Part shown: positions 1-64,000 of the stretch, piece by piece
Position numbering within the stretch: the stretch's first letter is position 1
How the letters are laid out: the number at the start of each line of letters is the position of its first letter
Assembly (NCBI RefSeq): GCF_015350805.1
Contig: NZ_JADKSG010000001.1
Span: 1,660,513 to 1,724,512 of the forward strand
Source of the DNA: Herbiconiux sp. VKM Ac-1786
GTDB lineage: Bacteria > Actinomycetota > Actinomycetes > Actinomycetales > Microbacteriaceae
Reading direction: 5' to 3'
DNA length: 64,000 nucleotides
Program-made: the position numbers and the translations under genes
The notes under the pieces: model-generated
What the model saw: the letters and a program-made list of their open reading frames with translations, nothing else
Database searches by the model: none
What the model was told of the DNA's origin: nothing

Positions 1-723
1 GGCCAGTCCGAAGGCGAGCAGCTTGGTGAGCCGGGCGTTGATGCCGGCGGCACGCACGCTCTCCATGTTCGAGCCGACGCCGTAGATGTGCCGGCCGAGT
101 GCCGTGCGCTGCAGCAGCAGCCACAGCCCCACGGCGATCACCGCGAGCCACACCAGCGCCACCGGTACGAAGGGCAGCAGCTCGCCGCTGGTGGCGAGGT
201 AGATCTCCTTCGTGACGCCGCCGCCCGGCCGGTCGAGCACCTCGCGGGCCAGCGAGCCGAAGATGAACGCGCTCGCCAGGGTGACCGCGATGGCCGGCAA
301 CCCGGCGTACGCGACGAGGAAGCCGTTGAACAGGCCGCATCCGAGCCCCACCAGCACCGCGAGCAGGATCGCCACGGGCACCGGCAGGGTGAGCAGCTGC
401 GTGGCGAACACCACGTTGCAGAGGCTCATGACGGCGCCGATCGAGATGTCGATGCCGCCGACGAGCACCACCACGAGCTGCCCGAGCGCCACCAGGGCGA
501 GCGGCACCACGAGGTTCGAGGCCGTCTGCAGCTGGAACCGCGTGAGCAGCTCGGGGTTGATGATGACGTAGACCACGAAGAACACCGCGAACGCGGCGAT
601 CGGCGCGATGGCGCCCTCGCGGCGCAGGCGGGTGAGGCCGGTGCTGTTCCAGCCGCGACGGCGCGGCGGCGGCGGCGGAGGAGGCGGCGTGGATGGTGCG
701 CGAGGCGGGGAGATGGCGGTCAT
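1..723 (-). CDS. Sugar ABC transporter permease, RbsC/BPD_transp_2 type (partial)
   Basis: Inner-membrane permease of a ribose/xylose-type ABC importer, cut by the left edge so that the C-terminus is missing (241 codons present; the family is usually 310-350). The protein begins with a short cytosolic tail holding a run of about eight prolines, then alternating hydrophobic helices. The PF02653-type segment GGIDISIGAV is visible, as is the late ATALGRHIYGVGSN-like loop (here RTALGRHIYGVGSN) before the cut. The ATG overlaps the ATPase stop by 4 bases (ATGA), so the two are translationally coupled. It forms one importer with the ATPase and lipoprotein upstream. The substrate is inferred to be a monosaccharide processed by the divergent enzymes; the sequence does not say which. 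Confidence 0.9.
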   Translation of the reverse strand, partial: MTAISPPRAPSTPPPPPPPPRRRGWNSTGLTRLRREGAIAPIAAFAVFFVVYVIINPELLTRFQLQTASNLVVPLALVALGQLVVVLVGGIDISIGAVMSLCNVVFATQLLTLPVPVAILLAVLVGLGCGLFNGFLVAYAGLPAIAVTLASAFIFGSLAREVLDRPGGGVTKEIYLATSGELLPFVPVALVWLAVIAVGLWLLLQRTALGRHIYGVGSNMESVRAAGINARLTKLLAFGLA

Positions 724-2348
724 CGGAGATCCTCCTCGTCGGTGGTGAGACTGATGGAGCCCGTGGAGCCGACCGCGGCGCCGACGATCGCATCCGCCGT
801 CAGCCGCCCACCGGTGAGCTCGTCGGCGACCTTGCCCTGGTAGAGCACGACCACCCGGTGGCAGACGTGCACGAGCTCCTCCACCTCGGTCGAGAACCAC
901 AGGATGCCCACACCCTGCTTCGCGAGGTCGACGATCGCCCCGTAGAGCTCCTGCTTGGCGCGCACGTCGATGCCGCGGGTGGGGTCGTGCAGCAGGATGA
1001 CCGTCCGCGAGCGATCCATCCAGCGACCGAACACGAGCTTCTGCTGGTTGCCGCCCGAGAGCGATCCGGCCAGCTCGTTCGAGCCGCGCGTGCGCACCGA
1101 CAGAGCGCTCAGGATGCCGTCGATCCAGCCTCGCTCCATCGCCAGGCGGGGTCGCCCACCGAGCTGGTAGGCCTTCAGCCAGGGGGCGAGGAGGTTCTCG
1201 CCGACGCTCATCTCGAGGGCGAGGCCCTCGCGTTTGCGGTCTTCGGGCACGTAGCCGAGGCCGTGGCGCACGGAGCGCACCGGGGTGGTGCCCTTGATGC
1301 GGCGGCCGGCGATCGTCCACTCGTCGGCGACCGCGGGGGCGGCGCCGAAGAGGGCGCGCAGCAGCTCGGCCTGGCCGTGGCCCTGCAGGCCGCCGATGCC
1401 GAGGATCTCGCCCGCGCCGAGCGACAGGCTGACCCCGTCGAGGCCCTCGGAACGGAGCTCGGTGACCGACAGGGCCACCGCATCCGTCGTTCGCTCGGGC
1501 GGATCGGGGAAGAAGCGCTCGGCCTCCCGGCCGGCCATCAGCGAGATGAGCTCGTCGTCGGTCCAGCCGCCGCGCACGAACTCGCCGGCCACCTGGCCGT
1601 CGCGCAGCACGGTGCCGCGGTCGGCGATCTCGGCGATCTCACCCAGGCGGTGCGAGACGTAGATCACGCTGCCGCCGGCGGCGGTGAGCTCCCGGATGCG
1701 CGTGAACAGCCACTGCACGCCGGGCGGCGTGAGGGCCGAGGAGGCTTCGTCGAGGATGAGCAGGCGGGGCTTCCCGGCGAGCGCGCGGGCGATCTCCACC
1801 AGCTGCCGGTCGGCGAGCGAGAGGGTGCCGACGGCGGCGCGCGGGTCGATGTGGGGGAGGTCGAAAGCACTCAGCAGAGCGGATGCTGCCGCCACCGACT
1901 TCTTCTGCGAGAAGCCGCGCAGGGGAGCGCCGTCGGGGAGGGAGAGGTTCTCGGCCACGGTCCAGTCGGGCACGAGGGCCAGCTCCTGGAAGGCGCAGCG
2001 CACGCCGGAGAGGCGGGACTGCTTGACGCTGCCCGACGCGAGCGGCTCACCGCCGACGATGATGGTGCCGCTGGTGGGGGTGACCGCGCCGGCGAGCATC
2101 TTGGCCACGGTGCTCTTGCCCGCGCCGTTCTCGCCGACCAGGGCCAGCACCTCGCCGGGGTTGCAGTGGAAGGTGACGCCCTGCACGGCCTTGACGGGGC
2201 CGTAGCTCTTCACCAGGTCGGTGGCGACGAGGAGGGCGTCGGCGGGAGGGGCGGCGGGACGGGCATCCGGCGGGGCGGTCTGCGGCGCGCTCGCCGACGC
2301 CGTCGAAGCGCCGGTCGCGATGGGGGGTGCGGGTGTCGGTGTCGACAC
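720..2348 (-). CDS. Sugar ABC transporter ATP-binding protein, RbsA/XylG type (two ATPase domains)
   Basis: Cytoplasmic ATPase that powers the importer. It has 542 residues from a GTG start, chosen because CTGGAGG lies 7 bases upstream and a longer reading frame would only add a low-complexity shadow. The first domain has Walker A GENGAGKST (about residues 72-80), signature LSLADRQ and Walker B ILDEASSAL. The second is degenerate at Walker A (GGLQGHGQ) but has an intact LSGGNQQK signature and DPTRGID, the usual pattern of RbsA/AraG-type fused ATPases. An Ala/Pro-rich leader of about 38 residues precedes the first domain and is unusual for the family. It lies 91 bases after the lipoprotein gene and overlaps the permease ATG by 4 bases. 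Confidence 0.93.
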   Translation of the reverse strand: MSTPTPAPPIATGASTASASAPQTAPPDARPAAPPADALLVATDLVKSYGPVKAVQGVTFHCNPGEVLALVGENGAGKSTVAKMLAGAVTPTSGTIIVGGEPLASGSVKQSRLSGVRCAFQELALVPDWTVAENLSLPDGAPLRGFSQKKSVAAASALLSAFDLPHIDPRAAVGTLSLADRQLVEIARALAGKPRLLILDEASSALTPPGVQWLFTRIRELTAAGGSVIYVSHRLGEIAEIADRGTVLRDGQVAGEFVRGGWTDDELISLMAGREAERFFPDPPERTTDAVALSVTELRSEGLDGVSLSLGAGEILGIGGLQGHGQAELLRALFGAAPAVADEWTIAGRRIKGTTPVRSVRHGLGYVPEDRKREGLALEMSVGENLLAPWLKAYQLGGRPRLAMERGWIDGILSALSVRTRGSNELAGSLSGGNQQKLVFGRWMDRSRTVILLHDPTRGIDVRAKQELYGAIVDLAKQGVGILWFSTEVEELVHVCHRVVVLYQGKVADELTGGRLTADAIVGAAVGSTGSISLTTDEEDLR

Positions 2349-2439
2349 GGAAGCCTCCAGAATTCGGTGGGAGTCGAGGAGAGGAGGGCGGATGCCGCGG
2401 CCTGAGCCGCGACATCCGCCGAGAGGTCGGCGCCCGGGC

Positions 2440-3525
2440 TCAGGAGCCCGAGTAGTACTCCATGACCTGGTCGAGCGTGAGGTCGAGGCCGGGGAAGTCG
2501 TAGCCGAGCTGGAAGTTGTTCGGCATGTCGGCAAGGCAGTAGTCGGCGGCGTTCTCCTCGGTGATCTCCAGCGGCGGGAAGTACTGCTCCTTCTCGATCT
2601 CCTCGCCCTCGAGCAGCGCGACGGCCTGCTCGAGGCCCTTCGCGTAGATGGCGGGCTGGCCGAAGACCATGTTGCCCGTGAGGCCGTCGGGGGCGTACTC
2701 GGCCAGGGTGCAGGCCTCGCCGTTGTAGCCGGAGCCACCGACGACCGGCACGAACGGCAGCCCGGCCGCCTTGAAGGCCTCCGGCACGCCCTGGCCGCCG
2801 GTGAGGAAGGAGTACACGCCGCCGACGTCGGGGTTCGAGCGCAGGATGGTCGACATCGCCTCCTGGGCGGTGGCCTCGTTCCAGCCGTTGGTGTCCTGCG
2901 CCACGACGGTCGCGCCGCCGCCCTCGAGCGTCTCGATCACGCCGGGCATGGTGCCCTCGTTCAGCGGCACTCCGGCCAGGCCCTCGAGCACCGCGATGTT
3001 CTTGTCGTCGCCGAGGTTCTCGAGCAGCCAGTCGGCGCCGATCGTGCCGGCGTTCGCCCAGTCGGTCGAGACCACGTAGACGTCGTCGCTGTCGTAGGGG
3101 CCGCCGTTGGCGATGACCGGGATGCCCTGCGCCGTCGCCTGGGTGATGGCGGCGTCGGCGCCGGAGGACGAGGCCGGGTCGAACAGGATCAGGTCGACGC
3201 CGTCGGCGATCAGGTTCTGCATCGCCGCGTTCTGCTGGGCCGCGTCGTTGTCGTTGGTGCGGACGATCTTGACCTCGACCTTGTCCTTGTACTCGGGCGA
3301 GTTGGCGAGGGCCTGCAGCGAGGCGAGGCCCATCTCGCGCCAGGCCTGGCCGCCGAGCGGCTGCTCGAAGCCGATGACGAACTTGCCGTCGCCGCCGGCG
3401 GCGTCGGAACCTCCGCCTCCTTCGGCCGGGGCGCTGGTGCAGCCGGCGAGGAGGGCGAGCGAGGAGGCGGCCGCGAGGACGGCGGCTCCCCTCGCGAAGT
3501 GACGGGCGTGCTGGGGTCGCTGCAT
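2440..3525 (-). CDS. Sugar ABC transporter substrate-binding lipoprotein (periplasmic-binding type I)
   Basis: Extracellular sugar receptor of the importer, 361 residues. The ATG at 3525 follows AAAGGAGA at ideal spacing; a longer in-frame start would bury the signal peptide. The N-terminus has Arg residues, a hydrophobic stretch and lipobox LLAGC, so Cys29 is the predicted lipidated residue, followed by a Gly/Ser/Ala linker. The mature part has RbsB-type features: QPLGGQAWREMG near the start, repeated alpha/beta segments such as LIADGVDLILFDPASS, GIPVIANGG, and a late VVGGSGYNGE loop. It is first in the minus-strand operon; the operator-like palindromes lie just upstream of its likely -10 box (TAGTGT at 3569-3574, minus strand). 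Confidence 0.92.
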   Translation of the reverse strand: MQRPQHARHFARGAAVLAAASSLALLAGCTSAPAEGGGGSDAAGGDGKFVIGFEQPLGGQAWREMGLASLQALANSPEYKDKVEVKIVRTNDNDAAQQNAAMQNLIADGVDLILFDPASSSGADAAITQATAQGIPVIANGGPYDSDDVYVVSTDWANAGTIGADWLLENLGDDKNIAVLEGLAGVPLNEGTMPGVIETLEGGGATVVAQDTNGWNEATAQEAMSTILRSNPDVGGVYSFLTGGQGVPEAFKAAGLPFVPVVGGSGYNGEACTLAEYAPDGLTGNMVFGQPAIYAKGLEQAVALLEGEEIEKEQYFPPLEITEENAADYCLADMPNNFQLGYDFPGLDLTLDQVMEYYSGS

Positions 3526-3583
3526 GATTTCTCCTTTGAAATCGCCGATGGTGCAGGGCGTGGTCGGCACACTAGCCGATTAA

Positions 3584-3606
3584 TGGCAGCGCTGCCAGTA
3601 GCGCTA
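3584..3606. promoter_or_regulatory. Double palindromic operator in a divergent promoter region (LacI type)
   Basis: A perfect 14-bp palindrome TGGCAGCGCTGCCA (3584-3597) is followed by an 8-bp palindrome TAGCGCTA (3599-3606), with centres 12 bp apart. Both have the central CpG expected of LacI-family operators. They sit between the importer operon (start 3525, minus) and the Gfo/Idh gene (start 3672, plus). Likely -10 boxes are TAGTGT (3569-3574, minus) and TAGGTT (3628-3633, plus). The core AGCGCTGCCA recurs at 7733-7742 and 13458-13467, so the local LacI regulator is the natural candidate ligand. Binding is inferred. Confidence 0.7.
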
Positions 3607-3671
3607 GCATTTCCCATTGTGATCCACTAGGTTCGCAGCAGACGAGTCGCAACGACGCGATAGGAGACACC

Positions 3672-4772
3672 GTGACCTCGACGACGACACCGGCCGTGAG
3701 CTTCGAGCCCGACGTGCCGATCCGCACCCGCAGCCACCGCATCGGCTGCGTCGGGGCCGGCGCGATCATGGCCGACCAGCACCTCGAGGCCTACCGGCAG
3801 GCGGGCTTCCCCGTGGTCGCCATCGCCTCCCGCACCCCGGCGAACGCCCGGGCCGTGGCCGAGCGCTACGGCATCCCCACCGTGCACGACACCGTCGACG
3901 CGCTGCTCGCCGACACCGACGTGGAGATCCTCGACATCGCGTTCCCGCCCGATCAGCAGCCGGCGATCATCCGCGCCGCCCTGGCGCAGCCGCACATCAA
4001 GGCGGTGCTCGCGCAGAAGCCGCTGGCGCTCGACCTCGACGAGGCGATCGCCCTGCGCGACGAGGCCGCCGCGGCCGGCACCATCCTGAGCGTCAACCAA
4101 AACATGCGCTACGACCAGTCGATCCGGGTGCTGAAGCAGCTGCTCGACGCGGGCGTGCTCGGCGACCCCGTGTTCGCCCAGATCGACATGCACGCGGTGC
4201 CGCACTGGCAGGGCTTCCTCGAGGGCTACGACCGGCTGACGCTGGCGAACATGAGCGTGCACCACCTCGACGCGCTGCGCTTCCTGTTCGGCGACCCCTC
4301 CGAGATCTCCACCGTGACCCGCCGCGATCCGCGCACGACGTTCGAGCACGAGGACGGCATCGTCGTGTCCACGCTGCGCTTCCCCGGGGACGTGCTGGCG
4401 CTCAGCGTCGAGGACGTCTGGGGCGGCCCCCGCGAGGAGGGCTTCGACGACGACTTCTACATCCGCTGGCGGGTGGAGGGCACCGCGGGCATCGCGCAGG
4501 GCACCATCGGCTGGCCGCACGGGGTGCCGTCGAGCATCCGCTATGCCTCGACCCACGCCACCGGAGGCAAATGGGTGGAGCCGAGCTGGGACACGCACTG
4601 GTTCCCGCACGCCTTCATCGGCGTGATGGAGCAGGTGCAGCACGCCGTCGAGACCGGCACGGCCCCCGAGCTCAGCGTCGCCGACAACGTGCGCACCATG
4701 GCGCTGATCGAGGCCGGCTACCGCTCGATCGCCGAGAAGCGCCCGGTGCGCCTCGACGAGTTCCCTGTCTGA
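3672..4772 (+). CDS. Gfo/Idh/MocA family NAD(P)-dependent oxidoreductase
   Basis: Predicted cytosolic dehydrogenase acting on a sugar, inositol or derivative. It has 366 residues from a GTG start preceded by TAGGAGACACC. The N-terminal Rossmann fold has the dinucleotide motif GCVGAGAIMADQH (about residues 19-31). The family's E-K-P catalytic motif appears as AQKPLAL, with Gln replacing Glu but the Lys kept. The C-terminal alpha/beta domain carries NMSVHHLDALRFLFG, the typical active-site His segment. It is first in a plus-strand series with an isomerase, an SDR and a DUF4432 protein, and shares the divergent operator region with the importer. Gfo/Idh plus TIM-barrel isomerase pairs occur in inositol, levoglucosan and keto-sugar pathways; the substrate here is not determinable. 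Confidence 0.88.
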   Translation: MTSTTTPAVSFEPDVPIRTRSHRIGCVGAGAIMADQHLEAYRQAGFPVVAIASRTPANARAVAERYGIPTVHDTVDALLADTDVEILDIAFPPDQQPAIIRAALAQPHIKAVLAQKPLALDLDEAIALRDEAAAAGTILSVNQNMRYDQSIRVLKQLLDAGVLGDPVFAQIDMHAVPHWQGFLEGYDRLTLANMSVHHLDALRFLFGDPSEISTVTRRDPRTTFEHEDGIVVSTLRFPGDVLALSVEDVWGGPREEGFDDDFYIRWRVEGTAGIAQGTIGWPHGVPSSIRYASTHATGGKWVEPSWDTHWFPHAFIGVMEQVQHAVETGTAPELSVADNVRTMALIEAGYRSIAEKRPVRLDEFPV

Positions 4773-4848
4773 CCCCGCACGACGTACGACCCCGACCGAA
4801 CGACGCAGCACCGAACCCCACTCGAATCGACCAAGGAGCAACGACGCC

Positions 4849-5763
4849 ATGATTCAGCTCGGCATCTTCACCGCCTACTACCCCTACGACCTCAAAACGA
4901 CCGCGGAGAAGATCCGCGCCCACGGCTTCAACACCGTGCAGCTCGACCTGCACTTCAAGGATCTCGACCTCGGCGCCGGCCAGATCACCAAGGAGAAGGC
5001 GAAGCTCGTCAGCGACACCTTCCGCGACCACGACCTGCCGATCTCGGCCATCTCGGGCTACACGAACATCGTGCATCCCGACCCCGAGCACCGGAAGGCG
5101 AACGTCGAGTACCTCAAGGAGATCATCCGCAACGCCCGCAACTTCGGCTCGAAGTACGTCATCTCCGAGTCGGGCACCTTCAACGCTGAGAGCGAGTGGG
5201 ACCACGACCCGCACAACCGCTCCGAGGACGCCTACGAGCAGGTGCGCACCGTGCTCGCCGAGCTGGCGCAGACGGCCTACGACCACGGCGCGACCTTCCT
5301 GCTCGAGACCTACGTGAACAACGTGATCGGCTCGGTGCGCGAGACCGCCCGCGTCTTCAACGACATCCGCACCCCGGGCCTCGAGCTGCTGATGGACCCG
5401 ACGAACTACTTCGACGCCACCAACATCGACGACCAGGCCGGCGTGCTGAACGAGGTCTTCGACGTGCTGGGCGACCGGGTGCGCGTGGCGCACGCCAAGG
5501 ACGTCAAGCGCGCGGGCGACGACAAGAGCGAGAAGCACGCCGACATCGGCGACGACGACGCACTGGCCTCGCACACCTTCCGCGGGGTCGGCGAGATCGA
5601 GCTGCCGGCCGCCGGCCTCGGCTCGCTCGACTACGACCTCTACCTGCAGCGTCTCAGCGAGCAGAACCCGAACGCGCCGCTGATCATCGAGCACCTCGAC
5701 GAGAGCGACATCCCGCGGGCCAAGCAGTTCGTCGTCGATACGCTCAAGAAGTACAACATCTAG
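4849..5763 (+). CDS. Sugar phosphate isomerase/epimerase family protein (AP endonuclease 2-like TIM barrel)
   Basis: A 304-residue xylose-isomerase-like TIM barrel. Start ATG has AAGGAG 11 bases upstream. Likely divalent-metal ligands are at the ends of the barrel strands: Glu153 (LLETY), Asp183 (LMDPTNYF), His215 (VAHAKDVK) and Glu281 (IIEHLDESD). Proteins of this fold isomerise, epimerise, eliminate or hydrate sugars or keto-sugars, so the exact reaction cannot be assigned. It lies 76 bases after the Gfo/Idh gene and 43 bases before the SDR, consistent with one transcript. In known Gfo/Idh operons this partner works on the 3-keto sugar the dehydrogenase makes; that is an inference here. Confidence 0.87.
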   Translation: MIQLGIFTAYYPYDLKTTAEKIRAHGFNTVQLDLHFKDLDLGAGQITKEKAKLVSDTFRDHDLPISAISGYTNIVHPDPEHRKANVEYLKEIIRNARNFGSKYVISESGTFNAESEWDHDPHNRSEDAYEQVRTVLAELAQTAYDHGATFLLETYVNNVIGSVRETARVFNDIRTPGLELLMDPTNYFDATNIDDQAGVLNEVFDVLGDRVRVAHAKDVKRAGDDKSEKHADIGDDDALASHTFRGVGEIELPAAGLGSLDYDLYLQRLSEQNPNAPLIIEHLDESDIPRAKQFVVDTLKKYNI

Positions 5764-5806
5764 GCGGGTCGGCGGGGCAGACGGCGAGACGGGTGACACG
5801 AGAGGG

Positions 5807-6556
5807 ATGCACGTGCAGGACAAGGTAGCGATCATCACGGGTGCGGGCGGCGCGCTCGGCCGGGCCACGGCACTCCGGCTGGGGGCCGACGGCTTCGCCA
5901 TCGGTGCGCTCGGTCGGGCGAGCGCGGATCTGGCCGAGACCGCCGCGCAGCTGGAGGCCGAGGGCTTCCCGGTGCGGATGCTCGAGGTCGACCTGCGCGA
6001 CTCCGACGCCATCGAGGCGGCCGTCGCGGGCACCGAACGGGACTTCGGCCCGGTCGAGGCGCTGATCAACAACGCGGCCATCTATCCCAGCACCCCCTTC
6101 CTCGAGATCCCGCTCGCCGAGTACGACGACGTCGTCACGGTGAATCAGCGCGGCTACTTCTACGCCGCCCAGGTGGCGGCGCGCGGCATGGTCGCGCGCC
6201 GCTCCGGTGCCATCGTGAACGTCGGCAGCATCACCTGGCACGGCGGCTGGTCGAACCTCGCGAGCTACGTCTCGACGAAGGGCGCCGCCGTCGCGCTGAC
6301 GAGGGCGCTCGCCCGGGAGCTCGGCGAGCACGGCATCCGGGTGAACGCGGTCTCGCCCGGAGCCTTCCCGACGAAGGCCGAGGAGATCCAGGGCGACGCG
6401 GCCGAGTACTCGGCCCACGTCATCGAGCACCAGGCGCTCAAGCGCCGGGGGAGCGACGCCGAGCTCGCGGCCGTCATATCGTTCCTGGTGGGCCCTGATT
6501 CGTCGTTCGTGACGGGCCAGACCATCAACGTCGACGGCGGCTGGATCATGGAATGA
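5807..6556 (+). CDS. SDR family NAD(P)-dependent oxidoreductase
   Basis: Classical short-chain dehydrogenase of 249 residues, the standard length. Visible elements are the cofactor motif TGAGGALG (residues 11-18), NNAA (88-91), catalytic Ser141 (VGSIT), Tyr154 and Lys158 (YVSTK), and a final NVDGGW. The ATG at 5807 follows GAGAGG; a GTG two codons later is an alternative. Its stop overlaps the ATG of the next gene by 4 bases, so it is coupled to the DUF4432 protein. A sugar 1-dehydrogenase role would fit an oxidative sugar pathway with the downstream FAH-family protein and semialdehyde dehydrogenase, but sequence alone does not fix the substrate. Confidence 0.9.
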   Translation: MHVQDKVAIITGAGGALGRATALRLGADGFAIGALGRASADLAETAAQLEAEGFPVRMLEVDLRDSDAIEAAVAGTERDFGPVEALINNAAIYPSTPFLEIPLAEYDDVVTVNQRGYFYAAQVAARGMVARRSGAIVNVGSITWHGGWSNLASYVSTKGAAVALTRALARELGEHGIRVNAVSPGAFPTKAEEIQGDAAEYSAHVIEHQALKRRGSDAELAAVISFLVGPDSSFVTGQTINVDGGWIME

Positions 6557-7689
6557 GGAATGCAGTGGAGATCTTCGGGCAACAGCTGAGCCGGCGTGAG
6601 CTCGCCGAACGCACGGGTGACCTGTCGGCGGTGGCGGGCATCCGCTCGGTGGTTCTCGACGACGGCGTGGAGCGGGGTGTGCGCGCCCTCGAGCTGCGCA
6701 CCGCGGCCGGCCTCGAGCTCGAGGTGCTCGTCGACCGGGCCTTCGACTTCGGCTCGGCGCGGCTTCGCGGCGTGCCGTTCGGCTGGCGCTCGGGCAACGG
6801 CTTCCGGCACCCCGGGCTGCACGAGCACAGCGACGAGGGCGGCCTGTCGTGGCTGCGGGCCCTCGACGGCCTGCTCGTCACCGGCGGGCTCGACCACACC
6901 CTCTTCGGCGGCGAGGTGGATGCGCAGCAGTACGGCTACCCGCCCAAGCAGAGCGTCACCCACGGCCTGCACGGCCGGCTCACCGCCATTCCGGCGAAGC
7001 TGTTGGAGGCGCGCGAGATCGTCGACCCCGACACCGGCGACTCGGTGCTGCGGGTCGTCGGCGAGGTGGTGCAGGCGACCTCGTTCGGCGAGCACTTGAA
7101 GCTTACCCGCACGGTCGAGCTCGACTTCACCGGTCGCGAGATCCGCTGGAACGACACGGTCGAGAACCTCGGCTTCGAGCGGACGCCGCACATGTTCCTC
7201 TACCACCTCAATATCGGCTGGCCCTTCGTCGACGAGGGCACCCGGCTCGTCGCGCCGATCGCTAAGACCCTCTGGTCCTCCGACTCGGCCGCCGAGCAGG
7301 GCGTGTCGTACCGCACGCTGCCGGCCCCGCAGCCGGGCTTCGTCGAGCAGGTCTTCGAGCACGAGCTCGTGGCCGGGGCCGACGGCCGGCACCGCGTGGC
7401 GCTCGTCGCCGCCGACGACTCCCGCGGGGTCGAGGTCAGCTGGAGCGCCGAGGGCATGCCGCACTTCTTCGAGTGGCAGAACCTGCGCAGCGGCCAGTAC
7501 GCCGTGGGCCTCGAGCCCTCGACCCACCACGTCGACGGCGACGCCGCGGCCCGCGAGAACGGGTCGATGATCTGGCTCGAGCACGGCGAGCGACGCGAGT
7601 ACTCCACCACGGTGCGGGTGCTCGACGGCTCGGCCGAGACGCGGGCCTCGACCGAGGCGATCCGCGCCATTCACGGACAGCCCGAGTAG
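6553..7689 (+). CDS. DUF4432 family protein (aldose 1-epimerase-like fold)
   Basis: A 378-residue protein resembling the DUF4432 branch of the galactose-mutarotase superfamily. Recognisable segments are LEVLVDRAFDFGSA and GLLVTGGLDHTLFGG, the His-containing VTHGLHGRL, the FTGREIRWNDTVENLG strand and HMFLYHLNIGWPFV. Members are found in sugar operons and are thought to interconvert anomers or act on keto-sugars; no activity can be proven here. It overlaps the SDR stop by 4 bases. The next gene starts 100 bases downstream behind its own promoter and operator, so this is probably the last gene of the first plus-strand transcript unless read-through occurs. Confidence 0.82.
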   Translation: MRNAVEIFGQQLSRRELAERTGDLSAVAGIRSVVLDDGVERGVRALELRTAAGLELEVLVDRAFDFGSARLRGVPFGWRSGNGFRHPGLHEHSDEGGLSWLRALDGLLVTGGLDHTLFGGEVDAQQYGYPPKQSVTHGLHGRLTAIPAKLLEAREIVDPDTGDSVLRVVGEVVQATSFGEHLKLTRTVELDFTGREIRWNDTVENLGFERTPHMFLYHLNIGWPFVDEGTRLVAPIAKTLWSSDSAAEQGVSYRTLPAPQPGFVEQVFEHELVAGADGRHRVALVAADDSRGVEVSWSAEGMPHFFEWQNLRSGQYAVGLEPSTHHVDGDAAARENGSMIWLEHGERREYSTTVRVLDGSAETRASTEAIRAIHGQPE

Positions 7690-7720
7690 GCGCCACCGTG
7701 CCTGTTCCCGCCTCCGGCGA

Positions 7721-7742
7721 TAGTCTTATGTTAGCGCTGCCA
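7721..7742 (+). promoter_or_regulatory. Candidate promoter with LacI-type operator half-repeat before the CoA transferase operon
   Basis: TAGTCT at 7721-7726 matches the actinobacterial -10 pattern TAnnnT, and TTAGCGCTGCCA (7731-7742) covers the expected transcription start. The core AGCGCTGCCA is identical to one half of the palindrome at 3584-3597. A repressor bound here would block initiation. The leader to the ATG at 7790 would be about 55 bases. Confidence 0.62.
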
Positions 7743-7789
7743 GTCCGCGACGAGCGGATGCGCGGCCCCCGTGAACCGAGGAGTCACCG

Positions 7790-9058
7790 ATGACCGACAC
7801 CACCACCCCCGCCTCCCCGTCGGGCGACCCCTCGGCGGCCCCCGAGGTGCTCTCGGGCATCCGGGTGCTCGACTGCTCGATCGCGATGGCGGGCCCCTTC
7901 GCGGCACAGCGCCTCGGCGACCTCGGCGCCGACGTGATCAAGGTCGAGCCCACCCGCGGCGAGTGGCAGCGGCACGCGGCGGCGGGCGGGGCGACCGGCA
8001 ACCGGATCAACGTCTCGTTCCTGTCTCTGAACCGCAACAAGCGCTCCATCGGGGTCGACCTGAAGGCCGACGAGGGCCGCGAGATCCTCTATGAGCTGGT
8101 GAAGACTGCCGACGTGTTCCTGCAGAACTACCGGCCCGGCGTCGCCGCCCGGCTCGGCGTCGACTACGAGACGCTCCGGGCCATCAACCCGTCGATCGTC
8201 TACGTGTCGATCTCGGGCTACGGCGAGGACGGGCCCTACCGCAACCGCCCGGGCCAGGACCTGCTGCTGCAGGCGATGAGCGGGGCCATGCTCTCCTCGG
8301 GGAGTGCCGGGCATCCGCCGACCCCCGCCGGGCAGTACCTCGTCGACGCGGTCACCGCCTCGACGGCGTTCGAGGGCGTGCTGGCCGCGCTGTTCCACCG
8401 TGAGCGCACCGGGCAGGGGCAGCTCGTCTCGGTGAACATGCTCGACGCCATCACGACGCTGCAGATGCAGGAGCTCTCGGTCTTCACCGTGGGCGGCGTG
8501 GGCCAGCACCGCAGCGAGCAGCCGCACGCGCACGTCTACATCCGGGCGCCCTACGGCACCTTCTCGACCACCGACGGCTACCTCGCCCTCGCCATGCCCG
8601 ACCTGCACACGCTCGGCGAGGTGCTCGAGGAGGAGTGGTTCCTCGGCATGGACACCGAGGTCGACAGCTGGACCCACCGCGACGAGATCTACGCCAAGAC
8701 CGCCGAGCGGCTCGCGACGCGCTCGACGGCCGAGTGGCTCGAGGCGCTCGGCGCCGCCGGCATCTGGGCGGGGCCCGTCTACGGCTACCAGGACCTCGTC
8801 GACGACGAGCAGATCAAGCACAACGGCACCTTCATCGAGTACGAGCACCCGACCGAGGGGCTCGTCAAGACGCCCGGGTTCCCGTACAAGCTGTCGGAGA
8901 CGCCGGCGCGCATCGACCGGGGGGCGCCGCTCACGGGGGAGCACACGCGCGAGATCCTGGGCGAGCTGGGCCTGCCCGCCGACCGGGTCGACGCCCTGCT
9001 CGACGCGGGCGTGGTGGCGGCCGAGCCGGGCGTGGCCGAGGTCGCGGAACCCGCATGA
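7790..9058 (+). CDS. CaiB/BaiF family (class III) CoA transferase
   Basis: A 422-residue family III CoA transferase, which moves CoA between an acyl-CoA donor and a carboxylic acid. The opening GIRVLDCSIAMAGPFAAQRLG-like region (residues 23-43), GADVIKVEP, and VFLQNYRPGVAARLG are typical. The nucleophilic Asp of the family falls at Asp157 in RPGQDLLLQAMSG. C-terminal TPGFPYKLSETPA is also conserved. It is the first gene behind an operator-bearing promoter and its stop overlaps the next ATG by 4 bases. Its partners (enoyl-CoA hydratase, FAH protein) suggest activation of an organic acid released from the imported compound; this chemistry is unusual for a sugar island. Confidence 0.9.
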   Translation: MTDTTTPASPSGDPSAAPEVLSGIRVLDCSIAMAGPFAAQRLGDLGADVIKVEPTRGEWQRHAAAGGATGNRINVSFLSLNRNKRSIGVDLKADEGREILYELVKTADVFLQNYRPGVAARLGVDYETLRAINPSIVYVSISGYGEDGPYRNRPGQDLLLQAMSGAMLSSGSAGHPPTPAGQYLVDAVTASTAFEGVLAALFHRERTGQGQLVSVNMLDAITTLQMQELSVFTVGGVGQHRSEQPHAHVYIRAPYGTFSTTDGYLALAMPDLHTLGEVLEEEWFLGMDTEVDSWTHRDEIYAKTAERLATRSTAEWLEALGAAGIWAGPVYGYQDLVDDEQIKHNGTFIEYEHPTEGLVKTPGFPYKLSETPARIDRGAPLTGEHTREILGELGLPADRVDALLDAGVVAAEPGVAEVAEPA

Positions 9059-10257
9059 CCGGCACGGCGCCCTCCTACCGGGGCATCACCTGGGACCACC
9101 CGCGCGGGCGCGACGCTCTGCGGGCCGCCGCGGCAGCCGATGCCTCGCTCGAGCTCGACTGGCAGGCGCACTCCCTCGAGCACTTCGAGTCGCATCCGAT
9201 CGACGAGCTCGCCCGCGACTTCGACCTGATCGTGCTCGACCACCCGCACCTCGGCGAGGCGCTCGAGCTCGGCTCGCTGCAGCCGATGGAGGACGTCGTC
9301 GGCCCCGAGCTCCTCGAGCGCTGGGCCGGCGCCTCGGTGGGCCCGTCGTTCGAGTCGTACCGGATGCTCGGCCGGCAGTGGGCCCTGCCGCTGGACGCGG
9401 CCACTCAGGTCGCCGCCCTCCGCACCGACCTGCTGCCGGGCGTCGCCGCCCCCGCGACCTGGGCCGAGGTCGAGCAGCTCGCCGCCGAGGCGCCCGTCGC
9501 GCTCTCCCTCGCGGGGCCCCACGCGTTCCTCAGCTTCGCGTCGATCTGCGCCGCCCTCGGCGAACCCGTCGCCGACCACCCCGATCTGCCCTTCGTCTCC
9601 ACCATCACGGGCTCGCTCGCCCTCGACATCCTGCGCTCGATCGGTGGGCGCGCCCCCGCCGGCAGCGCCACCCAGAACCCGATCGCCCTGCTCGAGCGCA
9701 TGACGTCCACCGACGAGATCGCGTACCTCCCCCTCGTCTACGGCTACGTCACCTACTCCACGCCCGTGCTGCGATTCGCGGATGCTCCCGCCGCCCTCCC
9801 CGGCGGCCGACGCGGCTCGACCATCGGCGGCACCGGCATCGCGGTCAGCCGCCGCGCGGAGGTCACCCCCCAGCTCGTCGCGCACATCACGCGGCTGCTC
9901 TCGGAGGAGACGCAGCGCGACTTCATCCCCCGGCACGCCGGCCAGCCCTCGGCCCGCTCGGCCTGGACCGATCCCGAGGTCGACCGCGCCGCGAGCGGCT
10001 TCTACGCTTCGACGCTCGCGACGATCGAGTCGTCCTGGGTGCGGCCGCGCTACTCGGGCTACATCCCGTTCCAGTCGGCGGCCTCGGCGCTCGTGCGCGA
10101 GGTCGTGGCCGGCGCCCTGCCCGTCGCCGAGGGGCTCGAGCGGCTGCGCTCCGCCTTCCGCGTGTCGGTTCGCGCACGGTCGGCGGCCACCGAGCCCGTG
10201 CGCGCGCCGGTGCCGGCGTCGCGTGCGCGAACCCACCCCCGAGGAGTCCTGTCATGA
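9055..10257 (+). CDS. Solute-binding-protein-like protein without a signal peptide
   Basis: A 400-residue protein resembling the ABC carbohydrate-binding (SBP type 1) fold: FDLIVLDHPHLGEALELG (a binding-cleft segment), WALPLDAATQVAALRTDLL and PATWAEVEQLA all match the pattern of extracellular sugar-binding proteins. Yet the N-terminus (MTGTAPSYRGITWDHP) has no hydrophobic signal or lipobox, and the ATG overlaps the CoA transferase stop by 4 bases, leaving no room for one. It is therefore predicted to stay in the cytoplasm. The next gene's ATG overlaps its stop. It may bind a pathway intermediate or sense one; no function can be assigned. I chose this start because it is the coupled ATG and matches the domain start. 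Confidence 0.75.
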   Translation: MTGTAPSYRGITWDHPRGRDALRAAAAADASLELDWQAHSLEHFESHPIDELARDFDLIVLDHPHLGEALELGSLQPMEDVVGPELLERWAGASVGPSFESYRMLGRQWALPLDAATQVAALRTDLLPGVAAPATWAEVEQLAAEAPVALSLAGPHAFLSFASICAALGEPVADHPDLPFVSTITGSLALDILRSIGGRAPAGSATQNPIALLERMTSTDEIAYLPLVYGYVTYSTPVLRFADAPAALPGGRRGSTIGGTGIAVSRRAEVTPQLVAHITRLLSEETQRDFIPRHAGQPSARSAWTDPEVDRAASGFYASTLATIESSWVRPRYSGYIPFQSAASALVREVVAGALPVAEGLERLRSAFRVSVRARSAATEPVRAPVPASRARTHPRGVLS

Positions 10258-11042
10258 CCGCACCCGTGCCCGCCACCGACGAGATCCTCGTCGAGCTCGT
10301 CGACCAGGTGGCCGTCGTCACCCTGAACCGTCCGCAGAAGCTCAACTCCGTCACCCAGGAGATGTCGGATGCGCTGGTCGAGCTCGCGGGCTGGGCGAAC
10401 GACAGCGACGAGGTGCGCGTGCTGGTGCTGACCGGGGCGGGGGAGCGGGCCTTCTGCGCCGGCTCGGACATCCGCTCGCTCGACAAGTACGCCACCCCGT
10501 GGGACTTCCGCAACCGCGAGGACTACTGCGACGCCCTGCGGCTGCTGCGGAAGCCGGTGATCGCGGCCGTGAACGGCTACGCCTTCGGCGGCGGGCTCGA
10601 GACGGCGATGACCTGCGACATCCGCCTCGCGTCGACCACGGCGTCGTTCGCGGCGCCCGAGATCAAGCTCGGCTGGATCGGCGGCGGCGGCATGAGCACC
10701 TTCCTCGCCCACTCGATCGGCGCGTCGAACGCGGCGCTGATGCTGATGACGGGCGACCCGATCGACGCCGAGCGGGCACTGGCCTGGGGCCTCGTCTCGG
10801 AGCTGGTGGCGCCCGACGCGCTGCTCGAGCGGGCCGTCGAGCTCGGCCGCACCATCGCCTCCCGCCCGCCGATCGCGGCCGAGACGGCGAAGGCCAACCT
10901 GCGGGCCGCCTACAACCTGCCCCAGGATGCGGCGATCGCCTACGAGCGCGACCTGCAGACCGTCACCTTCGCCACCGACGACGCCGCCGAGGGCCGCGCG
11001 GCCTTCGCCGAGAAGCGGCCCGGCGTCTTCCGTCGGCGCTGA
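10254..11042 (+). CDS. Enoyl-CoA hydratase/isomerase family protein (crotonase fold)
   Basis: A 262-residue crotonase-superfamily enzyme. The oxyanion-hole segments are ERAFCAGSDIRSL and NGYAFGGGLE; two Glu residues at the positions used by hydratases are present (GGGLETAMTCDIRLA and FAAPEIKLG). ATG 10254 overlaps the upstream stop by 4 bases, with GAGGAG 8 bases upstream. It should act on the CoA thioester made by the CoA transferase, adding water to or isomerising a 2-enoyl-CoA. The exact acyl chain is unknown. An 85-base C/G-rich gap separates it from the FAH gene. Confidence 0.9.
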   Translation: MTAPVPATDEILVELVDQVAVVTLNRPQKLNSVTQEMSDALVELAGWANDSDEVRVLVLTGAGERAFCAGSDIRSLDKYATPWDFRNREDYCDALRLLRKPVIAAVNGYAFGGGLETAMTCDIRLASTTASFAAPEIKLGWIGGGGMSTFLAHSIGASNAALMLMTGDPIDAERALAWGLVSELVAPDALLERAVELGRTIASRPPIAAETAKANLRAAYNLPQDAAIAYERDLQTVTFATDDAAEGRAAFAEKRPGVFRRR

Positions 11043-11127
11043 GCCCGACCCGACGCCCCGCCGACCCCCTCGCCCCCGACCGACGCCACGCCGAGCCCCC
11101 GCCCGCCCCTCTCGCAACGGAGAACCC

Positions 11128-12339
11128 ATGAGCCTCACCGACACCACCCCCCTCGCCCCCCGCGCCGACTGGGCGGGCGACGCCGCGGCGGCACTGCCGG
11201 CCGACGGCACCGCCGGCACGCTCGTCGGCCGGGTCTGGAACCCGGCGGTGAACGGCCCCTCGCCCGTGCTCGTCACCGCGGAGGGCGTGCTCGACCTCAG
11301 CGCGAGCTTCCCGACGCTGAGCGCGCTCGCCGACGATGCCGAGCCGGCCGCGGCGGCGCGGGCGGCGGCCGGTGCCCGCCTCGGTTCATTCGAGGACGTC
11401 TACGCGAACACCGCTCCGGCCGGCCGCGACCGGGATCGTCCGTGGCTCCTCGCCCCCGTCGACCTGCAGACCCTCAAGGCCGCCGGGGTCACCTTCGCCG
11501 TGTCGATGATCGAGCGGGTGATCGAGGAACGGGTGCGGGGCGACGTCGAGGCGGCCGCGAGGATGCGGGCGGGCATCCTGGAGCAGATCGGCGCCGACCT
11601 GCACGAGATCGTGCCCGGCTCGGCGGCTGCCGTGGCGCTGAAGGAGTACCTCGTGGGCGAGGGCCTCTGGAGCCAGTACCTCGAGGTCGGCATCGGGCCC
11701 GACGCCGAGATCTTCACCAAGGGGCCGACCCTCTCGGCGGTCGGCACCGCCGACCAGGTGGGCGTGCTCTCGACCTCGCTCTGGAACAACCCCGAGCCGG
11801 AGGTCGCCCTGATCGTCGACCGCGCCGGCCGCATCGTCGGCGCCACCCTCGGCAACGACGTGAACCTCCGCGACGTCGAGGGGCGCTCGGCGCTGCTGCT
11901 GCCCAAAGCGAAGGACAACAACGCCTCGTGCGCTCTCGGTCCCCTCGTGCGGCTCTTCGACGACGGCTTCGACCTTGACGCGGTGCGGCGGATGAGCGTC
12001 ACGCTCGAGATCGACGGGGAGGACGGCTTCCACCTCGACGGCACCTCGGAGATGAGCCAGATCAGCCGCGACCCCCTCGACCTGGTCGCCCAGCTGGAGG
12101 GCCCCCAGCACCGCTACCCCGACGGCGCCGTGCTGATGCTCGGCACCATGTTCGCGCCGATCGTCGACCGCGACGACGTCGACCGCGGGTTCACCCACAA
12201 GAGGGGCGACATCGTGCGGATCTCCTCGGACGAACTGGGTAGTCTGGTCAACCAGGTCGAGGCGAGCGAGAGGTGCGAACCGTGGGAGTTCGGGATCGGC
12301 TCGCTGATGAGGAACCTCGCGAGCCGGGCGCTGCTGTGA
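11128..12339 (+). CDS. Fumarylacetoacetate hydrolase (FAH) family protein, XylX-like
   Basis: A 403-residue FAH-superfamily protein. It has the metal-binding pattern of the fold: NPEPEVALIVD (E-x-E), then GATLGNDVNLRD with a conserved Asp, then the Lys-rich LLPKAKDNNASCALGP. The length of about 400 matches the FAH-family 2-keto-3-deoxy-xylonate/arabonate dehydratases rather than the shorter hydrolases, and the presence of a ketoglutarate-semialdehyde-type dehydrogenase two genes on supports that role. ATG 11128 has ACGGAG upstream. Its stop overlaps the LacI GTG by 4 bases. Alternative: a hydrolase of an acylpyruvate-type compound linked to the CoA genes. Confidence 0.82.
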   Translation: MSLTDTTPLAPRADWAGDAAAALPADGTAGTLVGRVWNPAVNGPSPVLVTAEGVLDLSASFPTLSALADDAEPAAAARAAAGARLGSFEDVYANTAPAGRDRDRPWLLAPVDLQTLKAAGVTFAVSMIERVIEERVRGDVEAAARMRAGILEQIGADLHEIVPGSAAAVALKEYLVGEGLWSQYLEVGIGPDAEIFTKGPTLSAVGTADQVGVLSTSLWNNPEPEVALIVDRAGRIVGATLGNDVNLRDVEGRSALLLPKAKDNNASCALGPLVRLFDDGFDLDAVRRMSVTLEIDGEDGFHLDGTSEMSQISRDPLDLVAQLEGPQHRYPDGAVLMLGTMFAPIVDRDDVDRGFTHKRGDIVRISSDELGSLVNQVEASERCEPWEFGIGSLMRNLASRALL

Positions 12340-13391
12340 GCGACGGGGCCGTCGCCGCACTGGTCACGCGCCCCTCGCGCCGCTCGACGCACTCGGTCAC
12401 CCTCGAAGACGTCGCGCGGCACGCGCAGGTGTCGCCGCAGACCGTCTCCCGCTCCATCCGCAGCCCCCAGCTCGTCTCGGAGTTCACGCTCGAGCGGGTG
12501 CGCAACTCCATCAGCGAGACGGGCTACGTGCCGAACCTCGCGGCCTCTAACCTCGCCTCCAACCGCAGCATGACGGTCGCGGCGATCATCCCCGCGGTCT
12601 CCGCCTCGGTGTTCGCGGATGCCCTGCAGGGCCTCGAGGAGGTGCTCGCCCCCGAGGGGTACCAGCTCTTCATCGGTTCGACGTCCTACCGTCCGGGCCA
12701 CGAGGAGGAGCTCGTCCGGGCCTTCCTCGGCCGCCGCCCCGACGGCATCTTCATCGTCGGAACCGACCACTCGCCGAACACCGGGCACCTGCTGCGCGAG
12801 TCGAAGGTGCCCGTGGTCGAGGCCTGGGACCTCACCGACACCCCGATCGACAGCGTGGTCGGCTTTTCGAACAGTGCGGCCATCCGGGCACTCGTGGAGT
12901 TCGCGCGCGATCGCGGCTATCGGCATCCGACGTTCGCCGGGTCGTTCCAGACGGGCGACTTCCGGGCGCTCGCGCGGCGCGCGAGCTTCGAGGAGTCGGT
13001 GCGGGAGCTGTTCCCGGGCGAGCCCGTGCGGGTCGTCGACTCGGGCACCGCGACGGTCGACTACGACACCGGGCGGCGGCTGCTCAGCGAGACGCGGGCC
13101 GCGCATCCGGAGACCGACGTGCTGATGTTCGCCAGCGACGTGTTCGCCGCCGGCGCCGTGCTCGAGTGCGCCCGCGCCGGCATCTCGGTGCCGGGCGACA
13201 TCGCCGTGACCGGCTTCGGCGACTTCGAGATCGGGCGGCACCTCGTGCCGACCCTCACCACGGTCGCCGTGCCCAACCGCCAGATCGGCACCGCGGCGGG
13301 CGAGCTGCTGCTCGCACGGATGACCGGCGGCACCCGTGAGACCGCCGAGATCGACCTCGGCTTCTCGGTCGTGGCGCGCGAGAGCGCCTGA
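12336..13391 (+). CDS. LacI family transcriptional regulator
   Basis: A 351-residue LacI/GalR regulator. The N-terminal helix-turn-helix reads SVTLEDVARHAQVSPQTVSR, followed by the hinge region, and then a type I periplasmic-binding-like sensor domain (MTVAAIIPAVSASVFADALQG onward) with the C-terminal VTGFGDFEIGRHLVPTLTTV segment typical of the family. The GTG at 12336 overlaps the FAH stop (GTGA); it gives a normal short leader before the HTH. Its position between pathway genes and the three AGCGCTGCCA sites around it argue that it controls the whole island by repression relieved by a pathway sugar or acid. Autoregulation would follow because it lies inside the operon. Confidence 0.92.
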   Translation: MSDGAVAALVTRPSRRSTHSVTLEDVARHAQVSPQTVSRSIRSPQLVSEFTLERVRNSISETGYVPNLAASNLASNRSMTVAAIIPAVSASVFADALQGLEEVLAPEGYQLFIGSTSYRPGHEEELVRAFLGRRPDGIFIVGTDHSPNTGHLLRESKVPVVEAWDLTDTPIDSVVGFSNSAAIRALVEFARDRGYRHPTFAGSFQTGDFRALARRASFEESVRELFPGEPVRVVDSGTATVDYDTGRRLLSETRAAHPETDVLMFASDVFAAGAVLECARAGISVPGDIAVTGFGDFEIGRHLVPTLTTVAVPNRQIGTAAGELLLARMTGGTRETAEIDLGFSVVARESA

Positions 13392-13424
13392 CCTTTCCCG
13401 CACCCCACCCCTGAAGGAGTATCG

Positions 13425-14933
13425 ATGCTCACCACCACAGATCCGCGAACCGGTGTTAGCGCTGCCACCTCGCTGGCGCCCACCTCGCCCGAGGCCGTGC
13501 ACGAGATCGCGCTGCGCGCCGAGTCGGCCGCCCAGGAGCTGCAGTCGCGCGGTCGGGAGTTCCGCGCGCAGCTGCTCGACGCCATGGCCGCTGGGGTGCT
13601 CGCCGCCCGCGACGAGCTCGTGGCCACCGCCGACGCCGAGACCGGGCTCGGCACCGCCCGGCTGACGGGAGAGGCCGGCCGCAGCGCCTTCCAGTTCTCG
13701 CTCTTCGCCGAAGCGGTGCGCGAGGGCTCGTTCGTCGAGGCGGCCATCGACCACGCGGGCGACACCCCGCTCGGCGCAGCTCCTGACGTGCGACGGATGC
13801 TCGTCTCCATCGGCCCCGTCGCGGTGTTCGGCTCGAGCAACTTCCCCTTCGCCTTCTCGGTGCTCGGGGGTGACGTGGCGTCGGCGATCGCCGCCGGATC
13901 GCCGGTGGTCGTCAAGGCGCACGGCTCGCATCCGCTCACCTCGAAGCTGTCGTACGAGGTGCTGCAGCGCGCCGCCGAGTCGGTGGGCGCCCCACGCGGC
14001 ACCTTCGGCATCGTCTACGGTCAGCAGGCCGGCGTGACGCTCGTGCAGGAGCCGGCCATCAAGGCGGCCGGCTTCACCGGGTCGCTCGGCGCGGCCGAGG
14101 CGCTGCAGCGCGCCATCGACCAGCGGCCCGATCCCATCCCGTTCTTCGGCGAGCTGTCGAGCATCAACCCGCTCGTCGTGTCGCCGGGCGCCGCGGCCTC
14201 GCGCGGCGGCGCGATCGCCGAGGGCCTGTTCGCCTCGTACACCGGCTCGGCCGGGCAGCTCTGCACCAAGCCCGGCATCGCCTTCGTGCCCTCGGGGCCC
14301 GAGGGGCAGGCGGTCGTCGACGCCCTCGAGACGCTCACCGCGGCGGCCGGGCCGCAGGTGCTGCTGAACGACCGCATCCAGACCTCGTTCGGCGAGATCG
14401 CCGACCGGCTCGTGGCCGCCGGAGCGGTGGTCGGGGCCTCGGGGGGCTCGCCGGAGGAGGGGTCGGGGTTCGCCGTGTCGCCGCGACTGCTCGAGACCAC
14501 CGCGGAGACGCTCGGGGCCGAGCTGGCAGAGGAGGCGTTCGGCCCGCTCGTGGTGGTCGCGCGGTACGACTCGCTCGACGAGGTGCGCGAGGCGTTCGGC
14601 CGCATCCCCCGGTCGCTGACCGCCACGCTGCACGTCGAGGACGACGAGCCCGACGTGGTCTCCTCGCTCGCCTCGACGCTCGAGGCGAGCTCGGGCCGGG
14701 TCGTCTTCAACGGCTACCCGACCGGGGTGCGCGTCGCCTGGGCCCAGCAGCACGGCGGGCCGTGGCCCTCGACGAACTCGCAGCACACCTCGGTGGGCGT
14801 CACGGCGGTGCGCCGCTTCCTGCGCCCGCTCGCGTGGCAGAACGCGCCCGAGGCGGCGCTGCCGGAGGAGCTGCGGGACGGCTTCACGGGCATCCCGCGC
14901 CGGGTCGACGGGGTGCTGACGCTGCCGGCCTGA
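13425..14933 (+). CDS. Aldehyde dehydrogenase (NADP+), 2-ketoglutarate-semialdehyde (2,5-dioxovalerate) type
   Basis: A 502-residue aldehyde dehydrogenase. Key segments are SSNFPFAF (Asn139), the cofactor loop FTGS (217-220), FGELSSINPLVV (general base Glu243) and GSAGQLCTKPG with catalytic Cys280. The FGELSSINP and QLCTKPG variants are characteristic of the ketoglutarate-semialdehyde dehydrogenase branch, which ends the Weimberg-type oxidation of pentoses and hexarates to 2-oxoglutarate. An excellent ribosome site (GAAGGAG) precedes the ATG. A copy of the operator core lies inside codons 10-15. With the FAH-family protein it completes the lower half of such a route, but no sugar-acid dehydratase or lactonase lies in the window. 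Confidence 0.9.
   Translation: MLTTTDPRTGVSAATSLAPTSPEAVHEIALRAESAAQELQSRGREFRAQLLDAMAAGVLAARDELVATADAETGLGTARLTGEAGRSAFQFSLFAEAVREGSFVEAAIDHAGDTPLGAAPDVRRMLVSIGPVAVFGSSNFPFAFSVLGGDVASAIAAGSPVVVKAHGSHPLTSKLSYEVLQRAAESVGAPRGTFGIVYGQQAGVTLVQEPAIKAAGFTGSLGAAEALQRAIDQRPDPIPFFGELSSINPLVVSPGAAASRGGAIAEGLFASYTGSAGQLCTKPGIAFVPSGPEGQAVVDALETLTAAAGPQVLLNDRIQTSFGEIADRLVAAGAVVGASGGSPEEGSGFAVSPRLLETTAETLGAELAEEAFGPLVVVARYDSLDEVREAFGRIPRSLTATLHVEDDEPDVVSSLASTLEASSGRVVFNGYPTGVRVAWAQQHGGPWPSTNSQHTSVGVTAVRRFLRPLAWQNAPEAALPEELRDGFTGIPRRVDGVLTLPA
13454..13467. promoter_or_regulatory. Third operator-like copy, inside the aldehyde dehydrogenase coding start
   Basis: TGTTAGCGCTGCCA lies 29 bases into the gene, sharing TTAGCGCTGCCA with the site at 7731-7742 and AGCGCTGCCA with the palindrome at 3584-3597. 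It could act as a road-block or auxiliary looping site. It is also translated, so codon constraint is an alternative explanation. Confidence 0.5.
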
Positions 14934-14980
14934 CGGGGCCTGACGGGTCTCACGCTCCCCGGCTGACCCGGGGACGACGA

Positions 14981-15010
14981 AAGGGGGCGGGCCTCACGGC
15001 CCGCCCCCTT
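14981..15010. terminator. Strong stem-loop between convergent genes
   Basis: A perfect 13-bp stem, AAGGGGGCGGGCC (14981-14993) pairing with GGCCCGCCCCCTT (14998-15010), with a TCAC loop. It lies between the stop codons of the convergent aldehyde dehydrogenase and subtilase genes. A short A/T-containing end on each side suits a bidirectional terminator, though the U-tract is weak. Confidence 0.8.
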
Positions 15011-15024
15011 CGTGTGTGTCCTGC

Positions 15025-18000
15025 CTAGCTGCGCGAGGCGCGGCGGCGCATCACCAGCACCACGGCGATCCCGCCGGCCAGCACGACCAGCGCGATCATG
15101 CCGATGCCGAGACCGGCGAAGCCGGTGTTGGCGAGGCCCGAGGAGCCGCTGCCGCCCCCACCGGGCGCCGGGGCGCTGGTCGCTCCGGGGTCACCCGGGG
15201 CGGGAGCGCCGGTCGGCGCCGGGGTGGGCGTCGCGGTCTCCGTGGGCGTCGGCGTCGGCAGGGCCTGGGTGGTGGTCACCGAGACCAGCGTCGACAGGCC
15301 GGTGTCACCGTAGGCGACCGAGCCGAGGAAGCGGGCCGGGCCGTCGAGGCCCGTCCAGCTCACGTCGTAGCTGGTGGCCTGACCCGAGGTCAGGTCGAGC
15401 GAGGCCGGTGCGGTCAGGCCGCCCGGGGTCTCGCCGGTGCCCAGCAGATACTCGACCAGGTCGAACACCGACGCGTCCGAGCCATCGGTCACCGAGTAGA
15501 TGTCCACCGTCACCCGGTAGGTGCCGGCCTCGGGGTTCTCGATGTCCACGCGCTCGTCGGCCGATCCCGTCGCCGAGGTGTACGAGGTGACAGGCTTGCC
15601 GTCCTCCCCGATCCGGTCGACGACGAGGTCCAGGTCGTCGGTGTCGGCGAGGGCGTCGAGATCGAACCGCGCGAACGTCGTCCCCTCCGCGACCTCGACC
15701 GTCGACACGAAGGCTGCGCCCTTGGGCAGCGAGCCCGAGTGTCCGTCGGAGGCACTGGCGTCCTCGACGAGGGTTCCCTCGGCGAGACCGGTGACGGCGA
15801 GGGGCAGGTTGCCGTCGATGCCGGGCGTGACCGGAACCGAGACCGATCCCGAGTTACCCTCGCCGGCGACCTCGTAGGGCACCGCCAGCGCCACGGGGCG
15901 CACGGCCACGGGGCTGCGCACCTCGCCGGTGTCACCCGACCAGACGAGGTAGCCGGTGGCGAACTCGTCGAGCGGGGCGTCGGCGACGTCGAAGGTGACC
16001 GTGTAGCTGGCGGTCTCGCCGGGGCCGTCGAACGACAGCGTCGAGGGCGTGACCGTGGTCTCGACCCCGGGGATGTCGAGCGACGCGGTGTAGCTGCCCG
16101 CGGCGGTCGAGGTGACCGTGCGGGTGACCGTCTGCAGCCCGGCGAGCGAGCCGATGGCGATCGAGGGCTGGTTCAGGTCGGACGGGTCGATCGGCTCGAC
16201 GCCGGTCGGCTCGGCGAAGACGTAGCCCTCACCCTGCAGGAAGGCGATCCAGTCGGGCACACCGCTGTCGTAGACGAGTCCCGGGTCGAGCATGCGGCTC
16301 GGGTCGACGTGACCCGCACCCTGCGCGAACACGTCGCTCGAGGGCGACCCGTCCTGCTCGACCGAGTCGTACGCCGAGGTCATCATCGACGACTTGATGG
16401 TCGAGACCGAGGCGTTCGGGAACTTGGTCAGGTACAGCGCCGCGAGTCCGGCCACGTGCGGGGCGGACATCGAGGTGCCCGACTCGAACTGGAAGGCCGG
16501 GTCGTCGCCCTGCTGGTTCGCGCCGTCGGCGAGGATCGACACACCGGGGGCGGTGATGTCGGGCTTCAGCACGTCGGCGCCGTCGGCCTCGGCCGGGCCG
16601 CGCGACGAGAAGCCGGCGACCTGGGGCACGGGGCGCTCCTCACCCGAGGTGTTGCCCTCCACGAGCGTCGCGGTGGCGCCGGCGGTGGCCGCGTAGGCGT
16701 AGATCGCGTCGTAGTGGTCGGAGTCGATCTGGATCGACGGCACCGAGTGGTCGTCGGCGTGGTTCGCGTTCGGGAACGGGTTCACGAGCAGCATGCCCAC
16801 ACCGCCGGCCCGGGCGACCTCGGCGGACTTCGAGACACGGGCGGTGACGCCGGCCTCGCAGACCACGATCTTGCCCGCCGTGAGCGCGGGCGAGAGGCTG
16901 CCCGGCTCGCAGACGGTGGGGTCGAGGTCGGCGTCGTCTCCGGCCACGTCGTCGCTCAGCGCGAGCGGAGCCGTGACGGGCTCGTGCACGGTGATGGAGG
17001 CGCCGGCGAACTTCTCGCCGTTGCCGAGCTCCGCGGTCGCCGTGTAGGTCGGGATCGAGGAGGCGGCCACCGTGGTGTACCAGGGGGAGGCGTGGTCGAG
17101 CGTGCTCGCACCGGGGCCGGAGTTGCCGGCCGAGGCCGAGACGAAGACACCCGCCGCCGCGGCACCGAAGAACGCCTGGTCCTCCAGCGCGAACGTGGAG
17201 GTGGCCGCGCCGCCGCCGATCGAGTAGTTGATCACGTCGACACCGTCGGCGACCGCCTGCTCGATGGCGGCGAGGATCGACTCGGTGTAGCAGCCGTCGT
17301 CGGTCTCGACGCCGTTGCCGTTCCAGCAGACCTTGTACTCCGCGACCTTGGCGGCCGGGGCGACGCCCGAGATGTCACCGAAGTCGTAGTCGCCGATGGT
17401 GGCGTCGACGTCGGCGTTGCCCGCCGCGGTCGAGGTGGTGTGCGAGCCGTGGCCGTCGCCGTCACGCGGCGAGAGGAACTCGGGGCGATCGGGGGTGCCC
17501 ACCAGGTCGTAGAGCGACTTGGGAAGGAACCAGCTGGCGCCGATGAGCTTCGTGTTGCACTCCTCGCCGGTCCACTGCTGGTCACCGTCGACGCCGGGCT
17601 GGCAGATGCCGGAGTAGGTCTGGCCGTCGGACTTCTCGAACACGATGCGGTCGCCGTCGAGGTAGGGCTCGGCGCCTTCCGCCGTGCCCAGCGTGTCGCC
17701 CGCGAAGGACGGGTTCTCGGGCGCGATGCCGCTGTCGATGTCACCGACGACGATGCCCGCACCGGCCTGGGCCTGACCGCCGAGCTCCGACCAGAGGCCG
17801 TCGTCGCCGCTGAGGCCGAGGAAGTCGGTGGAGGACTGCTGTCCGGTCTGGGGGAACGGCGTCAGGGCCGCGGCCTCCACCGGTGCCGCGGGGGCGGCGA
17901 CGGGAGCGCGGTCGAGGTGCTTGACCTCGGACTTGGTGACGGCCGCGACGTCGCGACGGTTCGCGAGCTCGGCGGCCTGGTCGGCGGTGAGGTTCGCCGA

Positions 18001-18426
18001 GAATCCGTTCAGGGTCAGCGTGTAGCTGTAGCCGACCGAGGCGCCGACCGACGAGGCCACGGCGTCCTGCTGGTTCGCCAGGTGCGCGGAGTACGCCTCG
18101 ACGGCCGGGGCCGCGGCCTCGAGCTGCCGGCCGCCTTCGGGGGCGGTCTGGGCGAAGCGCTGGTCGGTTCCGGTGTAGGTCGCGGCGGGGTCGTCGACCA
18201 GGGTGACGATGTAGCTGCCGTCCTCGTAGCTCGTCGGCACGGAGGGGCCGACGGGCGGCTTCACGGCCGAACCGACCGGCGCCGCCGACGCGCTCGAGAA
18301 GGCGAACGCGCCGGCGGCGACGACACCGGCGACCGCGACGAGCGCGGCAGCCTGCCGGGTACGGCGGCCTCGTGGCCTCCCGCCCGGATCGGATCGGAAC
18401 AGGGGACTCGCGGAGGCAGGGGGCAC
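15025..18426 (-). CDS. Secreted S8 (subtilisin-like) serine protease with LAxTG cell-wall sorting signal
   Basis: A 1133-residue extracellular protease. Order: basic N-terminus and signal peptide ending near SSASA (about residues 1-48), an I9-type propeptide (YIVTLVDDP to VTKSEVKHL, about 71-169), catalytic domain with Asp231 (GDIDSG), His326 (GDGHGSH) and Ser652 (GTSMSAPHVAG), a PA insert (about 460-600), Fn3-like C-terminal strands, a Thr/Pro/Gly-rich linker, then LANTG (1098-1102), a membrane helix and RRRASRS tail. LAxTG is the preferred substrate motif of class E sortases in high-GC Gram-positives, so wall anchoring is predicted. The GTG start is the only usable one upstream of the signal peptide; its ribosome site is weak. 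An A/T-rich upstream region (18480-18540) probably holds the promoter. Confidence 0.92.
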   Translation of the reverse strand: MPPASASPLFRSDPGGRPRGRRTRQAAALVAVAGVVAAGAFAFSSASAAPVGSAVKPPVGPSVPTSYEDGSYIVTLVDDPAATYTGTDQRFAQTAPEGGRQLEAAAPAVEAYSAHLANQQDAVASSVGASVGYSYTLTLNGFSANLTADQAAELANRRDVAAVTKSEVKHLDRAPVAAPAAPVEAAALTPFPQTGQQSSTDFLGLSGDDGLWSELGGQAQAGAGIVVGDIDSGIAPENPSFAGDTLGTAEGAEPYLDGDRIVFEKSDGQTYSGICQPGVDGDQQWTGEECNTKLIGASWFLPKSLYDLVGTPDRPEFLSPRDGDGHGSHTTSTAAGNADVDATIGDYDFGDISGVAPAAKVAEYKVCWNGNGVETDDGCYTESILAAIEQAVADGVDVINYSIGGGAATSTFALEDQAFFGAAAAGVFVSASAGNSGPGASTLDHASPWYTTVAASSIPTYTATAELGNGEKFAGASITVHEPVTAPLALSDDVAGDDADLDPTVCEPGSLSPALTAGKIVVCEAGVTARVSKSAEVARAGGVGMLLVNPFPNANHADDHSVPSIQIDSDHYDAIYAYAATAGATATLVEGNTSGEERPVPQVAGFSSRGPAEADGADVLKPDITAPGVSILADGANQQGDDPAFQFESGTSMSAPHVAGLAALYLTKFPNASVSTIKSSMMTSAYDSVEQDGSPSSDVFAQGAGHVDPSRMLDPGLVYDSGVPDWIAFLQGEGYVFAEPTGVEPIDPSDLNQPSIAIGSLAGLQTVTRTVTSTAAGSYTASLDIPGVETTVTPSTLSFDGPGETASYTVTFDVADAPLDEFATGYLVWSGDTGEVRSPVAVRPVALAVPYEVAGEGNSGSVSVPVTPGIDGNLPLAVTGLAEGTLVEDASASDGHSGSLPKGAAFVSTVEVAEGTTFARFDLDALADTDDLDLVVDRIGEDGKPVTSYTSATGSADERVDIENPEAGTYRVTVDIYSVTDGSDASVFDLVEYLLGTGETPGGLTAPASLDLTSGQATSYDVSWTGLDGPARFLGSVAYGDTGLSTLVSVTTTQALPTPTPTETATPTPAPTGAPAPGDPGATSAPAPGGGGSGSSGLANTGFAGLGIGMIALVVLAGGIAVVLVMRRRASRS

Positions 18427-18553
18427 GTAGGGCTGCTTTCTCGAAGGGGTAAACGACGAACATCACAGATCGGTGTGAGTATCCGTTGATTATGCGGAGA
18501 ATCTCAGCCGAAGTGAAGTCTGTTGATTTCGTTCACATTCGAGTACAGTCCAC

Positions 18554-18583
18554 CCCCCTTAGGGGGTCGCGCCCGGAAGGGCG
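18554..18583 (-). terminator. Candidate terminator after the SRPBCC gene
   Basis: Two adjacent short hairpins lie just past the SRPBCC stop: CGCCC/GGGCG with a GGAA loop (18570-18583), then CCCCC/GGGGG with a TTA loop (18554-18566). There is no clear U-tract. Confidence 0.5.
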
Positions 18584-18589
18584 GTCAGA

Positions 18590-19045
18590 TCAGGCCTCGA
18601 CGTCGCCGCGCCAGGCGCCCGTCTCGGAGCCCTGCGACTCGATGAACTCCTTGAACTTCTCGAGGTCCTTCTTCACGGCGTGCGTCGGGACGCCGACGGC
18701 CGAGCCGATCTTCTCGACGATGCCCTCGGGCTCCCAGTCGATCTGCACGGTGACGCGCGACGTGGTGTCGCTGAGCTTGTGGAAGGTGACGACGCCCGCG
18801 TGGTCGACCTCGCCGCCGGTGCTCGTCCAGGCGACCCGCTCGTCGGGGTGCTGCTCGGAGATCACGGTGTCGAACTCGCGCTCCTGGCCGGCGATGTTCA
18901 CCTTCCAGTGCGTGTGGGTGTCGTCCTGCTGGTCGATCGTCTCGATGAAGTCGAGGAACTTGGGGAACGACTCGAACTGGGTCCACTGGTTGTACGCGGT
19001 GCGCACGGGGACCTCGACGTCGACGGTCTCGATGATCTGGGCCAT
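18590..19045 (-). CDS. SRPBCC family protein (polyketide cyclase/dehydrase-like)
   Basis: A small 151-residue START/Bet v1-fold protein. The pattern IIETVDVEVPVRTAYNQWTQF near the N-terminus, the FLDFIETIDQQDD loop and the late RVTVQIDWEP strand followed by a long C-terminal helix are typical of the cyclase/dehydrase branch, which binds hydrophobic ligands in a cavity. The ATG at 19045 was chosen because AGAAGGAG precedes it; the longer frame has no ribosome site. It stands alone, 100 bases from mrpG and with hairpins after its stop. Ligand and role are unknown; similar proteins are often stress-related in actinobacteria. Confidence 0.85.
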   Translation of the reverse strand: MAQIIETVDVEVPVRTAYNQWTQFESFPKFLDFIETIDQQDDTHTHWKVNIAGQEREFDTVISEQHPDERVAWTSTGGEVDHAGVVTFHKLSDTTSRVTVQIDWEPEGIVEKIGSAVGVPTHAVKKDLEKFKEFIESQGSETGAWRGDVEA

Positions 19046-19145
19046 GGCGGTACTCCTTCTTCGTGTTCGTCTCTGGGTGTACTCCCTACCCAACGACGCC
19101 CGGGGCCGACTGCCAACCCCCGCACACCCCGCACTCAGGAACCGG

Positions 19146-19505
19146 TCAGTCGTGGCCTCTGAACTCGTCGGTCACCAGGATGTCCGTGCGGAAGTGCCCG
19201 GTGCGGTAGGCCGCCCGGCCCACCATGTGCGCCGAGACCGGGGCGGTGAGGCTCTGGAAGAAGACGATCGCGACCGCGAGGGTGATCGTGGCGAGCGAGG
19301 GGTTGGACACCGCCACGTCGGCCACGATCGCGATCACGCCGAGGATCTGCGGCTTCGTGGCCGCGTGCAGCCGGGAGAGCACGTCGGGGAAGCGCAGCAG
19401 GCCGACCCCGGCGGCGAAGCACATCAGCGCCGAGACGAGCACCAGCACCCCGGTCACCACGTCGCGCACGCCGATGCCGTCGAAGCCCCACTCCAGCGCG
19501 CTCAT
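19146..19505 (-). CDS. mrpG: Na+(cation)/H+ antiporter subunit G (MrpG/MnhG)
   Basis: Small subunit of the Mrp complex, 119 residues with three predicted membrane helices. The diagnostic G-subunit stretch GLLRFPDVLSRLHAATKPQ occupies about residues 34-52, followed by two hydrophobic helices and a polar tail. ATG at 19505 overlaps the mrpF stop by 4 bases. Last gene of the operon. All Mrp subunits are needed together for cation efflux and pH homeostasis in characterised species. Confidence 0.93.
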   Translation of the reverse strand: MSALEWGFDGIGVRDVVTGVLVLVSALMCFAAGVGLLRFPDVLSRLHAATKPQILGVIAIVADVAVSNPSLATITLAVAIVFFQSLTAPVSAHMVGRAAYRTGHFRTDILVTDEFRGHD

Positions 19506-19765
19506 GTGTCGTCCCTCGCCGCGAGGAACCGGGCGACCGAGATCGAGCCGACGATGCCGAAGAGCGCGAGCCCGAGCAGCACCGGCAGGGTGTCGGTGTG
19601 CCGGTTGATGGCCATCTCGGCCCCGATCGCGCAGATGGCGGTGGCCACCAGCACGTCGGAGGCGATGATGCGGTCGAGTGCGGAGGGCCCGCGGATGATG
19701 CGCACGAGCGCGCCGATGGCGCCCGCGCCCATCAGCAGCCCGGCGACGATGACGACGACGATCAC
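19502..19765 (-). CDS. mrpF: Cation/H+ antiporter subunit F (MrpF/MnhF)
   Basis: An 87-residue membrane protein with three helices, the standard F-subunit size. The conserved loop RIIRGPSALDRIIASDVL (about residues 23-40) identifies it. The GTG start at 19765 overlaps the mrpE stop (GTGA), and its own stop overlaps the mrpG ATG. Its translation therefore depends on coupling to its neighbours. Confidence 0.92.
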   Translation of the reverse strand: MIVVVIVAGLLMGAGAIGALVRIIRGPSALDRIIASDVLVATAICAIGAEMAINRHTDTLPVLLGLALFGIVGSISVARFLAARDDT

Positions 19766-20322
19766 GAGGCGCCCTCCTCTTCGGCTGCGGCGACGCGGCC
19801 CTCCGACAGCCGCGCCAGGTCGTCGGCCGAGCCCGCCGCGCGGATCAGCCGTCGCTCGGTGTCGAGCACCTTCTGCTTCAGCGCCGGAATCTCCTCGACC
19901 GACTTCACGTTCAGCGCGTGCAGGTACAGCGTCGAGGCCTCGCGGTCGATGTCGAGCACGATCGAGCCGGGCACGAGCGACACCGCCTCGGCGGTGAACG
20001 TCATGATCAGGTCGGAGCGGGTGCGCAGCGGCACGGCGATCACGGCGTTGGAGGGCTTGTAGCCCGGCCCGATCGCGATCCAGGCGATCTGCAGCGAGGC
20101 GAGCACGATGTCGCCGAGCAGCCGCAGCACGAACAGCAGCCCGAACCACAGGTTGATGCGCCCGCTCAGGCGCACGGCCGGCAGGTAGAAGGTGGCCGAG
20201 ACGAGCAGGGCGAGCGCCACCCCGGTGACCAGGGCGAGCCAGGTGACCTGACCCCAGATCAGCACCCAGATCAGCACGAGGCCGAGGAAGGGCACGAGTC
20301 CGCTGACGATGCGGGCGATCAT
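19762..20322 (-). CDS. mrpE: Cation/H+ antiporter subunit E (MrpE/MnhE)
   Basis: A 186-residue E subunit: two or three N-terminal membrane helices, then a cytosolic domain with SNAVIAVPLRTRSDLIMTF and SLVPGSIVLDIDRE, both family hallmarks, and HALNVKS. A charged C-terminal tail of about 35 residues follows (LDTERRLIRAAGSADDLARL onward). It overlaps mrpD and mrpF by 4 bases on either side. MrpE is peripheral to ion conduction in known complexes but needed for full activity. Confidence 0.93.
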   Translation of the reverse strand: MIARIVSGLVPFLGLVLIWVLIWGQVTWLALVTGVALALLVSATFYLPAVRLSGRINLWFGLLFVLRLLGDIVLASLQIAWIAIGPGYKPSNAVIAVPLRTRSDLIMTFTAEAVSLVPGSIVLDIDREASTLYLHALNVKSVEEIPALKQKVLDTERRLIRAAGSADDLARLSEGRVAAAEEEGAS

Positions 20323-21944
20323 CCGTCACCCCCCTCGTTCACCGAGATGGGCACCAGCGAACCCTCGGGGAAGACCGAGTCGACATAGGGCTCGGGGGTC
20401 GAGACGTTGCCGGCCGCGCGCTGGGCGAGGTCGAACAGCGGCCCGGCGAAGACCGTGAGGCAGAGGGTCAGCGCCATCAGGCCGGTGGCGGCGCCGATCA
20501 TCAGCGGCGAGGTGCGGGTCTGGGTGTCGGTGGCGGTCGCCGTGCCCGTCATGGTGCCGACGGAGCCGGTCGGGCCCTCTTGCAGCGACTCGATCAGCGG
20601 CGACTCGTAGCCCTCGACGTCCTTCTTGGGCCGCCAGAAGGCCATGTTCCACACCCGCATCAGGGCGTAGAGGGTGAGCAGCGAGGTGACGATGCCGGCG
20701 CCGATCATCACGTAGACGAGCGGGTTCGGGCTCGCCGCGCCCGCCTCGAACAGGCCGACCTTGCCGAGGAAGCCCGAGAACGGCGGGATGCCGCCGAGGT
20801 TGAGCGCCCCGATGAAGAACAGGATGGCCACGAACGGCGCCGCCTTGAGCAGGCCGCCGAGCTCGGTGATCGACGTCGAGCCGCCCTTGCGCTCGATCAG
20901 CCCCACCACGAGGAACAGGGCGGTCTGCACCAGGATGTGGTGCACGATGTAGTAGATCGTGGCGCCCGAGGCGAGTTCGGTGCCGATCGCGACGCCGAAG
21001 ATCATGTAGCCGATGTGGCTGACGAGCGTGAACGACAGCAGCCGCTTCACATCGGCCTGGGCGAGGGCGCCGAGGATGCCGATGAGCATCGTCAGCCCGC
21101 CCACGATCAGCAGCGGCACCTGCAGCGGCACGTCGAAGAAGAGCAGCTTGTCGGTGCGGATGATCGCGTAGACGCCCACCTTGGTGAGCAGCCCGGCGAA
21201 CACCGCCGTGACCGGTGCCGGCGCCGTGGGGTAGGAATCGGGCAGCCAGAACGACAGCGGGAACACCGCCGCCTTCACCGCGAAGCCGATCAGCAGGGCC
21301 GCGCAGAGGATCATCTGCACATCCAGCGGCAGTTCCCGGATGCGGTCGCTGAGCAGCGCCATGGTGACGGTGCCCGTGGCGCCGTAGATCAGCGCGATCG
21401 CGCCGAGGAAGAGCAGCGACGAGACCAAGCTCACCACGACGTAGGTCACCCCGGCCCGGATGCGCGACCCGGTGCCGCCGAGGGTCAGCAGCACGTAACT
21501 GGCCGCGAGCAGCATCTCGAAGCCGACGTACATGTTGAACAGGTCGCCCGCGATGAAGGCGTCGAACAGCCCGGCCGCGAGGATCAGGTAGGTCGGGTGG
21601 AAGATCGACACCGGGGTGTCGCGGTCGCGGTCGGCGTAGCCCTGGCCCACCGCGAACACGAGCACGCCGAGCAGCACCAGCGCCGAGACGACGACCATGA
21701 TCGCCGAGAGCCGGTCGACCACCAGCACGATGCCGAACGGCGGCTCCCAGCCTCCGACCTCCACCACCGCGGGCGTGCCGGTGCTGTCGACGATCGCGAG
21801 CAGCACCGCGGCCGCGGCGGTCACCGCGGTGAGGGCGAGCACGCTGATCAGGATCTGCAGCCGCGGGTGGCGGCCGAGGATCAGGGTGACCGCCGCCCCG
21901 ACGAGGGGGATGATCACCAGCAGGGGCACGAGGGTGTTCGTCAT
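20319..21944 (-). CDS. mrpD: Cation/H+ antiporter subunit D (MrpD/MnhD, NuoN/NuoM-like)
   Basis: A 541-residue polytopic subunit homologous to complex I antiporter-like subunits. Seen: PTYLILAAGLFDAFIAGDLFNMYVGFE (with the conserved Glu in a helix), KAAVFPLSFWLPDSYPTAP with the essential Lys region, LLTKVGVYAIIR, and HIGYMIFG. These are proton-pathway hallmarks. A soluble insertion rich in Thr/Gly (about residues 450-475) precedes the last helix. Overlaps mrpC and mrpE by 4 bases each. Confidence 0.94.
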   Translation of the reverse strand: MTNTLVPLLVIIPLVGAAVTLILGRHPRLQILISVLALTAVTAAAAVLLAIVDSTGTPAVVEVGGWEPPFGIVLVVDRLSAIMVVVSALVLLGVLVFAVGQGYADRDRDTPVSIFHPTYLILAAGLFDAFIAGDLFNMYVGFEMLLAASYVLLTLGGTGSRIRAGVTYVVVSLVSSLLFLGAIALIYGATGTVTMALLSDRIRELPLDVQMILCAALLIGFAVKAAVFPLSFWLPDSYPTAPAPVTAVFAGLLTKVGVYAIIRTDKLLFFDVPLQVPLLIVGGLTMLIGILGALAQADVKRLLSFTLVSHIGYMIFGVAIGTELASGATIYYIVHHILVQTALFLVVGLIERKGGSTSITELGGLLKAAPFVAILFFIGALNLGGIPPFSGFLGKVGLFEAGAASPNPLVYVMIGAGIVTSLLTLYALMRVWNMAFWRPKKDVEGYESPLIESLQEGPTGSVGTMTGTATATDTQTRTSPLMIGAATGLMALTLCLTVFAGPLFDLAQRAAGNVSTPEPYVDSVFPEGSLVPISVNEGGDG

Positions 21945-22453
21945 CGCATCACGTCCCGGTCGCCCTCGCTGGGTTCCTCGCCCGCCGAGGCGAAGGCGGT
22001 GTCGTCGTCGCCGAGGTCGCTGCCCTCGTCGAGGATCGTGCGCACCGCCGCGTCGTCGTCCTCGAGCGAGGCGTGGAACACGCCGGCCTGGTCGATCTCC
22101 ATCGCCTCGTCCTCGTCTTCGTCGGCCGCCACGTCGTCGCCCTCGTCGCCGAGGTTCGACAGCCACCACGAGCGGTAGATCAGCGCCAGGATGAACGCGG
22201 TCACGCCGAAGTTGATCACGATCGCGGTGAGCATCAGCACCTGCGGGATCGGGTCGACCGTGTCGGCGCTGCTGCCGTCGACGATCGGCGAGTCGCCGGC
22301 CCGCCCCGACATGATGAAGATCAGCAGGTTGGTGGCGTTGCCCACCAGCAGGAAGCCGATCAGGATGCGCGTGAGGCTCTTCTCGAGCATCACGTAGACC
22401 CCGGCACCGTACATCACGGCCATCAGCACCACGAGGGTGATCGACGCGCTCAT
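21941..22453 (-). CDS. mrpC: Cation/H+ antiporter subunit C (MrpC/MnhC, NuoK-like) with acidic tail
   Basis: A 170-residue NuoK-like subunit. The three-helix core (about residues 1-100) has GVYVMLEKSLTRILIGFLL with the conserved Glu24, NLLIFIMSG and DPIPQVLMLTAIVI. After residue 100 comes a 70-residue tail with 27 Asp/Glu, which ordinary MrpC proteins of about 110-120 residues lack. The tail might bind cations, regulate assembly, or simply be a lineage-specific extension. Overlaps mrpA and mrpD by 4 bases. Confidence 0.93.
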   Translation of the reverse strand: MSASITLVVLMAVMYGAGVYVMLEKSLTRILIGFLLVGNATNLLIFIMSGRAGDSPIVDGSSADTVDPIPQVLMLTAIVINFGVTAFILALIYRSWWLSNLGDEGDDVAADEDEDEAMEIDQAGVFHASLEDDDAAVRTILDEGSDLGDDDTAFASAGEEPSEGDRDVMR

Positions 22454-25392
22454 CGTGCCTCCTCCGCCGTGACCGAGTGCTCGTCGGCGTGGTCGCCGCC
22501 GCCCTCGGCCTCGGCCTGCTGCCGGTCGACCTCGCCGCCGAGCGCGCGCAGCACGTCGAGCACGACGCCGATCACCACGAGGTAGACGCCGATGTCGAAG
22601 ATGGTGCTGGTGCCGAAGGAGACGTGACCGAGGAGCGGCAGGTCGGTCTCGAAGTAGGCCGAGGTGAGCACGTCGGTGCCGAGGAACAGGCTGCCGACGG
22701 CGGTGCCGGTGGCGAGCAGCATGCCGGTGCCGAGCAGGGCGCCCGGCCCGACCGGCAGGGTCTCGCCGATCTCGTAGCGGCCACCGGCGAGGTAGCGCGC
22801 GATCAGCGCGAGCCCCGCCACGAGGCCGCCGGCGAAGCCGCCGCCCGGGGCGTTGTGCCCGGCGAAGAGCAGATACACCGAGACGACGATCGCCGGGTGG
22901 AAGATCAGCCGCACGAGCACCTCGAGGATGAGCGAGCGGTTCTCGGGGGCGAGCGTGCGGCCGCCGAGCAGCCACGAGTGCTGCCGGTCGTCCGGGGCCT
23001 CGGACGAGGTGTGCGGGTCGTTCACGAGCTTCACGCGCTGCGTGGTCTGCCGCCGCTTCCGCGACTCGCGGAGCCGCGGCATGCTGACGTTCCGGCCCGT
23101 GACGAAGAGCAGGCTCGCGACACCGGTGGCGACCACGATGAGCACCGAGAGCTCGTTCATGGTGTCCCAGGCGCGGATGTCGACGAGCATCACGTTCACG
23201 ATGTTCTTGCCGTGGCCCTCCTCGACCGAGAGCCGCGCCAGCTCGTCGGTGAGGGTGCCGGCCTGGCGGGCGCCCAGGGCGACCAGCCCGGCCACGCCCA
23301 TGGTGACGCCCACCAACGCGCCGATGGCGATGCGGCGGCCGCGCTTCATCGGCTTGTTGTGCTGCGCGATGCGCGGCGGGAGGCGGCGGAGAACCAGCAC
23401 GAAGACCACGATCGTCACCGTCTCGACGAGCGCCTGCGTGAGCGCCAGGTCGGGTGCGCCGTGGAAGGAGAACAGCACCACGAGCCCGAAGCCGGTGGCG
23501 CCCACCAGCAGCACGGCGGCGAGGCGGTGCGTGGCCCGCGCGGCCATGATGGCGGCGGCGCCCATCGCGGCGGCCACGAACACCTGGGCCGGGTAGTCGA
23601 AGAGCACGAACTCGGAGGGCCAGGTGCGGTTCATCGCCGTCGTGGCGCCGAGGCACAGCACGAACACCAGCAGGATCGTGCTGAGGTACTGCGGCAGGCC
23701 GCCCTTCTGGGCGAACAGCGTGACTCGTGCGGCGGCCGCGTCGACGGCCCGCACGATGGCCCAGTAGCTGCGGGAGGCGTCGACGACGACCGGCACCTTC
23801 TTCTGCAGCCGGCTGAAGCGGGTGCGCACGGCGAACAGCGCGAGGCCGGCCGCGATCACCAGCACCGAGATGCCGAGCGCCGGCTCGAAGCCGTGCCAGA
23901 GCGCGAGGTGGTAGTCGCCCTCGCCCGGGACGGTGTCGGCGTAGCCCTCCAGGGCGTGGCCGATCGGGGCGGCGAGGAAGCCTCCGGCGACGGTGGCGAC
24001 CGTGAGCACGACGGGGGCGATCAGGATGAGCGGGTCGGGCGCGTGGTGGTCGTGCGGGGCTGCGGCGGCCCGCGCATCCGTCGCCTTCGTGGTGCCGAAG
24101 GCGCCCCAGACGAAGCGGGCGCTGTACGCGACCGTGAGGATCGAGCCGAGGGTCACGCCGACGAGCGCCACCCAGCCCCAGGGCTCACCGTGCTCGCCGG
24201 CCTCGAGGAAGGCGGTCAGCACGGCCTCTTTCGAGACGAAGCCGAGGAGCGGCGGGATGCCCGCCATCGACGCCGCCGCGACGATCGCCACCGCGGCCAG
24301 CACCGGGCGCCGCCGGCCGAGGCCGGAGATCTCGCGCAGGTCGCGGGTGCCCTCGTCGTGGTCGACGATGCCGACGACGAGGAAGAGGGTGCACTTGAAC
24401 AGGGCGTGCGCGAGCAGCAGGGCCGCGCCCGCCAGAGCGGCGTCGCGCGAGCCGAAGCCCACCACGACCGTGAGGAAGCCGAGCTGGCTGACCGTGCCGT
24501 AGGCCAGCAGCAGCTTGAGGTCGTACTGGCGGAGGGAGCGCCAGGCGCCGAGCAGCATGGTCCAGACGCCGATGACGACCAGCACCTCGGTCCAGCCCGG
24601 GGTGTCGGCGTAGCCGGGGGCGAGGCGGGCGATCAGGTAGATGCCCGCCTTCACCATCGCGGCGGCGTGCAGATAGGCGCTGACCGGGGTGGGCGCGGCC
24701 ATGGCGGCCGGCAGCCAGAAGTGGAAGGGCACGAGTGCCGACTTCGACAGGGCGCCGGCGAGGATGAGCATGATCGAGGTGGTGACGAGGGCGCTCGCCG
24801 CGGGTGGGTCGGCGACGATGGCGGCGATCGAGGTGGTGCCGGCCGCCGTGCTCAGCAGGATGACACCGACGAGCATGGCGAGGCCGCCGAAGGTCGTGAC
24901 GAGGAGGGCCTGCAGGGCGGCGCCGCGGCTCTCCTTGCGCTCGGTGTAGTGGCCGATCAGGAGGTAGGAGAGCACGCTCGTGATCTCCCAGAACATGAAC
25001 ATGATGTAGATGTCGTCGGCGGTGACGAGGCCGTACATCGTGCCCGCGAAGGCGAGCAGCAGCGCGGCGAAGCGGCCGAGCGACGGCTCGTCGGGTGAGA
25101 AGTAGCGCGCGCAGTAGATCAGCACGAGGGCGCCGACGCCGGTGACGACGAGGGCGAGCAACCAGCCGAGGGTGTCGACGCGGAAGCTCAGCGCGATGCC
25201 GAGCTGCGGGATCCACGGCACCGACTGGGTGACCTGCTCACCCGCCAGCACCCGGCCGCTCTGGCTCAGGGTGTAGACGAAGGCGGCCGCCGGCAGCAGG
25301 GCGACGAGGTAGAAGACCCGGGTCGACAGGATGCGCGTGAGAAGCGGAGTGAGCGCTGAGAGTCCCGCGAACAGCAGCAGGACCAGGATCAC
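22450..25392 (-). CDS. mrpA: Cation/H+ antiporter subunit A fused to subunit B domain (MrpA-MrpB)
   Basis: A 980-residue membrane protein. The N-terminal half is NuoL-like, with YLLIGHYTERKESRGAALQALL, KSALVPFHFWLPAAMAAPTPVSAYLH and VKAGIYLIARL, the proton-channel signature. A MbhD-like segment (PDLALTQALVETVTIVVFVLVLRRLP) follows near residue 670. The last 150 or so residues are an MrpB domain: HPAIVVSVYLLFAGHNAPGGGFAGGLVAG. No separate mrpB exists, so A and B are fused, as in other actinobacteria. GTG start with GAGGAG 7 bases before it; a TAGACT -10 box lies on the minus strand at 25429-25434. First gene of the operon. Confidence 0.94.
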   Translation of the reverse strand: MILVLLLFAGLSALTPLLTRILSTRVFYLVALLPAAAFVYTLSQSGRVLAGEQVTQSVPWIPQLGIALSFRVDTLGWLLALVVTGVGALVLIYCARYFSPDEPSLGRFAALLLAFAGTMYGLVTADDIYIMFMFWEITSVLSYLLIGHYTERKESRGAALQALLVTTFGGLAMLVGVILLSTAAGTTSIAAIVADPPAASALVTTSIMLILAGALSKSALVPFHFWLPAAMAAPTPVSAYLHAAAMVKAGIYLIARLAPGYADTPGWTEVLVVIGVWTMLLGAWRSLRQYDLKLLLAYGTVSQLGFLTVVVGFGSRDAALAGAALLLAHALFKCTLFLVVGIVDHDEGTRDLREISGLGRRRPVLAAVAIVAAASMAGIPPLLGFVSKEAVLTAFLEAGEHGEPWGWVALVGVTLGSILTVAYSARFVWGAFGTTKATDARAAAAPHDHHAPDPLILIAPVVLTVATVAGGFLAAPIGHALEGYADTVPGEGDYHLALWHGFEPALGISVLVIAAGLALFAVRTRFSRLQKKVPVVVDASRSYWAIVRAVDAAAARVTLFAQKGGLPQYLSTILLVFVLCLGATTAMNRTWPSEFVLFDYPAQVFVAAAMGAAAIMAARATHRLAAVLLVGATGFGLVVLFSFHGAPDLALTQALVETVTIVVFVLVLRRLPPRIAQHNKPMKRGRRIAIGALVGVTMGVAGLVALGARQAGTLTDELARLSVEEGHGKNIVNVMLVDIRAWDTMNELSVLIVVATGVASLLFVTGRNVSMPRLRESRKRRQTTQRVKLVNDPHTSSEAPDDRQHSWLLGGRTLAPENRSLILEVLVRLIFHPAIVVSVYLLFAGHNAPGGGFAGGLVAGLALIARYLAGGRYEIGETLPVGPGALLGTGMLLATGTAVGSLFLGTDVLTSAYFETDLPLLGHVSFGTSTIFDIGVYLVVIGVVLDVLRALGGEVDRQQAEAEGGGDHADEHSVTAEEAR

Positions 25393-25428
25393 GCGGACTC
25401 CTCATGTCGGGGAGAGGGCAGGGCCCCC

Positions 25429-25452
25429 AGTCTACCCGGCGCTGGGTAGGCT
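25429..25452. promoter_or_regulatory. Symmetric divergent promoter of the mrp operon and the Vgb-like gene
   Basis: Two -10 boxes of TAnnnT form face outward: TAGACT on the minus strand (25429-25434) for mrpA, and TAGGCT on the plus strand (25447-25452), 6 bases before the ATG at 25459. They overlap an inverted repeat CTACCC-N6-GGGTAG (25432-25449). Confidence 0.6.
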
Positions 25453-25458
25453 CGGCCC

Positions 25459-26346
25459 ATGAGCTCCCTGGCCGTGCATCCGATCGACCCTGCCGACGGC
25501 GGCCCGTACTCGGTCGCCGTGACCTCCGACGGGGCGGTGTGGTGCTCTCTCGTCCATGCCGGAGCCGTGCTGCGGCGGGACCGCGACGGATCGGTCGTGG
25601 TGCTGCCCCTCGGCGACTCCTCGCAGCCGGCCCAGGTGGCCGCCGCGGGCTCCGACTCGGTCTGGGTCGCCGACATGGCCGCGAACGCCGTGCTGCTCGT
25701 CGGACCCTCGGGCGTGCTGCGGCGCACCGACGCCCCGTCGCCCGGCGCGCAGCCCTACGGCGTCGCCGCGCTGCACGACGGCACCGCCTGGTTCACCGAG
25801 ATGGGCAACGACTCGCTCGGCCGCATCGGCATCCTCGGCGGGGTCGCCGAGTTCGCCGCCGGAACCGTCGACGGCGTGGTCTCGATGATCGCGGCCTCGG
25901 GCGACTCGCTCTGGTTCACCGCGAACCAGGCCAACGTCGTGGGGTATGTGCGAGGGGCGGATGCTGTGCCGGCGCTGTTCCCGCTGCCCACGTCCGAGGC
26001 GGGGCCGGTGGGCATCGTGGTCGGTGACGACGGGGCGGCGTGGTTCACCGAGATCCTGGCCGGGCAGATCGGGCGGGTCGATCGCGGGGGGCGGGTCATC
26101 GAGCATCCGCTGCCCGACCGGCACTCGAAGCCGCACGCGATCGTGCGGGACGCGACGCCCGACGGGGGCTGCTGGTTCACGCTCTGGGGGTCGAACGAGC
26201 TCGGGCACGTGACGCTCGACGGGACGTTCTCGTTCGTGTCGCTGGCGGAGACGGGGCACGAGGAGCCGCACGGGCTCGCCGTCGGGGCGGACGGGACGGT
26301 GTGGGTCGCGATGGAGACCGGGGCGCTCGTGGCGGTGTCGGCGTGA
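25459..26346 (+). CDS. vgb: Virginiamycin B lyase-like beta-propeller protein
   Basis: A 295-residue seven-bladed propeller close in length to streptogramin B lyase (about 295). Repeats of the form G-x-AWFTE-x-x-x-x-x-IGR-I recur (AWFTEMGNDSLGRIG, AWFTEILAGQIGRVD, CWFTLWGSNELGHVT). The Glu-x-His pair used for linear cleavage of the antibiotic ring is seen in EEPHGLAVG near the C-terminus. It would be cytoplasmic and inactivate type B streptogramins by elimination. The gene looks leaderless: TAGGCT ends 6 bases before the ATG and there is no ribosome site. It overlaps the next gene's GTG by 4 bases. A generic SMP-30/NHL-type sugar lactonase-like propeller is the alternative. Confidence 0.78.
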   Translation: MSSLAVHPIDPADGGPYSVAVTSDGAVWCSLVHAGAVLRRDRDGSVVVLPLGDSSQPAQVAAAGSDSVWVADMAANAVLLVGPSGVLRRTDAPSPGAQPYGVAALHDGTAWFTEMGNDSLGRIGILGGVAEFAAGTVDGVVSMIAASGDSLWFTANQANVVGYVRGADAVPALFPLPTSEAGPVGIVVGDDGAAWFTEILAGQIGRVDRGGRVIEHPLPDRHSKPHAIVRDATPDGGCWFTLWGSNELGHVTLDGTFSFVSLAETGHEEPHGLAVGADGTVWVAMETGALVAVSA

Positions 26347-27518
26347 GCGGGGGCGGGGAGGCCGAGGCTCGTCGGCTGGCGTCCGTCGAGGCCACCGGGC
26401 TGCTCGGAACGGGGCCCGAGGAGCGCTTCGACCGCATCACGCGGCTCGCGCAGGAGCTGCTCGACGCGCCGATGTCGTACCTGAACCTGGTCGACGACGT
26501 CTCGCTCGTGGTGAAGTCGCCGCAGGTCGTGGGCGAGCCCGCGCCGAGGTACCCGTACGGCACGGCGTTCTGCGAGTACACGGTTCATGGCACCGGGCTG
26601 TTCGAGGTTCCGGATGCGCGGGCCGACCCGCGCTTCGCGCAGACCCCGGCGGTGACGCAGTTCGGGGTGCGCTCGTACGCCGGCGTGCCGCTGCGGGCGG
26701 GCGACGGGGAGGCGGTCGGGACGCTGTGCGTGATGCATCCGGAGGCGCGGTCGCTCAGTGCGGCCGAGCGGGTGCGGCTGGGGGAGCTGGGGCGGTGGGC
26801 CGAGGGGGAGTTGCGGGGCGGGTCGGGTTCGTGGGGACGTTCTGGGTCTGGTTCGGCTTCGGTCTCGGTCTCGGTTTCGTCGGACGGTTCGGTCTCGGCT
26901 CTTTCGCTGCCGTTCGGGGAGGTCAGCGGGGACCTGCACGCGTGGGAGCGCAGCGGGTCGGCGGTGACCGTCACGGTGGGGGACGTGATGGGGAAGGGGG
27001 CTGTGGCCGGGGCGCTCGCCGAGGAGCTGCGGGCGGGGCTGGCTTCGTCGTCATCCGCCTCCGGGCCCGCCGTCGCCCTCGCCCGGGCGGCTGCGTCGCT
27101 CGAGCCGCGGCTCGCCTCGCTGGGAGCGTTCGTGACGCTGTTCCACGCGCGCATCGACGACTCGGGGCGCGTCGAGTACGTCGACGCCGGGCACGGCCTG
27201 ACCCTGATCGTCCCGGCGTCGGACGCCGACCCCGTCGAGCGCCTCGCCTCCCGCGACCTGCCGCTCGGGGTTCAGGACGCCGCCTCGGGCTGGACGCCGC
27301 GCACGGTGCAGCTGCAGCCCGGCGACACCCTGATCTCGGTGACCGACGGCGTGCTGGAGCTCGACGACTCGACCCTCGACTCGCTGCTGCGCCTCGCCGG
27401 CGAACTGCGCTCCCGGCCCGACGTCGGCGGCTTCCTCGACGGCGTCGCGGCGCGCGTGGAGGTCGCGGCGGTGGACGACGACGTGACGGTGCTGGTGGTC
27501 GCCTTCGGCGCGCGCTAG
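26343..27518 (+). CDS. GAF domain plus PP2C-type (SpoIIE-like) phosphatase
   Basis: A 391-residue signalling protein. An N-terminal GAF sensor domain (about 20-155; ERFDRITRLAQELLDAPMSYLNLVDD, FCEYTVHGTGLFEVPDA, GVPLRAGDGEAVGTLCVMH) is followed by a Gly/Ser-rich linker (about 158-188) and a PP2C/SpoIIE catalytic domain with metal-binding GDVMGKG, DAGHGLTL, SVTDGVLE and a final DDDVTVLVVAF. The GTG start at 26343 overlaps the Vgb-like stop (GTGA), so the two are coupled. Such phosphatases usually act on anti-anti-sigma factors; no partner lies next to it. The linker is encoded by a short TCGGTC-rich tandem array. Confidence 0.85.
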   Translation: MSGGGEAEARRLASVEATGLLGTGPEERFDRITRLAQELLDAPMSYLNLVDDVSLVVKSPQVVGEPAPRYPYGTAFCEYTVHGTGLFEVPDARADPRFAQTPAVTQFGVRSYAGVPLRAGDGEAVGTLCVMHPEARSLSAAERVRLGELGRWAEGELRGGSGSWGRSGSGSASVSVSVSSDGSVSALSLPFGEVSGDLHAWERSGSAVTVTVGDVMGKGAVAGALAEELRAGLASSSSASGPAVALARAAASLEPRLASLGAFVTLFHARIDDSGRVEYVDAGHGLTLIVPASDADPVERLASRDLPLGVQDAASGWTPRTVQLQPGDTLISVTDGVLELDDSTLDSLLRLAGELRSRPDVGGFLDGVAARVEVAAVDDDVTVLVVAFGAR

Positions 27519-27527
27519 CGTTCGGCC

Positions 27528-27902
27528 ATGACCATGCGCCTGGAACTCGTGCCCATCGCCGTGAGCGACGTCGACGCCGCCATCGCCTTCTACCGCGACG
27601 TGGTCGGCTTCACGCTCGACCACGACGTCTCACCCGGCAACGGGATGCGCGTCGTGCAGCTCACCCCGCCGGGCTCGGCCTGCTCGATCGCGTTCGGGGT
27701 CGGCATGGGCAGCGGCGGCCCCGTCTCGAACCTGCACCTCGTGGTCGACGACGTGGCGGCGGAGCGCGCCGCCCTCGTCGGTCGTGGCCTCGCCGTCAGC
27801 GAGGTGCAGGACATGGGCGGCGTGCTCTACGCCTTCTTCGCCGATCCCGACGGCAACACCTGGGCGCTGCAGGAGATCAGGGTCACGTCACTGCCGCGGT
27901 AG
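27528..27902 (+). CDS. VOC (glyoxalase/bleomycin-resistance fold) family protein
   Basis: A 124-residue single-domain vicinal-oxygen-chelate protein: VAIAFYRDVVGF-type helix (AAIAFYRDVVGFTLDHDV), strand NLHLVVDDV, and the closing FFADPDGNTWALQEI. Two beta-alpha-beta-beta-beta modules are visible. Function (dioxygenase, glyoxalase or binding protein) cannot be assigned. The start is probably leaderless: TAGCGT at 27516-27521 sits 6 bases before the ATG, overlapping the end of the phosphatase gene. It converges with, and overlaps by 15 bases, the thioredoxin-fold gene on the other strand. Confidence 0.83.
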   Translation: MTMRLELVPIAVSDVDAAIAFYRDVVGFTLDHDVSPGNGMRVVQLTPPGSACSIAFGVGMGSGGPVSNLHLVVDDVAAERAALVGRGLAVSEVQDMGGVLYAFFADPDGNTWALQEIRVTSLPR

Positions 27903-28190
27903 CTCGGCTGACGCCGCGGGGAGCGCTGAGGCGATGGCGGCGAGCAGCTGGGGCGTCGTCGGGACGCCGGCGGCGCGCATCCGCTCTTCGCCGTCGGGGC
28001 CCGCGATGATCACGGTGGGCGTCGCCAGGATGCCCGCCCGCTCGCTCTCGTCGGGGGCGGTGGCGACGTTGACCTCGTGCCAGGCGATGCGGTCGCCGAG
28101 GAGCTCGCCGACCTGTTCGAGGGACTGACGGGTGCTCGCGCAGGCGCCGCAGAAGCTCGACGAGTAGAGCGTGAGGCTCAGTTCGGGCAT
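27888..28190 (-). CDS. Small thioredoxin/glutaredoxin-fold protein with CxxC
   Basis: A 100-residue single thioredoxin-fold domain: [19 protein letters not shown] gives a redox-active C14-G-A-C17 pair, followed by [20 protein letters not shown] with the conserved cis-Pro of the fold. Start ATG 28190 chosen for the AGGAGGAA ribosome site; an upstream frame would add a short non-conserved leader. Its 3' end overlaps the VOC gene's 3' end by 15 bases. Likely a cytosolic thiol-disulfide protein related to mycoredoxin/YbbN-like small proteins; the partner is unknown. Confidence 0.82.
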
Positions 28191-28306
28191 GGTTCCTCCT
28201 CTCCTGCACAACGCTCGACGGGTCGTCGTTCTTCCCCAGGCGGCCGCTCCAGCCGGGCCTCGGGCGCGCCGACGATAGGATCGATTGTCAACTGGAGGGA
28301 ATCCAC

Positions 28307-29593
<1,287 letters not shown>

Positions 29594-29598
29594 CCCGC

Positions 29599-29615
29599 GG
29601 GCCGCCCCGCGGCCC
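29599..29615 (+). terminator. Candidate hairpin after purA
   Basis: GGGCCGC (29599-29605) and GCGGCCC (29609-29615) form a 7-bp stem with a three-base loop 5 bases past the purA stop. No U-tract follows, so this is a weak prediction. Confidence 0.4.
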
Positions 29616-29643
29616 CGCGCCCCCGCCCCCTGGGGCCGCGTGC

Positions 29644-29726
29644 GTCCCCGCGCCCCCTGCCCACGCTGCACGGGGTCGCGCAAACGGCCCTTCCTGGGGC
29701 AGCGAGCGGCCCTTTGCGCGACCGCG
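29644..29726. repeat. Dyad repeat element, copy 1
   Basis: First of two imperfect 83-base copies 136 bases apart. Both run from GTCCCCGC, through CCCCCTGCCCACGC, to an inverted repeat. In this copy the arms are perfect: GTCGCGCAAA (29675-29684) and TTTGCGCGAC (29713-29722), around a loop with two CGGCCCTT direct repeats. Could be an intergenic palindromic element (REP-like). Not coding. Confidence 0.75.
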
Positions 29727-29779
29727 CCGGGCCTGCGTGGCGCGCGTGAACTTGCGCTCGCGGGTGGCCACCCTCGGGT

Positions 29780-29862
29780 GTCCCCGCACCCCCTGCCCAC
29801 GCCTTGCGGGGTCGCGCAAACGGCCCTTCCTTGGGCCGGGAGCGGCCCTTTGCGCTACCGCG
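29780..29862. repeat. Dyad repeat element, copy 2, overlapping the FUSC stop codon
   Basis: Second copy, ending inside the FUSC gene. Arms are GTCGCGCAAA (29811-29820) and TTTGCGCTAC (29849-29858) with one mismatch to perfect symmetry; the differing base lies in the triplet that supplies the TAG stop of the minus-strand FUSC gene. Confidence 0.75.
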
Positions 29863-30880
29863 GCGGGGGCGCTAGGTGGCGGTGGGGGAGGTGCGGAGCG
29901 GGTGGCGGCGCTAGGTGGGCGGAGGTGAGGCTGATGGCGAGGGCGACGGCGGCGCCGAGGAGGGTTTCGAGGGTGCGGTCGCGCAGCATGCCGAACTCGT
30001 CGACCGGATGCGCGAGCTGCGCCATGATCAGCGCCAACGGTGTCACGAACACCACGGTCACCGCGTAGTTGCGCCCGATGAACAGCTCGGCTCCGACCTG
30101 CAGCAGCACCACGACCACCACGAGCACCAGCGTCGACGCCGGGCCGAGGAGGGCGGGTGACGTGACGGCGAGCAGCGCGGCGGCGAGCCCGACGCCGACG
30201 AGCGTGCCGAGCATCCGCTGACCGGCGCGCACGAGGTGCCCCGCCGTGTCGGCCGCGCCCAGGGCGGCCACCGCCGCGACCATCGCCCAGTACGGATGTC
30301 CGAGCCCCGTCGCCGTCGGGATCGCCCCCGCGACCAGCACGGCGAGCCCGACCGAGGCGATCTTGCGCGCCTGGCCGGGCTTCGCGGCCACCGCCCGGAA
30401 CGACACGGCCATCGTGGTGGCCGGGCGCATCCGGGCCGACGGTCGCACCACGCCCATGGTGGAGACGAGCATCGCGAACAGCGCGCTCGCGGTCGCCAGC
30501 CCGAGCGCGACCAGCACCGTGCCGGGCTCGGCGGGCACAGATGCGCACGCCGCCAGCGCGAAGACGAAGAAGAGCGCGCCGGGCGGGTGCCAGTCGAGGG
30601 CGTCCGCCACGAAGGCGAGCCCCGCGGCGACGACGGCGACCACCGGCACCACGAGCCACTCGCGTGCGGGCGAGACGCCGATGGCGGTGCCGAGCACGAC
30701 CACGCCGATCAGGGCGACCGCGGCGGCCGCCTGCATCCGGAGCCGGGTGCCGTGCGTGTGGCTGCGGCCGTAGAGCGCGGTGAAGGCGCCGAAGACGGCG
30801 TAGAGCGAGAGGTCGATGCGGCCCACGGCGTAGAGCGTGAGGAGCGGCACGGCCATCGCGATGCCGGCGCGGAGGGCCAC
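29855..30880 (-). CDS. FUSC family membrane protein (fusaric-acid-resistance/aromatic-acid-exporter-like)
   Basis: A 341-residue integral membrane protein with repeated helical bundles: GIAMAVPLLTLYAVGRIDLSLYAVFGAFTALYG, then a second half with GHPYWAMVAAVAALGAADTAGHLVRAGQRMLGTLVGVGLAA, the FUSC_2 signature. The GTG at 30880 is the only ATG/GTG/TTG in this frame back to the stop at 31021-31019, yet the in-frame codons upstream encode family-like residues (RRLVEFGPHAGAHR), so the true start may be non-canonical. Divergent from a MarR gene across a palindromic site, suggesting MarR-controlled efflux. The C-terminus is formed by repeat copy 2. Confidence 0.78.
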   Translation of the reverse strand: MALRAGIAMAVPLLTLYAVGRIDLSLYAVFGAFTALYGRSHTHGTRLRMQAAAAVALIGVVVLGTAIGVSPAREWLVVPVVAVVAAGLAFVADALDWHPPGALFFVFALAACASVPAEPGTVLVALGLATASALFAMLVSTMGVVRPSARMRPATTMAVSFRAVAAKPGQARKIASVGLAVLVAGAIPTATGLGHPYWAMVAAVAALGAADTAGHLVRAGQRMLGTLVGVGLAAALLAVTSPALLGPASTLVLVVVVVLLQVGAELFIGRNYAVTVVFVTPLALIMAQLAHPVDEFGMLRDRTLETLLGAAVALAISLTSAHLAPPPAPHLPHRHLAPPPR

Positions 30881-31007
30881 CCGGTGGGCGCCGGCGTGCG
30901 GGCCGAACTCGACGAGGCGGCGGGGGTGGGGCAGCAGACCGGTGGCGATGAGGGACCTCTCGGGTGACGGAGCGAGCAGCAGGGGCGGGTCTCCGTCGAC
31001 CGAATGT

Positions 31008-31033
31008 AATTCACTCGTGAACTATCTTAGACT
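31008..31033. promoter_or_regulatory. MarR gene promoter with overlapping palindrome
   Basis: TAATTCAC-TC-GTGAACTA (31008-31025) is an inverted repeat with one mismatch in 8-bp arms, the size expected of MarR operators. TAGACT (31028-31033) is a -10 box exactly 6 bases before the MarR ATG. Binding here would shut both the MarR gene and the divergent FUSC gene. Confidence 0.6.
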
Positions 31034-31039
31034 GCTCGC

Positions 31040-31549
31040 ATGGATGCTGCACCGGAGTCGGGGGCTCGTGACGTGGTCGACGAGATCCGCGAGGGGTGGG
31101 CGGGGCTGCGGCCGGAGCTCGACACGAGTGCGGTCGACGTGGTCGGGCGGGTGCTGCGCGCCGCCGCCGTGATCACGCGCCGGGGCGACGAGGTGCTGGG
31201 TGGGTGGGGGCTCGGGCGGGGGGAGTTCGACATCCTCGCGGCGCTGCGCCGGGCGGGGGCACCGAGGTCGCCCGGGGCGCTCCGCACCGTCTCGCTCGCG
31301 ACCGGCCCCGCCACCACGAAGCGGCTGCAAGCGCTCGAGGCGCGGGGCCTCGTGGTGCGCACGCCGAACCCGCACGACGGACGCGGCGCCCTGATCGCCC
31401 TCACCTCCGCCGGCGAGCACCTCATCGACGAGGTCTTCCCGCAGCTGCTCGCGGTGGAGTCGGAGCTCGTGGCGGGTATCCCGCCCGCCGAGCTCGCCGC
31501 CGTCGTGGCGGCACTGCGCCTCACGGTCGCGAGCGTCGAGGGCGCCTGA
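31040..31549 (+). CDS. MarR family transcriptional regulator
   Basis: A 169-residue winged-helix regulator. The winged-helix core runs from LGRGEFDILAALRRAGAP through LATGPATTKRLQALEARGLVVRTPNPHDGRGALIALTSAG, including the wing residues N-P-H-D-G-R. Dimerisation helices flank it. The start is leaderless, with TAGACT 6 bases upstream and no ribosome site. It is divergent from the FUSC exporter, a common arrangement in which a phenolic or lipophilic ligand releases the repressor. Confidence 0.92.
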   Translation: MDAAPESGARDVVDEIREGWAGLRPELDTSAVDVVGRVLRAAAVITRRGDEVLGGWGLGRGEFDILAALRRAGAPRSPGALRTVSLATGPATTKRLQALEARGLVVRTPNPHDGRGALIALTSAGEHLIDEVFPQLLAVESELVAGIPPAELAAVVAALRLTVASVEGA

Positions 31550-31621
31550 CGGCGGCGCCGCCCCCGCCACTGGCGCACCGCAAACCCCGCCCCGCCCCGC
31601 GCCGTGCGGCGACGGAAGGGG

Positions 31622-32236
31622 TCAGACGACGGTGTAGCCGGCGGGGAGGGTGCCGCGGCCGGTGAGCGCGAGCAGCAGCTCCTCGGCGTCGCCGCGGGTG
31701 GCCGCGACCCCGGCGGCCAGCGCGAGCGTCGCCGCGACGCAGGCCGCCGGCTGGCCGTGCGGGATGCCCGTGGCCCGCGTGATGTCGAGGGAGTGCACCA
31801 CGAGCTCGAAGATGCGGGTGCGCAGGTACTCGGGCAGGGCGATGCCGAGCCCGCCGATCGAGACGATGCGTTCGGCCGGCGCGGCGTCGACGAGGGCCAT
31901 GGCGCGGCCGAGAGCATCCGCCACCGCCTGTGCCGGATCGTCGCCCAGCCAGATGCCCGCCTCGACGCCCCGCGCCGCCACGGACGCCGGGTCGGTGAGG
32001 TCGCGGTAGACGCGGGAGTAGTAGTGCTCGGCGTCGGGCACGTTCTCGAAACCGGGGTCGTCGAGTCGCAGATAGCTCTCGACGGTGAGGATCGCCCGGG
32101 TCGTGTGCCCGACGAGCGAGCGCAGCGACCACTCCCCGAGCGCTTCGGTCTCCCAGGCGTCGTCGGGGATACGCGCGACGAGCGCGTGGAACGCGGTGGC
32201 GGACTGGTGGAACGCGGCGGCACTGCCCATCTGCAT
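31622..32236 (-). CDS. Maleylpyruvate isomerase-family mycothiol-dependent enzyme (MDMPI/DinB fold)
   Basis: A 204-residue four-helix-bundle metalloenzyme family member. Family features: AAAFHQSATAFHALVARIP at the start, GEWSLRSLVGHTTRAIL with the first metal-ligand His, and FELVVHSLDITRATG with His and Asp. Many relatives use mycothiol, which fits an actinobacterium; the substrate is unknown. The start was set at 32236 (a second ATG lies two codons on) because residues encoded further upstream are low-complexity. Divergent from the LuxR gene across 124 bases. No clear operator was seen. Confidence 0.78.
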   Translation of the reverse strand: MQMGSAAAFHQSATAFHALVARIPDDAWETEALGEWSLRSLVGHTTRAILTVESYLRLDDPGFENVPDAEHYYSRVYRDLTDPASVAARGVEAGIWLGDDPAQAVADALGRAMALVDAAPAERIVSIGGLGIALPEYLRTRIFELVVHSLDITRATGIPHGQPAACVAATLALAAGVAATRGDAEELLLALTGRGTLPAGYTVV

Positions 32237-32360
32237 ATCGTGGCATGCCTCGGGCCCTCCCGAGGCCGTTCCGGGGAGGATGCGCCCGAGCTCGCGATCC
32301 GCGCGCCCCATCGGGCCCGGCGACTGGTGCGGCCGGGTGCAGTGTGATAGAGAGACAGGC

Positions 32361-35009
32361 ATGACCGCAGGGGGTGGATCCGGGCAGGCCGTCGCGCGGC
32401 CGGCGGGGCTCGTCGGACGGGCTGCCGAGTTCGAGCGCGCCGCCGCCGCCCTCCGGCGCGGGCAAGGTGTCGTGGTCGTCGGCGAACCGGGTTCCGGGCG
32501 CAGTCATCTCGTGCGCGCACTGGTCGCGTCCCTCGCGGCTGAGCCGGCCTCGCGGGCCTGGGTGGGCCGGGAGATCGACCGGTTCGACGATGCTCAGTCC
32601 GACCGCCTGGCGAGTGCGGTGCGGGCCGGTGAGCTCCTGCTCGTCGCGGAGGCCTCGTCACGACGGCGCCTGCCGGAGGCCCTGGACGCGCTGCGGCGCG
32701 AGGGTCTCGTCGAGGTCGTCGAACTGACGGTCCTGACTCCGCGGGAGCTGCTCCTCATCGCCGAGACGGAGCTCGGCGGCCGGCTCGACCACGATGCGGT
32801 GCCGCAGCTCGTCTCGGCTCGCGGCGGCGGGCACCTCGCAGCGTTCGAGGAGTGGATCGCCTGGTGCCGCTCGAGCGGCGCCCTGGTCGAGGCCGGGGGC
32901 GTCTGGTCGCTCCGGGCGCCGATCCCGAGGAGCGACCGCCTGCGGGCCCTCGTGCTCGACCGCTCTGCCGTCGAGCCGCGCGACGGGGCGAGCGGCGATG
33001 CGGCCGGCACCGAGGTGGCCGAGGCCGCGCTCGAGCTCCTGGCCCTCGCGCCCGGTCTCGCACTGGACACCGTCATCGCCGTGCTCGCCCGCCTCGGCAC
33101 CCCGGCCGCCGAGGCGGAGGCCGCGCTCGAGCGGCTCGAGGACCGGTCGATGCTCGCCATCGTGCCGTCGTCGCCGCACGAGGCGCTCTACGTGCGGGAC
33201 GGCATCGACGAGGAGATCCTCGCGGCCGGTGTCGGTGTGCTGCGCCGGCGCCGGATCGCGGCTGCGGTGGTCGAGGTGCTCTCGCAGAGCGACCCCGCGC
33301 AGCTCGGGCCCGCCGCCCTCGTCTCGCTCGCACGATACGGGCTCGACCTCGGAGTCCCCCCGGCCCCGGAGGTGCTGGTGGCGGCCGCGAAGTCGGCGCT
33401 CCGCTCCCCCGACGCCGGCTCGGCGCTCCGCATCGCCTCGGCCGCCGTCGAGGCGGGTGGCGGGTTCGACGCCGAGCTGACCCTGGCGGCGGCCGAGGCC
33501 CAGGCGGGCTTCGCGGGCCGTGCGTCCGACCGGCTCGAGCGACTCGTCGACACGGCCTCCGACGACATCCAGAGAACGGATGCGCTGCACGCGATGATCC
33601 GCCACGTCCGCGAGAGCGCCGTGCGAGCCGCGCCGGTCATCGACGACTCCTCGTGGGACCGACTCGTGCCCGCCGACGCTCGGCGCGACGCGCTCAAGGG
33701 GTTCATGCTGTTCAGCCTCGATGAGCCGGCCGCCGCCCTGGCGCTGATCGAGCCGGCGCTGCCGGCGCTCTCCGGGCTCGAGGAGGCGGAGGCCTGGTTC
33801 CACGTGGCCGCCATCCGGCTGTCGCTCGGCCGGCTGACCTCGGCGGAGCAGGCGCTCGACGAGGCCGAGCGGGCCTACGCGGCCTGCTCGGCCGACGCCT
33901 CGCACCTGCAAATGCTCCGGATGCAGATCGGCGTGCTGCGGGGCCGGGTGCGTGAATCGCTCCGCACCGTGCGTTCGTTGCGGGATGCGGCGGGCGTCTT
34001 CGGGCAGCCCCTGGCCGAGGGGATGCTCGGCTGGGCCATCGGCAACCTCCTCGCCTCGGCCGGCTCGATCGACGCGGCGATCCAGGAGTTCCGCACGGCG
34101 ATCCGGATCGTGGAGGAGGCCGGCTTCGGCCGCACCCGCGCCCTCGTCGCGATGGACCTGGCCCTCGCCCACGCCCTGGCCGGTGAGGAGCAGCTGGCGC
34201 TCGACGCCCTGCCGTGGACGGACAGCGACGGTGACGCAACCGACCCCGATCGAGCCGCCGACGCGAGCGCCGACCCCGCGGGCCCCGCCGCGCACGGCGC
34301 CGGCCCCGCCGCCACCGGCAAGCTCCTCAAGGTGCAGGGCTGGATCCACGCCGGCGCCGGCCGCTGGGAGCAGGCCCGCTCCGCCTTCCTCCGCTCCGCC
34401 GCGATCTTCGAGGGTGGCGGCTTCCGCCTGCCGAGCATGGCGGTGCTCACCGACGCGGCCCGCGCGGGCAACGCCGTCGAGGTGCTCGACCGCGTGGAGG
34501 AGCTCGGGCGCGACATGGACGGCGAGTGCCTCGAGATCGGCATCGACCTCGTGCGGGTGCTCGCGAAGCGCGAGCGCCTCGACCCCGACGACGCCCTCGG
34601 TGCCGGCCGCCTGGCGCCGGAGCTCGAGGCGGTCGGCGCGGCCGCCGAGGGCGTCGAGCAGTTCATCGTGGCGGCCGAGCTCTTCGATCACGCGGCGCGC
34701 CTGCACCGCCGCGCCGGCGCCGAGCGGGCGGGCGCCGCCTGCGGGCGCCTCCGTGACCGCAACCTCGCGGAGTGCGGCCTCGCCCGGCTCCCGCTGATCC
34801 CCGCCGAGCATCCGGTCTCACTGTCGCAGCGCGAACGCGAGATCGCCGGCCTCGCGGTCGACGGATGCTCGAACCGCGAGATCGCCGACCGGCTGGTGCT
34901 GAGCGTGCGCACCGTCGAGACCCACCTGCTGCGCGTCTACCGCAAGCTGGGTGTGCGCGGCCGCACCGAGCTGGCCGGCGCGCTGACCCAGACGGCGACT
35001 CTGCCCTGA
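32361..35009 (+). CDS. Large LuxR-family regulator with N-terminal ATPase domain (LAL/MalT-like)
   Basis: An 882-residue regulator. An AAA-type ATPase domain follows a short leader with Walker A GEPGSGRSH (residues 41-49). A long helical, TPR-like middle (about 300-800) includes many Ala/Leu/Glu-rich helices. The C-terminus is a LuxR helix-turn-helix: LSQREREIAGLAVDGCSNREIADRLVLS, then TVETHLLRVYRKLGVRGR. Start ATG 32361 precedes the ATPase domain by about 17 residues; GAGAGA lies close upstream. These LAL-type regulators are usually ligand- and ATP-dependent activators of distant genes; no target is obvious nearby. Confidence 0.9.
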   Translation: MTAGGGSGQAVARPAGLVGRAAEFERAAAALRRGQGVVVVGEPGSGRSHLVRALVASLAAEPASRAWVGREIDRFDDAQSDRLASAVRAGELLLVAEASSRRRLPEALDALRREGLVEVVELTVLTPRELLLIAETELGGRLDHDAVPQLVSARGGGHLAAFEEWIAWCRSSGALVEAGGVWSLRAPIPRSDRLRALVLDRSAVEPRDGASGDAAGTEVAEAALELLALAPGLALDTVIAVLARLGTPAAEAEAALERLEDRSMLAIVPSSPHEALYVRDGIDEEILAAGVGVLRRRRIAAAVVEVLSQSDPAQLGPAALVSLARYGLDLGVPPAPEVLVAAAKSALRSPDAGSALRIASAAVEAGGGFDAELTLAAAEAQAGFAGRASDRLERLVDTASDDIQRTDALHAMIRHVRESAVRAAPVIDDSSWDRLVPADARRDALKGFMLFSLDEPAAALALIEPALPALSGLEEAEAWFHVAAIRLSLGRLTSAEQALDEAERAYAACSADASHLQMLRMQIGVLRGRVRESLRTVRSLRDAAGVFGQPLAEGMLGWAIGNLLASAGSIDAAIQEFRTAIRIVEEAGFGRTRALVAMDLALAHALAGEEQLALDALPWTDSDGDATDPDRAADASADPAGPAAHGAGPAATGKLLKVQGWIHAGAGRWEQARSAFLRSAAIFEGGGFRLPSMAVLTDAARAGNAVEVLDRVEELGRDMDGECLEIGIDLVRVLAKRERLDPDDALGAGRLAPELEAVGAAAEGVEQFIVAAELFDHAARLHRRAGAERAGAACGRLRDRNLAECGLARLPLIPAEHPVSLSQREREIAGLAVDGCSNREIADRLVLSVRTVETHLLRVYRKLGVRGRTELAGALTQTATLP

Positions 35010-35041
35010 CCGCCTGCCCCGCCCGGCGCTAGAGTCGTCGC

Positions 35042-35677
35042 ATGAATGCGGTGCGACCCGATCCCGACGAGGCCCTCGAGGGGCGATACGTGCGGCTCGA
35101 GGGGCTGACCCACGAGGTGCTGCCTGAGCTGTACGAGGCCATCGGGCATCCTGAGGTCTTCGCCGGAGGCTACGGCGGCGGCCCCCAGGGCTACCGCGAC
35201 AGCGTCGAGGGCTTCGTCGAGTTCGCCGAGGGCTACTACCAATGGGGAGTCGGCAACCCCTACGTGATCCGCCTGGTGGGCGGTCCCGACGCGGGCCGGG
35301 TCGTCGGCACCACGACGCTCGGCGACATCGAGCCGGCGTACGAGGCGGCCCACATCGGCTGGACGGCGTACGACCCGCGGGTCTGGGGCACGGTCGTGAA
35401 TCCTGAGGCAAAGCTCCTCCTCCTGGGTGCGGCGTTCGAGCACGGGTTCGGTCGGGTGAAGATTCAGGCGGATGTTCTGAACACCCGCTCGCGGGCGGCG
35501 ATCGCGAAGCTCGGTGCCACCTTCGAGGGCATCGTGCGGCGCGACCGGCCGCGGGCCGACGGGTCGTGGCGCGACTCCGCCGTCTTCTCGGTCATCATCG
35601 ACGACTGGCCTGACGTCGAGGCGCGTCTGCGCGAACGTGTGGACAACCAGGGCGCCGGCCGAGCTGTGCAGCTGTAG
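35042..35677 (+). CDS. GNAT family N-acetyltransferase (RimJ/RimL-like)
   Basis: A 211-residue acetyltransferase. The pattern GRYVRLEGLTHEVLPELYEAI opens the RimL-type domain; RVVGTTTLGDIEPAYEAAHIGWTAYDP gives the central strands, and KLLLLGAAFEHGFGRVKIQADVLNTRSRAAIAKLGATFEGIVRRDR the acetyl-CoA and C-terminal motifs. Probably acetylates a protein N-terminus or small amine; the substrate is not determinable. Likely leaderless, with TAGAGT at 35030-35035, 6 bases before the ATG. It lies 32 bases after the LuxR gene. Confidence 0.9.
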   Translation: MNAVRPDPDEALEGRYVRLEGLTHEVLPELYEAIGHPEVFAGGYGGGPQGYRDSVEGFVEFAEGYYQWGVGNPYVIRLVGGPDAGRVVGTTTLGDIEPAYEAAHIGWTAYDPRVWGTVVNPEAKLLLLGAAFEHGFGRVKIQADVLNTRSRAAIAKLGATFEGIVRRDRPRADGSWRDSAVFSVIIDDWPDVEARLRERVDNQGAGRAVQL

Positions 35678-35696
35678 TCCTGCTGTGCACCTGTCG
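35663..35696. repeat. Imperfect 15-base direct repeat at the end of the GNAT gene
   Basis: GCTGTGCAGCTGTAG (35663-35677) and GCTGTGCACCTGTCG (35682-35696) differ at two positions and lie 19 bases apart (start to start), the first containing the GNAT stop. They fall upstream of ohr, where an OhrR-type site might be expected, but they are not palindromic enough to claim one. Confidence 0.4.
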
Positions 35697-35769
35697 TACA
35701 GAGAGCGAACGGATGCTGGGAAACGGCGAGCCGTGACCGAGTGCTCCGGAGAAGTGGTGAACTAGAGCC

Positions 35770-36189
35770 ATGGAAGCTATCTACACTGCAATCGCCCACG
35801 CCTCCGGTGGCGGCCGCGACGGCCACGTCCGCAGCGAGGACGACCGTCTCGACTTCGACACCCGCCCGCCCAAGGAGATGGGTGGCTCGGGTGAGGGCAC
35901 GAACCCCGAGCAGCTCTTCGCCGCCGGCTACTCCGCCTGTTTCCTCGGCGCCGTGCACGCCGCCGGCCGCGAGCTGAAGCTCGACACGAAGGACGCGGCG
36001 GTCTCGTCCAGCGTCTCGATCGGCTCCAACGGTGAGGGCGGCTTCGGCCTCGCCGTCGAGCTCGACGTCTACGTGCCGAACGTGTCGCCCGACCAGGCCC
36101 GTCAGGTCGCCGACAAGGCCCACACCATCTGCCCCTACTCCAACGCCACCCGCGGCAACATCGAGGTCACGGTCAACGTCGTCGAGTAG
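35770..36189 (+). CDS. ohr: Organic hydroperoxide resistance protein (Ohr/OsmC family)
   Basis: A thiol peroxidase of 139 residues that reduces organic hydroperoxides using two cysteines. Both are present in family context: Cys57 in AAGYSACFLGAVH and Cys121 in HTICPYSNATRGN, which identifies the Ohr rather than the OsmC branch. The N-terminal ATAxG-type strand (YTAIAHASGGGRDGHVRSEDDRLDFD) and GTNPEQLFAAGY match as well. No strong ribosome site lies right before the ATG (a GGAGAAG is about 18 bases away). The usual ohrR gene is not adjacent. Followed by a series of hairpins. Confidence 0.94.
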   Translation: MEAIYTAIAHASGGGRDGHVRSEDDRLDFDTRPPKEMGGSGEGTNPEQLFAAGYSACFLGAVHAAGRELKLDTKDAAVSSSVSIGSNGEGGFGLAVELDVYVPNVSPDQARQVADKAHTICPYSNATRGNIEVTVNVVE

Positions 36190-36201
36190 TCGATGACGGA
36201 T

Positions 36202-36285
36202 GCCCGGGCCCACGCCCGGGCGACGCCTCACCGAGGCGATCCTGCCTAAGACGGGGTGCACGACTGCCAAAGCGTGCACCCCGTC
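36202..36285. terminator. Three consecutive stem-loops after ohr
   Basis: GCCCGGGC/GCCCGGGC (36202-36221, CCAC loop), CGCCTC/GAGGCG (36224-36238) and a long one, GACGGGGTGCACG (36250-36262) with CGTGCACCCCGTC (36273-36285), a perfect 13-bp stem with a 10-base loop. Only the last resembles an intrinsic terminator, without a U-tract. They fill the gap before the EamA gene. Confidence 0.65.
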
Positions 36286-36330
36286 GTCGTACCCGGCGCC
36301 GATGTCGGAGCCGGGCGCTACTGTCGCAGA

Positions 36331-37305
36331 GTGAGCTCGAACCGCCTGTCCACCGCCCTGCAGTTCTCGGCGCTCGGGCTGCTCTGGGGGGCGAGCTTCC
36401 TGTTCATGAAGGTGGCGCTCGGCGGGGTCTCGTTCGGGCAGGTCGCGTGGACGCGACTCGTGCTCGGCGCCCTCACCCTCGGCCTCGTCATGCTCGTGCT
36501 GCGCACGAGGCTGCCGCGCGAGCCGATCGTCTACCTGCACTTCGTGGTCATCGGCGCCTTCGGCTGCGCCATCCCGTACCTGCTGTTCGCATGGGCCGAG
36601 CAGTACGTCACGTCCGGCCTCGCGAGCATCTACAACGCGGTCACGCCCATCACCACGGCGCTCATGGTGACCCTGGTGTTCCGGGTCGAGAAGCTCGACC
36701 GCTCGCGGGTGCTCGGGGTCGTGGCGGGCATCCTGGGTGTCATCGTCATCATCGGGCCGTGGAGCTTCGTCGCGAGCGAGGCCGCGCACGGCGATCTGCT
36801 GCTCGAGCTCGCGGGTCAGCTCGCCTGCATCGGCTCGGCGATCTGCTACGGGTTCACCTTCGGGTACATCCGCCGGTTCATCAGCAACCGGCACCCGGTG
36901 TCGGGGCTGACGGCCGCCTTCTTGCAGGTGGGCATGGGGGCGGCGATCCTGCTGGTGCTGACGCCGTTCGTGGCGCTCGGGCCGATCGCGCTCGACGTGC
37001 CGATCGTCGTCAGCCTCGTGCTGCTCGGGGTGCTCGGCACCGGCCTCGCGTACTACTGGTACATGAACATCCTGAACGCGTGGGGGCCGACGGCGACGTC
37101 GACGGTCACCTACCTCACGCCGGTGGTGGGGGTGGCGCTCGGCATCCTGCTGCTCGGCGAGACGCTCAGCTGGAACGCGCCGGTCGGAGCGGTGATCGTG
37201 TTCGCGGGCATCCTGCTCGCGCAGGGGAGGCTGCGGCTGCCGCACCGGCGTGGGCCCGGGCGTGTCGCCCGCGATGCCGAGAAGACGGCCGCCGAAGCTG
37301 GCTAG
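36331..37305 (+). CDS. EamA (DMT superfamily) transporter
   Basis: A 324-residue drug/metabolite transporter with ten predicted helices in two EamA repeats. Repeat one opens with ALQFSALGLLWGASFLFMKVALG and has LASIYNAVTPITTALMVT; repeat two has YYWYMNILNAWGPTATSTVTYLTPVVGVALGILLLGE, a family hallmark. The GTG at 36331 is preceded by TACTGT (36319-36324) at 6 bases, a leaderless start that also puts the first helix at the right distance. Substrate unknown; relatives export amino acids or metabolites. Chorismate mutase starts 10 bases after the stop. Confidence 0.9.
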   Translation: MSSNRLSTALQFSALGLLWGASFLFMKVALGGVSFGQVAWTRLVLGALTLGLVMLVLRTRLPREPIVYLHFVVIGAFGCAIPYLLFAWAEQYVTSGLASIYNAVTPITTALMVTLVFRVEKLDRSRVLGVVAGILGVIVIIGPWSFVASEAAHGDLLLELAGQLACIGSAICYGFTFGYIRRFISNRHPVSGLTAAFLQVGMGAAILLVLTPFVALGPIALDVPIVVSLVLLGVLGTGLAYYWYMNILNAWGPTATSTVTYLTPVVGVALGILLLGETLSWNAPVGAVIVFAGILLAQGRLRLPHRRGPGRVARDAEKTAAEAG

Positions 37306-37315
37306 AGTCGTTCCC

Positions 37316-37633
37316 ATGGTGAACGAGCACGAGATCGGCGAGGCGGACGTCTACGGGCAGCTGGAGGGCATCCGCCAGTCGATCGACAACATCGACGCGG
37401 CCCTCATCCACATGCTGGCCGAGCGGTTCAAGTTCACGCAGACGGTGGGGCGGCTGAAGGCCGACCACGGGCTGCCGCCGGCCGACCTCGAGCGCGAGCA
37501 GCGGCAGATCACCCGCCTGCGCGGGCTCGCCGAGGAGTCGCACCTCGACCCGGCGTTCGCCGAGAAGTTCCTCAACTTCATCGTCGCCGAGGTCATCCAC
37601 CACCACGAGCGCATCGCGGCCAAGGACTCCTAG
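37316..37633 (+). CDS. Chorismate mutase, AroQ class (stand-alone)
   Basis: A 105-residue all-helical enzyme converting chorismate to prephenate in Phe/Tyr synthesis. Helix 1 has LEGIRQSIDNIDAALIHMLAERFKFTQTVGRLKADHGL, with the active-site Arg, Lys and Asp positions of AroQ, and the third helix has FLNFIVAEVIHHHERI. The length and lack of a signal sequence suggest the cytosolic form. TAGAGT (37303-37308) lies 7 bases before the ATG inside the end of the EamA gene, so it may be leaderless as well as co-transcribed. Short actinobacterial AroQ proteins often work with DAHP synthase; none is in the window. Confidence 0.9.
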   Translation: MVNEHEIGEADVYGQLEGIRQSIDNIDAALIHMLAERFKFTQTVGRLKADHGLPPADLEREQRQITRLRGLAEESHLDPAFAEKFLNFIVAEVIHHHERIAAKDS

Positions 37634-37652
37634 CCGGCCGCCGGCCCGGCGG

Positions 37653-37682
37653 CCCGCCGCGCGAGGCGGCGGCCGCGGCGGG
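37653..37682. terminator. Hairpin between convergent chorismate mutase and purL
   Basis: CCCGCCGCG (37653-37661) pairs with CGCGGCGGG (37674-37682) around a 12-base loop, in the 57-base gap between two converging stop codons. Very GC-rich, no U-tract; plausible bidirectional terminator. Confidence 0.55.
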
Positions 37683-37690
37683 CGGCGGCG

Positions 37691-39985
37691 CTAGCCGCCG
37701 ACGACCGGCCCGAAGTGCTGCGGCAGCGTCGCGCGGTGCGCGCCCGAGAGCTCGGCGAGCGGCACGGTGAACAGGCCCTGCACCTCGAGCGAGCCGGCCA
37801 GCGCATCCGTCACCCCGATGCGGAGCGCGGGGATGCCCCGCCCGTCGCAGAGGCCGCGGAACTTCACGTCGTCCTCCCGCGGCACCGACACGAGCACGCG
37901 GCCGGTCGACTCGCTGAACAGCGCGTCGGACTCCGAGACACCGTCGCGGGAGACGATCTCGTCGAGCCAGATGCGGGCGCCGATGCCGAAGCGCAGCACC
38001 GACTCGGCGACGGTCTGCGCGAGGCCGCCGTCGGAGAGGTCGTGCGCCGCGTCGATCAGCCCTTCGACCGCGCCGGCGCGCAGCAGCTCGGCCAGGGCGA
38101 CCTCGCCGGGCAGCGACACCTGGGGCGGCAGTCCGCCGAGGTGGTCGTGGATGACCCCGGCCCAGGCCGAGCCGTCGAGCTCCGCACGGGTGGTGCCGAG
38201 CAGGTAGAGGTTCGAGCCCTCGTCCTGCCAGCCCGAGGGGATGCGCCGGGCGACGTCGTCGATCACGCCGAGCACGGCGACGACCGGGGTCGGGTGGATC
38301 GGCTGCGAGCCCGTCTGGTTGTAGAACGAGACGTTGCCGCCGGTGACGGGGATCTCGAGCTCGAGGCAGCCGTCGGCCAGCCCCTCGACGGCGCGCGAGA
38401 ACTGCCACATCACCTCGGGGTTCTCGGGCGAGCCGAAGTTCAGGCAGTCGGAGACGGCCACGGGGGTCGCGCCGGTGACGGCGACGTTGCGGAACGCCTC
38501 GGCCAGGGCGAGCTGCGCCCCGCGGTACGGGTCGAGCTGGCAGTACCGGCCGTTGGCGTCGGAGGCCAGCGCGAAGCCGAGCCCCGACTCCTCGTCGACG
38601 CGGATCATGCCGCCGTCGTCGGGGAAGGACAGCGCCGTGTTGCCGAGCACGTAGCGGTCGTACTGGTTGGTGATCCACTCCTTCGACGCCATGTTCGGCG
38701 AGGCGACGACGCGCAGGAACTCGGCGCGCAGCTCGTCACCGGAGGTGGCGCGGGGCAGGCGCGAGGCGGAGTCGGCCTGAAGCGCATCCTGCCAGGAGGG
38801 GTAGGCGACGGGGCGCTCGTAGACCGGGCCGTCGACCGCGACGGTGCGCGGCTCGACGTCGACGATGCGCTCGCCGTGCCAGTCGATCTGCAGGCGCCCG
38901 GTGTCGGTGACCTCGCCGAGCACGCTGGTCTCGACGTCCCATTTGGAGGTGACGGCGAGGAAGCCCTCGAGCTTCGAGGGCTGCACGACCGCCATCATGC
39001 GCTCCTGGCTCTCGCTCATCAGGATCTCTTCGGCGGTGAGCGACGGGTCGCGCAGAAGCACCTTCTCGAGCTCGATGAACATGCCGCCGTCGCCGTTGGA
39101 GGCGAGCTCCGAGGTGGCGCACGAGATGCCGGCGGCCCCGAGGTCTTGGATGCCCTCGACGAGGTCGCCCGCGAACAGCTCGAGGCAGCACTCGATGAGC
39201 ACCTTCTCGGCGAACGGGTCGCCGACCTGCACCGCGGGGCGCTTGGTCGGGCCGCCGGCCGAGAACGTGTCGGAGGCGAGGATGGACGCCCCGCCGATGC
39301 CGTCGCCTCCGGTGCGCGCCCCGAAGAGCACGACCTTGTTGCCGACGCCGCGGGCGTTGGCGAGGTGCAGGTCCTCGTGCCGCAGCACGCCCACCGACAG
39401 CGCGTTGACGAGCGGGTTGCCCTGGTACACCGGGTCGAAGTAGGTCTCGCCGCCGATGTTCGGCAGGCCGAGGCAGTTGCCGTAGAACGAGATGCCGCTG
39501 GTGACGCCGTGCACGACCCGGGCGGTGTCGGGGTCGTCGATCTTGCCGAAACGCAGCTGGTCCATCACGGCGACCGGGCGGGCGCCCATCGAGATGATGT
39601 CGCGCACGATGCCGCCGACACCGGTGGCCGCACCCTGGAAGGGCTCGATGTAGGAGGGGTGGTTGTGGCTCTCGACCTTGAAGGTGACGGCCCAGCCCTC
39701 GCCCACGTCGACCACGCCGGCGTTCTCGCCCATGCCGACCATGAGGTTCTTCTTCATCGCCGGTGAGACCTTCTGGCCGAACTGGCGCAGGTAGATCTTC
39801 GACGACTTGTACGAGCAGTGCTCGCTCCACATCACGGAGTACATCGCGAGCTCGCCCGAGGTGGGGCGACGGCCCAGGATCTCGCGGATCTTCGCGTACT
39901 CGTCGGCCTTCAGGCCGAGAGCCTCGTAGGGCTGCTCCCGCTCCGGGGTCGCGATGGCGTTCTCGACGGTATCGGCATTGCTCAC
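37691..39985 (-). CDS. purL: Phosphoribosylformylglycinamidine synthase subunit PurL (small form)
   Basis: ATP-dependent fourth step of purine synthesis, in the PurSQL multi-subunit form; its 764 residues match the short PurL. N-terminal [53 protein letters not shown] and the second-half [18 protein letters not shown] are diagnostic. GTG start. The gene is last in a series of closely spaced minus-strand genes with a 45-base gap before it. The partner genes purQ and purS are not in the window, although in many related genomes they lie nearby. Confidence 0.97.
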
Positions 39986-40030
39986 GCGGCCAGGACTCCT
40001 TGAGTTGCAGGGGTGGGATGCGCGTCGATT

Positions 40031-40957
40031 CTACCGGGGCGAGTACCCCGTGCTGTCGGCGCCTCCACCGGTGCCCGCGCCGGCCCCCTCGAGCGACCCC
40101 GTGGTCTTGCCCGCCGGGTCGGTGATGATGCAGGTGATCAGGCGGTCGTCCGACTCGGTCCAGGAGTCGGCGGTGGGCACGAGGTAGCTGTAGTCGTAGA
40201 CCGTGTCGGCGTAGGAGGCGCCGAGGAAGGTCTCGAAGGCGGTCAGGCAGCCGTCGTCGGCGGCGACGTCGACCTTGTCCTCACCGGGGAAGGCGCCGTC
40301 GGCGGTGTCGGGCACCTCGAAGTCGCTGTAGACCTCCCAGTCGTGCGGGGTGGCGCAGTCGACGACCGGCACCTCGTAGACGGTGTCGCCCGACCACTCG
40401 TCGAAGCAGTCGCCGACGACCAGGTCGAAGACGTCGGTGCCGGTGCCGTCGCCCGGCTCGCCCGACTCGCTCGGCGTGGGCTCGGGGCTCGCGAACGGCT
40501 CCGATGTGGAAAGAGGCTCGTCGAGGGGGTCGTCGGATGCTCCGCCGCCCGCCCCCGCGGCCACACCGATCACGGCGAGACTGGTGGTGACGCTGATGAT
40601 GATCGACACCACGACGAAGATCACCACGAGGCCCGAGAGCACCGAGCCGATGATCACGCCGGCCAGCGCCGGACCGTTCTTGTAGCCGGCCTTCTTGGAC
40701 TGGCTGAGCGCGATGGCCGAGATGATCAGGCCGACCAGGGTCGTGAAGAACGACAGGATGAGGCCGACGATGCCGAGCGTGCGGCCCGGGAAGTCGCCGT
40801 TCTGCGGCGGACCGTAGTACGGAGGCTGGCCGGGGGACTGCGGCGGCTGGCCACCGTACGGCGGCTGCGGCGGCTGGCCGTAAGGAGGCTGGGGCGGCGG
40901 CGTGCCGTACCCACCGGTCGGGGGCACCGGGGGTGGGGTGCTGCCGCTGTCGCTCAT
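40031..40957 (-). CDS. Proline-rich DUF4190 and septum-formation-domain membrane protein
   Basis: A 308-residue protein with three parts. A Pro/Gln/Tyr-rich cytosolic N-terminus (about 1-55, repeats like QPPYGGQPP), two membrane helices of the DUF4190 type (RTLGIVGLILSFFTTLVGLIISAIALSQSKKAG and AGVIIGSVLSGLVVIFVVVSIII), and an extracellular domain with Cys motifs VGDCFDEW and VVDCATPHDWEVY, typical of the septum-formation family, plus a late RLITCIITDP. Four Cys could form disulfides outside. GAGGAGG precedes the ATG. Likely a cell-envelope protein; precise role unknown. It sits 45 bases upstream of purL and 29 after the LLM gene. Confidence 0.85.
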   Translation of the reverse strand: MSDSGSTPPPVPPTGGYGTPPPQPPYGQPPQPPYGGQPPQSPGQPPYYGPPQNGDFPGRTLGIVGLILSFFTTLVGLIISAIALSQSKKAGYKNGPALAGVIIGSVLSGLVVIFVVVSIIISVTTSLAVIGVAAGAGGGASDDPLDEPLSTSEPFASPEPTPSESGEPGDGTGTDVFDLVVGDCFDEWSGDTVYEVPVVDCATPHDWEVYSDFEVPDTADGAFPGEDKVDVAADDGCLTAFETFLGASYADTVYDYSYLVPTADSWTESDDRLITCIITDPAGKTTGSLEGAGAGTGGGADSTGYSPR

Positions 40958-40986
40958 GGTCCTCCTCGTTCAGCCGTGCTCCGACG

Positions 40987-42009
40987 CTACCGCGCCGCGG
41001 GCTCCCACCCCAGTGCGGGCCCGAGCCGTTCCGCCATGTCGGTGATGATCTGCGCGTAGTCCTCGGGTTCGAACGAGAACGGCAGCGCGAAAGCCACCTC
41101 GTCGACGAGCTGGAAGGCCGGGTCGGCGTGCAGGGCGTCGGCGAGCTCGGCGGAGGTGCCGACCAGATCGGCGGCGAAGAGCATCCGCTTCGGACCCATC
41201 GGCACGCCCACACGCCCGGCCCGGCTCGCGGCGTAGGCCTCGTAGCGCGCTCGCTGCGAGGCGCTCGCCGAGTCGGTGGGGATGACGACGAGCCCCTGCG
41301 AGACCCGTGCGGCAGAGCCCAGCGGATGCGCGGCCCGGTACGCGAGGATCTGAGCACGCTGGTTCGTGGCGAAGTCGTCGCCCTCCTCGCCCTGCACCAC
41401 GCTCGAGGTGAGGAAGTGGAACCCGTTCTCGCCCGCCCAGGACGCCGACCGGCTGCTGCCCCCGCCGTACCAGAGCCGGTCGGCGAGCCCCTCGGCGTGC
41501 GGCTGCACGGTGTCGGCGAACTCCTCGATGCCCTGGCGGCCCGAGAAGTCGCTGACGACGTCGCCCCGCACGAAGTCGCGGAAGCGCAGCAGGCGCTCGT
41601 AGCCGAAGTCCTCCTGCTCGCTCGTGTGCGGGTAGATCGCGTCGCGGTAGTGGTCGAGGTTCATCGGCACCCCCGCCGAGAAGCCGGGGTTCAGCCGACC
41701 TCGGGTGAGCACGTCGACGGTCGCGAGGTCTTCGGCGAGCCGGAACGGGTTCTCGGCCCCGATCGGGATGACCGCCGTGCCGAGCTCGATGCGGCTGGTG
41801 CGCTGCGAGGCGGCCGCGAGCACCGCCGTGGGCGAGGAGATGCCGTGCTGCAGGTGCCGCTGCCGAAGCCAGGCGCTGTCGAAGCCGAGCTGCTCGCCGC
41901 GCTCGATGATGCGCAGCGTGGTCTCGTGGCCGCCGGCGGGATCGGCCGGGTCGAACAGGCCGATGGTGAGGAAGCCGAGGCGCTTCAGCGGGGTTCCGGA
42001 TGCGGGCAT
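40987..42009 (-). CDS. LLM class flavin-dependent oxidoreductase (luciferase-like monooxygenase fold)
   Basis: A 340-residue TIM-barrel FMN- or F420-dependent oxidoreductase. Features are LGFLTIGLFDP at the first strand, RQRHLQHGISSPTAVLAAASQRTSRIELGTAVIPIGAENPFRLAEDLATVDVLTRGRLNPGFSAG, the strongly conserved luciferase-like core, and IEEFADTVQPHA. The substrate is undetermined; actinobacterial members often use coenzyme F420. It starts 9 bases after the pyruvyl transferase stop, so the two are almost certainly co-transcribed. Confidence 0.9.
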   Translation of the reverse strand: MPASGTPLKRLGFLTIGLFDPADPAGGHETTLRIIERGEQLGFDSAWLRQRHLQHGISSPTAVLAAASQRTSRIELGTAVIPIGAENPFRLAEDLATVDVLTRGRLNPGFSAGVPMNLDHYRDAIYPHTSEQEDFGYERLLRFRDFVRGDVVSDFSGRQGIEEFADTVQPHAEGLADRLWYGGGSSRSASWAGENGFHFLTSSVVQGEEGDDFATNQRAQILAYRAAHPLGSAARVSQGLVVIPTDSASASQRARYEAYAASRAGRVGVPMGPKRMLFAADLVGTSAELADALHADPAFQLVDEVAFALPFSFEPEDYAQIITDMAERLGPALGWEPAAR

Positions 42010-42018
42010 GCGTCGAGG

Positions 42019-43302
42019 CTACGCGGTGCGTCCGACGTCGGGCTGCTTCGTGACGCCGCCGAGCAGGGCCGCGAGCTCGTCCCACCAGGCGGCCGACGAC
42101 GCGCGGGCGACCTCGGCCCGGGCGAGGCCGCGCGAGCGGATGCCCGCCCGGTCGGCCCACACGGCAGCCACCCGGTCGGCGGCCACCCGCGAGGCGCCGC
42201 CCGCCCCGTCGAGCACCGCGCCGCCCGCCCCTCCGAGCACCTCCCCGAGCTGCAGCACCGCGTCCTGCCCCAGGTTGCCGAGCGCCCCCGTCAGCTTCAC
42301 GGTCGTGTAGTCGTCGACCGCGATCCCGATCGTGGGCACCCCGCCCGACACCGCGAACACGGCGGGGTGGTAGCGGCTCGTGACGACGAGCGAGGCCTGC
42401 CGCGCGAGGCCGGCGGCGGCCACCGAGTCGGGGGGCACGACGGCGGAGGAGGGCACGCGCATCCGCTCGGCCACCGCCTCGTGCAGCACCGAGTCGCCCC
42501 GTACCTCGTCGGCCAGGAGGCTGCCGAAGTGGGCGACGAACACGATCGCGAGTCCGGTCGACAGCGCGACCTCGTCGAGCAGCCGGGCCGCGGCGTCGGC
42601 GAACAGGTCGCGGGAGGCGCCGTTCAGGTGCGTCGAGAAGGTCACCGCGCAGTACGGGGCGGCTGCCGAGTCGACGGATGCCCGGTCCCCCACGAAGCTC
42701 GCGTCGTCGACGGTCGCCCGCAGCAGCCGCTCGGGCACCCCGAGCTCGCGGCAGAGCCCGTAGGACGACGGCTCCCGCAGCCCGGTCACGGCCGTGGACG
42801 ACAGCAGCGAGGCCACGAGCGACGCGTCGGCCGCCGTGAGCTCGGGCCCGATCGTCTGCCCGCTCACCACGAGCGGCCGGCCGAGCGCCTCGGCCACCGC
42901 GCCGAGCGTCGCGCGTTCGAAGATGTGCAGCGGCCAGGTCGAGGCCATGTTGCCGCCGCCGCAGACCAGCACGCCGTCGCTCGCGCGCACGGCCTCGATC
43001 ACCGCGTGGGCGGGGTCGCCGGGGGCGAGGAGGCCGCCCTGCCCGCGGGCCGTGTCGAGGACCCGGCGCATCCGCTCGCCGTCGGCGGCCCGGTCGAGGG
43101 AGGCGCCCGCGCTGAAGCCGATGCGCGCGACCGCGTCGACACCGTAGCGCGAGGAGGTCTCGGCCGGGTTCGCCGAGATCGCGGTGACGGCGGTCGCGCC
43201 GCGCTGCCGCAGCTGGTGCAGCGCCTCGTCGAACATCGCCTCGTCGCCGATGTGGATCATGTCGTCGACGACGCCGACGTCTCCGATCAGGACGAGACGC
43301 AT
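42019..43302 (-). CDS. Polysaccharide pyruvyl transferase family protein (WcaK/CsaB-like)
   Basis: A 427-residue enzyme of the family that adds pyruvyl ketals to surface polysaccharide sugars. It has the Rossmann start LVLIGDVGVVDDMIHIGDEAMFDEALHQLR, the signature VLVCGGGNMASTWP, GRPLVVSGQTIGPEL, and C-terminal LVVTSRYHPAVFAVSGGVPTIGIAVDDYTTVKL, where the His contributes to substrate binding. A long C-terminal Ala-rich helix region is extra. AGGAG precedes the ATG. Divergent from the HEAT/glycosyltransferase gene across 153 bases; together they form a small surface-glycan locus. Confidence 0.9.
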   Translation of the reverse strand: MRLVLIGDVGVVDDMIHIGDEAMFDEALHQLRQRGATAVTAISANPAETSSRYGVDAVARIGFSAGASLDRAADGERMRRVLDTARGQGGLLAPGDPAHAVIEAVRASDGVLVCGGGNMASTWPLHIFERATLGAVAEALGRPLVVSGQTIGPELTAADASLVASLLSSTAVTGLREPSSYGLCRELGVPERLLRATVDDASFVGDRASVDSAAAPYCAVTFSTHLNGASRDLFADAAARLLDEVALSTGLAIVFVAHFGSLLADEVRGDSVLHEAVAERMRVPSSAVVPPDSVAAAGLARQASLVVTSRYHPAVFAVSGGVPTIGIAVDDYTTVKLTGALGNLGQDAVLQLGEVLGGAGGAVLDGAGGASRVAADRVAAVWADRAGIRSRGLARAEVARASSAAWWDELAALLGGVTKQPDVGRTA

Positions 43303-43455
43303 CGAGGCTCCTAGGGGTCGGTGAGGGCGGCGGGAACGCCGGATTCACGCTAGCGGAATCGCGCCCTGCTCCCAGCCGCCGCGGCCTAGGATCAAGGGTG
43401 GTCCACCGCCCCGTCGGGCGGATCCTGCCCGGGCCGCCCGACCGAGGGAGGCCCC

Positions 43456-45609
43456 ATGGGAATCCAGACTTCGCTGGACGCCGTCCGCGACGCCGAGCAC
43501 ATCGTCGACGCGCTGCGCCTGGCCGACGACCTGGCCTTCGAGGCCAATCGCGACCAGGGTGCGCGCACCATCCGCATCCTGTCCGCGGCCCTCCGCGACG
43601 ACGACCAGCTCGTCGCCATCGCCGCCACGCACGCCCTCGCGCAGGTCTTCGACGAGCAGGCCGACCGGGCCCTGTCGCAGCTGCTCTCGAGCGAGCGCCC
43701 CTTCCTGCGCGAGCACGCGGCGTGGGCGATCGGCTCGCGCATCCCCCGGCTCGACGCCATCGGCCGGCTGATCGCCATGGTGGTCGGCGGCGGCTTCGGT
43801 GGGATGCTCGCCCAGCGCACCCTCGAGCAGTGGGCGTTCCCCGTCCCCGAGAACATCGCCATCGGTCTCGAGGGCGCCCTGCTCGGGGTGCGCGGCAGCG
43901 AGGAGCGCTACCGCCTCGTCGAGACCCTCGGCCTCGTGCGCGGACGGATCGCCACGCGCCCCCTGCTCACCATCGCGGCCGACGAGACCGAGGACGAGCA
44001 GGTGCGCGTCGCCGCCGTCTCCGCCCTCGGGCAGCGCCGCGACGAGGCCGCGACGGCCGAGATCCGCGCCTTCCTCGACGGCCTGACCGCGGGCGGCGGT
44101 TACCTCGCCGACGTCGCGCGGCTCGGCCTCGTCGACCTCGCGGGCGGCACCGCCGTGCGCGAGGAGCCGCACGACGACCTCACCGTCGCCCAGCTCTTCC
44201 TGCACGCCGACATCGACGCAGACCTCAGCCACGCCGGTTCCGGCGACAACGGCGGCATCGCGACCCTGCTCGTGCGCCTCGGCGACGCCCTCGTCGACGA
44301 GGGCTCCGAGCGGCGGGTCGAGCGGGTCATCACGATGTCGCGCGGTTCGGTGCAGGGCGCGGTCGAGAGCGTGGCCTCGATCCGGGCGACCACCGAGGGG
44401 CACGTCTACGGCCGCATCCCGCTGCTCAGCGCCCCCGTGAACAGCGCCTCGGCGTGGCCGCTGCGGGTGGCGGCCCGGCGGGGCATCCGTCGCATGCTGC
44501 GTGCCGCCGGCGGGGTCGACCTGCTGCACCTGCGCATGGCCGACGTGGGCTCGCTGGCCGCGGCCGACGTGGCGCGCGAGCTCGACGTGCCGGTGGTGTT
44601 CACGGTCGCGCCCGACCCGCACGCCGTCATCCGCTCGATGGACCTCGCGGGCCAGCTGACCCGCGCCAACTTCGGCGAGGTCGACGAGAACGAGCACTTC
44701 TGGTTCCGCACCCGGCTGGTGCAGCGGCTCGCCTCGAACGCCGCGCACAGCGTGCTCTTCCCGCGGCCGCAGCTCGAGAAGGACATGCGGGAGCTCGTCG
44801 GCATCGACGTCACCTCGCACCCCGAGCGCCACACGGTCGTGCCCGAGGGCATCGACCTCGGCGTGGTCGACCGCGGGGTCGCCGAGGCCGCCGCGCTCGC
44901 CTCCGGGCTGCCGGCCTCGCCCGCGCTGGCCGAGCTCTCGGCGCTGCTCGAGGGGCTTCCGGATGCGCGGCGGGGCCTGCCCCTGCTGGTGAGCGTCGGG
45001 CGCTTCCACCGGGTGAAGGGCATGGCGTCGATCGTCGAGGCGTGGGCCACCGGTCCGCTCCGCGACCAGGCGAACCTGCTGCTGATCGGCGGCGACCTCG
45101 AGAACCCCTCGGTCGACGAGCGGGAGCAGCTCGCACTGATGGACGAGCTGGTGCCGGCCGCGCTGCGGCTGGAGCACGGGCTGCTGCTGCCGGGGCACCG
45201 GCCGAACGACACCGTGGCCCGCTGGGTCGCGGCGGCGCGCTTCGGCGTGCCGGGGCTCGCCACCCCGCGCGGCGTCTACGTCTGCGGCAGCGTGAAGGAG
45301 GAGTTCGGCATCGCGCTGCTGGAGGCGATGGCCTCCGGGCTCCTCGTCGTGGCACCCGACGGCGGCGGGCCGGCGACCTACGTGGAGCGCGGGGTCACGG
45401 GCATCCTGACGCAGACCTGGAACGTCTCGTCGCTCGCCCTGGCGATGTGGGACGCGTTCGCGCTCGCGCAGTCGGGCACGAACCCCGGGCAGGCGGAGGC
45501 CTCGCGGGCGACCGTCGAACGCAGCTTCACGGTCGAGGCGATGGCCGACTCGCTGGTCGGGGTCTACGACGGCGTGCACGTCGAGTACTCGGCGGCGGGC
45601 GTCGCATGA
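43456..45609 (+). CDS. HEAT-repeat protein fused to a GT4-type glycosyltransferase
   Basis: A 717-residue two-part protein. Residues about 1-235 are helical repeats of the HEAT type (RTIRILSAALRDDDQLVAIAATHALAQVFD, SSERPFLREHAAWAIGS, LVRGRIATRPLLTIAADETEDEQVRVAAVSALGQ). Residues about 300-700 form a GT-B glycosyltransferase: VDLLHLRMADVGSLAAADVARELDVPVVFTVAPDPH, VVPEGIDL, LLVSVGRFHRVKGMASIVEAW and EEFGIALLEAMASGLLVVAPDGGGPATYVERGVTGIL with the E-x7-E motif. GGGAGG precedes the ATG; a TAGGAT -10 lies at 43387-43392. Its stop overlaps the next glycosyltransferase ATG by 4 bases. Confidence 0.85.
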   Translation: MGIQTSLDAVRDAEHIVDALRLADDLAFEANRDQGARTIRILSAALRDDDQLVAIAATHALAQVFDEQADRALSQLLSSERPFLREHAAWAIGSRIPRLDAIGRLIAMVVGGGFGGMLAQRTLEQWAFPVPENIAIGLEGALLGVRGSEERYRLVETLGLVRGRIATRPLLTIAADETEDEQVRVAAVSALGQRRDEAATAEIRAFLDGLTAGGGYLADVARLGLVDLAGGTAVREEPHDDLTVAQLFLHADIDADLSHAGSGDNGGIATLLVRLGDALVDEGSERRVERVITMSRGSVQGAVESVASIRATTEGHVYGRIPLLSAPVNSASAWPLRVAARRGIRRMLRAAGGVDLLHLRMADVGSLAAADVARELDVPVVFTVAPDPHAVIRSMDLAGQLTRANFGEVDENEHFWFRTRLVQRLASNAAHSVLFPRPQLEKDMRELVGIDVTSHPERHTVVPEGIDLGVVDRGVAEAAALASGLPASPALAELSALLEGLPDARRGLPLLVSVGRFHRVKGMASIVEAWATGPLRDQANLLLIGGDLENPSVDEREQLALMDELVPAALRLEHGLLLPGHRPNDTVARWVAAARFGVPGLATPRGVYVCGSVKEEFGIALLEAMASGLLVVAPDGGGPATYVERGVTGILTQTWNVSSLALAMWDAFALAQSGTNPGQAEASRATVERSFTVEAMADSLVGVYDGVHVEYSAAGVA

Positions 45610-46961
45610 CGCTGCTGATCATCAGCCCCGACTACGCCTCGCACCTGCTGCCGCTCGCGACCCTCGGCACCGCGTGGCAGGCGGCCGGCGAACGGGTCGT
45701 CGTCGCGACCGGGCCGGCGACGGATGCGATCGTGCGCTCGTTCGGCTTCGAGCGCGTCGAGCTGCAGCTCGGCAAGGGGTCGAACCCGGGCGTGATCCGG
45801 GCGGAGGAGCAGCCTGCGGGGGAGGATGACGCGCTGCGCGGCTTCTTCGACGCGACTCGGCGCGGCATGGTCGCCGCGCTGTCGTTCCAGGCCTCGGCGC
45901 GGCTGTCGGATCTGATGTGGGAGCCGGTGCGCACCGCGCGGCGGGTGCAGGAGGTGGTCGCGGCCGTGGCGCCCGACCGCATCCTCGTCGACCATCTCGC
46001 GTTCAGCGCCCGGCTGGCGCTGGTGGCGGCGGGGATCCCGCACGTGGACGTGGTGCTCGGGCATCCGTCGGCCCTGCCCGTGCCCGGATCGGGAGAGGTG
46101 TACGGGTTCCCGCCGGCCTGGCCTTCCGTGTTCTCGTCGTCGCTGCTGTCTTCTGAGCTGCAGGATCTGCGGGCGCTCTGCGAGCAGGTCGACGCGAACT
46201 TCACCGCCGAGTGGAACGCCGCGCTGCGGGAGCTGAACCCGTCGGCACCGCCCGCGTCGAGCGCCTTCGAGGAGCACGGCCAGACGCTGCTGTTCAACTA
46301 CCCCGTCGAGCTGGCGGACGCCGGCCGCCGGGCCCTCTACCCCGCCTCGTCGTTCATCGGCTCGTCCGTGCGCTCGGAGGACGCGGACGAGGTCAGGGCG
46401 GTGGAGGCGTGGATCGCGTCGTCGCCCGAGCCGATCGTGTACGTCAGCTTCGGCAGCTTCCTCTCGGTGCGCGACGACGTGCTGGCGCGGGTCGTCTCGG
46501 CGCTGCGGTCGCTCGCCGCCACGACCCCGCTGCGGGTCGCGCTGGCCGTCGGCTCGGCCGACCGCGCGGTGCTCGGGGAGCTGCCGTCGTCGTGGCTGGT
46601 GCAGGAGTTCCTGCCGCAGGTCGCGCTGCTCGGGGCGGCCGCCGCCGCCGTCACCCACGGCGGCAACAACAGCGTCACCGAGGCGATGACCGCCGGGGTG
46701 CCCTTGCTCGTGCTGCCGTTCTCGACCGACCAGTTCGCGGGGGCCGCCGCCCTCGTCGACGCGGGGTTCGCGCGGGCGCTCGACCCGAACGCGGCGACGC
46801 CGTCCGCGCTCGCGGAGGCGCTCGCCGCGCTGCTGCCGCTCGCCCCCGAACCCGCCGCGCGCCTCGCTGCGCTGTCGGCGTCGCTCCGCGCGGCGCCGGG
46901 CCCGGCGCGGGCGAGGGCGGCAGCATCCGCCGCCCCGCCCCTCGTGACCCCGCCGCACTGA
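45606..46961 (+). CDS. Glycosyltransferase, GT1/MGT-like (UDP-sugar dependent)
   Basis: A 451-residue GT-B enzyme. N-terminal acceptor half begins LLIISPDYASHLLPLATLGTAWQAAGERVVVATG; the donor half has PIVYVSFGSFLSVRDD and THGGNNSVTEAMTAGVPLLVLPFSTDQFAGA, the nucleotide-sugar motif of UDP-glycosyltransferases. Such enzymes glycosylate lipids, macrolides or sugars; the coupled HEAT-GT partner suggests a common glycoconjugate. Coupled by ATGA overlap. The C-terminal Ala-rich stretch is probably disordered. Confidence 0.9.
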   Translation: MTLLIISPDYASHLLPLATLGTAWQAAGERVVVATGPATDAIVRSFGFERVELQLGKGSNPGVIRAEEQPAGEDDALRGFFDATRRGMVAALSFQASARLSDLMWEPVRTARRVQEVVAAVAPDRILVDHLAFSARLALVAAGIPHVDVVLGHPSALPVPGSGEVYGFPPAWPSVFSSSLLSSELQDLRALCEQVDANFTAEWNAALRELNPSAPPASSAFEEHGQTLLFNYPVELADAGRRALYPASSFIGSSVRSEDADEVRAVEAWIASSPEPIVYVSFGSFLSVRDDVLARVVSALRSLAATTPLRVALAVGSADRAVLGELPSSWLVQEFLPQVALLGAAAAAVTHGGNNSVTEAMTAGVPLLVLPFSTDQFAGAAALVDAGFARALDPNAATPSALAEALAALLPLAPEPAARLAALSASLRAAPGPARARAAASAAPPLVTPPH

Positions 46962-46979
46962 TCGACTAGCGTCGAGCCC

Positions 46980-47528
46980 ATGATCGACGTGACCTTCCCG
47001 CGCGACCTCCTCTTCACCGGCGCGCTGTTCGGCCTGGTCGCCTTCGTCTGGGCGGGGTGGGCGCACGAACGCCCGCCGCGGGGCGTGCTCTGGCGGGTCG
47101 TGCTGGTCGTGATCCAGGCCGCGGGGCTCGCGCTCCTCGGCATCGGCCTGCCGCCGCTCCTCCGGAACTGGGACGCGCCCTCGGCGCTCGTCTCGGGCTC
47201 GCCCGCCCTCGTCTGGTACATCGTCGTCGCGTGGATCGAGGTCGTCGTCATCGCCGCCGTCGCCGTGTGGCTGATGCGCACGAAGCGCGCCGAGCTGGTC
47301 GCGGCCCCGGCGATGGTCGTCGTCGGGATCCATTTCGTGCCGCTCGCCGTCGTGTTCGGTCAGCCGATCCTGATCGTCGCCGCCGTGCTGCTCACCGCAG
47401 TCGGCGTGGTCGCGTTCTTCCTGCCGCGTCGGGTCGCGGCCCCCAGCTTCTGGTGCGGCGTGCTGGGCGGCCCGGTCTTCCTCGCGGTCGGCGCGACGCC
47501 CCTCGTGGCCGGGCTGGGCGCGATCTGA
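46980..47528 (+). CDS. Small integral membrane protein of unknown function
   Basis: A 182-residue protein with about six hydrophobic helices (LLFTGALFGLVAFVWAGWA, VVLVVIQAAGLALLGIGLP, VWYIVVAWIEVVVIAAVAVWLM, AMVVVGIHFVPLAVVFGQPILIVAAVLLTAVGVVAFFL and a final segment). The IHFVPLA stretch resembles DUF6609/YmfE-like small membrane proteins but I cannot assign it. Leaderless start predicted: TAGCGT (46967-46972) lies 7 bases before the ATG, with no ribosome site. Confidence 0.75.
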   Translation: MIDVTFPRDLLFTGALFGLVAFVWAGWAHERPPRGVLWRVVLVVIQAAGLALLGIGLPPLLRNWDAPSALVSGSPALVWYIVVAWIEVVVIAAVAVWLMRTKRAELVAAPAMVVVGIHFVPLAVVFGQPILIVAAVLLTAVGVVAFFLPRRVAAPSFWCGVLGGPVFLAVGATPLVAGLGAI

Positions 47529-47574
47529 CGGGAGCCCGTCGCCGGGGTGGGGCGGGCGGCGTACGGTGGGCCAC

Positions 47575-48492
47575 ATGAGCCCCACCAGCAGCGACGACGC
47601 CCGCGACCAGTACAGCTTCGACAACCCCGTGACGCGGTACGCGCGGGTCGAGCCGCCGCTGCAGCACCAGCCCGAGCCCGGCGTGCAGGGCCCGATGCAG
47701 CCGGTGCCCGACCTCGGCGAGGAGAGCTACCGCGGGCTCGGCCGGCTCGTCGGCCGCAAGGCGCTGATCACGGGCGGCGACTCGGGCATCGGCGGCGCCG
47801 TGGCGATCGCGTTCGCGCGCGAGGGCGCCGACGTCGCCATCTCCTACCTCCCCGACGAAGAAGCGGATGCCCGCCACGTCCTCGAGCTCGTCGAGGCCGC
47901 CGGGCGCCGCGGTGTCGGCCTGCCGGGCGACATCACCGACGCGGCGCACTGCCGGCAGCTCGTCGCGGACGCGGTGGAGCAGCTCGGCGGCCTCGACATC
48001 CTGGTCAACAACGCGGGCAAGCAGATCGCGGTCGACCGGCTCGAGGACCTCTCCGACGAGCAGTTCGAGCAGACCTTCCGCACCAACGTCTTCGCCAACT
48101 TCTGGATCACCAAGGCCGCCCTGCCGCACCTGCCGGCCGGAGCATCCATCATCAGCACCGCGTCGCTCGAGGCCTACCAGCCCTCACCCGAGCGGGTCGA
48201 CTACGCCGCCACGAAGGCCGCCATCAACAACCTCTCGAAGGGGCTGGCGCAGCAGCTGGCGCCGCGGGGCATCCGCGTGAACGTCGTGGCACCGGGCCCG
48301 ACCTGGACCGCACTGCAGGTCTCGGGCGGCGTCAGCGACGAGCAGATGACGGCCTTCGACGACGAGAGCACCTACCAGCGCGCCGGTCAGCCGGCCGAGC
48401 TCGCGCCCGCCTACGTCTTCCTCGCCTCGGCCGAGTCGAGCTACGTCTCGGGCGAGACCCTCAACGTCAACGGCGCGATGCCCACCCCCTGA
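47575..48492 (+). CDS. SDR family oxidoreductase (YhdF/YghA, general-stress 39-like)
   Basis: A 305-residue SDR with the long N-terminal extension of the YghA/GSP39 branch: YSFDNPVTRYARVEPPLQHQPEPGVQGPM before the Rossmann fold. Cofactor motif ALITGGDSGIGGAVA, NNAGKQ, the active-site Ser in ISTASLEAYQP, then DYAATKAAI supplying Tyr and Lys, and the closing ETLNVNGAM. ATG 47575 chosen over a GTG three codons earlier because TACGGT (47562-47567) lies 7 bases before it. Stress-induced aldehyde or sugar reductases are typical for the branch; substrate unknown. Converges with the MFS gene. Confidence 0.9.
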   Translation: MSPTSSDDARDQYSFDNPVTRYARVEPPLQHQPEPGVQGPMQPVPDLGEESYRGLGRLVGRKALITGGDSGIGGAVAIAFAREGADVAISYLPDEEADARHVLELVEAAGRRGVGLPGDITDAAHCRQLVADAVEQLGGLDILVNNAGKQIAVDRLEDLSDEQFEQTFRTNVFANFWITKAALPHLPAGASIISTASLEAYQPSPERVDYAATKAAINNLSKGLAQQLAPRGIRVNVVAPGPTWTALQVSGGVSDEQMTAFDDESTYQRAGQPAELAPAYVFLASAESSYVSGETLNVNGAMPTP

Positions 48493-48572
48493 GCGGATGC
48501 TCCCCGCACTCCTCGGGGCCTTCGAGCCCGTGACGAGGTCGGCGCCCGCGAGGCGTGCGCGAACCGGCCGGG

Positions 48573-49937
48573 TCAGCGGGGGAGGGGGCCGCGGGGCGGG
48601 GTCGAGGCCGCCAGCTCGACCGGCGTGAGCGCCTCGAGCGAGCGGCCGCGCGTCTCGGGGCCGAGCGCGGTGGCCGCGAAGCCGACGGCGCAGGCCGCGA
48701 TGACGAACAGCGCCACGAGCCACGACGCCCCCGAGGCCGCCGCCACCAGCGCCACCGCGATCAGCGGTGTGAGGCCGCCCGAGAGCGCGCCGGCGACCTC
48801 GCGGCTGAACGCGAGGCCGGTGAAGCGGGCCCGGGCGGTGAACAGCTCGGAGAAGTAGGCGCCCTGCGGCCCGAACATCGCACCGACGCCCACGCCGAGA
48901 CTGACGACGACGGCGAGGGTGATGCCGAGCGGCGATCGGGTGCCGTCGATGATCGCGAAGTAGGGGAAGACGAACAGGGCCGAGAAGCCGATGCCGAACA
49001 GCACCACGGGCTTCCGGCCGACGCGGTCGGAGAGCGCGCCGAACAGCGGCAGCGTGATCATCGTCGCGAAGGTGGCCGCCGTCACGGCGATCGGGCCGAC
49101 GGAGTTCGCCAGCTTCAGGGTGCCGACGAGGTACGCGGTGAGGAAGGTGAGGTTCACGTAGGCGAGCACGTTCTGCGGCGTCTGCGCCCCGATGAGCACG
49201 AGCGCCGCCTTCTTCTCGAAGCGGAAGACCGAGCCGATCGGCGCCGCCTTGACGGTCGGCTGGGCGGCCGCCCGCTCCTGCGCCTCGAGGAAGGCCGGGC
49301 TCTCGGCGAGCTTCAGCCGGATGAACAGCGCCACCGCGATCACCACGACGCTCGCCGCGAACGGGATGCGCCAGCCCCAGCTGAGGAAGTCGTCCTCGGG
49401 CAGCTGCGTCACGAGCGCGAACGCCCCCGACGCGAGCAGCAGTCCGAGGTAGACGCCGACCGCCGGCCACGCCCCCTGCAGCCCGCGCGAGCGCGCCGGG
49501 GCGCTCTCGACCGAGAGGATCGCGGCCCCGCCGAACTCGGCGCCCGCCCCGATGCCCTGCACCGCCCGCAGCAGCACGAGGATGATCGGCGCCCAGACGC
49601 CCACCTGCTCGTAGGTCGGCACGAACGCCATGGCGACCGTCGACACCCCCATCACCAGCAGCGTGATGACGAGCACGTTCTTGCGGCCGACCGTGTCGCC
49701 CAGCCGTCCGAAGATCAGCCCGCCGAGCGGCCGGATGAAGTAGCCCACGGCGAGCGTCGCGAAGGCCGCGAGGGTCGCCACCGTCGGATCGGCGTCGGTG
49801 AAGATGATCCGGTTGAACACCAGCGCGGCGGCCGTGCCGTAGAGGTAGAAGTCGTACCACTCCAGCGCCGACCCCACGAGCGCGGCGGCCGCCACCCGCC
49901 GGTTCACGCCCGTCGTCGTCACCTCAGCCCGCGACAT
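48573..49937 (-). CDS. MFS transporter, metabolite:H+ symporter (MHS) family
   Basis: A 454-residue twelve-helix transporter. The N-terminal ALVGSALEWYDFYLYGTAAALVFNRIIF is the MHS signature, followed by motif A in FGRLGDTVGRKNVL and again in FGALSDRVGRKPVV, and GAGAEFGGAAILSVE. Known members carry carboxylates, shikimate, betaines or other organic acids. It is the last gene of the enolase/ABC operon and its ATG lies inside the ATPase gene (14-base overlap, GAGGAGG upstream), so a substrate related to that importer is likely. Confidence 0.9.
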   Translation of the reverse strand: MSRAEVTTTGVNRRVAAAALVGSALEWYDFYLYGTAAALVFNRIIFTDADPTVATLAAFATLAVGYFIRPLGGLIFGRLGDTVGRKNVLVITLLVMGVSTVAMAFVPTYEQVGVWAPIILVLLRAVQGIGAGAEFGGAAILSVESAPARSRGLQGAWPAVGVYLGLLLASGAFALVTQLPEDDFLSWGWRIPFAASVVVIAVALFIRLKLAESPAFLEAQERAAAQPTVKAAPIGSVFRFEKKAALVLIGAQTPQNVLAYVNLTFLTAYLVGTLKLANSVGPIAVTAATFATMITLPLFGALSDRVGRKPVVLFGIGFSALFVFPYFAIIDGTRSPLGITLAVVVSLGVGVGAMFGPQGAYFSELFTARARFTGLAFSREVAGALSGGLTPLIAVALVAAASGASWLVALFVIAACAVGFAATALGPETRGRSLEALTPVELAASTPPRGPLPR

Positions 49938-51498
49938 CGATGCCCTCCTCCTCGCCGACCGGCCCCGCCTCCGCCCCGTGCGAATGGATCAGCCGGATGA
50001 TCTCCTGGCTCATGCTGTCGTACTCGTGGGTGTTCGTGCGCTCACCGGTGATGGCGAAGCGGTCCATCACGGCGATCCGGTCGGCCAGGGTGATCATCTC
50101 GGCGAGGTCGCTCGAGATCAGCAGGATCGCCATGCCCTCGTCGGCGAGCCGCCAGATCAGCTCGTAGAACGACCGCTTCGTGCGCAGGTCGATGCCGATC
50201 GTCGGTTCGTCGATGATCAGGATGCGCGGCGAGGCCGCGAGCCACTTCGCCAGCGAGACCTTCTGCTGGTTGCCGCCCGAGAGCCGCCCGGCCAGCTGGC
50301 TCTGCGACGAGATGCGGATGTCGAGGTCGTCGACGAAGCGCGCCACCAGCTCGCGTTCGCGCCGGGCGCTGATCAGCCCCGGCCCGCGCTGCAGCTCGGG
50401 CCACACCGTCACGGCGATGTTCCGCGTGATGCTCTGCTCGAGGAAGACGCCCTCCTCCTTGCGGTTCTCGGTCACGTAGCCGATGCGATGCCGGTGCAGC
50501 GCCTGACGCACCGAGCGGATGCGCGCCGGCACCCCCTCGACCCGCAGCTCTCCCGCGGTGATCCGCTCCAGGCCCACGATCGCGCGGGCGAGCTCGGTGC
50601 GGCCGGCGCCGACCAGGCCGTACAGGCCGACGATCTCGCCGGGACGCACGCTGAGCGACACCCCGTGGTGCCCGGCGGTCGTCGTCACCGACGACAGCTC
50701 CAGCGCGGGGGCCTCGCTCCGGGGTGCCGGCCGCGAGGGCACGGTGAGCGAGCCGAGCGCCCGCCCCACCATCGTGTCGACGATCTCGTCGTGCGAGTGC
50801 GCCGACAGCGGCTGGGACTCCAGCACCGAGCGGCCGTCGCGGAGCACGGTGACCGTGTCGCAGTGCGCGTAGACCTCCTCGAGCTTGTGGCTGACGAACA
50901 GGATCGCGGCCCCCTCGTCGCGCAGCCGGTCGACCACGCGGAACAGCCGGTCGCTCTCGGCGCCGCTGATCGACGCGGTCGGCTCGTCGAGCAGCAGCAC
51001 CCGGGTCTCGGTGAACAGCGCCCGGGCGATCTCGACGAGCTGCATCTGGGCCGACGAGAGCTCGGCGATCGGCGTCGCGGGGTCGAGGTCGACCTCGAGC
51101 TGCGCGAGGCAGGCCGCCGCCTCGTCATGGGCGCGGGCCCAGTCGATGCGGCCCGCCCGCCGGGGCATGCGGCCGAGCACGATGTTCTCGGCCACGGTGA
51201 ACCCGCGGATGACGTTCCGCTCCTGATGCACCACGCCGATCCCGGCGTCGCGGGCGGCGGCCGGATCGGTGAGCTGGACCTCGGCGAGGCGGCCGTCGGC
51301 GCCCGGCAGCAGGATGCGTCCGCCGTCGGGCCGGTGCACGCCCGTGAGCGCCTTGATCAGCGTCGACTTGCCGGCGCCGTTCTCGCCGAGCAGCGCGTGC
51401 ACCGAGCCGGGCAGCATCGTCAGCGACACCTCGTCGAGCGCCTTCACGCCGGGGAAGGACTTCGAGATCGTGCGGGCCTCGAGGGCGGGGACGGTCAT
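49924..51498 (-). CDS. Sugar ABC transporter ATP-binding protein, RbsA/MglA type (second system)
   Basis: A 524-residue double ATPase. First domain: Walker A GENGAGKST, signature ELSSAQMQ, Walker B VLLLDEPTASI. Second domain: GLVGAGRTELARAIVG in place of Walker A, LSGGNQQKVSLAKWL and IIDEPTIGIDLRTK, plus the family's IGYVTENRKEEGVF segment. Overlaps the upstream permease stop by 4 bases and the MFS ATG by 14. It energises the two permeases of this operon, which probably form a heterodimer. Confidence 0.95.
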   Translation of the reverse strand: MTVPALEARTISKSFPGVKALDEVSLTMLPGSVHALLGENGAGKSTLIKALTGVHRPDGGRILLPGADGRLAEVQLTDPAAARDAGIGVVHQERNVIRGFTVAENIVLGRMPRRAGRIDWARAHDEAAACLAQLEVDLDPATPIAELSSAQMQLVEIARALFTETRVLLLDEPTASISGAESDRLFRVVDRLRDEGAAILFVSHKLEEVYAHCDTVTVLRDGRSVLESQPLSAHSHDEIVDTMVGRALGSLTVPSRPAPRSEAPALELSSVTTTAGHHGVSLSVRPGEIVGLYGLVGAGRTELARAIVGLERITAGELRVEGVPARIRSVRQALHRHRIGYVTENRKEEGVFLEQSITRNIAVTVWPELQRGPGLISARRERELVARFVDDLDIRISSQSQLAGRLSGGNQQKVSLAKWLAASPRILIIDEPTIGIDLRTKRSFYELIWRLADEGMAILLISSDLAEMITLADRIAVMDRFAITGERTNTHEYDSMSQEIIRLIHSHGAEAGPVGEEEGIDVAG

Positions 51499-52526
51499 CG
51501 GGCGGCCTCCAGGGTGTCGGTGGCGGGAGCATCCTGAGCCCGGGCGGCGCCGCGCCGCCGCTCGGCGCGCACCTGCCGCACGCGGTCGAGGGCGACGGTG
51601 CCGAGCACCACGGCGCCGATCACGAAGTTGACCCAGGCGGGCGCGAGCTGGAACTCGGCGCGCGCGGTGTCGACGAGCCGCACGACCGTGGCGGCGAGCA
51701 CCGTGCCGAGCACGGCGACCGTGCCACCGGTCAGCGCGACGCCGCCGATGATCGGGGCGGCGAAGCTCGGCAGCAGCCAGTCGCCGCCGACGCTCTGGTT
51801 CACCCCGGGCAGAGCGGCGAGGCTGACCAGCGCGGCGACGCCGCAGAGCAGGCCGGAGGCGGTGTGGGCGAGCACGACGCTGCGGTCGTTGGAGATGCCG
51901 AGCAGCCGGGCCGCCTCGGGGTTGTCGCCGCTCGCGAGCAGCCGGCGGCCCGACCGGGTGTACCGGAACGCCAAGGCGACGACCACCGCGACCGCGACGG
52001 CGGCGAGGAAGATCAGCGGAACGCCGAGCACGGTGGCCCGGCCCACGGCGGCGAGCGGCTGCCAGTTGTCGGCCGAGACGGTGCGCGTGCCGACGAGGGC
52101 GTACTGGGCGCCGAGCAGGATGGTCATGGTCGCCAGCGTCACGATGAAGCCGTTGATGCGGGTGAGCACCACGAGCCAGCCGTTGGCGAGTCCGGCCAGG
52201 GCGCCCACCACGAGCGGCACGAGCGCCCCGATCAGCGGCGGCACGCCGACGTCGGCCATCAGCACGGCCGCGAGGGCCGCGGCCACCCCGCCGATGGCGC
52301 CGACCGCGAGGTTCAGCTGGCCGACGGCGACCGTGATCATCTGCGCCAGGCCGATCAGGATGGGCACGGCCAGGAACTGGAAGAAGGTGCGGATGCCGAC
52401 GGGGGAGAAGAGGTCTCCGCCCGAGGCGATGCCGAGCAGCACGGTGCCGGCGACGACGATGGCGATCAGGGTGATGCTCTGCGACCGCAGCACCGGGCGG
52501 CGGCCGGAGCGGCGCACGCGGCTCAT
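51495..52526 (-). CDS. Sugar ABC transporter permease, RbsC type (second system, subunit 2)
   Basis: A 343-residue permease. Visible: LAVPILIGLAQMITVAVGQLNLAVGAIGGV with the conserved GQLNLAVGAIGG motif, NGWLVVLTRINGFIVTLATMTILLGAQYALVG, and the late LLASGDNPEAARLLGIS loop. ATG overlaps the preceding permease stop by 4 bases. An Arg/Ala-rich tail ends the protein. It pairs with the neighbouring permease. Confidence 0.93.
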   Translation of the reverse strand: MSRVRRSGRRPVLRSQSITLIAIVVAGTVLLGIASGGDLFSPVGIRTFFQFLAVPILIGLAQMITVAVGQLNLAVGAIGGVAAALAAVLMADVGVPPLIGALVPLVVGALAGLANGWLVVLTRINGFIVTLATMTILLGAQYALVGTRTVSADNWQPLAAVGRATVLGVPLIFLAAVAVAVVVALAFRYTRSGRRLLASGDNPEAARLLGISNDRSVVLAHTASGLLCGVAALVSLAALPGVNQSVGGDWLLPSFAAPIIGGVALTGGTVAVLGTVLAATVVRLVDTARAEFQLAPAWVNFVIGAVVLGTVALDRVRQVRAERRRGAARAQDAPATDTLEAAR

Positions 52527-53563
52527 GCCGGCACCTCCTCGGCGTCGGGGGTGCGGCCCCGCCGGAGCCGGATCTCCCGCACCCGGTCGGCCGACAGCGC
52601 GACGAGCAGGATGACCCCGAGCAGCACGTTCAGCGTCTCGATGCCGACCCCGAACAGCTCGAGCCCCTTGCGGATGACGAGCGTCAGCGTGATGCCGAGG
52701 AAGGTGCCGACCACCGAGACGTAGCCGCCGGCCAGCAGCGTGCCGCCGAGGATCGGCCCGACGAACGACTGCAGCATGAACTCGTCGCCGATCGAGGGCG
52801 TGAACGAGCCGATGCTGGTGGCCAGCAGGATGCCCGCCAGCGCCGCGAGCGTGCCCGAGAGCGTGTGGGCCAGCACGATCCGCCGCGAGGTCGGGATGCC
52901 CGACAGCTCCGCGGCGGTGACGTTGCTGCCCGTCAGCAGCAGCTCCCGGCCGTAGCGCGTGCGCTGGTAGAGCAGCCCGATCAGGGCCATCACCACGAGC
53001 ACCGGCACGACCATCAGTGGGATGGCGGCCGGCCCGCACCAGCCGGCGAGGCAGACGGAGGCGAAGGAGCTGCGCCCGAGCAGGTCGAAGCCCTCGGGCT
53101 TCACCACGAAGGCGGAGCCGGTGCTGAGCGCCGAGTAGACCGTGGGCACGAGGCCGAGCAGCGCGAAGCTCATGGCGAGCGTGACGATGAAGGAGTTGAC
53201 GCCGGTGCGGGCGATGATCCAGCCGGTCAGCGCCCCGATGGCGGCGCCGGCGACGAGGCCGAGCAGGATGCCGGCCACCAGCGGCAGGGCGAGCAGGTCG
53301 AACGAGATGCCCGAGACCATCGCCCCGAACGCCGCCATCTGGCCGACCGCGATGTTCATGTGGCCGATCGAGAGCACCGTCATCTGGGCGAGCCCGACGA
53401 CCGTGAAGACCGCGATCGAGGTGATCAGGGGGGCGAGCACGAAGGCGCCGTTCAGGAACGACGGCTTGAGGACGATCAGCACCGCGACCAGCACGACGAT
53501 GATGGCGATCAGCACGAAGCGCGGGGTCGCCAGCCAGCGCAGCACGGCGGGGCGGGATCTCAC
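52523..53563 (-). CDS. Sugar ABC transporter permease, RbsC type (second system, subunit 1)
   Basis: A 346-residue permease with the same architecture: FTVVGLAQMTVLSIGHMNIAVGQMAAFGAM, GWIIARTGVNSFIVTLAMSFALLGLVP, RYGRELLLTGSNVTAAELSGIPTSRR and a C-terminal GGYVSVVGTFLGITLTLVIRKGLELFGV. The GTG start overlaps the enolase stop (GTGA). Having two different RbsC-type permeases matches heteromeric importers rather than the single-permease system at the left end of the window. Confidence 0.93.
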   Translation of the reverse strand: MRSRPAVLRWLATPRFVLIAIIVVLVAVLIVLKPSFLNGAFVLAPLITSIAVFTVVGLAQMTVLSIGHMNIAVGQMAAFGAMVSGISFDLLALPLVAGILLGLVAGAAIGALTGWIIARTGVNSFIVTLAMSFALLGLVPTVYSALSTGSAFVVKPEGFDLLGRSSFASVCLAGWCGPAAIPLMVVPVLVVMALIGLLYQRTRYGRELLLTGSNVTAAELSGIPTSRRIVLAHTLSGTLAALAGILLATSIGSFTPSIGDEFMLQSFVGPILGGTLLAGGYVSVVGTFLGITLTLVIRKGLELFGVGIETLNVLLGVILLVALSADRVREIRLRRGRTPDAEEVPA

Positions 53564-54648
53564 GCGACGATCCGGTCGTCGATCGCGTCGAGGTCCCAGC
53601 AGATGCCGAGACCGGGCTGCAGCGGGGCGAGCGCCCGCCCGTCGACGATCTCCAGCTCCCCGTGGGTGATGGCGCGCAGCTGGGGGATGTACTCGACGTA
53701 GCGGCCGTTCGGCACCGCTCCGACGAGGCTCACGTGCAGCTCCATCAGGAAGTGCGGGCAGACCGCGACGTTGAAGGCCTCGGCGAGGTGCGCGACCTTC
53801 AGCCACGGGGTGATGCCCCCGACCCGGGCGACGTCGACCTGCACCACTCCGGCCGCACCGCGCTCGAGGTACTCGCGGAACTGGGCCACCGAGTACATCG
53901 ACTCGCCCACCGCGATCGGGATGCTCGTGCTGCGCGCCAGCCGGGCGTGCCCCTCGATGTCGTCCGCCGGCAGCGGCTCCTCGAGCCAGAACAGGTCGAG
54001 CGGCTCGAAGGCCCGCGCCCGCCGCGCGGCCTCGGCTCCCGTCATCGACTGGTTCGCGTCGACCATCAGGTCCATCCGGTCGCCCACGGCGTCGCGCACG
54101 GCCCGCAGCCGCTCGACGTCGTCGGCCACGTGGGGCATGCCCACCTTGATCTTCAGCCCCGCCCAGCCGGCCGCGCGGGATCGCCGCGCGCCCTCGACGA
54201 GCTCGTCGGTCGAGAGGTGCAGCCATCCGCCCTCGGTGTCGTAGAGCGGGACGTCGCGGCGGAACCCGCCGGCCGTCTGCCAGAGCGGCGCACCGGCTCG
54301 GAGCGACTTGAGGTCCCAGAGCGCCGTATCGACCGCGGCGAGGGCGAGCGAGGTGATCGCCCCCGTCGTGGTCGCGCGGGTCGAGGCGAAGAGGCGGTGC
54401 CAGATCGCCTCGACGTTCGCCGCGTCCTGGCCGGGCAGGAGGTCGAGCAGGTGGTCGCGCAGCATCGACAGCACCGCCCGGCCGCCCGTGCCGATCGTGT
54501 ACGAGTAACCGGTTCCGGTCAGGCCGTCGTCGGTGTCGATCTCGACGAAGACCGTCTCCTGCTTGACGAAGCTCTGCACGGCGTCGGTGCGCACGGTCTC
54601 GACCTCGAGGTCGACGAGGCGGGCGCGGGCGGTGGTGATGGTCGGCAT
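53560..54648 (-). CDS. Enolase superfamily (mandelate racemase/muconate lactonising) enzyme
   Basis: A 362-residue enolase-superfamily protein that abstracts a proton alpha to a carboxylate. Catalytic set: K166-x-K168 (GLKIKVG), metal ligands Asp197 (MVDANQS), Glu223 (WLEEP) and Glu249 (VGES), and the Asp272/His299 dyad (VQVDVARVGGI; CPHF), which places it in the mandelate racemase subgroup rather than muconate cycloisomerases. Likely substrates are acid sugars (dehydration) or racemisable acids. GGAGGCACC precedes the ATG. It lies between the binding lipoprotein and the permeases, so it probably handles the imported compound. Confidence 0.9.
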   Translation of the reverse strand: MPTITTARARLVDLEVETVRTDAVQSFVKQETVFVEIDTDDGLTGTGYSYTIGTGGRAVLSMLRDHLLDLLPGQDAANVEAIWHRLFASTRATTTGAITSLALAAVDTALWDLKSLRAGAPLWQTAGGFRRDVPLYDTEGGWLHLSTDELVEGARRSRAAGWAGLKIKVGMPHVADDVERLRAVRDAVGDRMDLMVDANQSMTGAEAARRARAFEPLDLFWLEEPLPADDIEGHARLARSTSIPIAVGESMYSVAQFREYLERGAAGVVQVDVARVGGITPWLKVAHLAEAFNVAVCPHFLMELHVSLVGAVPNGRYVEYIPQLRAITHGELEIVDGRALAPLQPGLGICWDLDAIDDRIVA

Positions 54649-54699
54649 CGGTGCCTCCGGGACGGCGGCCGCGGGCGGCCGGAAGGACGGGCCGCGAGC

Positions 54700-54759
54700 G
54701 CGGCGGGTCAGTAGGTGCGGCGGGTCAGTGGGTGCGGCGGGTCACGGTGCGGCGGGTCA
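54700..54759. repeat. Short tandem repeat at the lipoprotein 3' end
   Basis: Four copies of GCGGCGGGTCA at 54700-54710, 54717-54727, 54734-54744 and 54749-54759, spaced 17, 17 and 15 bases. Read on the minus strand each is TGACCCGCCGC; the first copy supplies the lipoprotein gene's TGA stop. The 108-base gap to the enolase gene contains little else. Confidence 0.8.
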
Positions 54760-55803
54760 GGAGCAGGCGAGGTGGTCGGCGTCGAAGTCCTTCATCAGCT
54801 GCTCGCTCGCGGCGGTGCGCTCGTCGTCGTAGCTCGCCACGTTCTCCTTCGTCACCACGAACGAGCCGGAGTCGATGATCGCGCCCGGGTCGGACATCGT
54901 GCACTCCTTGCTGGCCAGCTTCGCCAGGGCGTAGCTGCCGACGTAGGCCTGCCCGGTCGGGTTCTGCGCGATGGTGGCGTAGACCGAGCCGTCCTCGATC
55001 GCGGCCAGGATCGTCTCGTCGTCGTCGATGGCGACGAGCGTGATCGGCAGGCCCGACTCCTTCACCGCGGTGGCCGCGGCGACCGCCGGGTTGTAGGCGG
55101 TCGAGACGATGCCGGTGATCTCGCTGCCCTTCGAGGCGAGCAGGTCGGCGACGGCCTTCTGGGCGGTGGTGATGTCGGTGTCGATGTCGGTCACGTCGGG
55201 CAGCAGCGTGACCGCGCCGTTCGTCTCCTCGACCGCCTTCTTCACGCCCGCGATGCGGCGCTGGGTGTTGGAGTCGACGTTGACCCCGGTGAGGTGCGCG
55301 AGCACCCCGCTGCCGCCCATCGCCTCGATGGTGGCCTGGGCCGCCTTGTAGGCGGCCGCCTCGGTGTCGGTCGAGAGGCAGAAGTCGGCGTCGTTGGTGT
55401 CGCCGGCCGGGCACGAGCCGAGAGCGGCGGTCGCGATGCCGTTCTGCTTCAGGTTCTGGAACGTCGAGTTGATGTCGGTCGGCGAGACGCCGAACACGCC
55501 GAAGGCGTTGTAGCCGTTGGCCACGAGGGAGTTGATGACGTCGTTCTCCTTCGTCTGGTCCCACCCGGCGGTTTCGTTGAAGGTCGCGTCGCCCAGGCCG
55601 AAGTCGGTCTTGGCCTGGTCGGCCGCCGCGATCCACGGCTGGAAGTAGGGGTGCGGGCCGCCCGGCACGAGCGCGACCTTCACGGTGTCGAGTCCGGCGG
55701 CCTCGCCGCCGCCGCCCGTCGACGCCTGGGGGGTGCAGCCGGACAGCAGCAGCGCCGCGGCCGTGATCGCCGTGACGGCGAGGGGAAGGGTGGTGCGTCT
55801 CAT
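54757..55803 (-). CDS. Sugar ABC transporter substrate-binding lipoprotein (second system)
   Basis: A 348-residue type I periplasmic-binding lipoprotein. MRRTTLPLAVTAITAAALLLSGC ends at lipidated Cys23, followed by a Gly-rich linker. Binding-fold features are ALVPGGPHPYFQPWIAAADQAK, NSLVANGYNAFGVFGVSPTDINSTF and GIVSTAYNPAVAAATAVKESGLP. ATG 55803 has TGGAGGC at 8 bases; an upstream frame from the same region lacks a signal peptide. First gene of the enolase operon, divergent from the GntR regulator. Confidence 0.92.
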   Translation of the reverse strand: MRRTTLPLAVTAITAAALLLSGCTPQASTGGGGEAAGLDTVKVALVPGGPHPYFQPWIAAADQAKTDFGLGDATFNETAGWDQTKENDVINSLVANGYNAFGVFGVSPTDINSTFQNLKQNGIATAALGSCPAGDTNDADFCLSTDTEAAAYKAAQATIEAMGGSGVLAHLTGVNVDSNTQRRIAGVKKAVEETNGAVTLLPDVTDIDTDITTAQKAVADLLASKGSEITGIVSTAYNPAVAAATAVKESGLPITLVAIDDDETILAAIEDGSVYATIAQNPTGQAYVGSYALAKLASKECTMSDPGAIIDSGSFVVTKENVASYDDERTAASEQLMKDFDADHLACS

Positions 55804-55854
55804 CGTTGAGCCTCCATCGGTGCGGGCCATCAGGTCATCATCGGTCGTCATTCG

Positions 55855-55868
55855 AATCCTATAGGATT
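55855..55868. promoter_or_regulatory. Perfect 14-bp palindrome between lipoprotein and GntR genes
   Basis: AATCCTATAGGATT is a perfect palindrome in the 117-base divergent gap, one of the few A/T-rich spots nearby. It is a candidate operator of the GntR/FCD protein. A TAGATT -10 box for the GntR gene lies at 55886-55891, 18 bases downstream. Confidence 0.65.
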
Positions 55869-55920
55869 TCCGCCATGCTCCACGATAGATTGGGTCCTGT
55901 CAAGCAGGAGGGAGCGACGG

Positions 55921-56601
55921 ATGCTCGAGGGGCAGTATCTCGACTCGCTCGGCGCCGTGCCCGGCGCTCCGCGGCCGACCGAGGTGCATCAGCACCTGCG
56001 CGGGCTGATCATGTCCGGCGCCATCCCGCCCGGTGCGCGCATCAACATCGACGACGCCGCCCGGCAGCTCTCCGTCTCGCCCACCCCGGTGCGCGAGGCG
56101 CTCGCCGGGCTGGAGTCGGAGGGGCTCGTCGTGAAGGTGCCGTTGCGGGGCTACCGCACCACCGAGCTGCTCACCCGCGACGAGCTGATCGAGCTCTACG
56201 AGCTGCGCATGCTGCTCGAGCCGGCGGCCGCGGCCTCGGCGGCCCGGCGCCGCGACGACGCGGCGCTCCAGGCCTTCGACGCGGAGCTGGCGACGCTCAA
56301 CGGGCATCCCGCCGCCCTGCCGGCCGGGGCGCTGTCGGCGCACGACGAGCGGCTGCACGGCCTGGTCTTCGACACCGCGGGCAATCGGCTGATCAGTCGC
56401 ACCTACGCGCGCACCCACTGCCACCTGCACATCTTCCGGCTGTCGTACGCGGGCAGCTACGGGCACGGCACGCTCGACGAGCACGTCGAGATCGTGCGGG
56501 CGATCCGCGACTCCGATCCGGAGCGGGCCGCCGAGGCGATGCGCGAGCACCTCGACCTCTCGCTCGGCCGGGTGCTGGGTACGGAGGCCGCGGCTCACTA
56601 G
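55921..56601 (+). CDS. GntR family regulator, FadR/FCD subfamily
   Basis: A 226-residue regulator. Winged helix: VHQHLRGLIMSGAIPPGARINIDDAARQLSVSPTPVREALAGLESEGLVVKVPLRGYRT. The C-terminal FCD domain has ELYELRMLLEP and the His/Asp-rich helices AHDERLHGLVFDTAG and DEHVEIVRAIRDSDPERAAEAMREHL, which normally bind a metal and a carboxylate. That ligand class fits a sugar-acid or organic-acid operon with an enolase enzyme and MHS transporter. GGAGGG precedes the ATG. Converges with the ROK gene (4-base overlap). Confidence 0.93.
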   Translation: MLEGQYLDSLGAVPGAPRPTEVHQHLRGLIMSGAIPPGARINIDDAARQLSVSPTPVREALAGLESEGLVVKVPLRGYRTTELLTRDELIELYELRMLLEPAAAASAARRRDDAALQAFDAELATLNGHPAALPAGALSAHDERLHGLVFDTAGNRLISRTYARTHCHLHIFRLSYAGSYGHGTLDEHVEIVRAIRDSDPERAAEAMREHLDLSLGRVLGTEAAAH

Positions 56602-57809
56602 ACCCTCGGGTGCCGCTGCTGCACGATGCCCTGCAGCACCGCGGCCGCCGCGCCACGCGCCCAGTCCTCGAAGGCGTGCGGGCGCAGCACGATCCGGCAG
56701 CGCCCCGCTGCGCCGAACGCGTGGGCCTCGAAGGCGGCGCGCAGCCGCTGGTCGTAGAGGTCGTAGTCGGCGACGGCCTCGCCCGTGATCAGCACGATCT
56801 CGGGCCCCGTCAGGTTCGCGACCGTCGCGATGGCCGTGCCGATGACGGTGCCGGCCCGGTCGAACACCTCGACGGCCGCGGGGTCGCCCTCGTGGGCGAG
56901 CGCCACGGCCTCGTCGATCGAGGCGACCGGATGCCCGTCCCGCACCCCGCCCGCCTCGGCCACCGCGCGCACGATCGCGCCGGTCGACGCCACCGCCTCG
57001 ACGCAGCCGCGCCGGCCGCAGGTGCAGACGAACCGCTCGGACGTCAGCGGCAGGTGCCCGATCTCGCCCGCCACCCCGAAGGCGCCCTCCACGACCTCGC
57101 CGTTGACGTGCAGGCCGCAGCCGATGCCGCTGCCGATCGTGATGATGGCGAACGAGCTCGTGCCGACGCCCTCGCCGAACCAGTGCTCGGCGACGGTCAG
57201 CGCCCGCACGTCGTTCTCGATCAGCACGGGCAGGCCGAGCCGCTCGGTGAGAGCGGCGCCGAGGGGCTCCCCGGTCCAGCCGAGCAGGGCCGACTCCCGC
57301 ACGACGCCGTTCCGGGAGTCGACGTCGCCCGACACCGAGACGCCCACCCCGGCCAGCCGCTCGCGCCGGTCGCCGAGCAGGGCGCAGAGCCGCTCGGCGA
57401 TCTCGGCGACGCCCTCGACCACGGCGTCGAAGGAGCGGCCGACCGGCTGATGGGCCGAGACGAGCAGCCGTGCCCCCAGGTCGGTGGCGACCCCGATCAC
57501 CTCGCCGGGGTTCACCTTGATGCCGAGCACCACGAGCGACGCCGGGTCGACCTTGATCGGGTTCGCCGGCCGGCCGCGGGGGCCGCCCCGCGGTGCCGGG
57601 TCGTGGTCGACGATCAGCCCGGCCGCGATCATCGGCGCCACGGCCTTGGTGACGGCGGCCTGCGACAGCCCCGTGGCCCGGGCGACGTCGGTGCGCGAGA
57701 GCGGGCCGTGGGTCAGGATGCCCGTGAAGATGTCCACGGCGGCCGGCGACGCGGCCCCGAGCACGCGCAGCGCCTCGTCCGCCCGCTGCCCGATCCGCAC
57801 GCTGCTCAT
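56598..57809 (-). CDS. ROK family transcriptional regulator (NagC/XylR-like)
   Basis: A 403-residue ROK protein with an N-terminal MarR-like helix-turn-helix (LTHGPLSRTDVARATGLSQAAVTKAV) and a sugar-kinase-like C-terminal domain. The ROK zinc motif reads CTCGRRGCVEA, and GVGVSVSGDVDSRNGVV and TIGSGIGCGLHVNGEVVEGAFGVAGEIGH match the kinase-fold segments. ATG 57809 has GGAAGG upstream; the longer frame adds a few residues without ribosome site. It ends 54 bases upstream-side of the alpha-galactosidase stop on the same strand and probably represses the adjacent glycosidase/importer genes in the absence of a sugar. Confidence 0.92.
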   Translation of the reverse strand: MSSVRIGQRADEALRVLGAASPAAVDIFTGILTHGPLSRTDVARATGLSQAAVTKAVAPMIAAGLIVDHDPAPRGGPRGRPANPIKVDPASLVVLGIKVNPGEVIGVATDLGARLLVSAHQPVGRSFDAVVEGVAEIAERLCALLGDRRERLAGVGVSVSGDVDSRNGVVRESALLGWTGEPLGAALTERLGLPVLIENDVRALTVAEHWFGEGVGTSSFAIITIGSGIGCGLHVNGEVVEGAFGVAGEIGHLPLTSERFVCTCGRRGCVEAVASTGAIVRAVAEAGGVRDGHPVASIDEAVALAHEGDPAAVEVFDRAGTVIGTAIATVANLTGPEIVLITGEAVADYDLYDQRLRAAFEAHAFGAAGRCRIVLRPHAFEDWARGAAAAVLQGIVQQRHPRV

Positions 57810-57863
57810 CGCGACCCTTCCGTCGTGCACCCCATTCTGCCGGTCGCGGGGCCGCGACGCCCG

Positions 57864-60047
57864 CTAGTCGTCGATCCTCCGGAGATCGAGCAGCACGGCC
57901 TGCGCCGGATCGAGCGTGGGCAGCGGCACCCCGGCCACGGCGAGCACCGTGCCCGGCAGCTCCACGCCGCCCGCGCGGGCCGCGTCGAACCACTCCGGCC
58001 CCTCGCCCTGGTGCAGCGCCACGGCCCCGAGCTCGTCGCGCACGGCAACCCGGTAGCTCGCCGAGGCGTCGAGCCCGGGCATCCGCACCCGCCCCGACTG
58101 GCCGGCGGCCGAGGTGTCGAGCCGGGCCCAGACGTAGAGCGCCCGGGAGCCGTCGGCGGCCACGCTGCCGTGCAGCAGGGTCTCGTCGTCGGGCAGGTCG
58201 GCGTGCACCCGGCGGCCCGTGGCGACGAGCTCGCGGATCTCCTTGTAGAGCCCGCCCCAGCGGCGGAGCGCCTCGAGCTCCTCCGCGGTGCAGCGTGTGA
58301 TGTCCCACTCGATGCCCGCCGAGGCGAACAGCGCGGTGGCGAGCCGGAACGACAGGTCGGCCGAGCGGTGCGTCGTGTGCGAGCGCTCGGCGCCGACGTG
58401 CGAGCCGAGGAGCTCGGGCGGCAGCAGCAGCTCCGACCAGCGCTGGATGCGCTGCCGCTCGATCGGGTCGTTGCAGTCCGAGGTCCAGACGCGGTCGGTG
58501 CGCGCGAGCACGCCGAGGTCGACGCGGCCGCCGCCCGAGGCGCAGGACTCGATCTCGAGCGCGGGGAAGCGGCCCCGCAGCGCGTCGAGCAGGGCGTAGA
58601 GCGCGAGGGTCTGCGCGTGCACGCCGGGCGCCCCGCCGGCGGTCTGCCGGGTGGCCTCCATCAGATCGCGGTTGTGGTCCCACTTCAGGAAGTCGATCGC
58701 GTACCGCTCGACCAGTGCCGAGATGGCCTCGAGCAGGTAGTCGAAGGCCTCGGGATGCGCGATGTCGAGCACGTACTGGTGCCGGCTCGAGGTGCCGAGG
58801 CCGGCCGCCGGGCCGAGCACCCAGTCCGGATGCGCGCGCGCCAGCTCGGAGTCGAGGTTGATCATCTCGGGCTCGAACCAGAGCCCGAACTGCATCCCGT
58901 GCGATCGCACCCGGTCGGCGAACGGGCCGAGCCCGTCGGGCCAGACGCCCTCGTCGATCTGCCAGTCGCCGAGCCCTGCCTTGTCGTCGCGGCGGCCGCG
59001 GAACCAGCCGTCGTCGAGCACGATCCGCTCCACGCCGATCGAGGCGGCGCGGTCGACGAGGTCGATCAGCCGGGGGAGCTCGTGGTCGAAGTAGACCGCC
59101 TCCCAGGTGTTCAGCACGAGCGGCTGGGCGCCCGGCCGCCGGCGGTCGGCGCGCACGTGGTCGTGGAAGCGGTCGGCGATCCCGTCCAGGCCCTCGCCCG
59201 ACCAGGCGAACAGCACGAGCGGCGTCGAGTACGTCTCGCCGGCGGCCAGCCGGATCTCGCCCGGCCGCACCAGCTCGCCGCCGCCGAGCACGGCCGAGGC
59301 CGCGCCGGCACCCTCGGGCAGCCGCTCGACGAACCAGCGCTGGTCGCCGCTCCAGGCGACGTGCATCGCCCAGACCTCGCCGTGGCCCGCCCCGAAGCCC
59401 GGGGTACCCGCCGCCATCAGGTACGGCGAGTCGACGCCGGGCTTGCCGCGGCGCACCTCGCGGGCGTGCAGGCCGTCGCGCACCGGGGTGCGCTGCGGTT
59501 CGCGCTCGCGGCTCCACTTGCCGGTGAAGTCGAGGATCTCCGTGGCCCGGGCCGGCAGCGGCAGCTGCGCCACGAGCCCGGCCAGGTCGTAGGGGGCGTC
59601 GCCCGCCTGTGCGATCGAGTCGATCGAGGTGGACACCCCGACGAGACCGCTGGGTTCGAGGGTCACCCGCTGCCGGATCGCGAGGCCGCTGACCGCGTCG
59701 TCGAAGCGGAACTCGATCGAGCCGCCGGCATCCTGCACATCGGCGAGAACCTCGCGCAGCACCGGCCGCGGCGTCGTCGCCCCGCCCGCGCGGTGCCCGC
59801 TCAGCCCTGGCACGCCCGACCAGTCGTGGCGCTCCCCGGGCAGCAGCGGGAACCGCCGCGCCACGTCGGGCGCGTTGTGCAGCCGGGCCGTGCCCGAGGT
59901 CAGCCGGAGGGCCTCCAGCTCCGCGTCGGAGAGCGGGCCGAGATCACGGCCCCAGTGCAGCACCGACGGGGCGTCGCCCGTCGCGTCGACGACGAGGGAC
60001 ACCCCCGCCGCGCGCAGGTGGGGGATGCGGTGGGGTACAGAGCTCAT
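57864..60047 (-). CDS. Alpha-galactosidase, glycoside hydrolase family 36
   Basis: A 727-residue GH36 enzyme, normal length for the family. The nucleophile is Asp457 in FLKWDHNR, and SDCNDPIER (about residues 523-531) contains the acid/base Asp; ESCASGGGRVDLG and VLDDGWFRGRRDD are further GH36 hallmarks. No signal peptide, so it acts in the cytosol on imported alpha-galactosides. ATG 60047 follows AAGGACGAG; a longer start at 60083 is possible but would read through the promoter region. Divergent from the importer permeases across a dyad-containing promoter. Confidence 0.93.
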   Translation of the reverse strand: MSSVPHRIPHLRAAGVSLVVDATGDAPSVLHWGRDLGPLSDAELEALRLTSGTARLHNAPDVARRFPLLPGERHDWSGVPGLSGHRAGGATTPRPVLREVLADVQDAGGSIEFRFDDAVSGLAIRQRVTLEPSGLVGVSTSIDSIAQAGDAPYDLAGLVAQLPLPARATEILDFTGKWSREREPQRTPVRDGLHAREVRRGKPGVDSPYLMAAGTPGFGAGHGEVWAMHVAWSGDQRWFVERLPEGAGAASAVLGGGELVRPGEIRLAAGETYSTPLVLFAWSGEGLDGIADRFHDHVRADRRRPGAQPLVLNTWEAVYFDHELPRLIDLVDRAASIGVERIVLDDGWFRGRRDDKAGLGDWQIDEGVWPDGLGPFADRVRSHGMQFGLWFEPEMINLDSELARAHPDWVLGPAAGLGTSSRHQYVLDIAHPEAFDYLLEAISALVERYAIDFLKWDHNRDLMEATRQTAGGAPGVHAQTLALYALLDALRGRFPALEIESCASGGGRVDLGVLARTDRVWTSDCNDPIERQRIQRWSELLLPPELLGSHVGAERSHTTHRSADLSFRLATALFASAGIEWDITRCTAEELEALRRWGGLYKEIRELVATGRRVHADLPDDETLLHGSVAADGSRALYVWARLDTSAAGQSGRVRMPGLDASASYRVAVRDELGAVALHQGEGPEWFDAARAGGVELPGTVLAVAGVPLPTLDPAQAVLLDLRRIDD

Positions 60048-60070
60048 CTCGTCCTTCTCCGTCGAATTAT

Positions 60071-60101
60071 TTGACAGCATCAATTATTGCTACTTATGCT
60101 G
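60071..60101 (+). promoter_or_regulatory. Promoter with dyad for the permease/GH95 operon
   Basis: TTGACA (60071-60076), 18-base spacer, TATGCT (60095-60100), a good actinobacterial promoter. An inverted repeat CAGCAT (60075-60080) and ATGCTG (60096-60101) spans it, a candidate binding site for the ROK or another sugar regulator. The region also serves the minus-strand alpha-galactosidase gene. Confidence 0.68.
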
Positions 60102-60142
60102 ACTGCGCAACTCGTGCAAGACCTACCAGATGGGCGAGATCA

Positions 60143-61096
60143 ATGGCGATTACAGCGTCTCGCGGCACCCGCGCCGCGAAGAGCACCCGCATCCGGGGCC
60201 GGGGGGCGATCAATTCGCACTCCCCGGCGCACCGGCACGACGGGCGGCTCGCCTGGGTGCTGATCGCCCCGGCGCTCGTGGGTTTCGTGGTGTTCTTCCT
60301 CTACCCGACGCTCCGCGGCATCTACCTGAGCTTCACCGACTTCAAGGTGCTGACGCCGCCGACCTTCACCGGCTTCGACAACTTCGTGCGGCTGTTCGGC
60401 GACCAGGTGTTCTGGTCGTCGCTCGGCGTCACGGTCTACTTCGTGCTGCTCAGCGTGGTGTTCGGCATGACGATCTCGCTCGTCACCGCCGTGGTGCTGC
60501 ACCGGCTCACCTCGAACACGGTCGTGCGCGGCATCATCATCCTGCCGTTCCTGATCTCGGGCGTCGTCGCCGCGACCACCTGGTCGTGGATGCTCGACTC
60601 CCAGCTCGGCGTCGTGAACATGCTGATCGAGCAGCTCACCGGCGAGCCGATCCTGTTCCTCGGGTCGCGGGCCTGGGCCATCCCCTCGATCGCGATGATC
60701 AGCGTCTGGAAGTCGATGGGCTACAACGCGATCATCATCTTCGCCGGGCTGCAGACCATCCCGCCCACCATCTACGAGGCCGGCCGCATCGACGGGGCGA
60801 ACGAGGTGCAGATGTTCCGCCGCCTGACGCTCCCGCTCCTCCGCCCCATCCTCGCCATGGTGCTCGTGCTCACCGTGATCGGCTCGTTCCAGGTGTTCGA
60901 CATCGTCGCGGTCACCACCAAGGGCGGGCCCGCCAACGCCTCGAACGTGCTGCAGATGTACATCTACGACAAGGCCTTCGGGCAGTTCGACTTCGGCTAC
61001 GGCGCCACGATGTCGCTCGCGCTCTTCGCGATGCTCATCATCATCACCTTCCTGCAGATGCGGCTCATGCGGGCGAGCGAATCGGACACCAACTGA
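60143..61096 (+). CDS. Carbohydrate ABC transporter permease, MalF/UgpA type
   Basis: A 317-residue permease with six helices. LIAPALVGFVVFFLYPTLRGIYLSFTDF opens the first helix; the EAA loop is EAGRIDGANEVQMFRRLTLPLL. ATG 60143 gives a normal short basic leader; an in-frame ATG at 60071 would start inside the promoter -35 box. It pairs with the MalG-type permease that follows (TGATG overlap). No solute-binding protein or ATPase lies beside it, so those must be elsewhere (a shared MsiK-type ATPase is common in actinobacteria). Confidence 0.92.
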   Translation: MAITASRGTRAAKSTRIRGRGAINSHSPAHRHDGRLAWVLIAPALVGFVVFFLYPTLRGIYLSFTDFKVLTPPTFTGFDNFVRLFGDQVFWSSLGVTVYFVLLSVVFGMTISLVTAVVLHRLTSNTVVRGIIILPFLISGVVAATTWSWMLDSQLGVVNMLIEQLTGEPILFLGSRAWAIPSIAMISVWKSMGYNAIIIFAGLQTIPPTIYEAGRIDGANEVQMFRRLTLPLLRPILAMVLVLTVIGSFQVFDIVAVTTKGGPANASNVLQMYIYDKAFGQFDFGYGATMSLALFAMLIIITFLQMRLMRASESDTN

Positions 61097-62061
61097 TGAC
61101 CACCATCCTGAAGCCCACCCCCCGCGTGACCACCGAGGTGCTCACCACGCCCGAGCGGCCGAAGACGCCGCGCGGCCGCACGATCTCCCGGTTCTCACCG
61201 GGCCGGGCCGTGGCCTGGCTGTACATCGTGATCGTGCTGGTCGTCACGGTGTTCCCCTTCTACTGGATGCTCCGCACCGCCTTCTCGAACAACTACTCGC
61301 TCATCCGCGACCCGGGATCGCTGCTGCCCGTCGACTTCACCTGGGGCGCCTTCGCCCGGGTGCTCGGCATCGCCAGCCAGGAGCAGTCGCTCGCCGAGGG
61401 CGGCTCGGGCGCCTCGATCGAGATCCTGCACTTCCTGCTGAACTCGGTGATCTACGCGACCGTGCAGACCGTGGCGATCGTGTTCTTCTCCACCATCGCG
61501 GCGTACGCCTTCGCGCGGCTGCGGTGGAAGGGGCGGGATCTGATGTTCTCGATCTTCCTCGCGGCACTGATGGTGCCGGGCATCCTGACCCTGCTGCCGA
61601 ACTTCGTGCTGGTGAAGGACCTGGGGCTGCTCAACACCTTCGCGGGGATGATCCTGCCGACGGCCCTGTTCTCGGCCTTCAACATCTTCTTCCTGCGCCA
61701 GTTCATGCTGGGCCTCAGCGAGGAGGTCGAGGAGGCGGCGCTGATCGACGGCGCGGGGCGCCTGCGGGTGCTGTTCCGGATCACGCTGCCGATGACCTCG
61801 GGGCCGATCATCACGCTGTCGATCCTCGGCTTCATCACGGCCTGGAACGACTACTTCTGGCCCCTGCTCGTCACGAGCGACGACTCGGTGCGGCCGCTGA
61901 CGCTGGCGCTCGCCGTGTTCAAGCAGTCGTCGCCGCAGGCCTCGCCCGACTGGGCCGGGCTGATGGCGGCCACCCTCGTCGCCGCGCTGCCGATGCTGCT
62001 GCTCTTCCTCGTCTTCGGCAAGCGCATCGTCAACTCCATCGGATTCACGGGGCTGAAATGA
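61096..62061 (+). CDS. Carbohydrate ABC transporter permease, MalG/UgpE type
   Basis: A 321-residue permease with a cytosolic N-terminal tail, then VAWLYIVIVLVVTVFPFYWMLRTAFSNN. The EAA loop is EEAALIDGAGRLRVLFRITLPMTSG, and FITAWNDYFWPLLV and VNSIGFTGLK complete the MalG pattern. Start ATG overlaps the previous stop, its own stop overlaps the GH95 ATG by 4 bases. Second half of the heterodimeric channel. Confidence 0.93.
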   Translation: MTTILKPTPRVTTEVLTTPERPKTPRGRTISRFSPGRAVAWLYIVIVLVVTVFPFYWMLRTAFSNNYSLIRDPGSLLPVDFTWGAFARVLGIASQEQSLAEGGSGASIEILHFLLNSVIYATVQTVAIVFFSTIAAYAFARLRWKGRDLMFSIFLAALMVPGILTLLPNFVLVKDLGLLNTFAGMILPTALFSAFNIFFLRQFMLGLSEEVEEAALIDGAGRLRVLFRITLPMTSGPIITLSILGFITAWNDYFWPLLVTSDDSVRPLTLALAVFKQSSPQASPDWAGLMAATLVAALPMLLLFLVFGKRIVNSIGFTGLK

Positions 62062-64000
62062 CCGAGCTCTCGCTGCACGAGCGCCCGCGCGCCGACGCGC
62101 TGCGCCTCGGCTTCACCGAACCCGCCGCCGAGTGGGTCGAGGCCGCTCCGGTGGGCAACGGCCGCACCGGCGCCATGGTCTTCGGCGGGCGCTCGGGCAC
62201 CCGGCTGCAGCTGAACGACTCCTCGGTCTGGTCGGGCACGCCGTCGGCCGGGTCGACGGCCCTCGACGAGCTGGTCGCGGGCGGTGCCGGTCCCGAGCGG
62301 CTGGCCGAGGTGCGCGCCGCCATCGACCGCGGCGACTACCGCGAGGCCGAGCGGCTGCTCTACTCGTTCGAGGGGCCGTGGAGCCAGGAGTTCCTGCCGC
62401 TCGGCGACCTCGTCGTGACCGAGCCGACGGATGCGCGGGCCGCGGGTTCGGGCGCCGCCGGCGCTGCCCACGCCGCTCGCCCCTACGCCCGCGAGCTCGA
62501 CCTCGACGACGCCATCGTGCGCGAGCGGGCCGGCGTCGACGGATCGCGCACCACCCGCACCGTCTGGGCGTCCGCCCCCGCGGCCTGCGTGCTCGTGCAC
62601 CTCGCCTACGACGAGCCGAGCGACGTGGTGCTCGAGCTCTCGACGCCGCTTCGGCTGGAGCGCACGATCGCGGGTGCGGACTCGGGTTCGGCGTCGCTCG
62701 CCCTGGGCGTCCGGCTGCCGATCGACGGCGCCCCGCTGCACGAGGAGCTGGTCGCCGAACCGCTGGTCTACCGCGACGAGCGGCACGCCGGTGCCGCCGC
62801 CTACGACCCCTACGCCGCGATCGCGGTGGCGGTGCGGAGCGACGGGGTCGCCACGGCGGACGGAACGGGCATCCGTCTCACCGGCGTGCGCCGGGCGCTC
62901 GTCGCGATCGCCACCGACAGCACCGGCCGTCGCTGGTGGCAGGGCGACGGCTCCGACCTCACCGCCGCCGCGCGCCCGGCGCTGATCGCCGACACGCTGC
63001 GGCTCGCCGAGCGGGCCGCCGCGACCGCCCCGGCCGAGCTGCTCGCCGAGCACCTCGACGACGTGCGGCCGCTGCTCGGCGCCTCGACACTGCGCATCGG
63101 CGCCCGGCGCGCCGGGCTGTTCGACGTCGGCCGCGACGTGCTGCGCGGCGGCGACGACGCCCTCACGGCGACCGTGCTCACGCAGTTCGGGCGCTACCTG
63201 CTGGTCGCGGCCTCGCGCCCGGGCTCGCCGCCGGCGAACCTGCAGGGCATCTGGAACGACCAGCTGCGCCCGCCGTGGTCGTCGAACTACACCATCAACA
63301 TCAACACCGAGATGAACTACTGGGCCGCCGAGTCGAGCGGACTCGGCGTGTGCCACCGGCCCCTGCTCGACCTGGTCGAGCGGCTCTCGGTGACCGGGGC
63401 CGAGACCGCGCGCCGGCTCTACGGCACCCGCGGCTGGGTCGCCCACCACAACACCGATCCGTGGGGATACTCGCTGCCGGTCGGCGCCGGACATGGCAAC
63501 CCCTCCTGGGCAATCTGGATGATGGGCGGGCTCTGGCTCACCGACCACCTCTGGCAGCACTGGCGCTACTCGCTCGACGAGCGGTTCCTGCGCGAGCGGG
63601 CGTGGCCGGTGCTCGTCGGCGCGGCCGAGTTCGCGCTGGACTGGCTGGTCGAGGACGCCCGGACCGCTGACGGCGCCGACGGCGCCGGGGACGGCAACCG
63701 CGGGCTCCGCACCATGCCGTCGACCTCGCCCGAGAACCTCTTCCGCGGGCCCGACGGCCACGCCGAGTCGCTCGCGCAGTCCTCCACCATGGACATCGCC
63801 CTGATCCGGGCCCTGTTCGGACGCGTGACGGAGGCGGCCGGGGTGCTGGGGCTCGAGCATCCGGTGCTCGCCGAGATCGCCGCCGCGCTGCCCCGGCTCG
63901 TGGGGTTCGCGGCCACCGCGGACGGCCGGCTGCGCGAGTGGGGCGCCGACCTCGTCGAGGTCGACCCCGACCACCGGCACATGTCGCAGATGATCGCGGT
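62058..64000 (+). CDS. Glycoside hydrolase family 95 protein (alpha-L-fucosidase / alpha-L-galactosidase type), partial
   Basis: About 647 residues before the right edge; GH95 enzymes usually have 750-800. N-terminal domain GFTEPAAEWVEAAPVGNGRTGAMVFGG and LQLNDSSVWSG are family signatures, as are QGIWNDQLRPPWSSNYTININTEMNYW, HHNTDPWGYS and DHRHMSQM. It acts on alpha-1,2-linked L-fucose or alpha-L-galactose in known members. No signal peptide, so the substrate is imported first. ATG overlaps the permease stop (ATGA). The frame is open to the end of the window. Confidence 0.88.
   Translation, partial: MTELSLHERPRADALRLGFTEPAAEWVEAAPVGNGRTGAMVFGGRSGTRLQLNDSSVWSGTPSAGSTALDELVAGGAGPERLAEVRAAIDRGDYREAERLLYSFEGPWSQEFLPLGDLVVTEPTDARAAGSGAAGAAHAARPYARELDLDDAIVRERAGVDGSRTTRTVWASAPAACVLVHLAYDEPSDVVLELSTPLRLERTIAGADSGSASLALGVRLPIDGAPLHEELVAEPLVYRDERHAGAAAYDPYAAIAVAVRSDGVATADGTGIRLTGVRRALVAIATDSTGRRWWQGDGSDLTAAARPALIADTLRLAERAAATAPAELLAEHLDDVRPLLGASTLRIGARRAGLFDVGRDVLRGGDDALTATVLTQFGRYLLVAASRPGSPPANLQGIWNDQLRPPWSSNYTININTEMNYWAAESSGLGVCHRPLLDLVERLSVTGAETARRLYGTRGWVAHHNTDPWGYSLPVGAGHGNPSWAIWMMGGLWLTDHLWQHWRYSLDERFLRERAWPVLVGAAEFALDWLVEDARTADGADGAGDGNRGLRTMPSTSPENLFRGPDGHAESLAQSSTMDIALIRALFGRVTEAAGVLGLEHPVLAEIAAALPRLVGFAATADGRLREWGADLVEVDPDHRHMSQMIA

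Follow-up and report, generated by a model that had tools for sequence, protein, structure and literature searches.

A CoA transferase, a sugar-binding protein without an export signal and a hydratase form a conserved bacterial module that probably degrades an unusual sugar acid as a CoA ester

Why does a CoA transferase lie among sugar-import genes in Herbiconiux sp. VKM Ac-1786? We analyzed 64,000 nucleotides of this genome (the window), in which four consecutive genes lie on the + strand. They encode a family III (CaiB/Frc) CoA transferase with a candidate catalytic Asp157 (CaiB; 7790..9058; PF02515 (CoA_transf_3), E = 5.9e-109), a CUT1-type sugar-binding-protein fold without an export signal and with WDHPRG and DHPH motifs (SBP; 9055..10257; SBP_bac_8, E = 1.8e-4, and predicted structure), a crotonase-family hydratase/dehydratase with candidate catalytic Glu116 and Glu136 (ECH; 10254..11042; PF00378 (ECH_1), E = 2.8e-61), and an FAH-superfamily protein, probably a 2-keto-3-deoxy-D-pentonate (KDP) dehydratase (FAH; 11128..12339; FAA_hydrolase, E = 2.9e-7). 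The original prediction that overlaps or short gaps join these genes held at these coordinates: the CaiB/SBP and SBP/ECH junctions are ATGA 4-base overlaps, and the ECH-FAH gap is 85 bases.

BLASTP and Pfam matches in the flanks also bore out the predicted sugar island with an RbsABC-type importer, oxidoreductases and a LacI regulator. The − strand carries an RbsC-like permease of a CUT2-type importer, cut by the window edge (1..585; gene call; BLASTP to rbsC of Sinorhizobium locus L045), an RbsA-like importer ATPase (720..2348; gene call; 36% over 492 columns to the 517-residue RbsA of L045), and the probable exported sugar-binding protein of this importer (2440..3570; gene call, signal-like N-terminus judged by eye). 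A related protein cluster (cluster 21) adjoins rbsA in 6 of 80 loci. On the + strand follow a Gfo/Idh/MocA oxidoreductase (3672..4772; PF01408; nearest solved structure 5uhw, E = 4.9e-25), a xylose-isomerase-like TIM barrel, an epimerase or isomerase (4849..5763; PF01261), with no solved relative at E ≤ 0.001, an SDR dehydrogenase as candidate aldose 1-dehydrogenase (5807..6556; adh_short_C2), and a DUF4432 aldose-1-epimerase-like protein as candidate mutarotase (6553..7689; PF14486, E = 9.2e-87; 3ty1, ‘Hypothetical aldose 1-epimerase’, E = 6.7e-19). Among the 80 loci, SDR was found in 54, DUF4432 in 53 and both in 52. The Gfo/Idh/MocA gene was accompanied by the TIM-barrel gene in 27 of 27 loci. 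Its distant relative 5uhw presumably belongs to D-apiose work; we dropped a D-apiose route, as window-type Gfo/Idh and TIM genes are missing in 53 of the 80 loci. Downstream of FAH, also on the + strand, lie a LacI-family regulator nearest to GntR/IdnR (gluconate) regulators (12336..13391, start from the gene call with 12360 as alternative; NCBIfam GntR, 302 bits, below the cut-off of 400) and an aldehyde dehydrogenase, a candidate 2-ketoglutarate semialdehyde dehydrogenase (KGSADH; 13425..14933; PF00171).

We observed at least 582 confirmed stretches with this module in species-representative genomes. The 80 named loci are the closest of these and are biased to close relatives; they come from actinobacteria, proteobacteria and one acidobacterial MAG, and their genes were annotated with a home-made gene caller and by BLASTP searches against proteins of the window and of plasmids. 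CaiB was present in 78 of 80, ECH in 78 of 80, and in 74 of 80 CaiB, SBP and ECH directly followed one another. Of 296 genomes drawn evenly from the window's class, 14, the window's own among them, had a total of 16 SBP places; at all 16 the fetched stretch contained a CaiB homologue, not always adjacent. A phylum-wide search was positive in 3 of 396 genomes, too few for statistics. A search of a viral collection gave no relative. Plasmids gave 145 records with a match, and ten stretches were viewed. All 80 named loci contained at least one homologue, by a loose list, of a sugar-catabolic, sugar-transport or LacI gene, which upholds the proposed tie to sugar catabolism. The block was not found away from sugar genes among the loci examined. 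On plasmid locus L050, a CaiB-SBP pair lies among capsule and other genes, and the solute-binding protein of another importer is only ~11 kb away. The module proper consists of CaiB, a sugar-binding protein that lacks an export signal, and a hydratase.

The original prediction called the second protein solute-binding-like. This was right as to the fold and overlooked the missing export signal. The SBP_bac_8 match (21.8 bits) lies below the Pfam cut-off of 27, and the predicted structure is a full SBP fold. A start codon lies 2-14 residues ahead of the WDHPRG motif in 75 of 80 loci (of the others, one had no motif hit and four no nearby start), and in 36 of 74 measured loci this start and the end of CaiB form a 4-base overlap. 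In two genomes of ~48% GC, stop codons occur within 30 codons upstream. By start-codon placement, predicted structure and upstream stops, there is no export signal. Alignment A3 of SBP comprises 47 of the 75 start-placed sequences plus P0002. CUT1 sugar-binding proteins (alpha-glycoside-, trehalose/maltose- and sulfoquinovose-binding) show <20% identity to SBP in VIA-align rows; unlike them, SBP lacks a signal peptide and is in fixed partnership with a CoA transferase. The operons carry separate ABC binding proteins besides SBP. Annotations such as ‘extracellular solute-binding protein’ hide the module.

CaiB D157, which we take from motif context to be catalytic, was kept at ≥98% in 79 aligned sequences. 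So were crotonase E116 and E136 (each ≥98% in 79), presumably the two catalytic Glu. The L-carnitine CoA-transferase model gave 151 bits for CaiB (cut-off 413). In family III CoA transferases an Asp serves as the nucleophile, according to an excerpt of PMC9813914. The hydratase itself varies: among the 16 class-sample places, 7 had ECH and 6 had MaoC, a protein unrelated to crotonase that takes its place in another clade. L042, L083 and L102, inside the ECH clade of a midpoint-rooted tree read without support values, carry MaoC and gave no hit for ECH (the ECH label of L042 in that tree was a default). The L042 locus is rich in transposases. Class-sample loci L036, L037 and L040 and plasmid locus L050 gave no ECH or MaoC hit; in the first three a gene resembling class I CoA transferases lies at this place, with Pfam applied to L036 only. 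Because ECH is swapped for MaoC, what is conserved seems to be the hydration or dehydration of an acyl-CoA.

FAH probably stands outside the CoA chemistry. Of the predicted CoA-thioester set, CaiB, SBP and the hydratase remain, and FAH, resembling KDP dehydratases, does not. In alignment it keeps the acids of archaeal KDA dehydratase, a candidate feature of 2-keto-3-deoxypentonate dehydratases, and on this ground we dropped the idea that it hydrolyzes a CoA-derived intermediate. Related FAH proteins dehydrate KDP, as excerpts of Watanabe et al. 2019 (PMC6336799) report. FAH was not seen in 28 of 80 loci, some of which are truncated at contig ends. Together with the aldehyde dehydrogenase encoded downstream, FAH probably forms the tail of a Weimberg-type route. 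That dehydrogenase was counted in 27 loci, 6 of them from matches of <45% identity; it exceeded the cut-off of no NCBIfam model among the 25 of 32 listed, with 48 and 67 bits against KGSADH models (cut-offs 770 and 750). In 14 loci a 2-hydroxyacid dehydrogenase (best model glyoxylate reductase, 284 bits, below the cut-off of 455) was present and the aldehyde dehydrogenase absent, which by gene content is a second kind of putative tail.

We suggest, tentatively and with somewhat less than even confidence, that the module is a CoA-cycling hydro-lyase feeding the tail of a Weimberg-type route. The sugar would enter through the importer, be mutarotated by the DUF4432 protein and be oxidized at C1 to an aldonate by the SDR. 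CaiB would transfer CoA from a product acyl-CoA to the incoming aldonate, and the crotonase (MaoC in other lineages) would remove water across C2-C3 of the aldonyl thioester. 2-Keto-3-deoxy-D-pentonate would be released and its CoA handed on to another incoming aldonate, in the manner of CaiB/CaiD in carnitine metabolism. FAH would dehydrate KDP to 2-ketoglutarate semialdehyde, and the aldehyde dehydrogenase would convert this to 2-oxoglutarate. In the cytosol, SBP may bind the sugar acid or the corresponding CoA ester and act as CaiB's constant partner. The likeness of the LacI regulator to gluconate regulators speaks for this reading. The 2-oxoacyl-CoA product would be labile, which counts against it, as do the loci without FAH, those with the 2-hydroxyacid dehydrogenase tail, those with neither ECH nor MaoC, and the low KGSADH scores of the aldehyde dehydrogenase.

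Among the closest known systems, the Weimberg route II pathway with FAH-type D-KDP dehydratase shares an SDR-type dehydrogenase, an FAH-superfamily protein, an aldehyde dehydrogenase and a sugar ABC importer, as far as sections of PMC6336799 describe it. In contrast to it, 68 of 80 operons here lack an enolase-superfamily or IlvD/EDD dehydratase, in whose place stand a CoA transferase, a crotonase and a cytosolic SBP. The term ‘CoA’ does not occur in the main text of PMC6336799 or of the review PMC9795676. According to excerpts of PMC3680233, E. coli carnitine CaiB/CaiD shares the family III CoA transferase, a CoA-ester-level hydratase and the substrate-product CoA exchange proposed here, and the candidate Asp and the two candidate Glu are putative features of this type. 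The present module differs from it in its sugar operon, the extra SBP, another CaiB subfamily, and in that no CaiC-type ligase was seen among the Pfam families listed. Pfam detected no IlvD/EDD or enolase-superfamily pentonate dehydratase in the window operon, and no lactonase family among the genes scanned, which likewise counts against the proposed route. A search of 105 loci with a single IlvD/EDD query gave no homologue; the window's genome has one such gene, outside the window. Since enolase-superfamily genes able to dehydrate an aldonate occur in 12 of 80 operons and somewhere in 26 of 80 loci, with 8 enolase-superfamily matches in the own genome, the CoA step may not replace an ordinary dehydratase. 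The sole PF13378 match in the window, at 53.6 kb, belongs to another island. No published pathway with the CaiB-SBP-hydratase gene set was found in literature with an open licence, as had been anticipated.

It is rather doubtful, though arguable, that the CoA module acts on a second acid set free along with the sugar, such as a small acyl or hydroxy acid, the Weimberg-type genes being separate in a two-substrate island. Some operons do have a full-looking CoA-free front end (enolase-family, metallo-beta-lactamase-fold and Gfo/Idh genes) followed by CaiB-SBP-ECH-FAH-ALDH, and MaoC-type modules accompany L-fucose-type genes (fuconate dehydratase, FAH2, SDR2). However, the partner of CaiB has a sugar-binding fold, FAH directly follows ECH in many operons, and enzymes that would finish such an acid did not show up: the 25 of 44 Pfam families listed for 78 of 103 unassigned operon genes included neither a thiolase nor a CoA ligase nor an acyl-CoA dehydrogenase, and a second tally, of 61 of 136 large unassigned locus genes, gave a single AMP-binding protein. 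A beta-oxidation-like route was rejected on the same family list. The list also showed no feruloyl-esterase-like family, and the suggested phenolic-linked sugar found no support; the other suggestion, breakdown of a sugar acid in CoA-ester form, gained support.

Some modules have GH141-like, GH95 and rhamnosidase genes nearby, which hints at pectin, with 2-O-methyl-D-xylose as the boldest candidate substrate; GH106, GH78 and GH28-type genes were also found near some loci. Sugar isomerases and ordinary aldonate dehydratases would be expected to fail on a 2-O-methylated sugar, as an enol ether cannot ketonize. The module could then be a CoA-dependent demethoxylating route for 2-O-methylated plant-wall sugars, which we consider unlikely. 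2-O-Methyl-D-xylonate would lose its 3-OH as a CoA ester, and the hydrated 2-methoxy-enoyl-CoA would release methanol to give KDP, the likely FAH substrate. Paralogous MaoC modules in L-fucose islands would do likewise for 2-O-methyl-L-fucose, and SBP would bind the methylated sugar acid in the cytosol and present it to CaiB. Rhamnogalacturonan II has two methylated sugars, and the two routes that follow downstream, one for D-pentose and one for L-fucose, correspond to them. In Bacteroides RG-II degradation, BT1002 (GH141) releases 2-O-methyl-D-xylose-alpha-1,3-L-fucose, and GH141-like genes adjoin the module in some genomes; the sections of PMC10154630 available to us concern glycosidases and do not describe the fate of the released 2-O-methyl sugars. 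GH141_M was found in 4 of 14 SBP-positive versus 19 of 282 other genomes (P = 0.017, one-sided, uncorrected for relatedness). Several results speak against pectin. GH141_M had no match in the window's own genome. In two of the four (G090, G144), GH141_M and SBP are on different contigs. A G117 protein scored 24 bits scanned alone (cut-off 27) and exceeded the cut-off with its neighbours. A Streptomyces beta-helix protein matched 9rx2, not BT_1002. For the beta-helix cluster of 14 loci, the PDB comparison covered L091 only, and the L091 and L116 proteins were absent from the GH141_M matches listed.

We regard it as quite improbable that the crotonase instead cleaves aldonyl-CoA (retro-aldol/lyase) to a two-carbon acyl-CoA and a shorter aldehyde, with CaiB recovering the CoA. 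Crotonase-fold lyases have precedent, for example hydroxycinnamoyl-CoA hydratase-lyase, and several of the 14 loci with the 2-hydroxyacid dehydrogenase have a P-loop-kinase-like gene after it; against cleavage, replacement by MaoC favours plain hydration or dehydration, and the KDA-dehydratase residues of FAH indicate KDP. That SBP is an ordinary importer subunit linked to CaiB by mere operonic convenience is hardly credible despite its CUT1-type fold, given its start positions, overlaps and upstream stops, the separate binding proteins, and CaiB in every class-sample stretch.

Overall, many soil and plant-associated bacteria share this common module, which probably serves to degrade an unusual sugar acid in the form of a CoA ester. 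If the CoA-cycling reading is true, aldonic acids can be catabolized as CoA thioesters, and a sugar-binding protein of the transporter type has become a cytosolic component of an enzyme system. The module is also a starting point for learning how bacteria of soil and plants might use rare sugars from pectin.

A family III CoA transferase (CaiB, 7790-9058), a solute-binding-type protein (SBP, 9055-10257) and a crotonase-type enoyl-CoA hydratase (ECH, 10254-11042), all on the plus strand, form a module that is a real and widespread gene system. Relatives of the SBP were sought in species-representative genomes, which yielded at least 582 confirmed stretches, and the best 80 of these, leaning to close relatives, were analysed. 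We found CaiB in 78 and ECH in 78 of these 80 loci, and the order CaiB-SBP-ECH was uninterrupted in 74. By record title, the hosts included actinobacterial (Herbiconiux, Leifsonia, Arthrobacter, Streptomyces, Pseudonocardia) and proteobacterial members (Sphingomonas, Azospirillum, Rhizobium, Paracoccus, Burkholderia, Bordetella, a Comamonadaceae MAG) and one acidobacterial MAG. Every locus (80/80) had one or more homologues of genes for sugar catabolism, sugar transport or a LacI regulator. The core also occurs, in differing neighbourhoods, on annotated plasmids of Streptomyces, Pseudosulfitobacter, Variovorax, Sinorhizobium and Pararhizobium. One plasmid of Sinorhizobium medicae has CaiB and SBP as a pair amid capsule and other genes, and the next solute-binding-protein gene is ~11 kb off. 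Literature searches of open-licence papers returned no published description of this gene system.

As a less biased test than the 80 loci, we used 296 genomes drawn evenly from the window's class, which the closest named relatives place among the actinobacteria. The SBP was found at 16 places in 14 of the 296 genomes, the window's genome included, and a CaiB homologue lay within the fetched stretch at all 16. The window's genome carries a second module, CaiB-SBP-MaoC, where MaoC is a hydratase unrelated to ECH (G000:C1:471341-474176, equivalent to L009 7341-10176, minus strand). This copy lies ~1.2 Mb away inside an L-fucose-like island with LacI, amidohydrolase, SDR and fuconate-dehydratase-like genes alongside; zinc-ADH-like, KDPG-aldolase-like and sugar-kinase-like genes were named by eye.

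The SBP has no export signal. A start codon sits 2-14 residues ahead of the WDHPRG motif in 75 of the best 80 loci, and in 36 of the 74 loci measured this start shares exactly 4 bases with the end of CaiB, stop codon included. Stop codons occur no more than 30 codons upstream of the SBP in two genomes with a GC content of ~48%. The simplest guess is that the SBP acts as the substrate-holding partner of CaiB.

At the class-sample places the hydratase was ECH in 7/16 and MaoC in 6/16. Exchange of two unrelated folds at one place speaks for hydration or dehydration of an acyl-CoA as the chemistry that the module conserves. Most ECH modules fall in a single clade of the SBP tree; three loci within it (L042, L083, L102) have MaoC and no ECH match, and two outside it (L038, L039) nevertheless have ECH (38-40% identity). 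Crotonase E116 and E136 and CaiB D157 are conserved (79 sequences). Among 15 MaoC matches, a GDxxPxHxD-type motif is present in 10, a near variant (by eye) in 3, and neither in 2 second copies. MaoC-like genes in small genomes carrying two copies lie at L034 5368-5877 and L035 5233-5766 (both minus strand); in these loci the copy on the CaiB side lacks the Asp/His motif and is possibly half of a heterodimeric hydratase. At the remaining three class-sample places (L036, L037, L040) we detected neither ECH nor MaoC, and a class I CoA-transferase-like gene sits between SBP and CaiB (PF01144 by Pfam on L036 only, 14951-16714, minus strand; similar ORFs in L037 and L040). This arrangement would be a third form of the module, with no detectable hydratase.

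In the carnitine system, betaines exchange CoA through CaiB, and CaiD performs its hydration on the CoA esters (PMC3680233). No ligase, thiolase or acyl-CoA dehydrogenase was among the families listed (25 of 44) for unassigned operon genes, as would be expected of CoA cycling and not of beta-oxidation. The LacI regulator (12336-13391) is closest to gluconate regulators, which fits an aldonate as the signal.

Pectin-type enzymes turn up repeatedly near some modules. A beta-helix cluster was present in 14 of the best 80 loci, and one member matched the Bacteroides GH141 enzyme BT_1002 (E=2.6e-40). Pfam analysis of 61 large locus genes gave GH141_M in 5, GH28 in 8 and GH106 in 2, and L129 has a GH78-type rhamnosidase. 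In the class sample, GH141-like genes lie ~10 to 16 kb from two modules (G117 and G131), the latter with GH95 and GH106 too. GH141_M was found in 4/14 SBP-positive genomes vs 19/282 others, and was absent from the window's genome. BT1002 is described as freeing 2-O-methyl-D-xylose-alpha-1,3-L-fucose from rhamnogalacturonan II (PMC10154630). Together with deoxyhexose-route homologues in 18 of the 80 loci, these data make 2-O-methyl-D-xylose an attractive but unproven candidate substrate; L-galactose and D-apiose may also be candidates.

Elsewhere in the window, a second sugar island (48573-63998) holds an MFS transporter, an enolase-superfamily protein (61% to the one adjoining a Nitratireductor CaiB-SBP), a ROK regulator, GH36 and a GH95 that extends to the window end; its importer genes were recognised by eye only. 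A 1079-aa subtilase with fn3, PA and PPC domains (15025-18264, minus strand) adjoins the sugar island that holds the module, and in an exopolysaccharide-like cluster (42019-46961) a polysaccharide pyruvyl transferase is found together with a HEAT-repeat glycosyltransferase.

Watanabe et al. showed dehydration of D- and L-2-keto-3-deoxypentonate by FAH/MhpD proteins of bacteria (PMC6336799). The FAH-superfamily protein (11128-12339) and the aldehyde dehydrogenase (13425-14933), a candidate 2-ketoglutarate semialdehyde dehydrogenase, would provide the tail of a Weimberg route. A glyoxylate-reductase-like 2-hydroxyacid dehydrogenase was observed in 14 of the 80 loci, sphingomonads and Azospirillales among them (L079 12160-13909, L085 12047-13790), followed in several by a P-loop-kinase-like gene. 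It never co-occurs with an aldehyde dehydrogenase, which was counted in 27 loci including 6 with weak matches, and would form an alternative pathway tail. With one query, no IlvD/EDD homologue was found in 105 loci; the window's genome has a single such gene, and only 12/80 operons hold an enolase-family gene. Because the usual pentonate dehydratase is missing, the CoA module occupies the place where that step is expected. The main evidence against a simple replacement is that an enolase-family gene does accompany the module in those 12 operons, that the window's own genome has 8 enolase-family matches, and that FAH is not within reach in 28/80 loci. Overall, the module probably catabolises a sugar acid in CoA-ester form and supplies a Weimberg-type tail, a cytosolic protein of sugar-binding type being one of its constant components.
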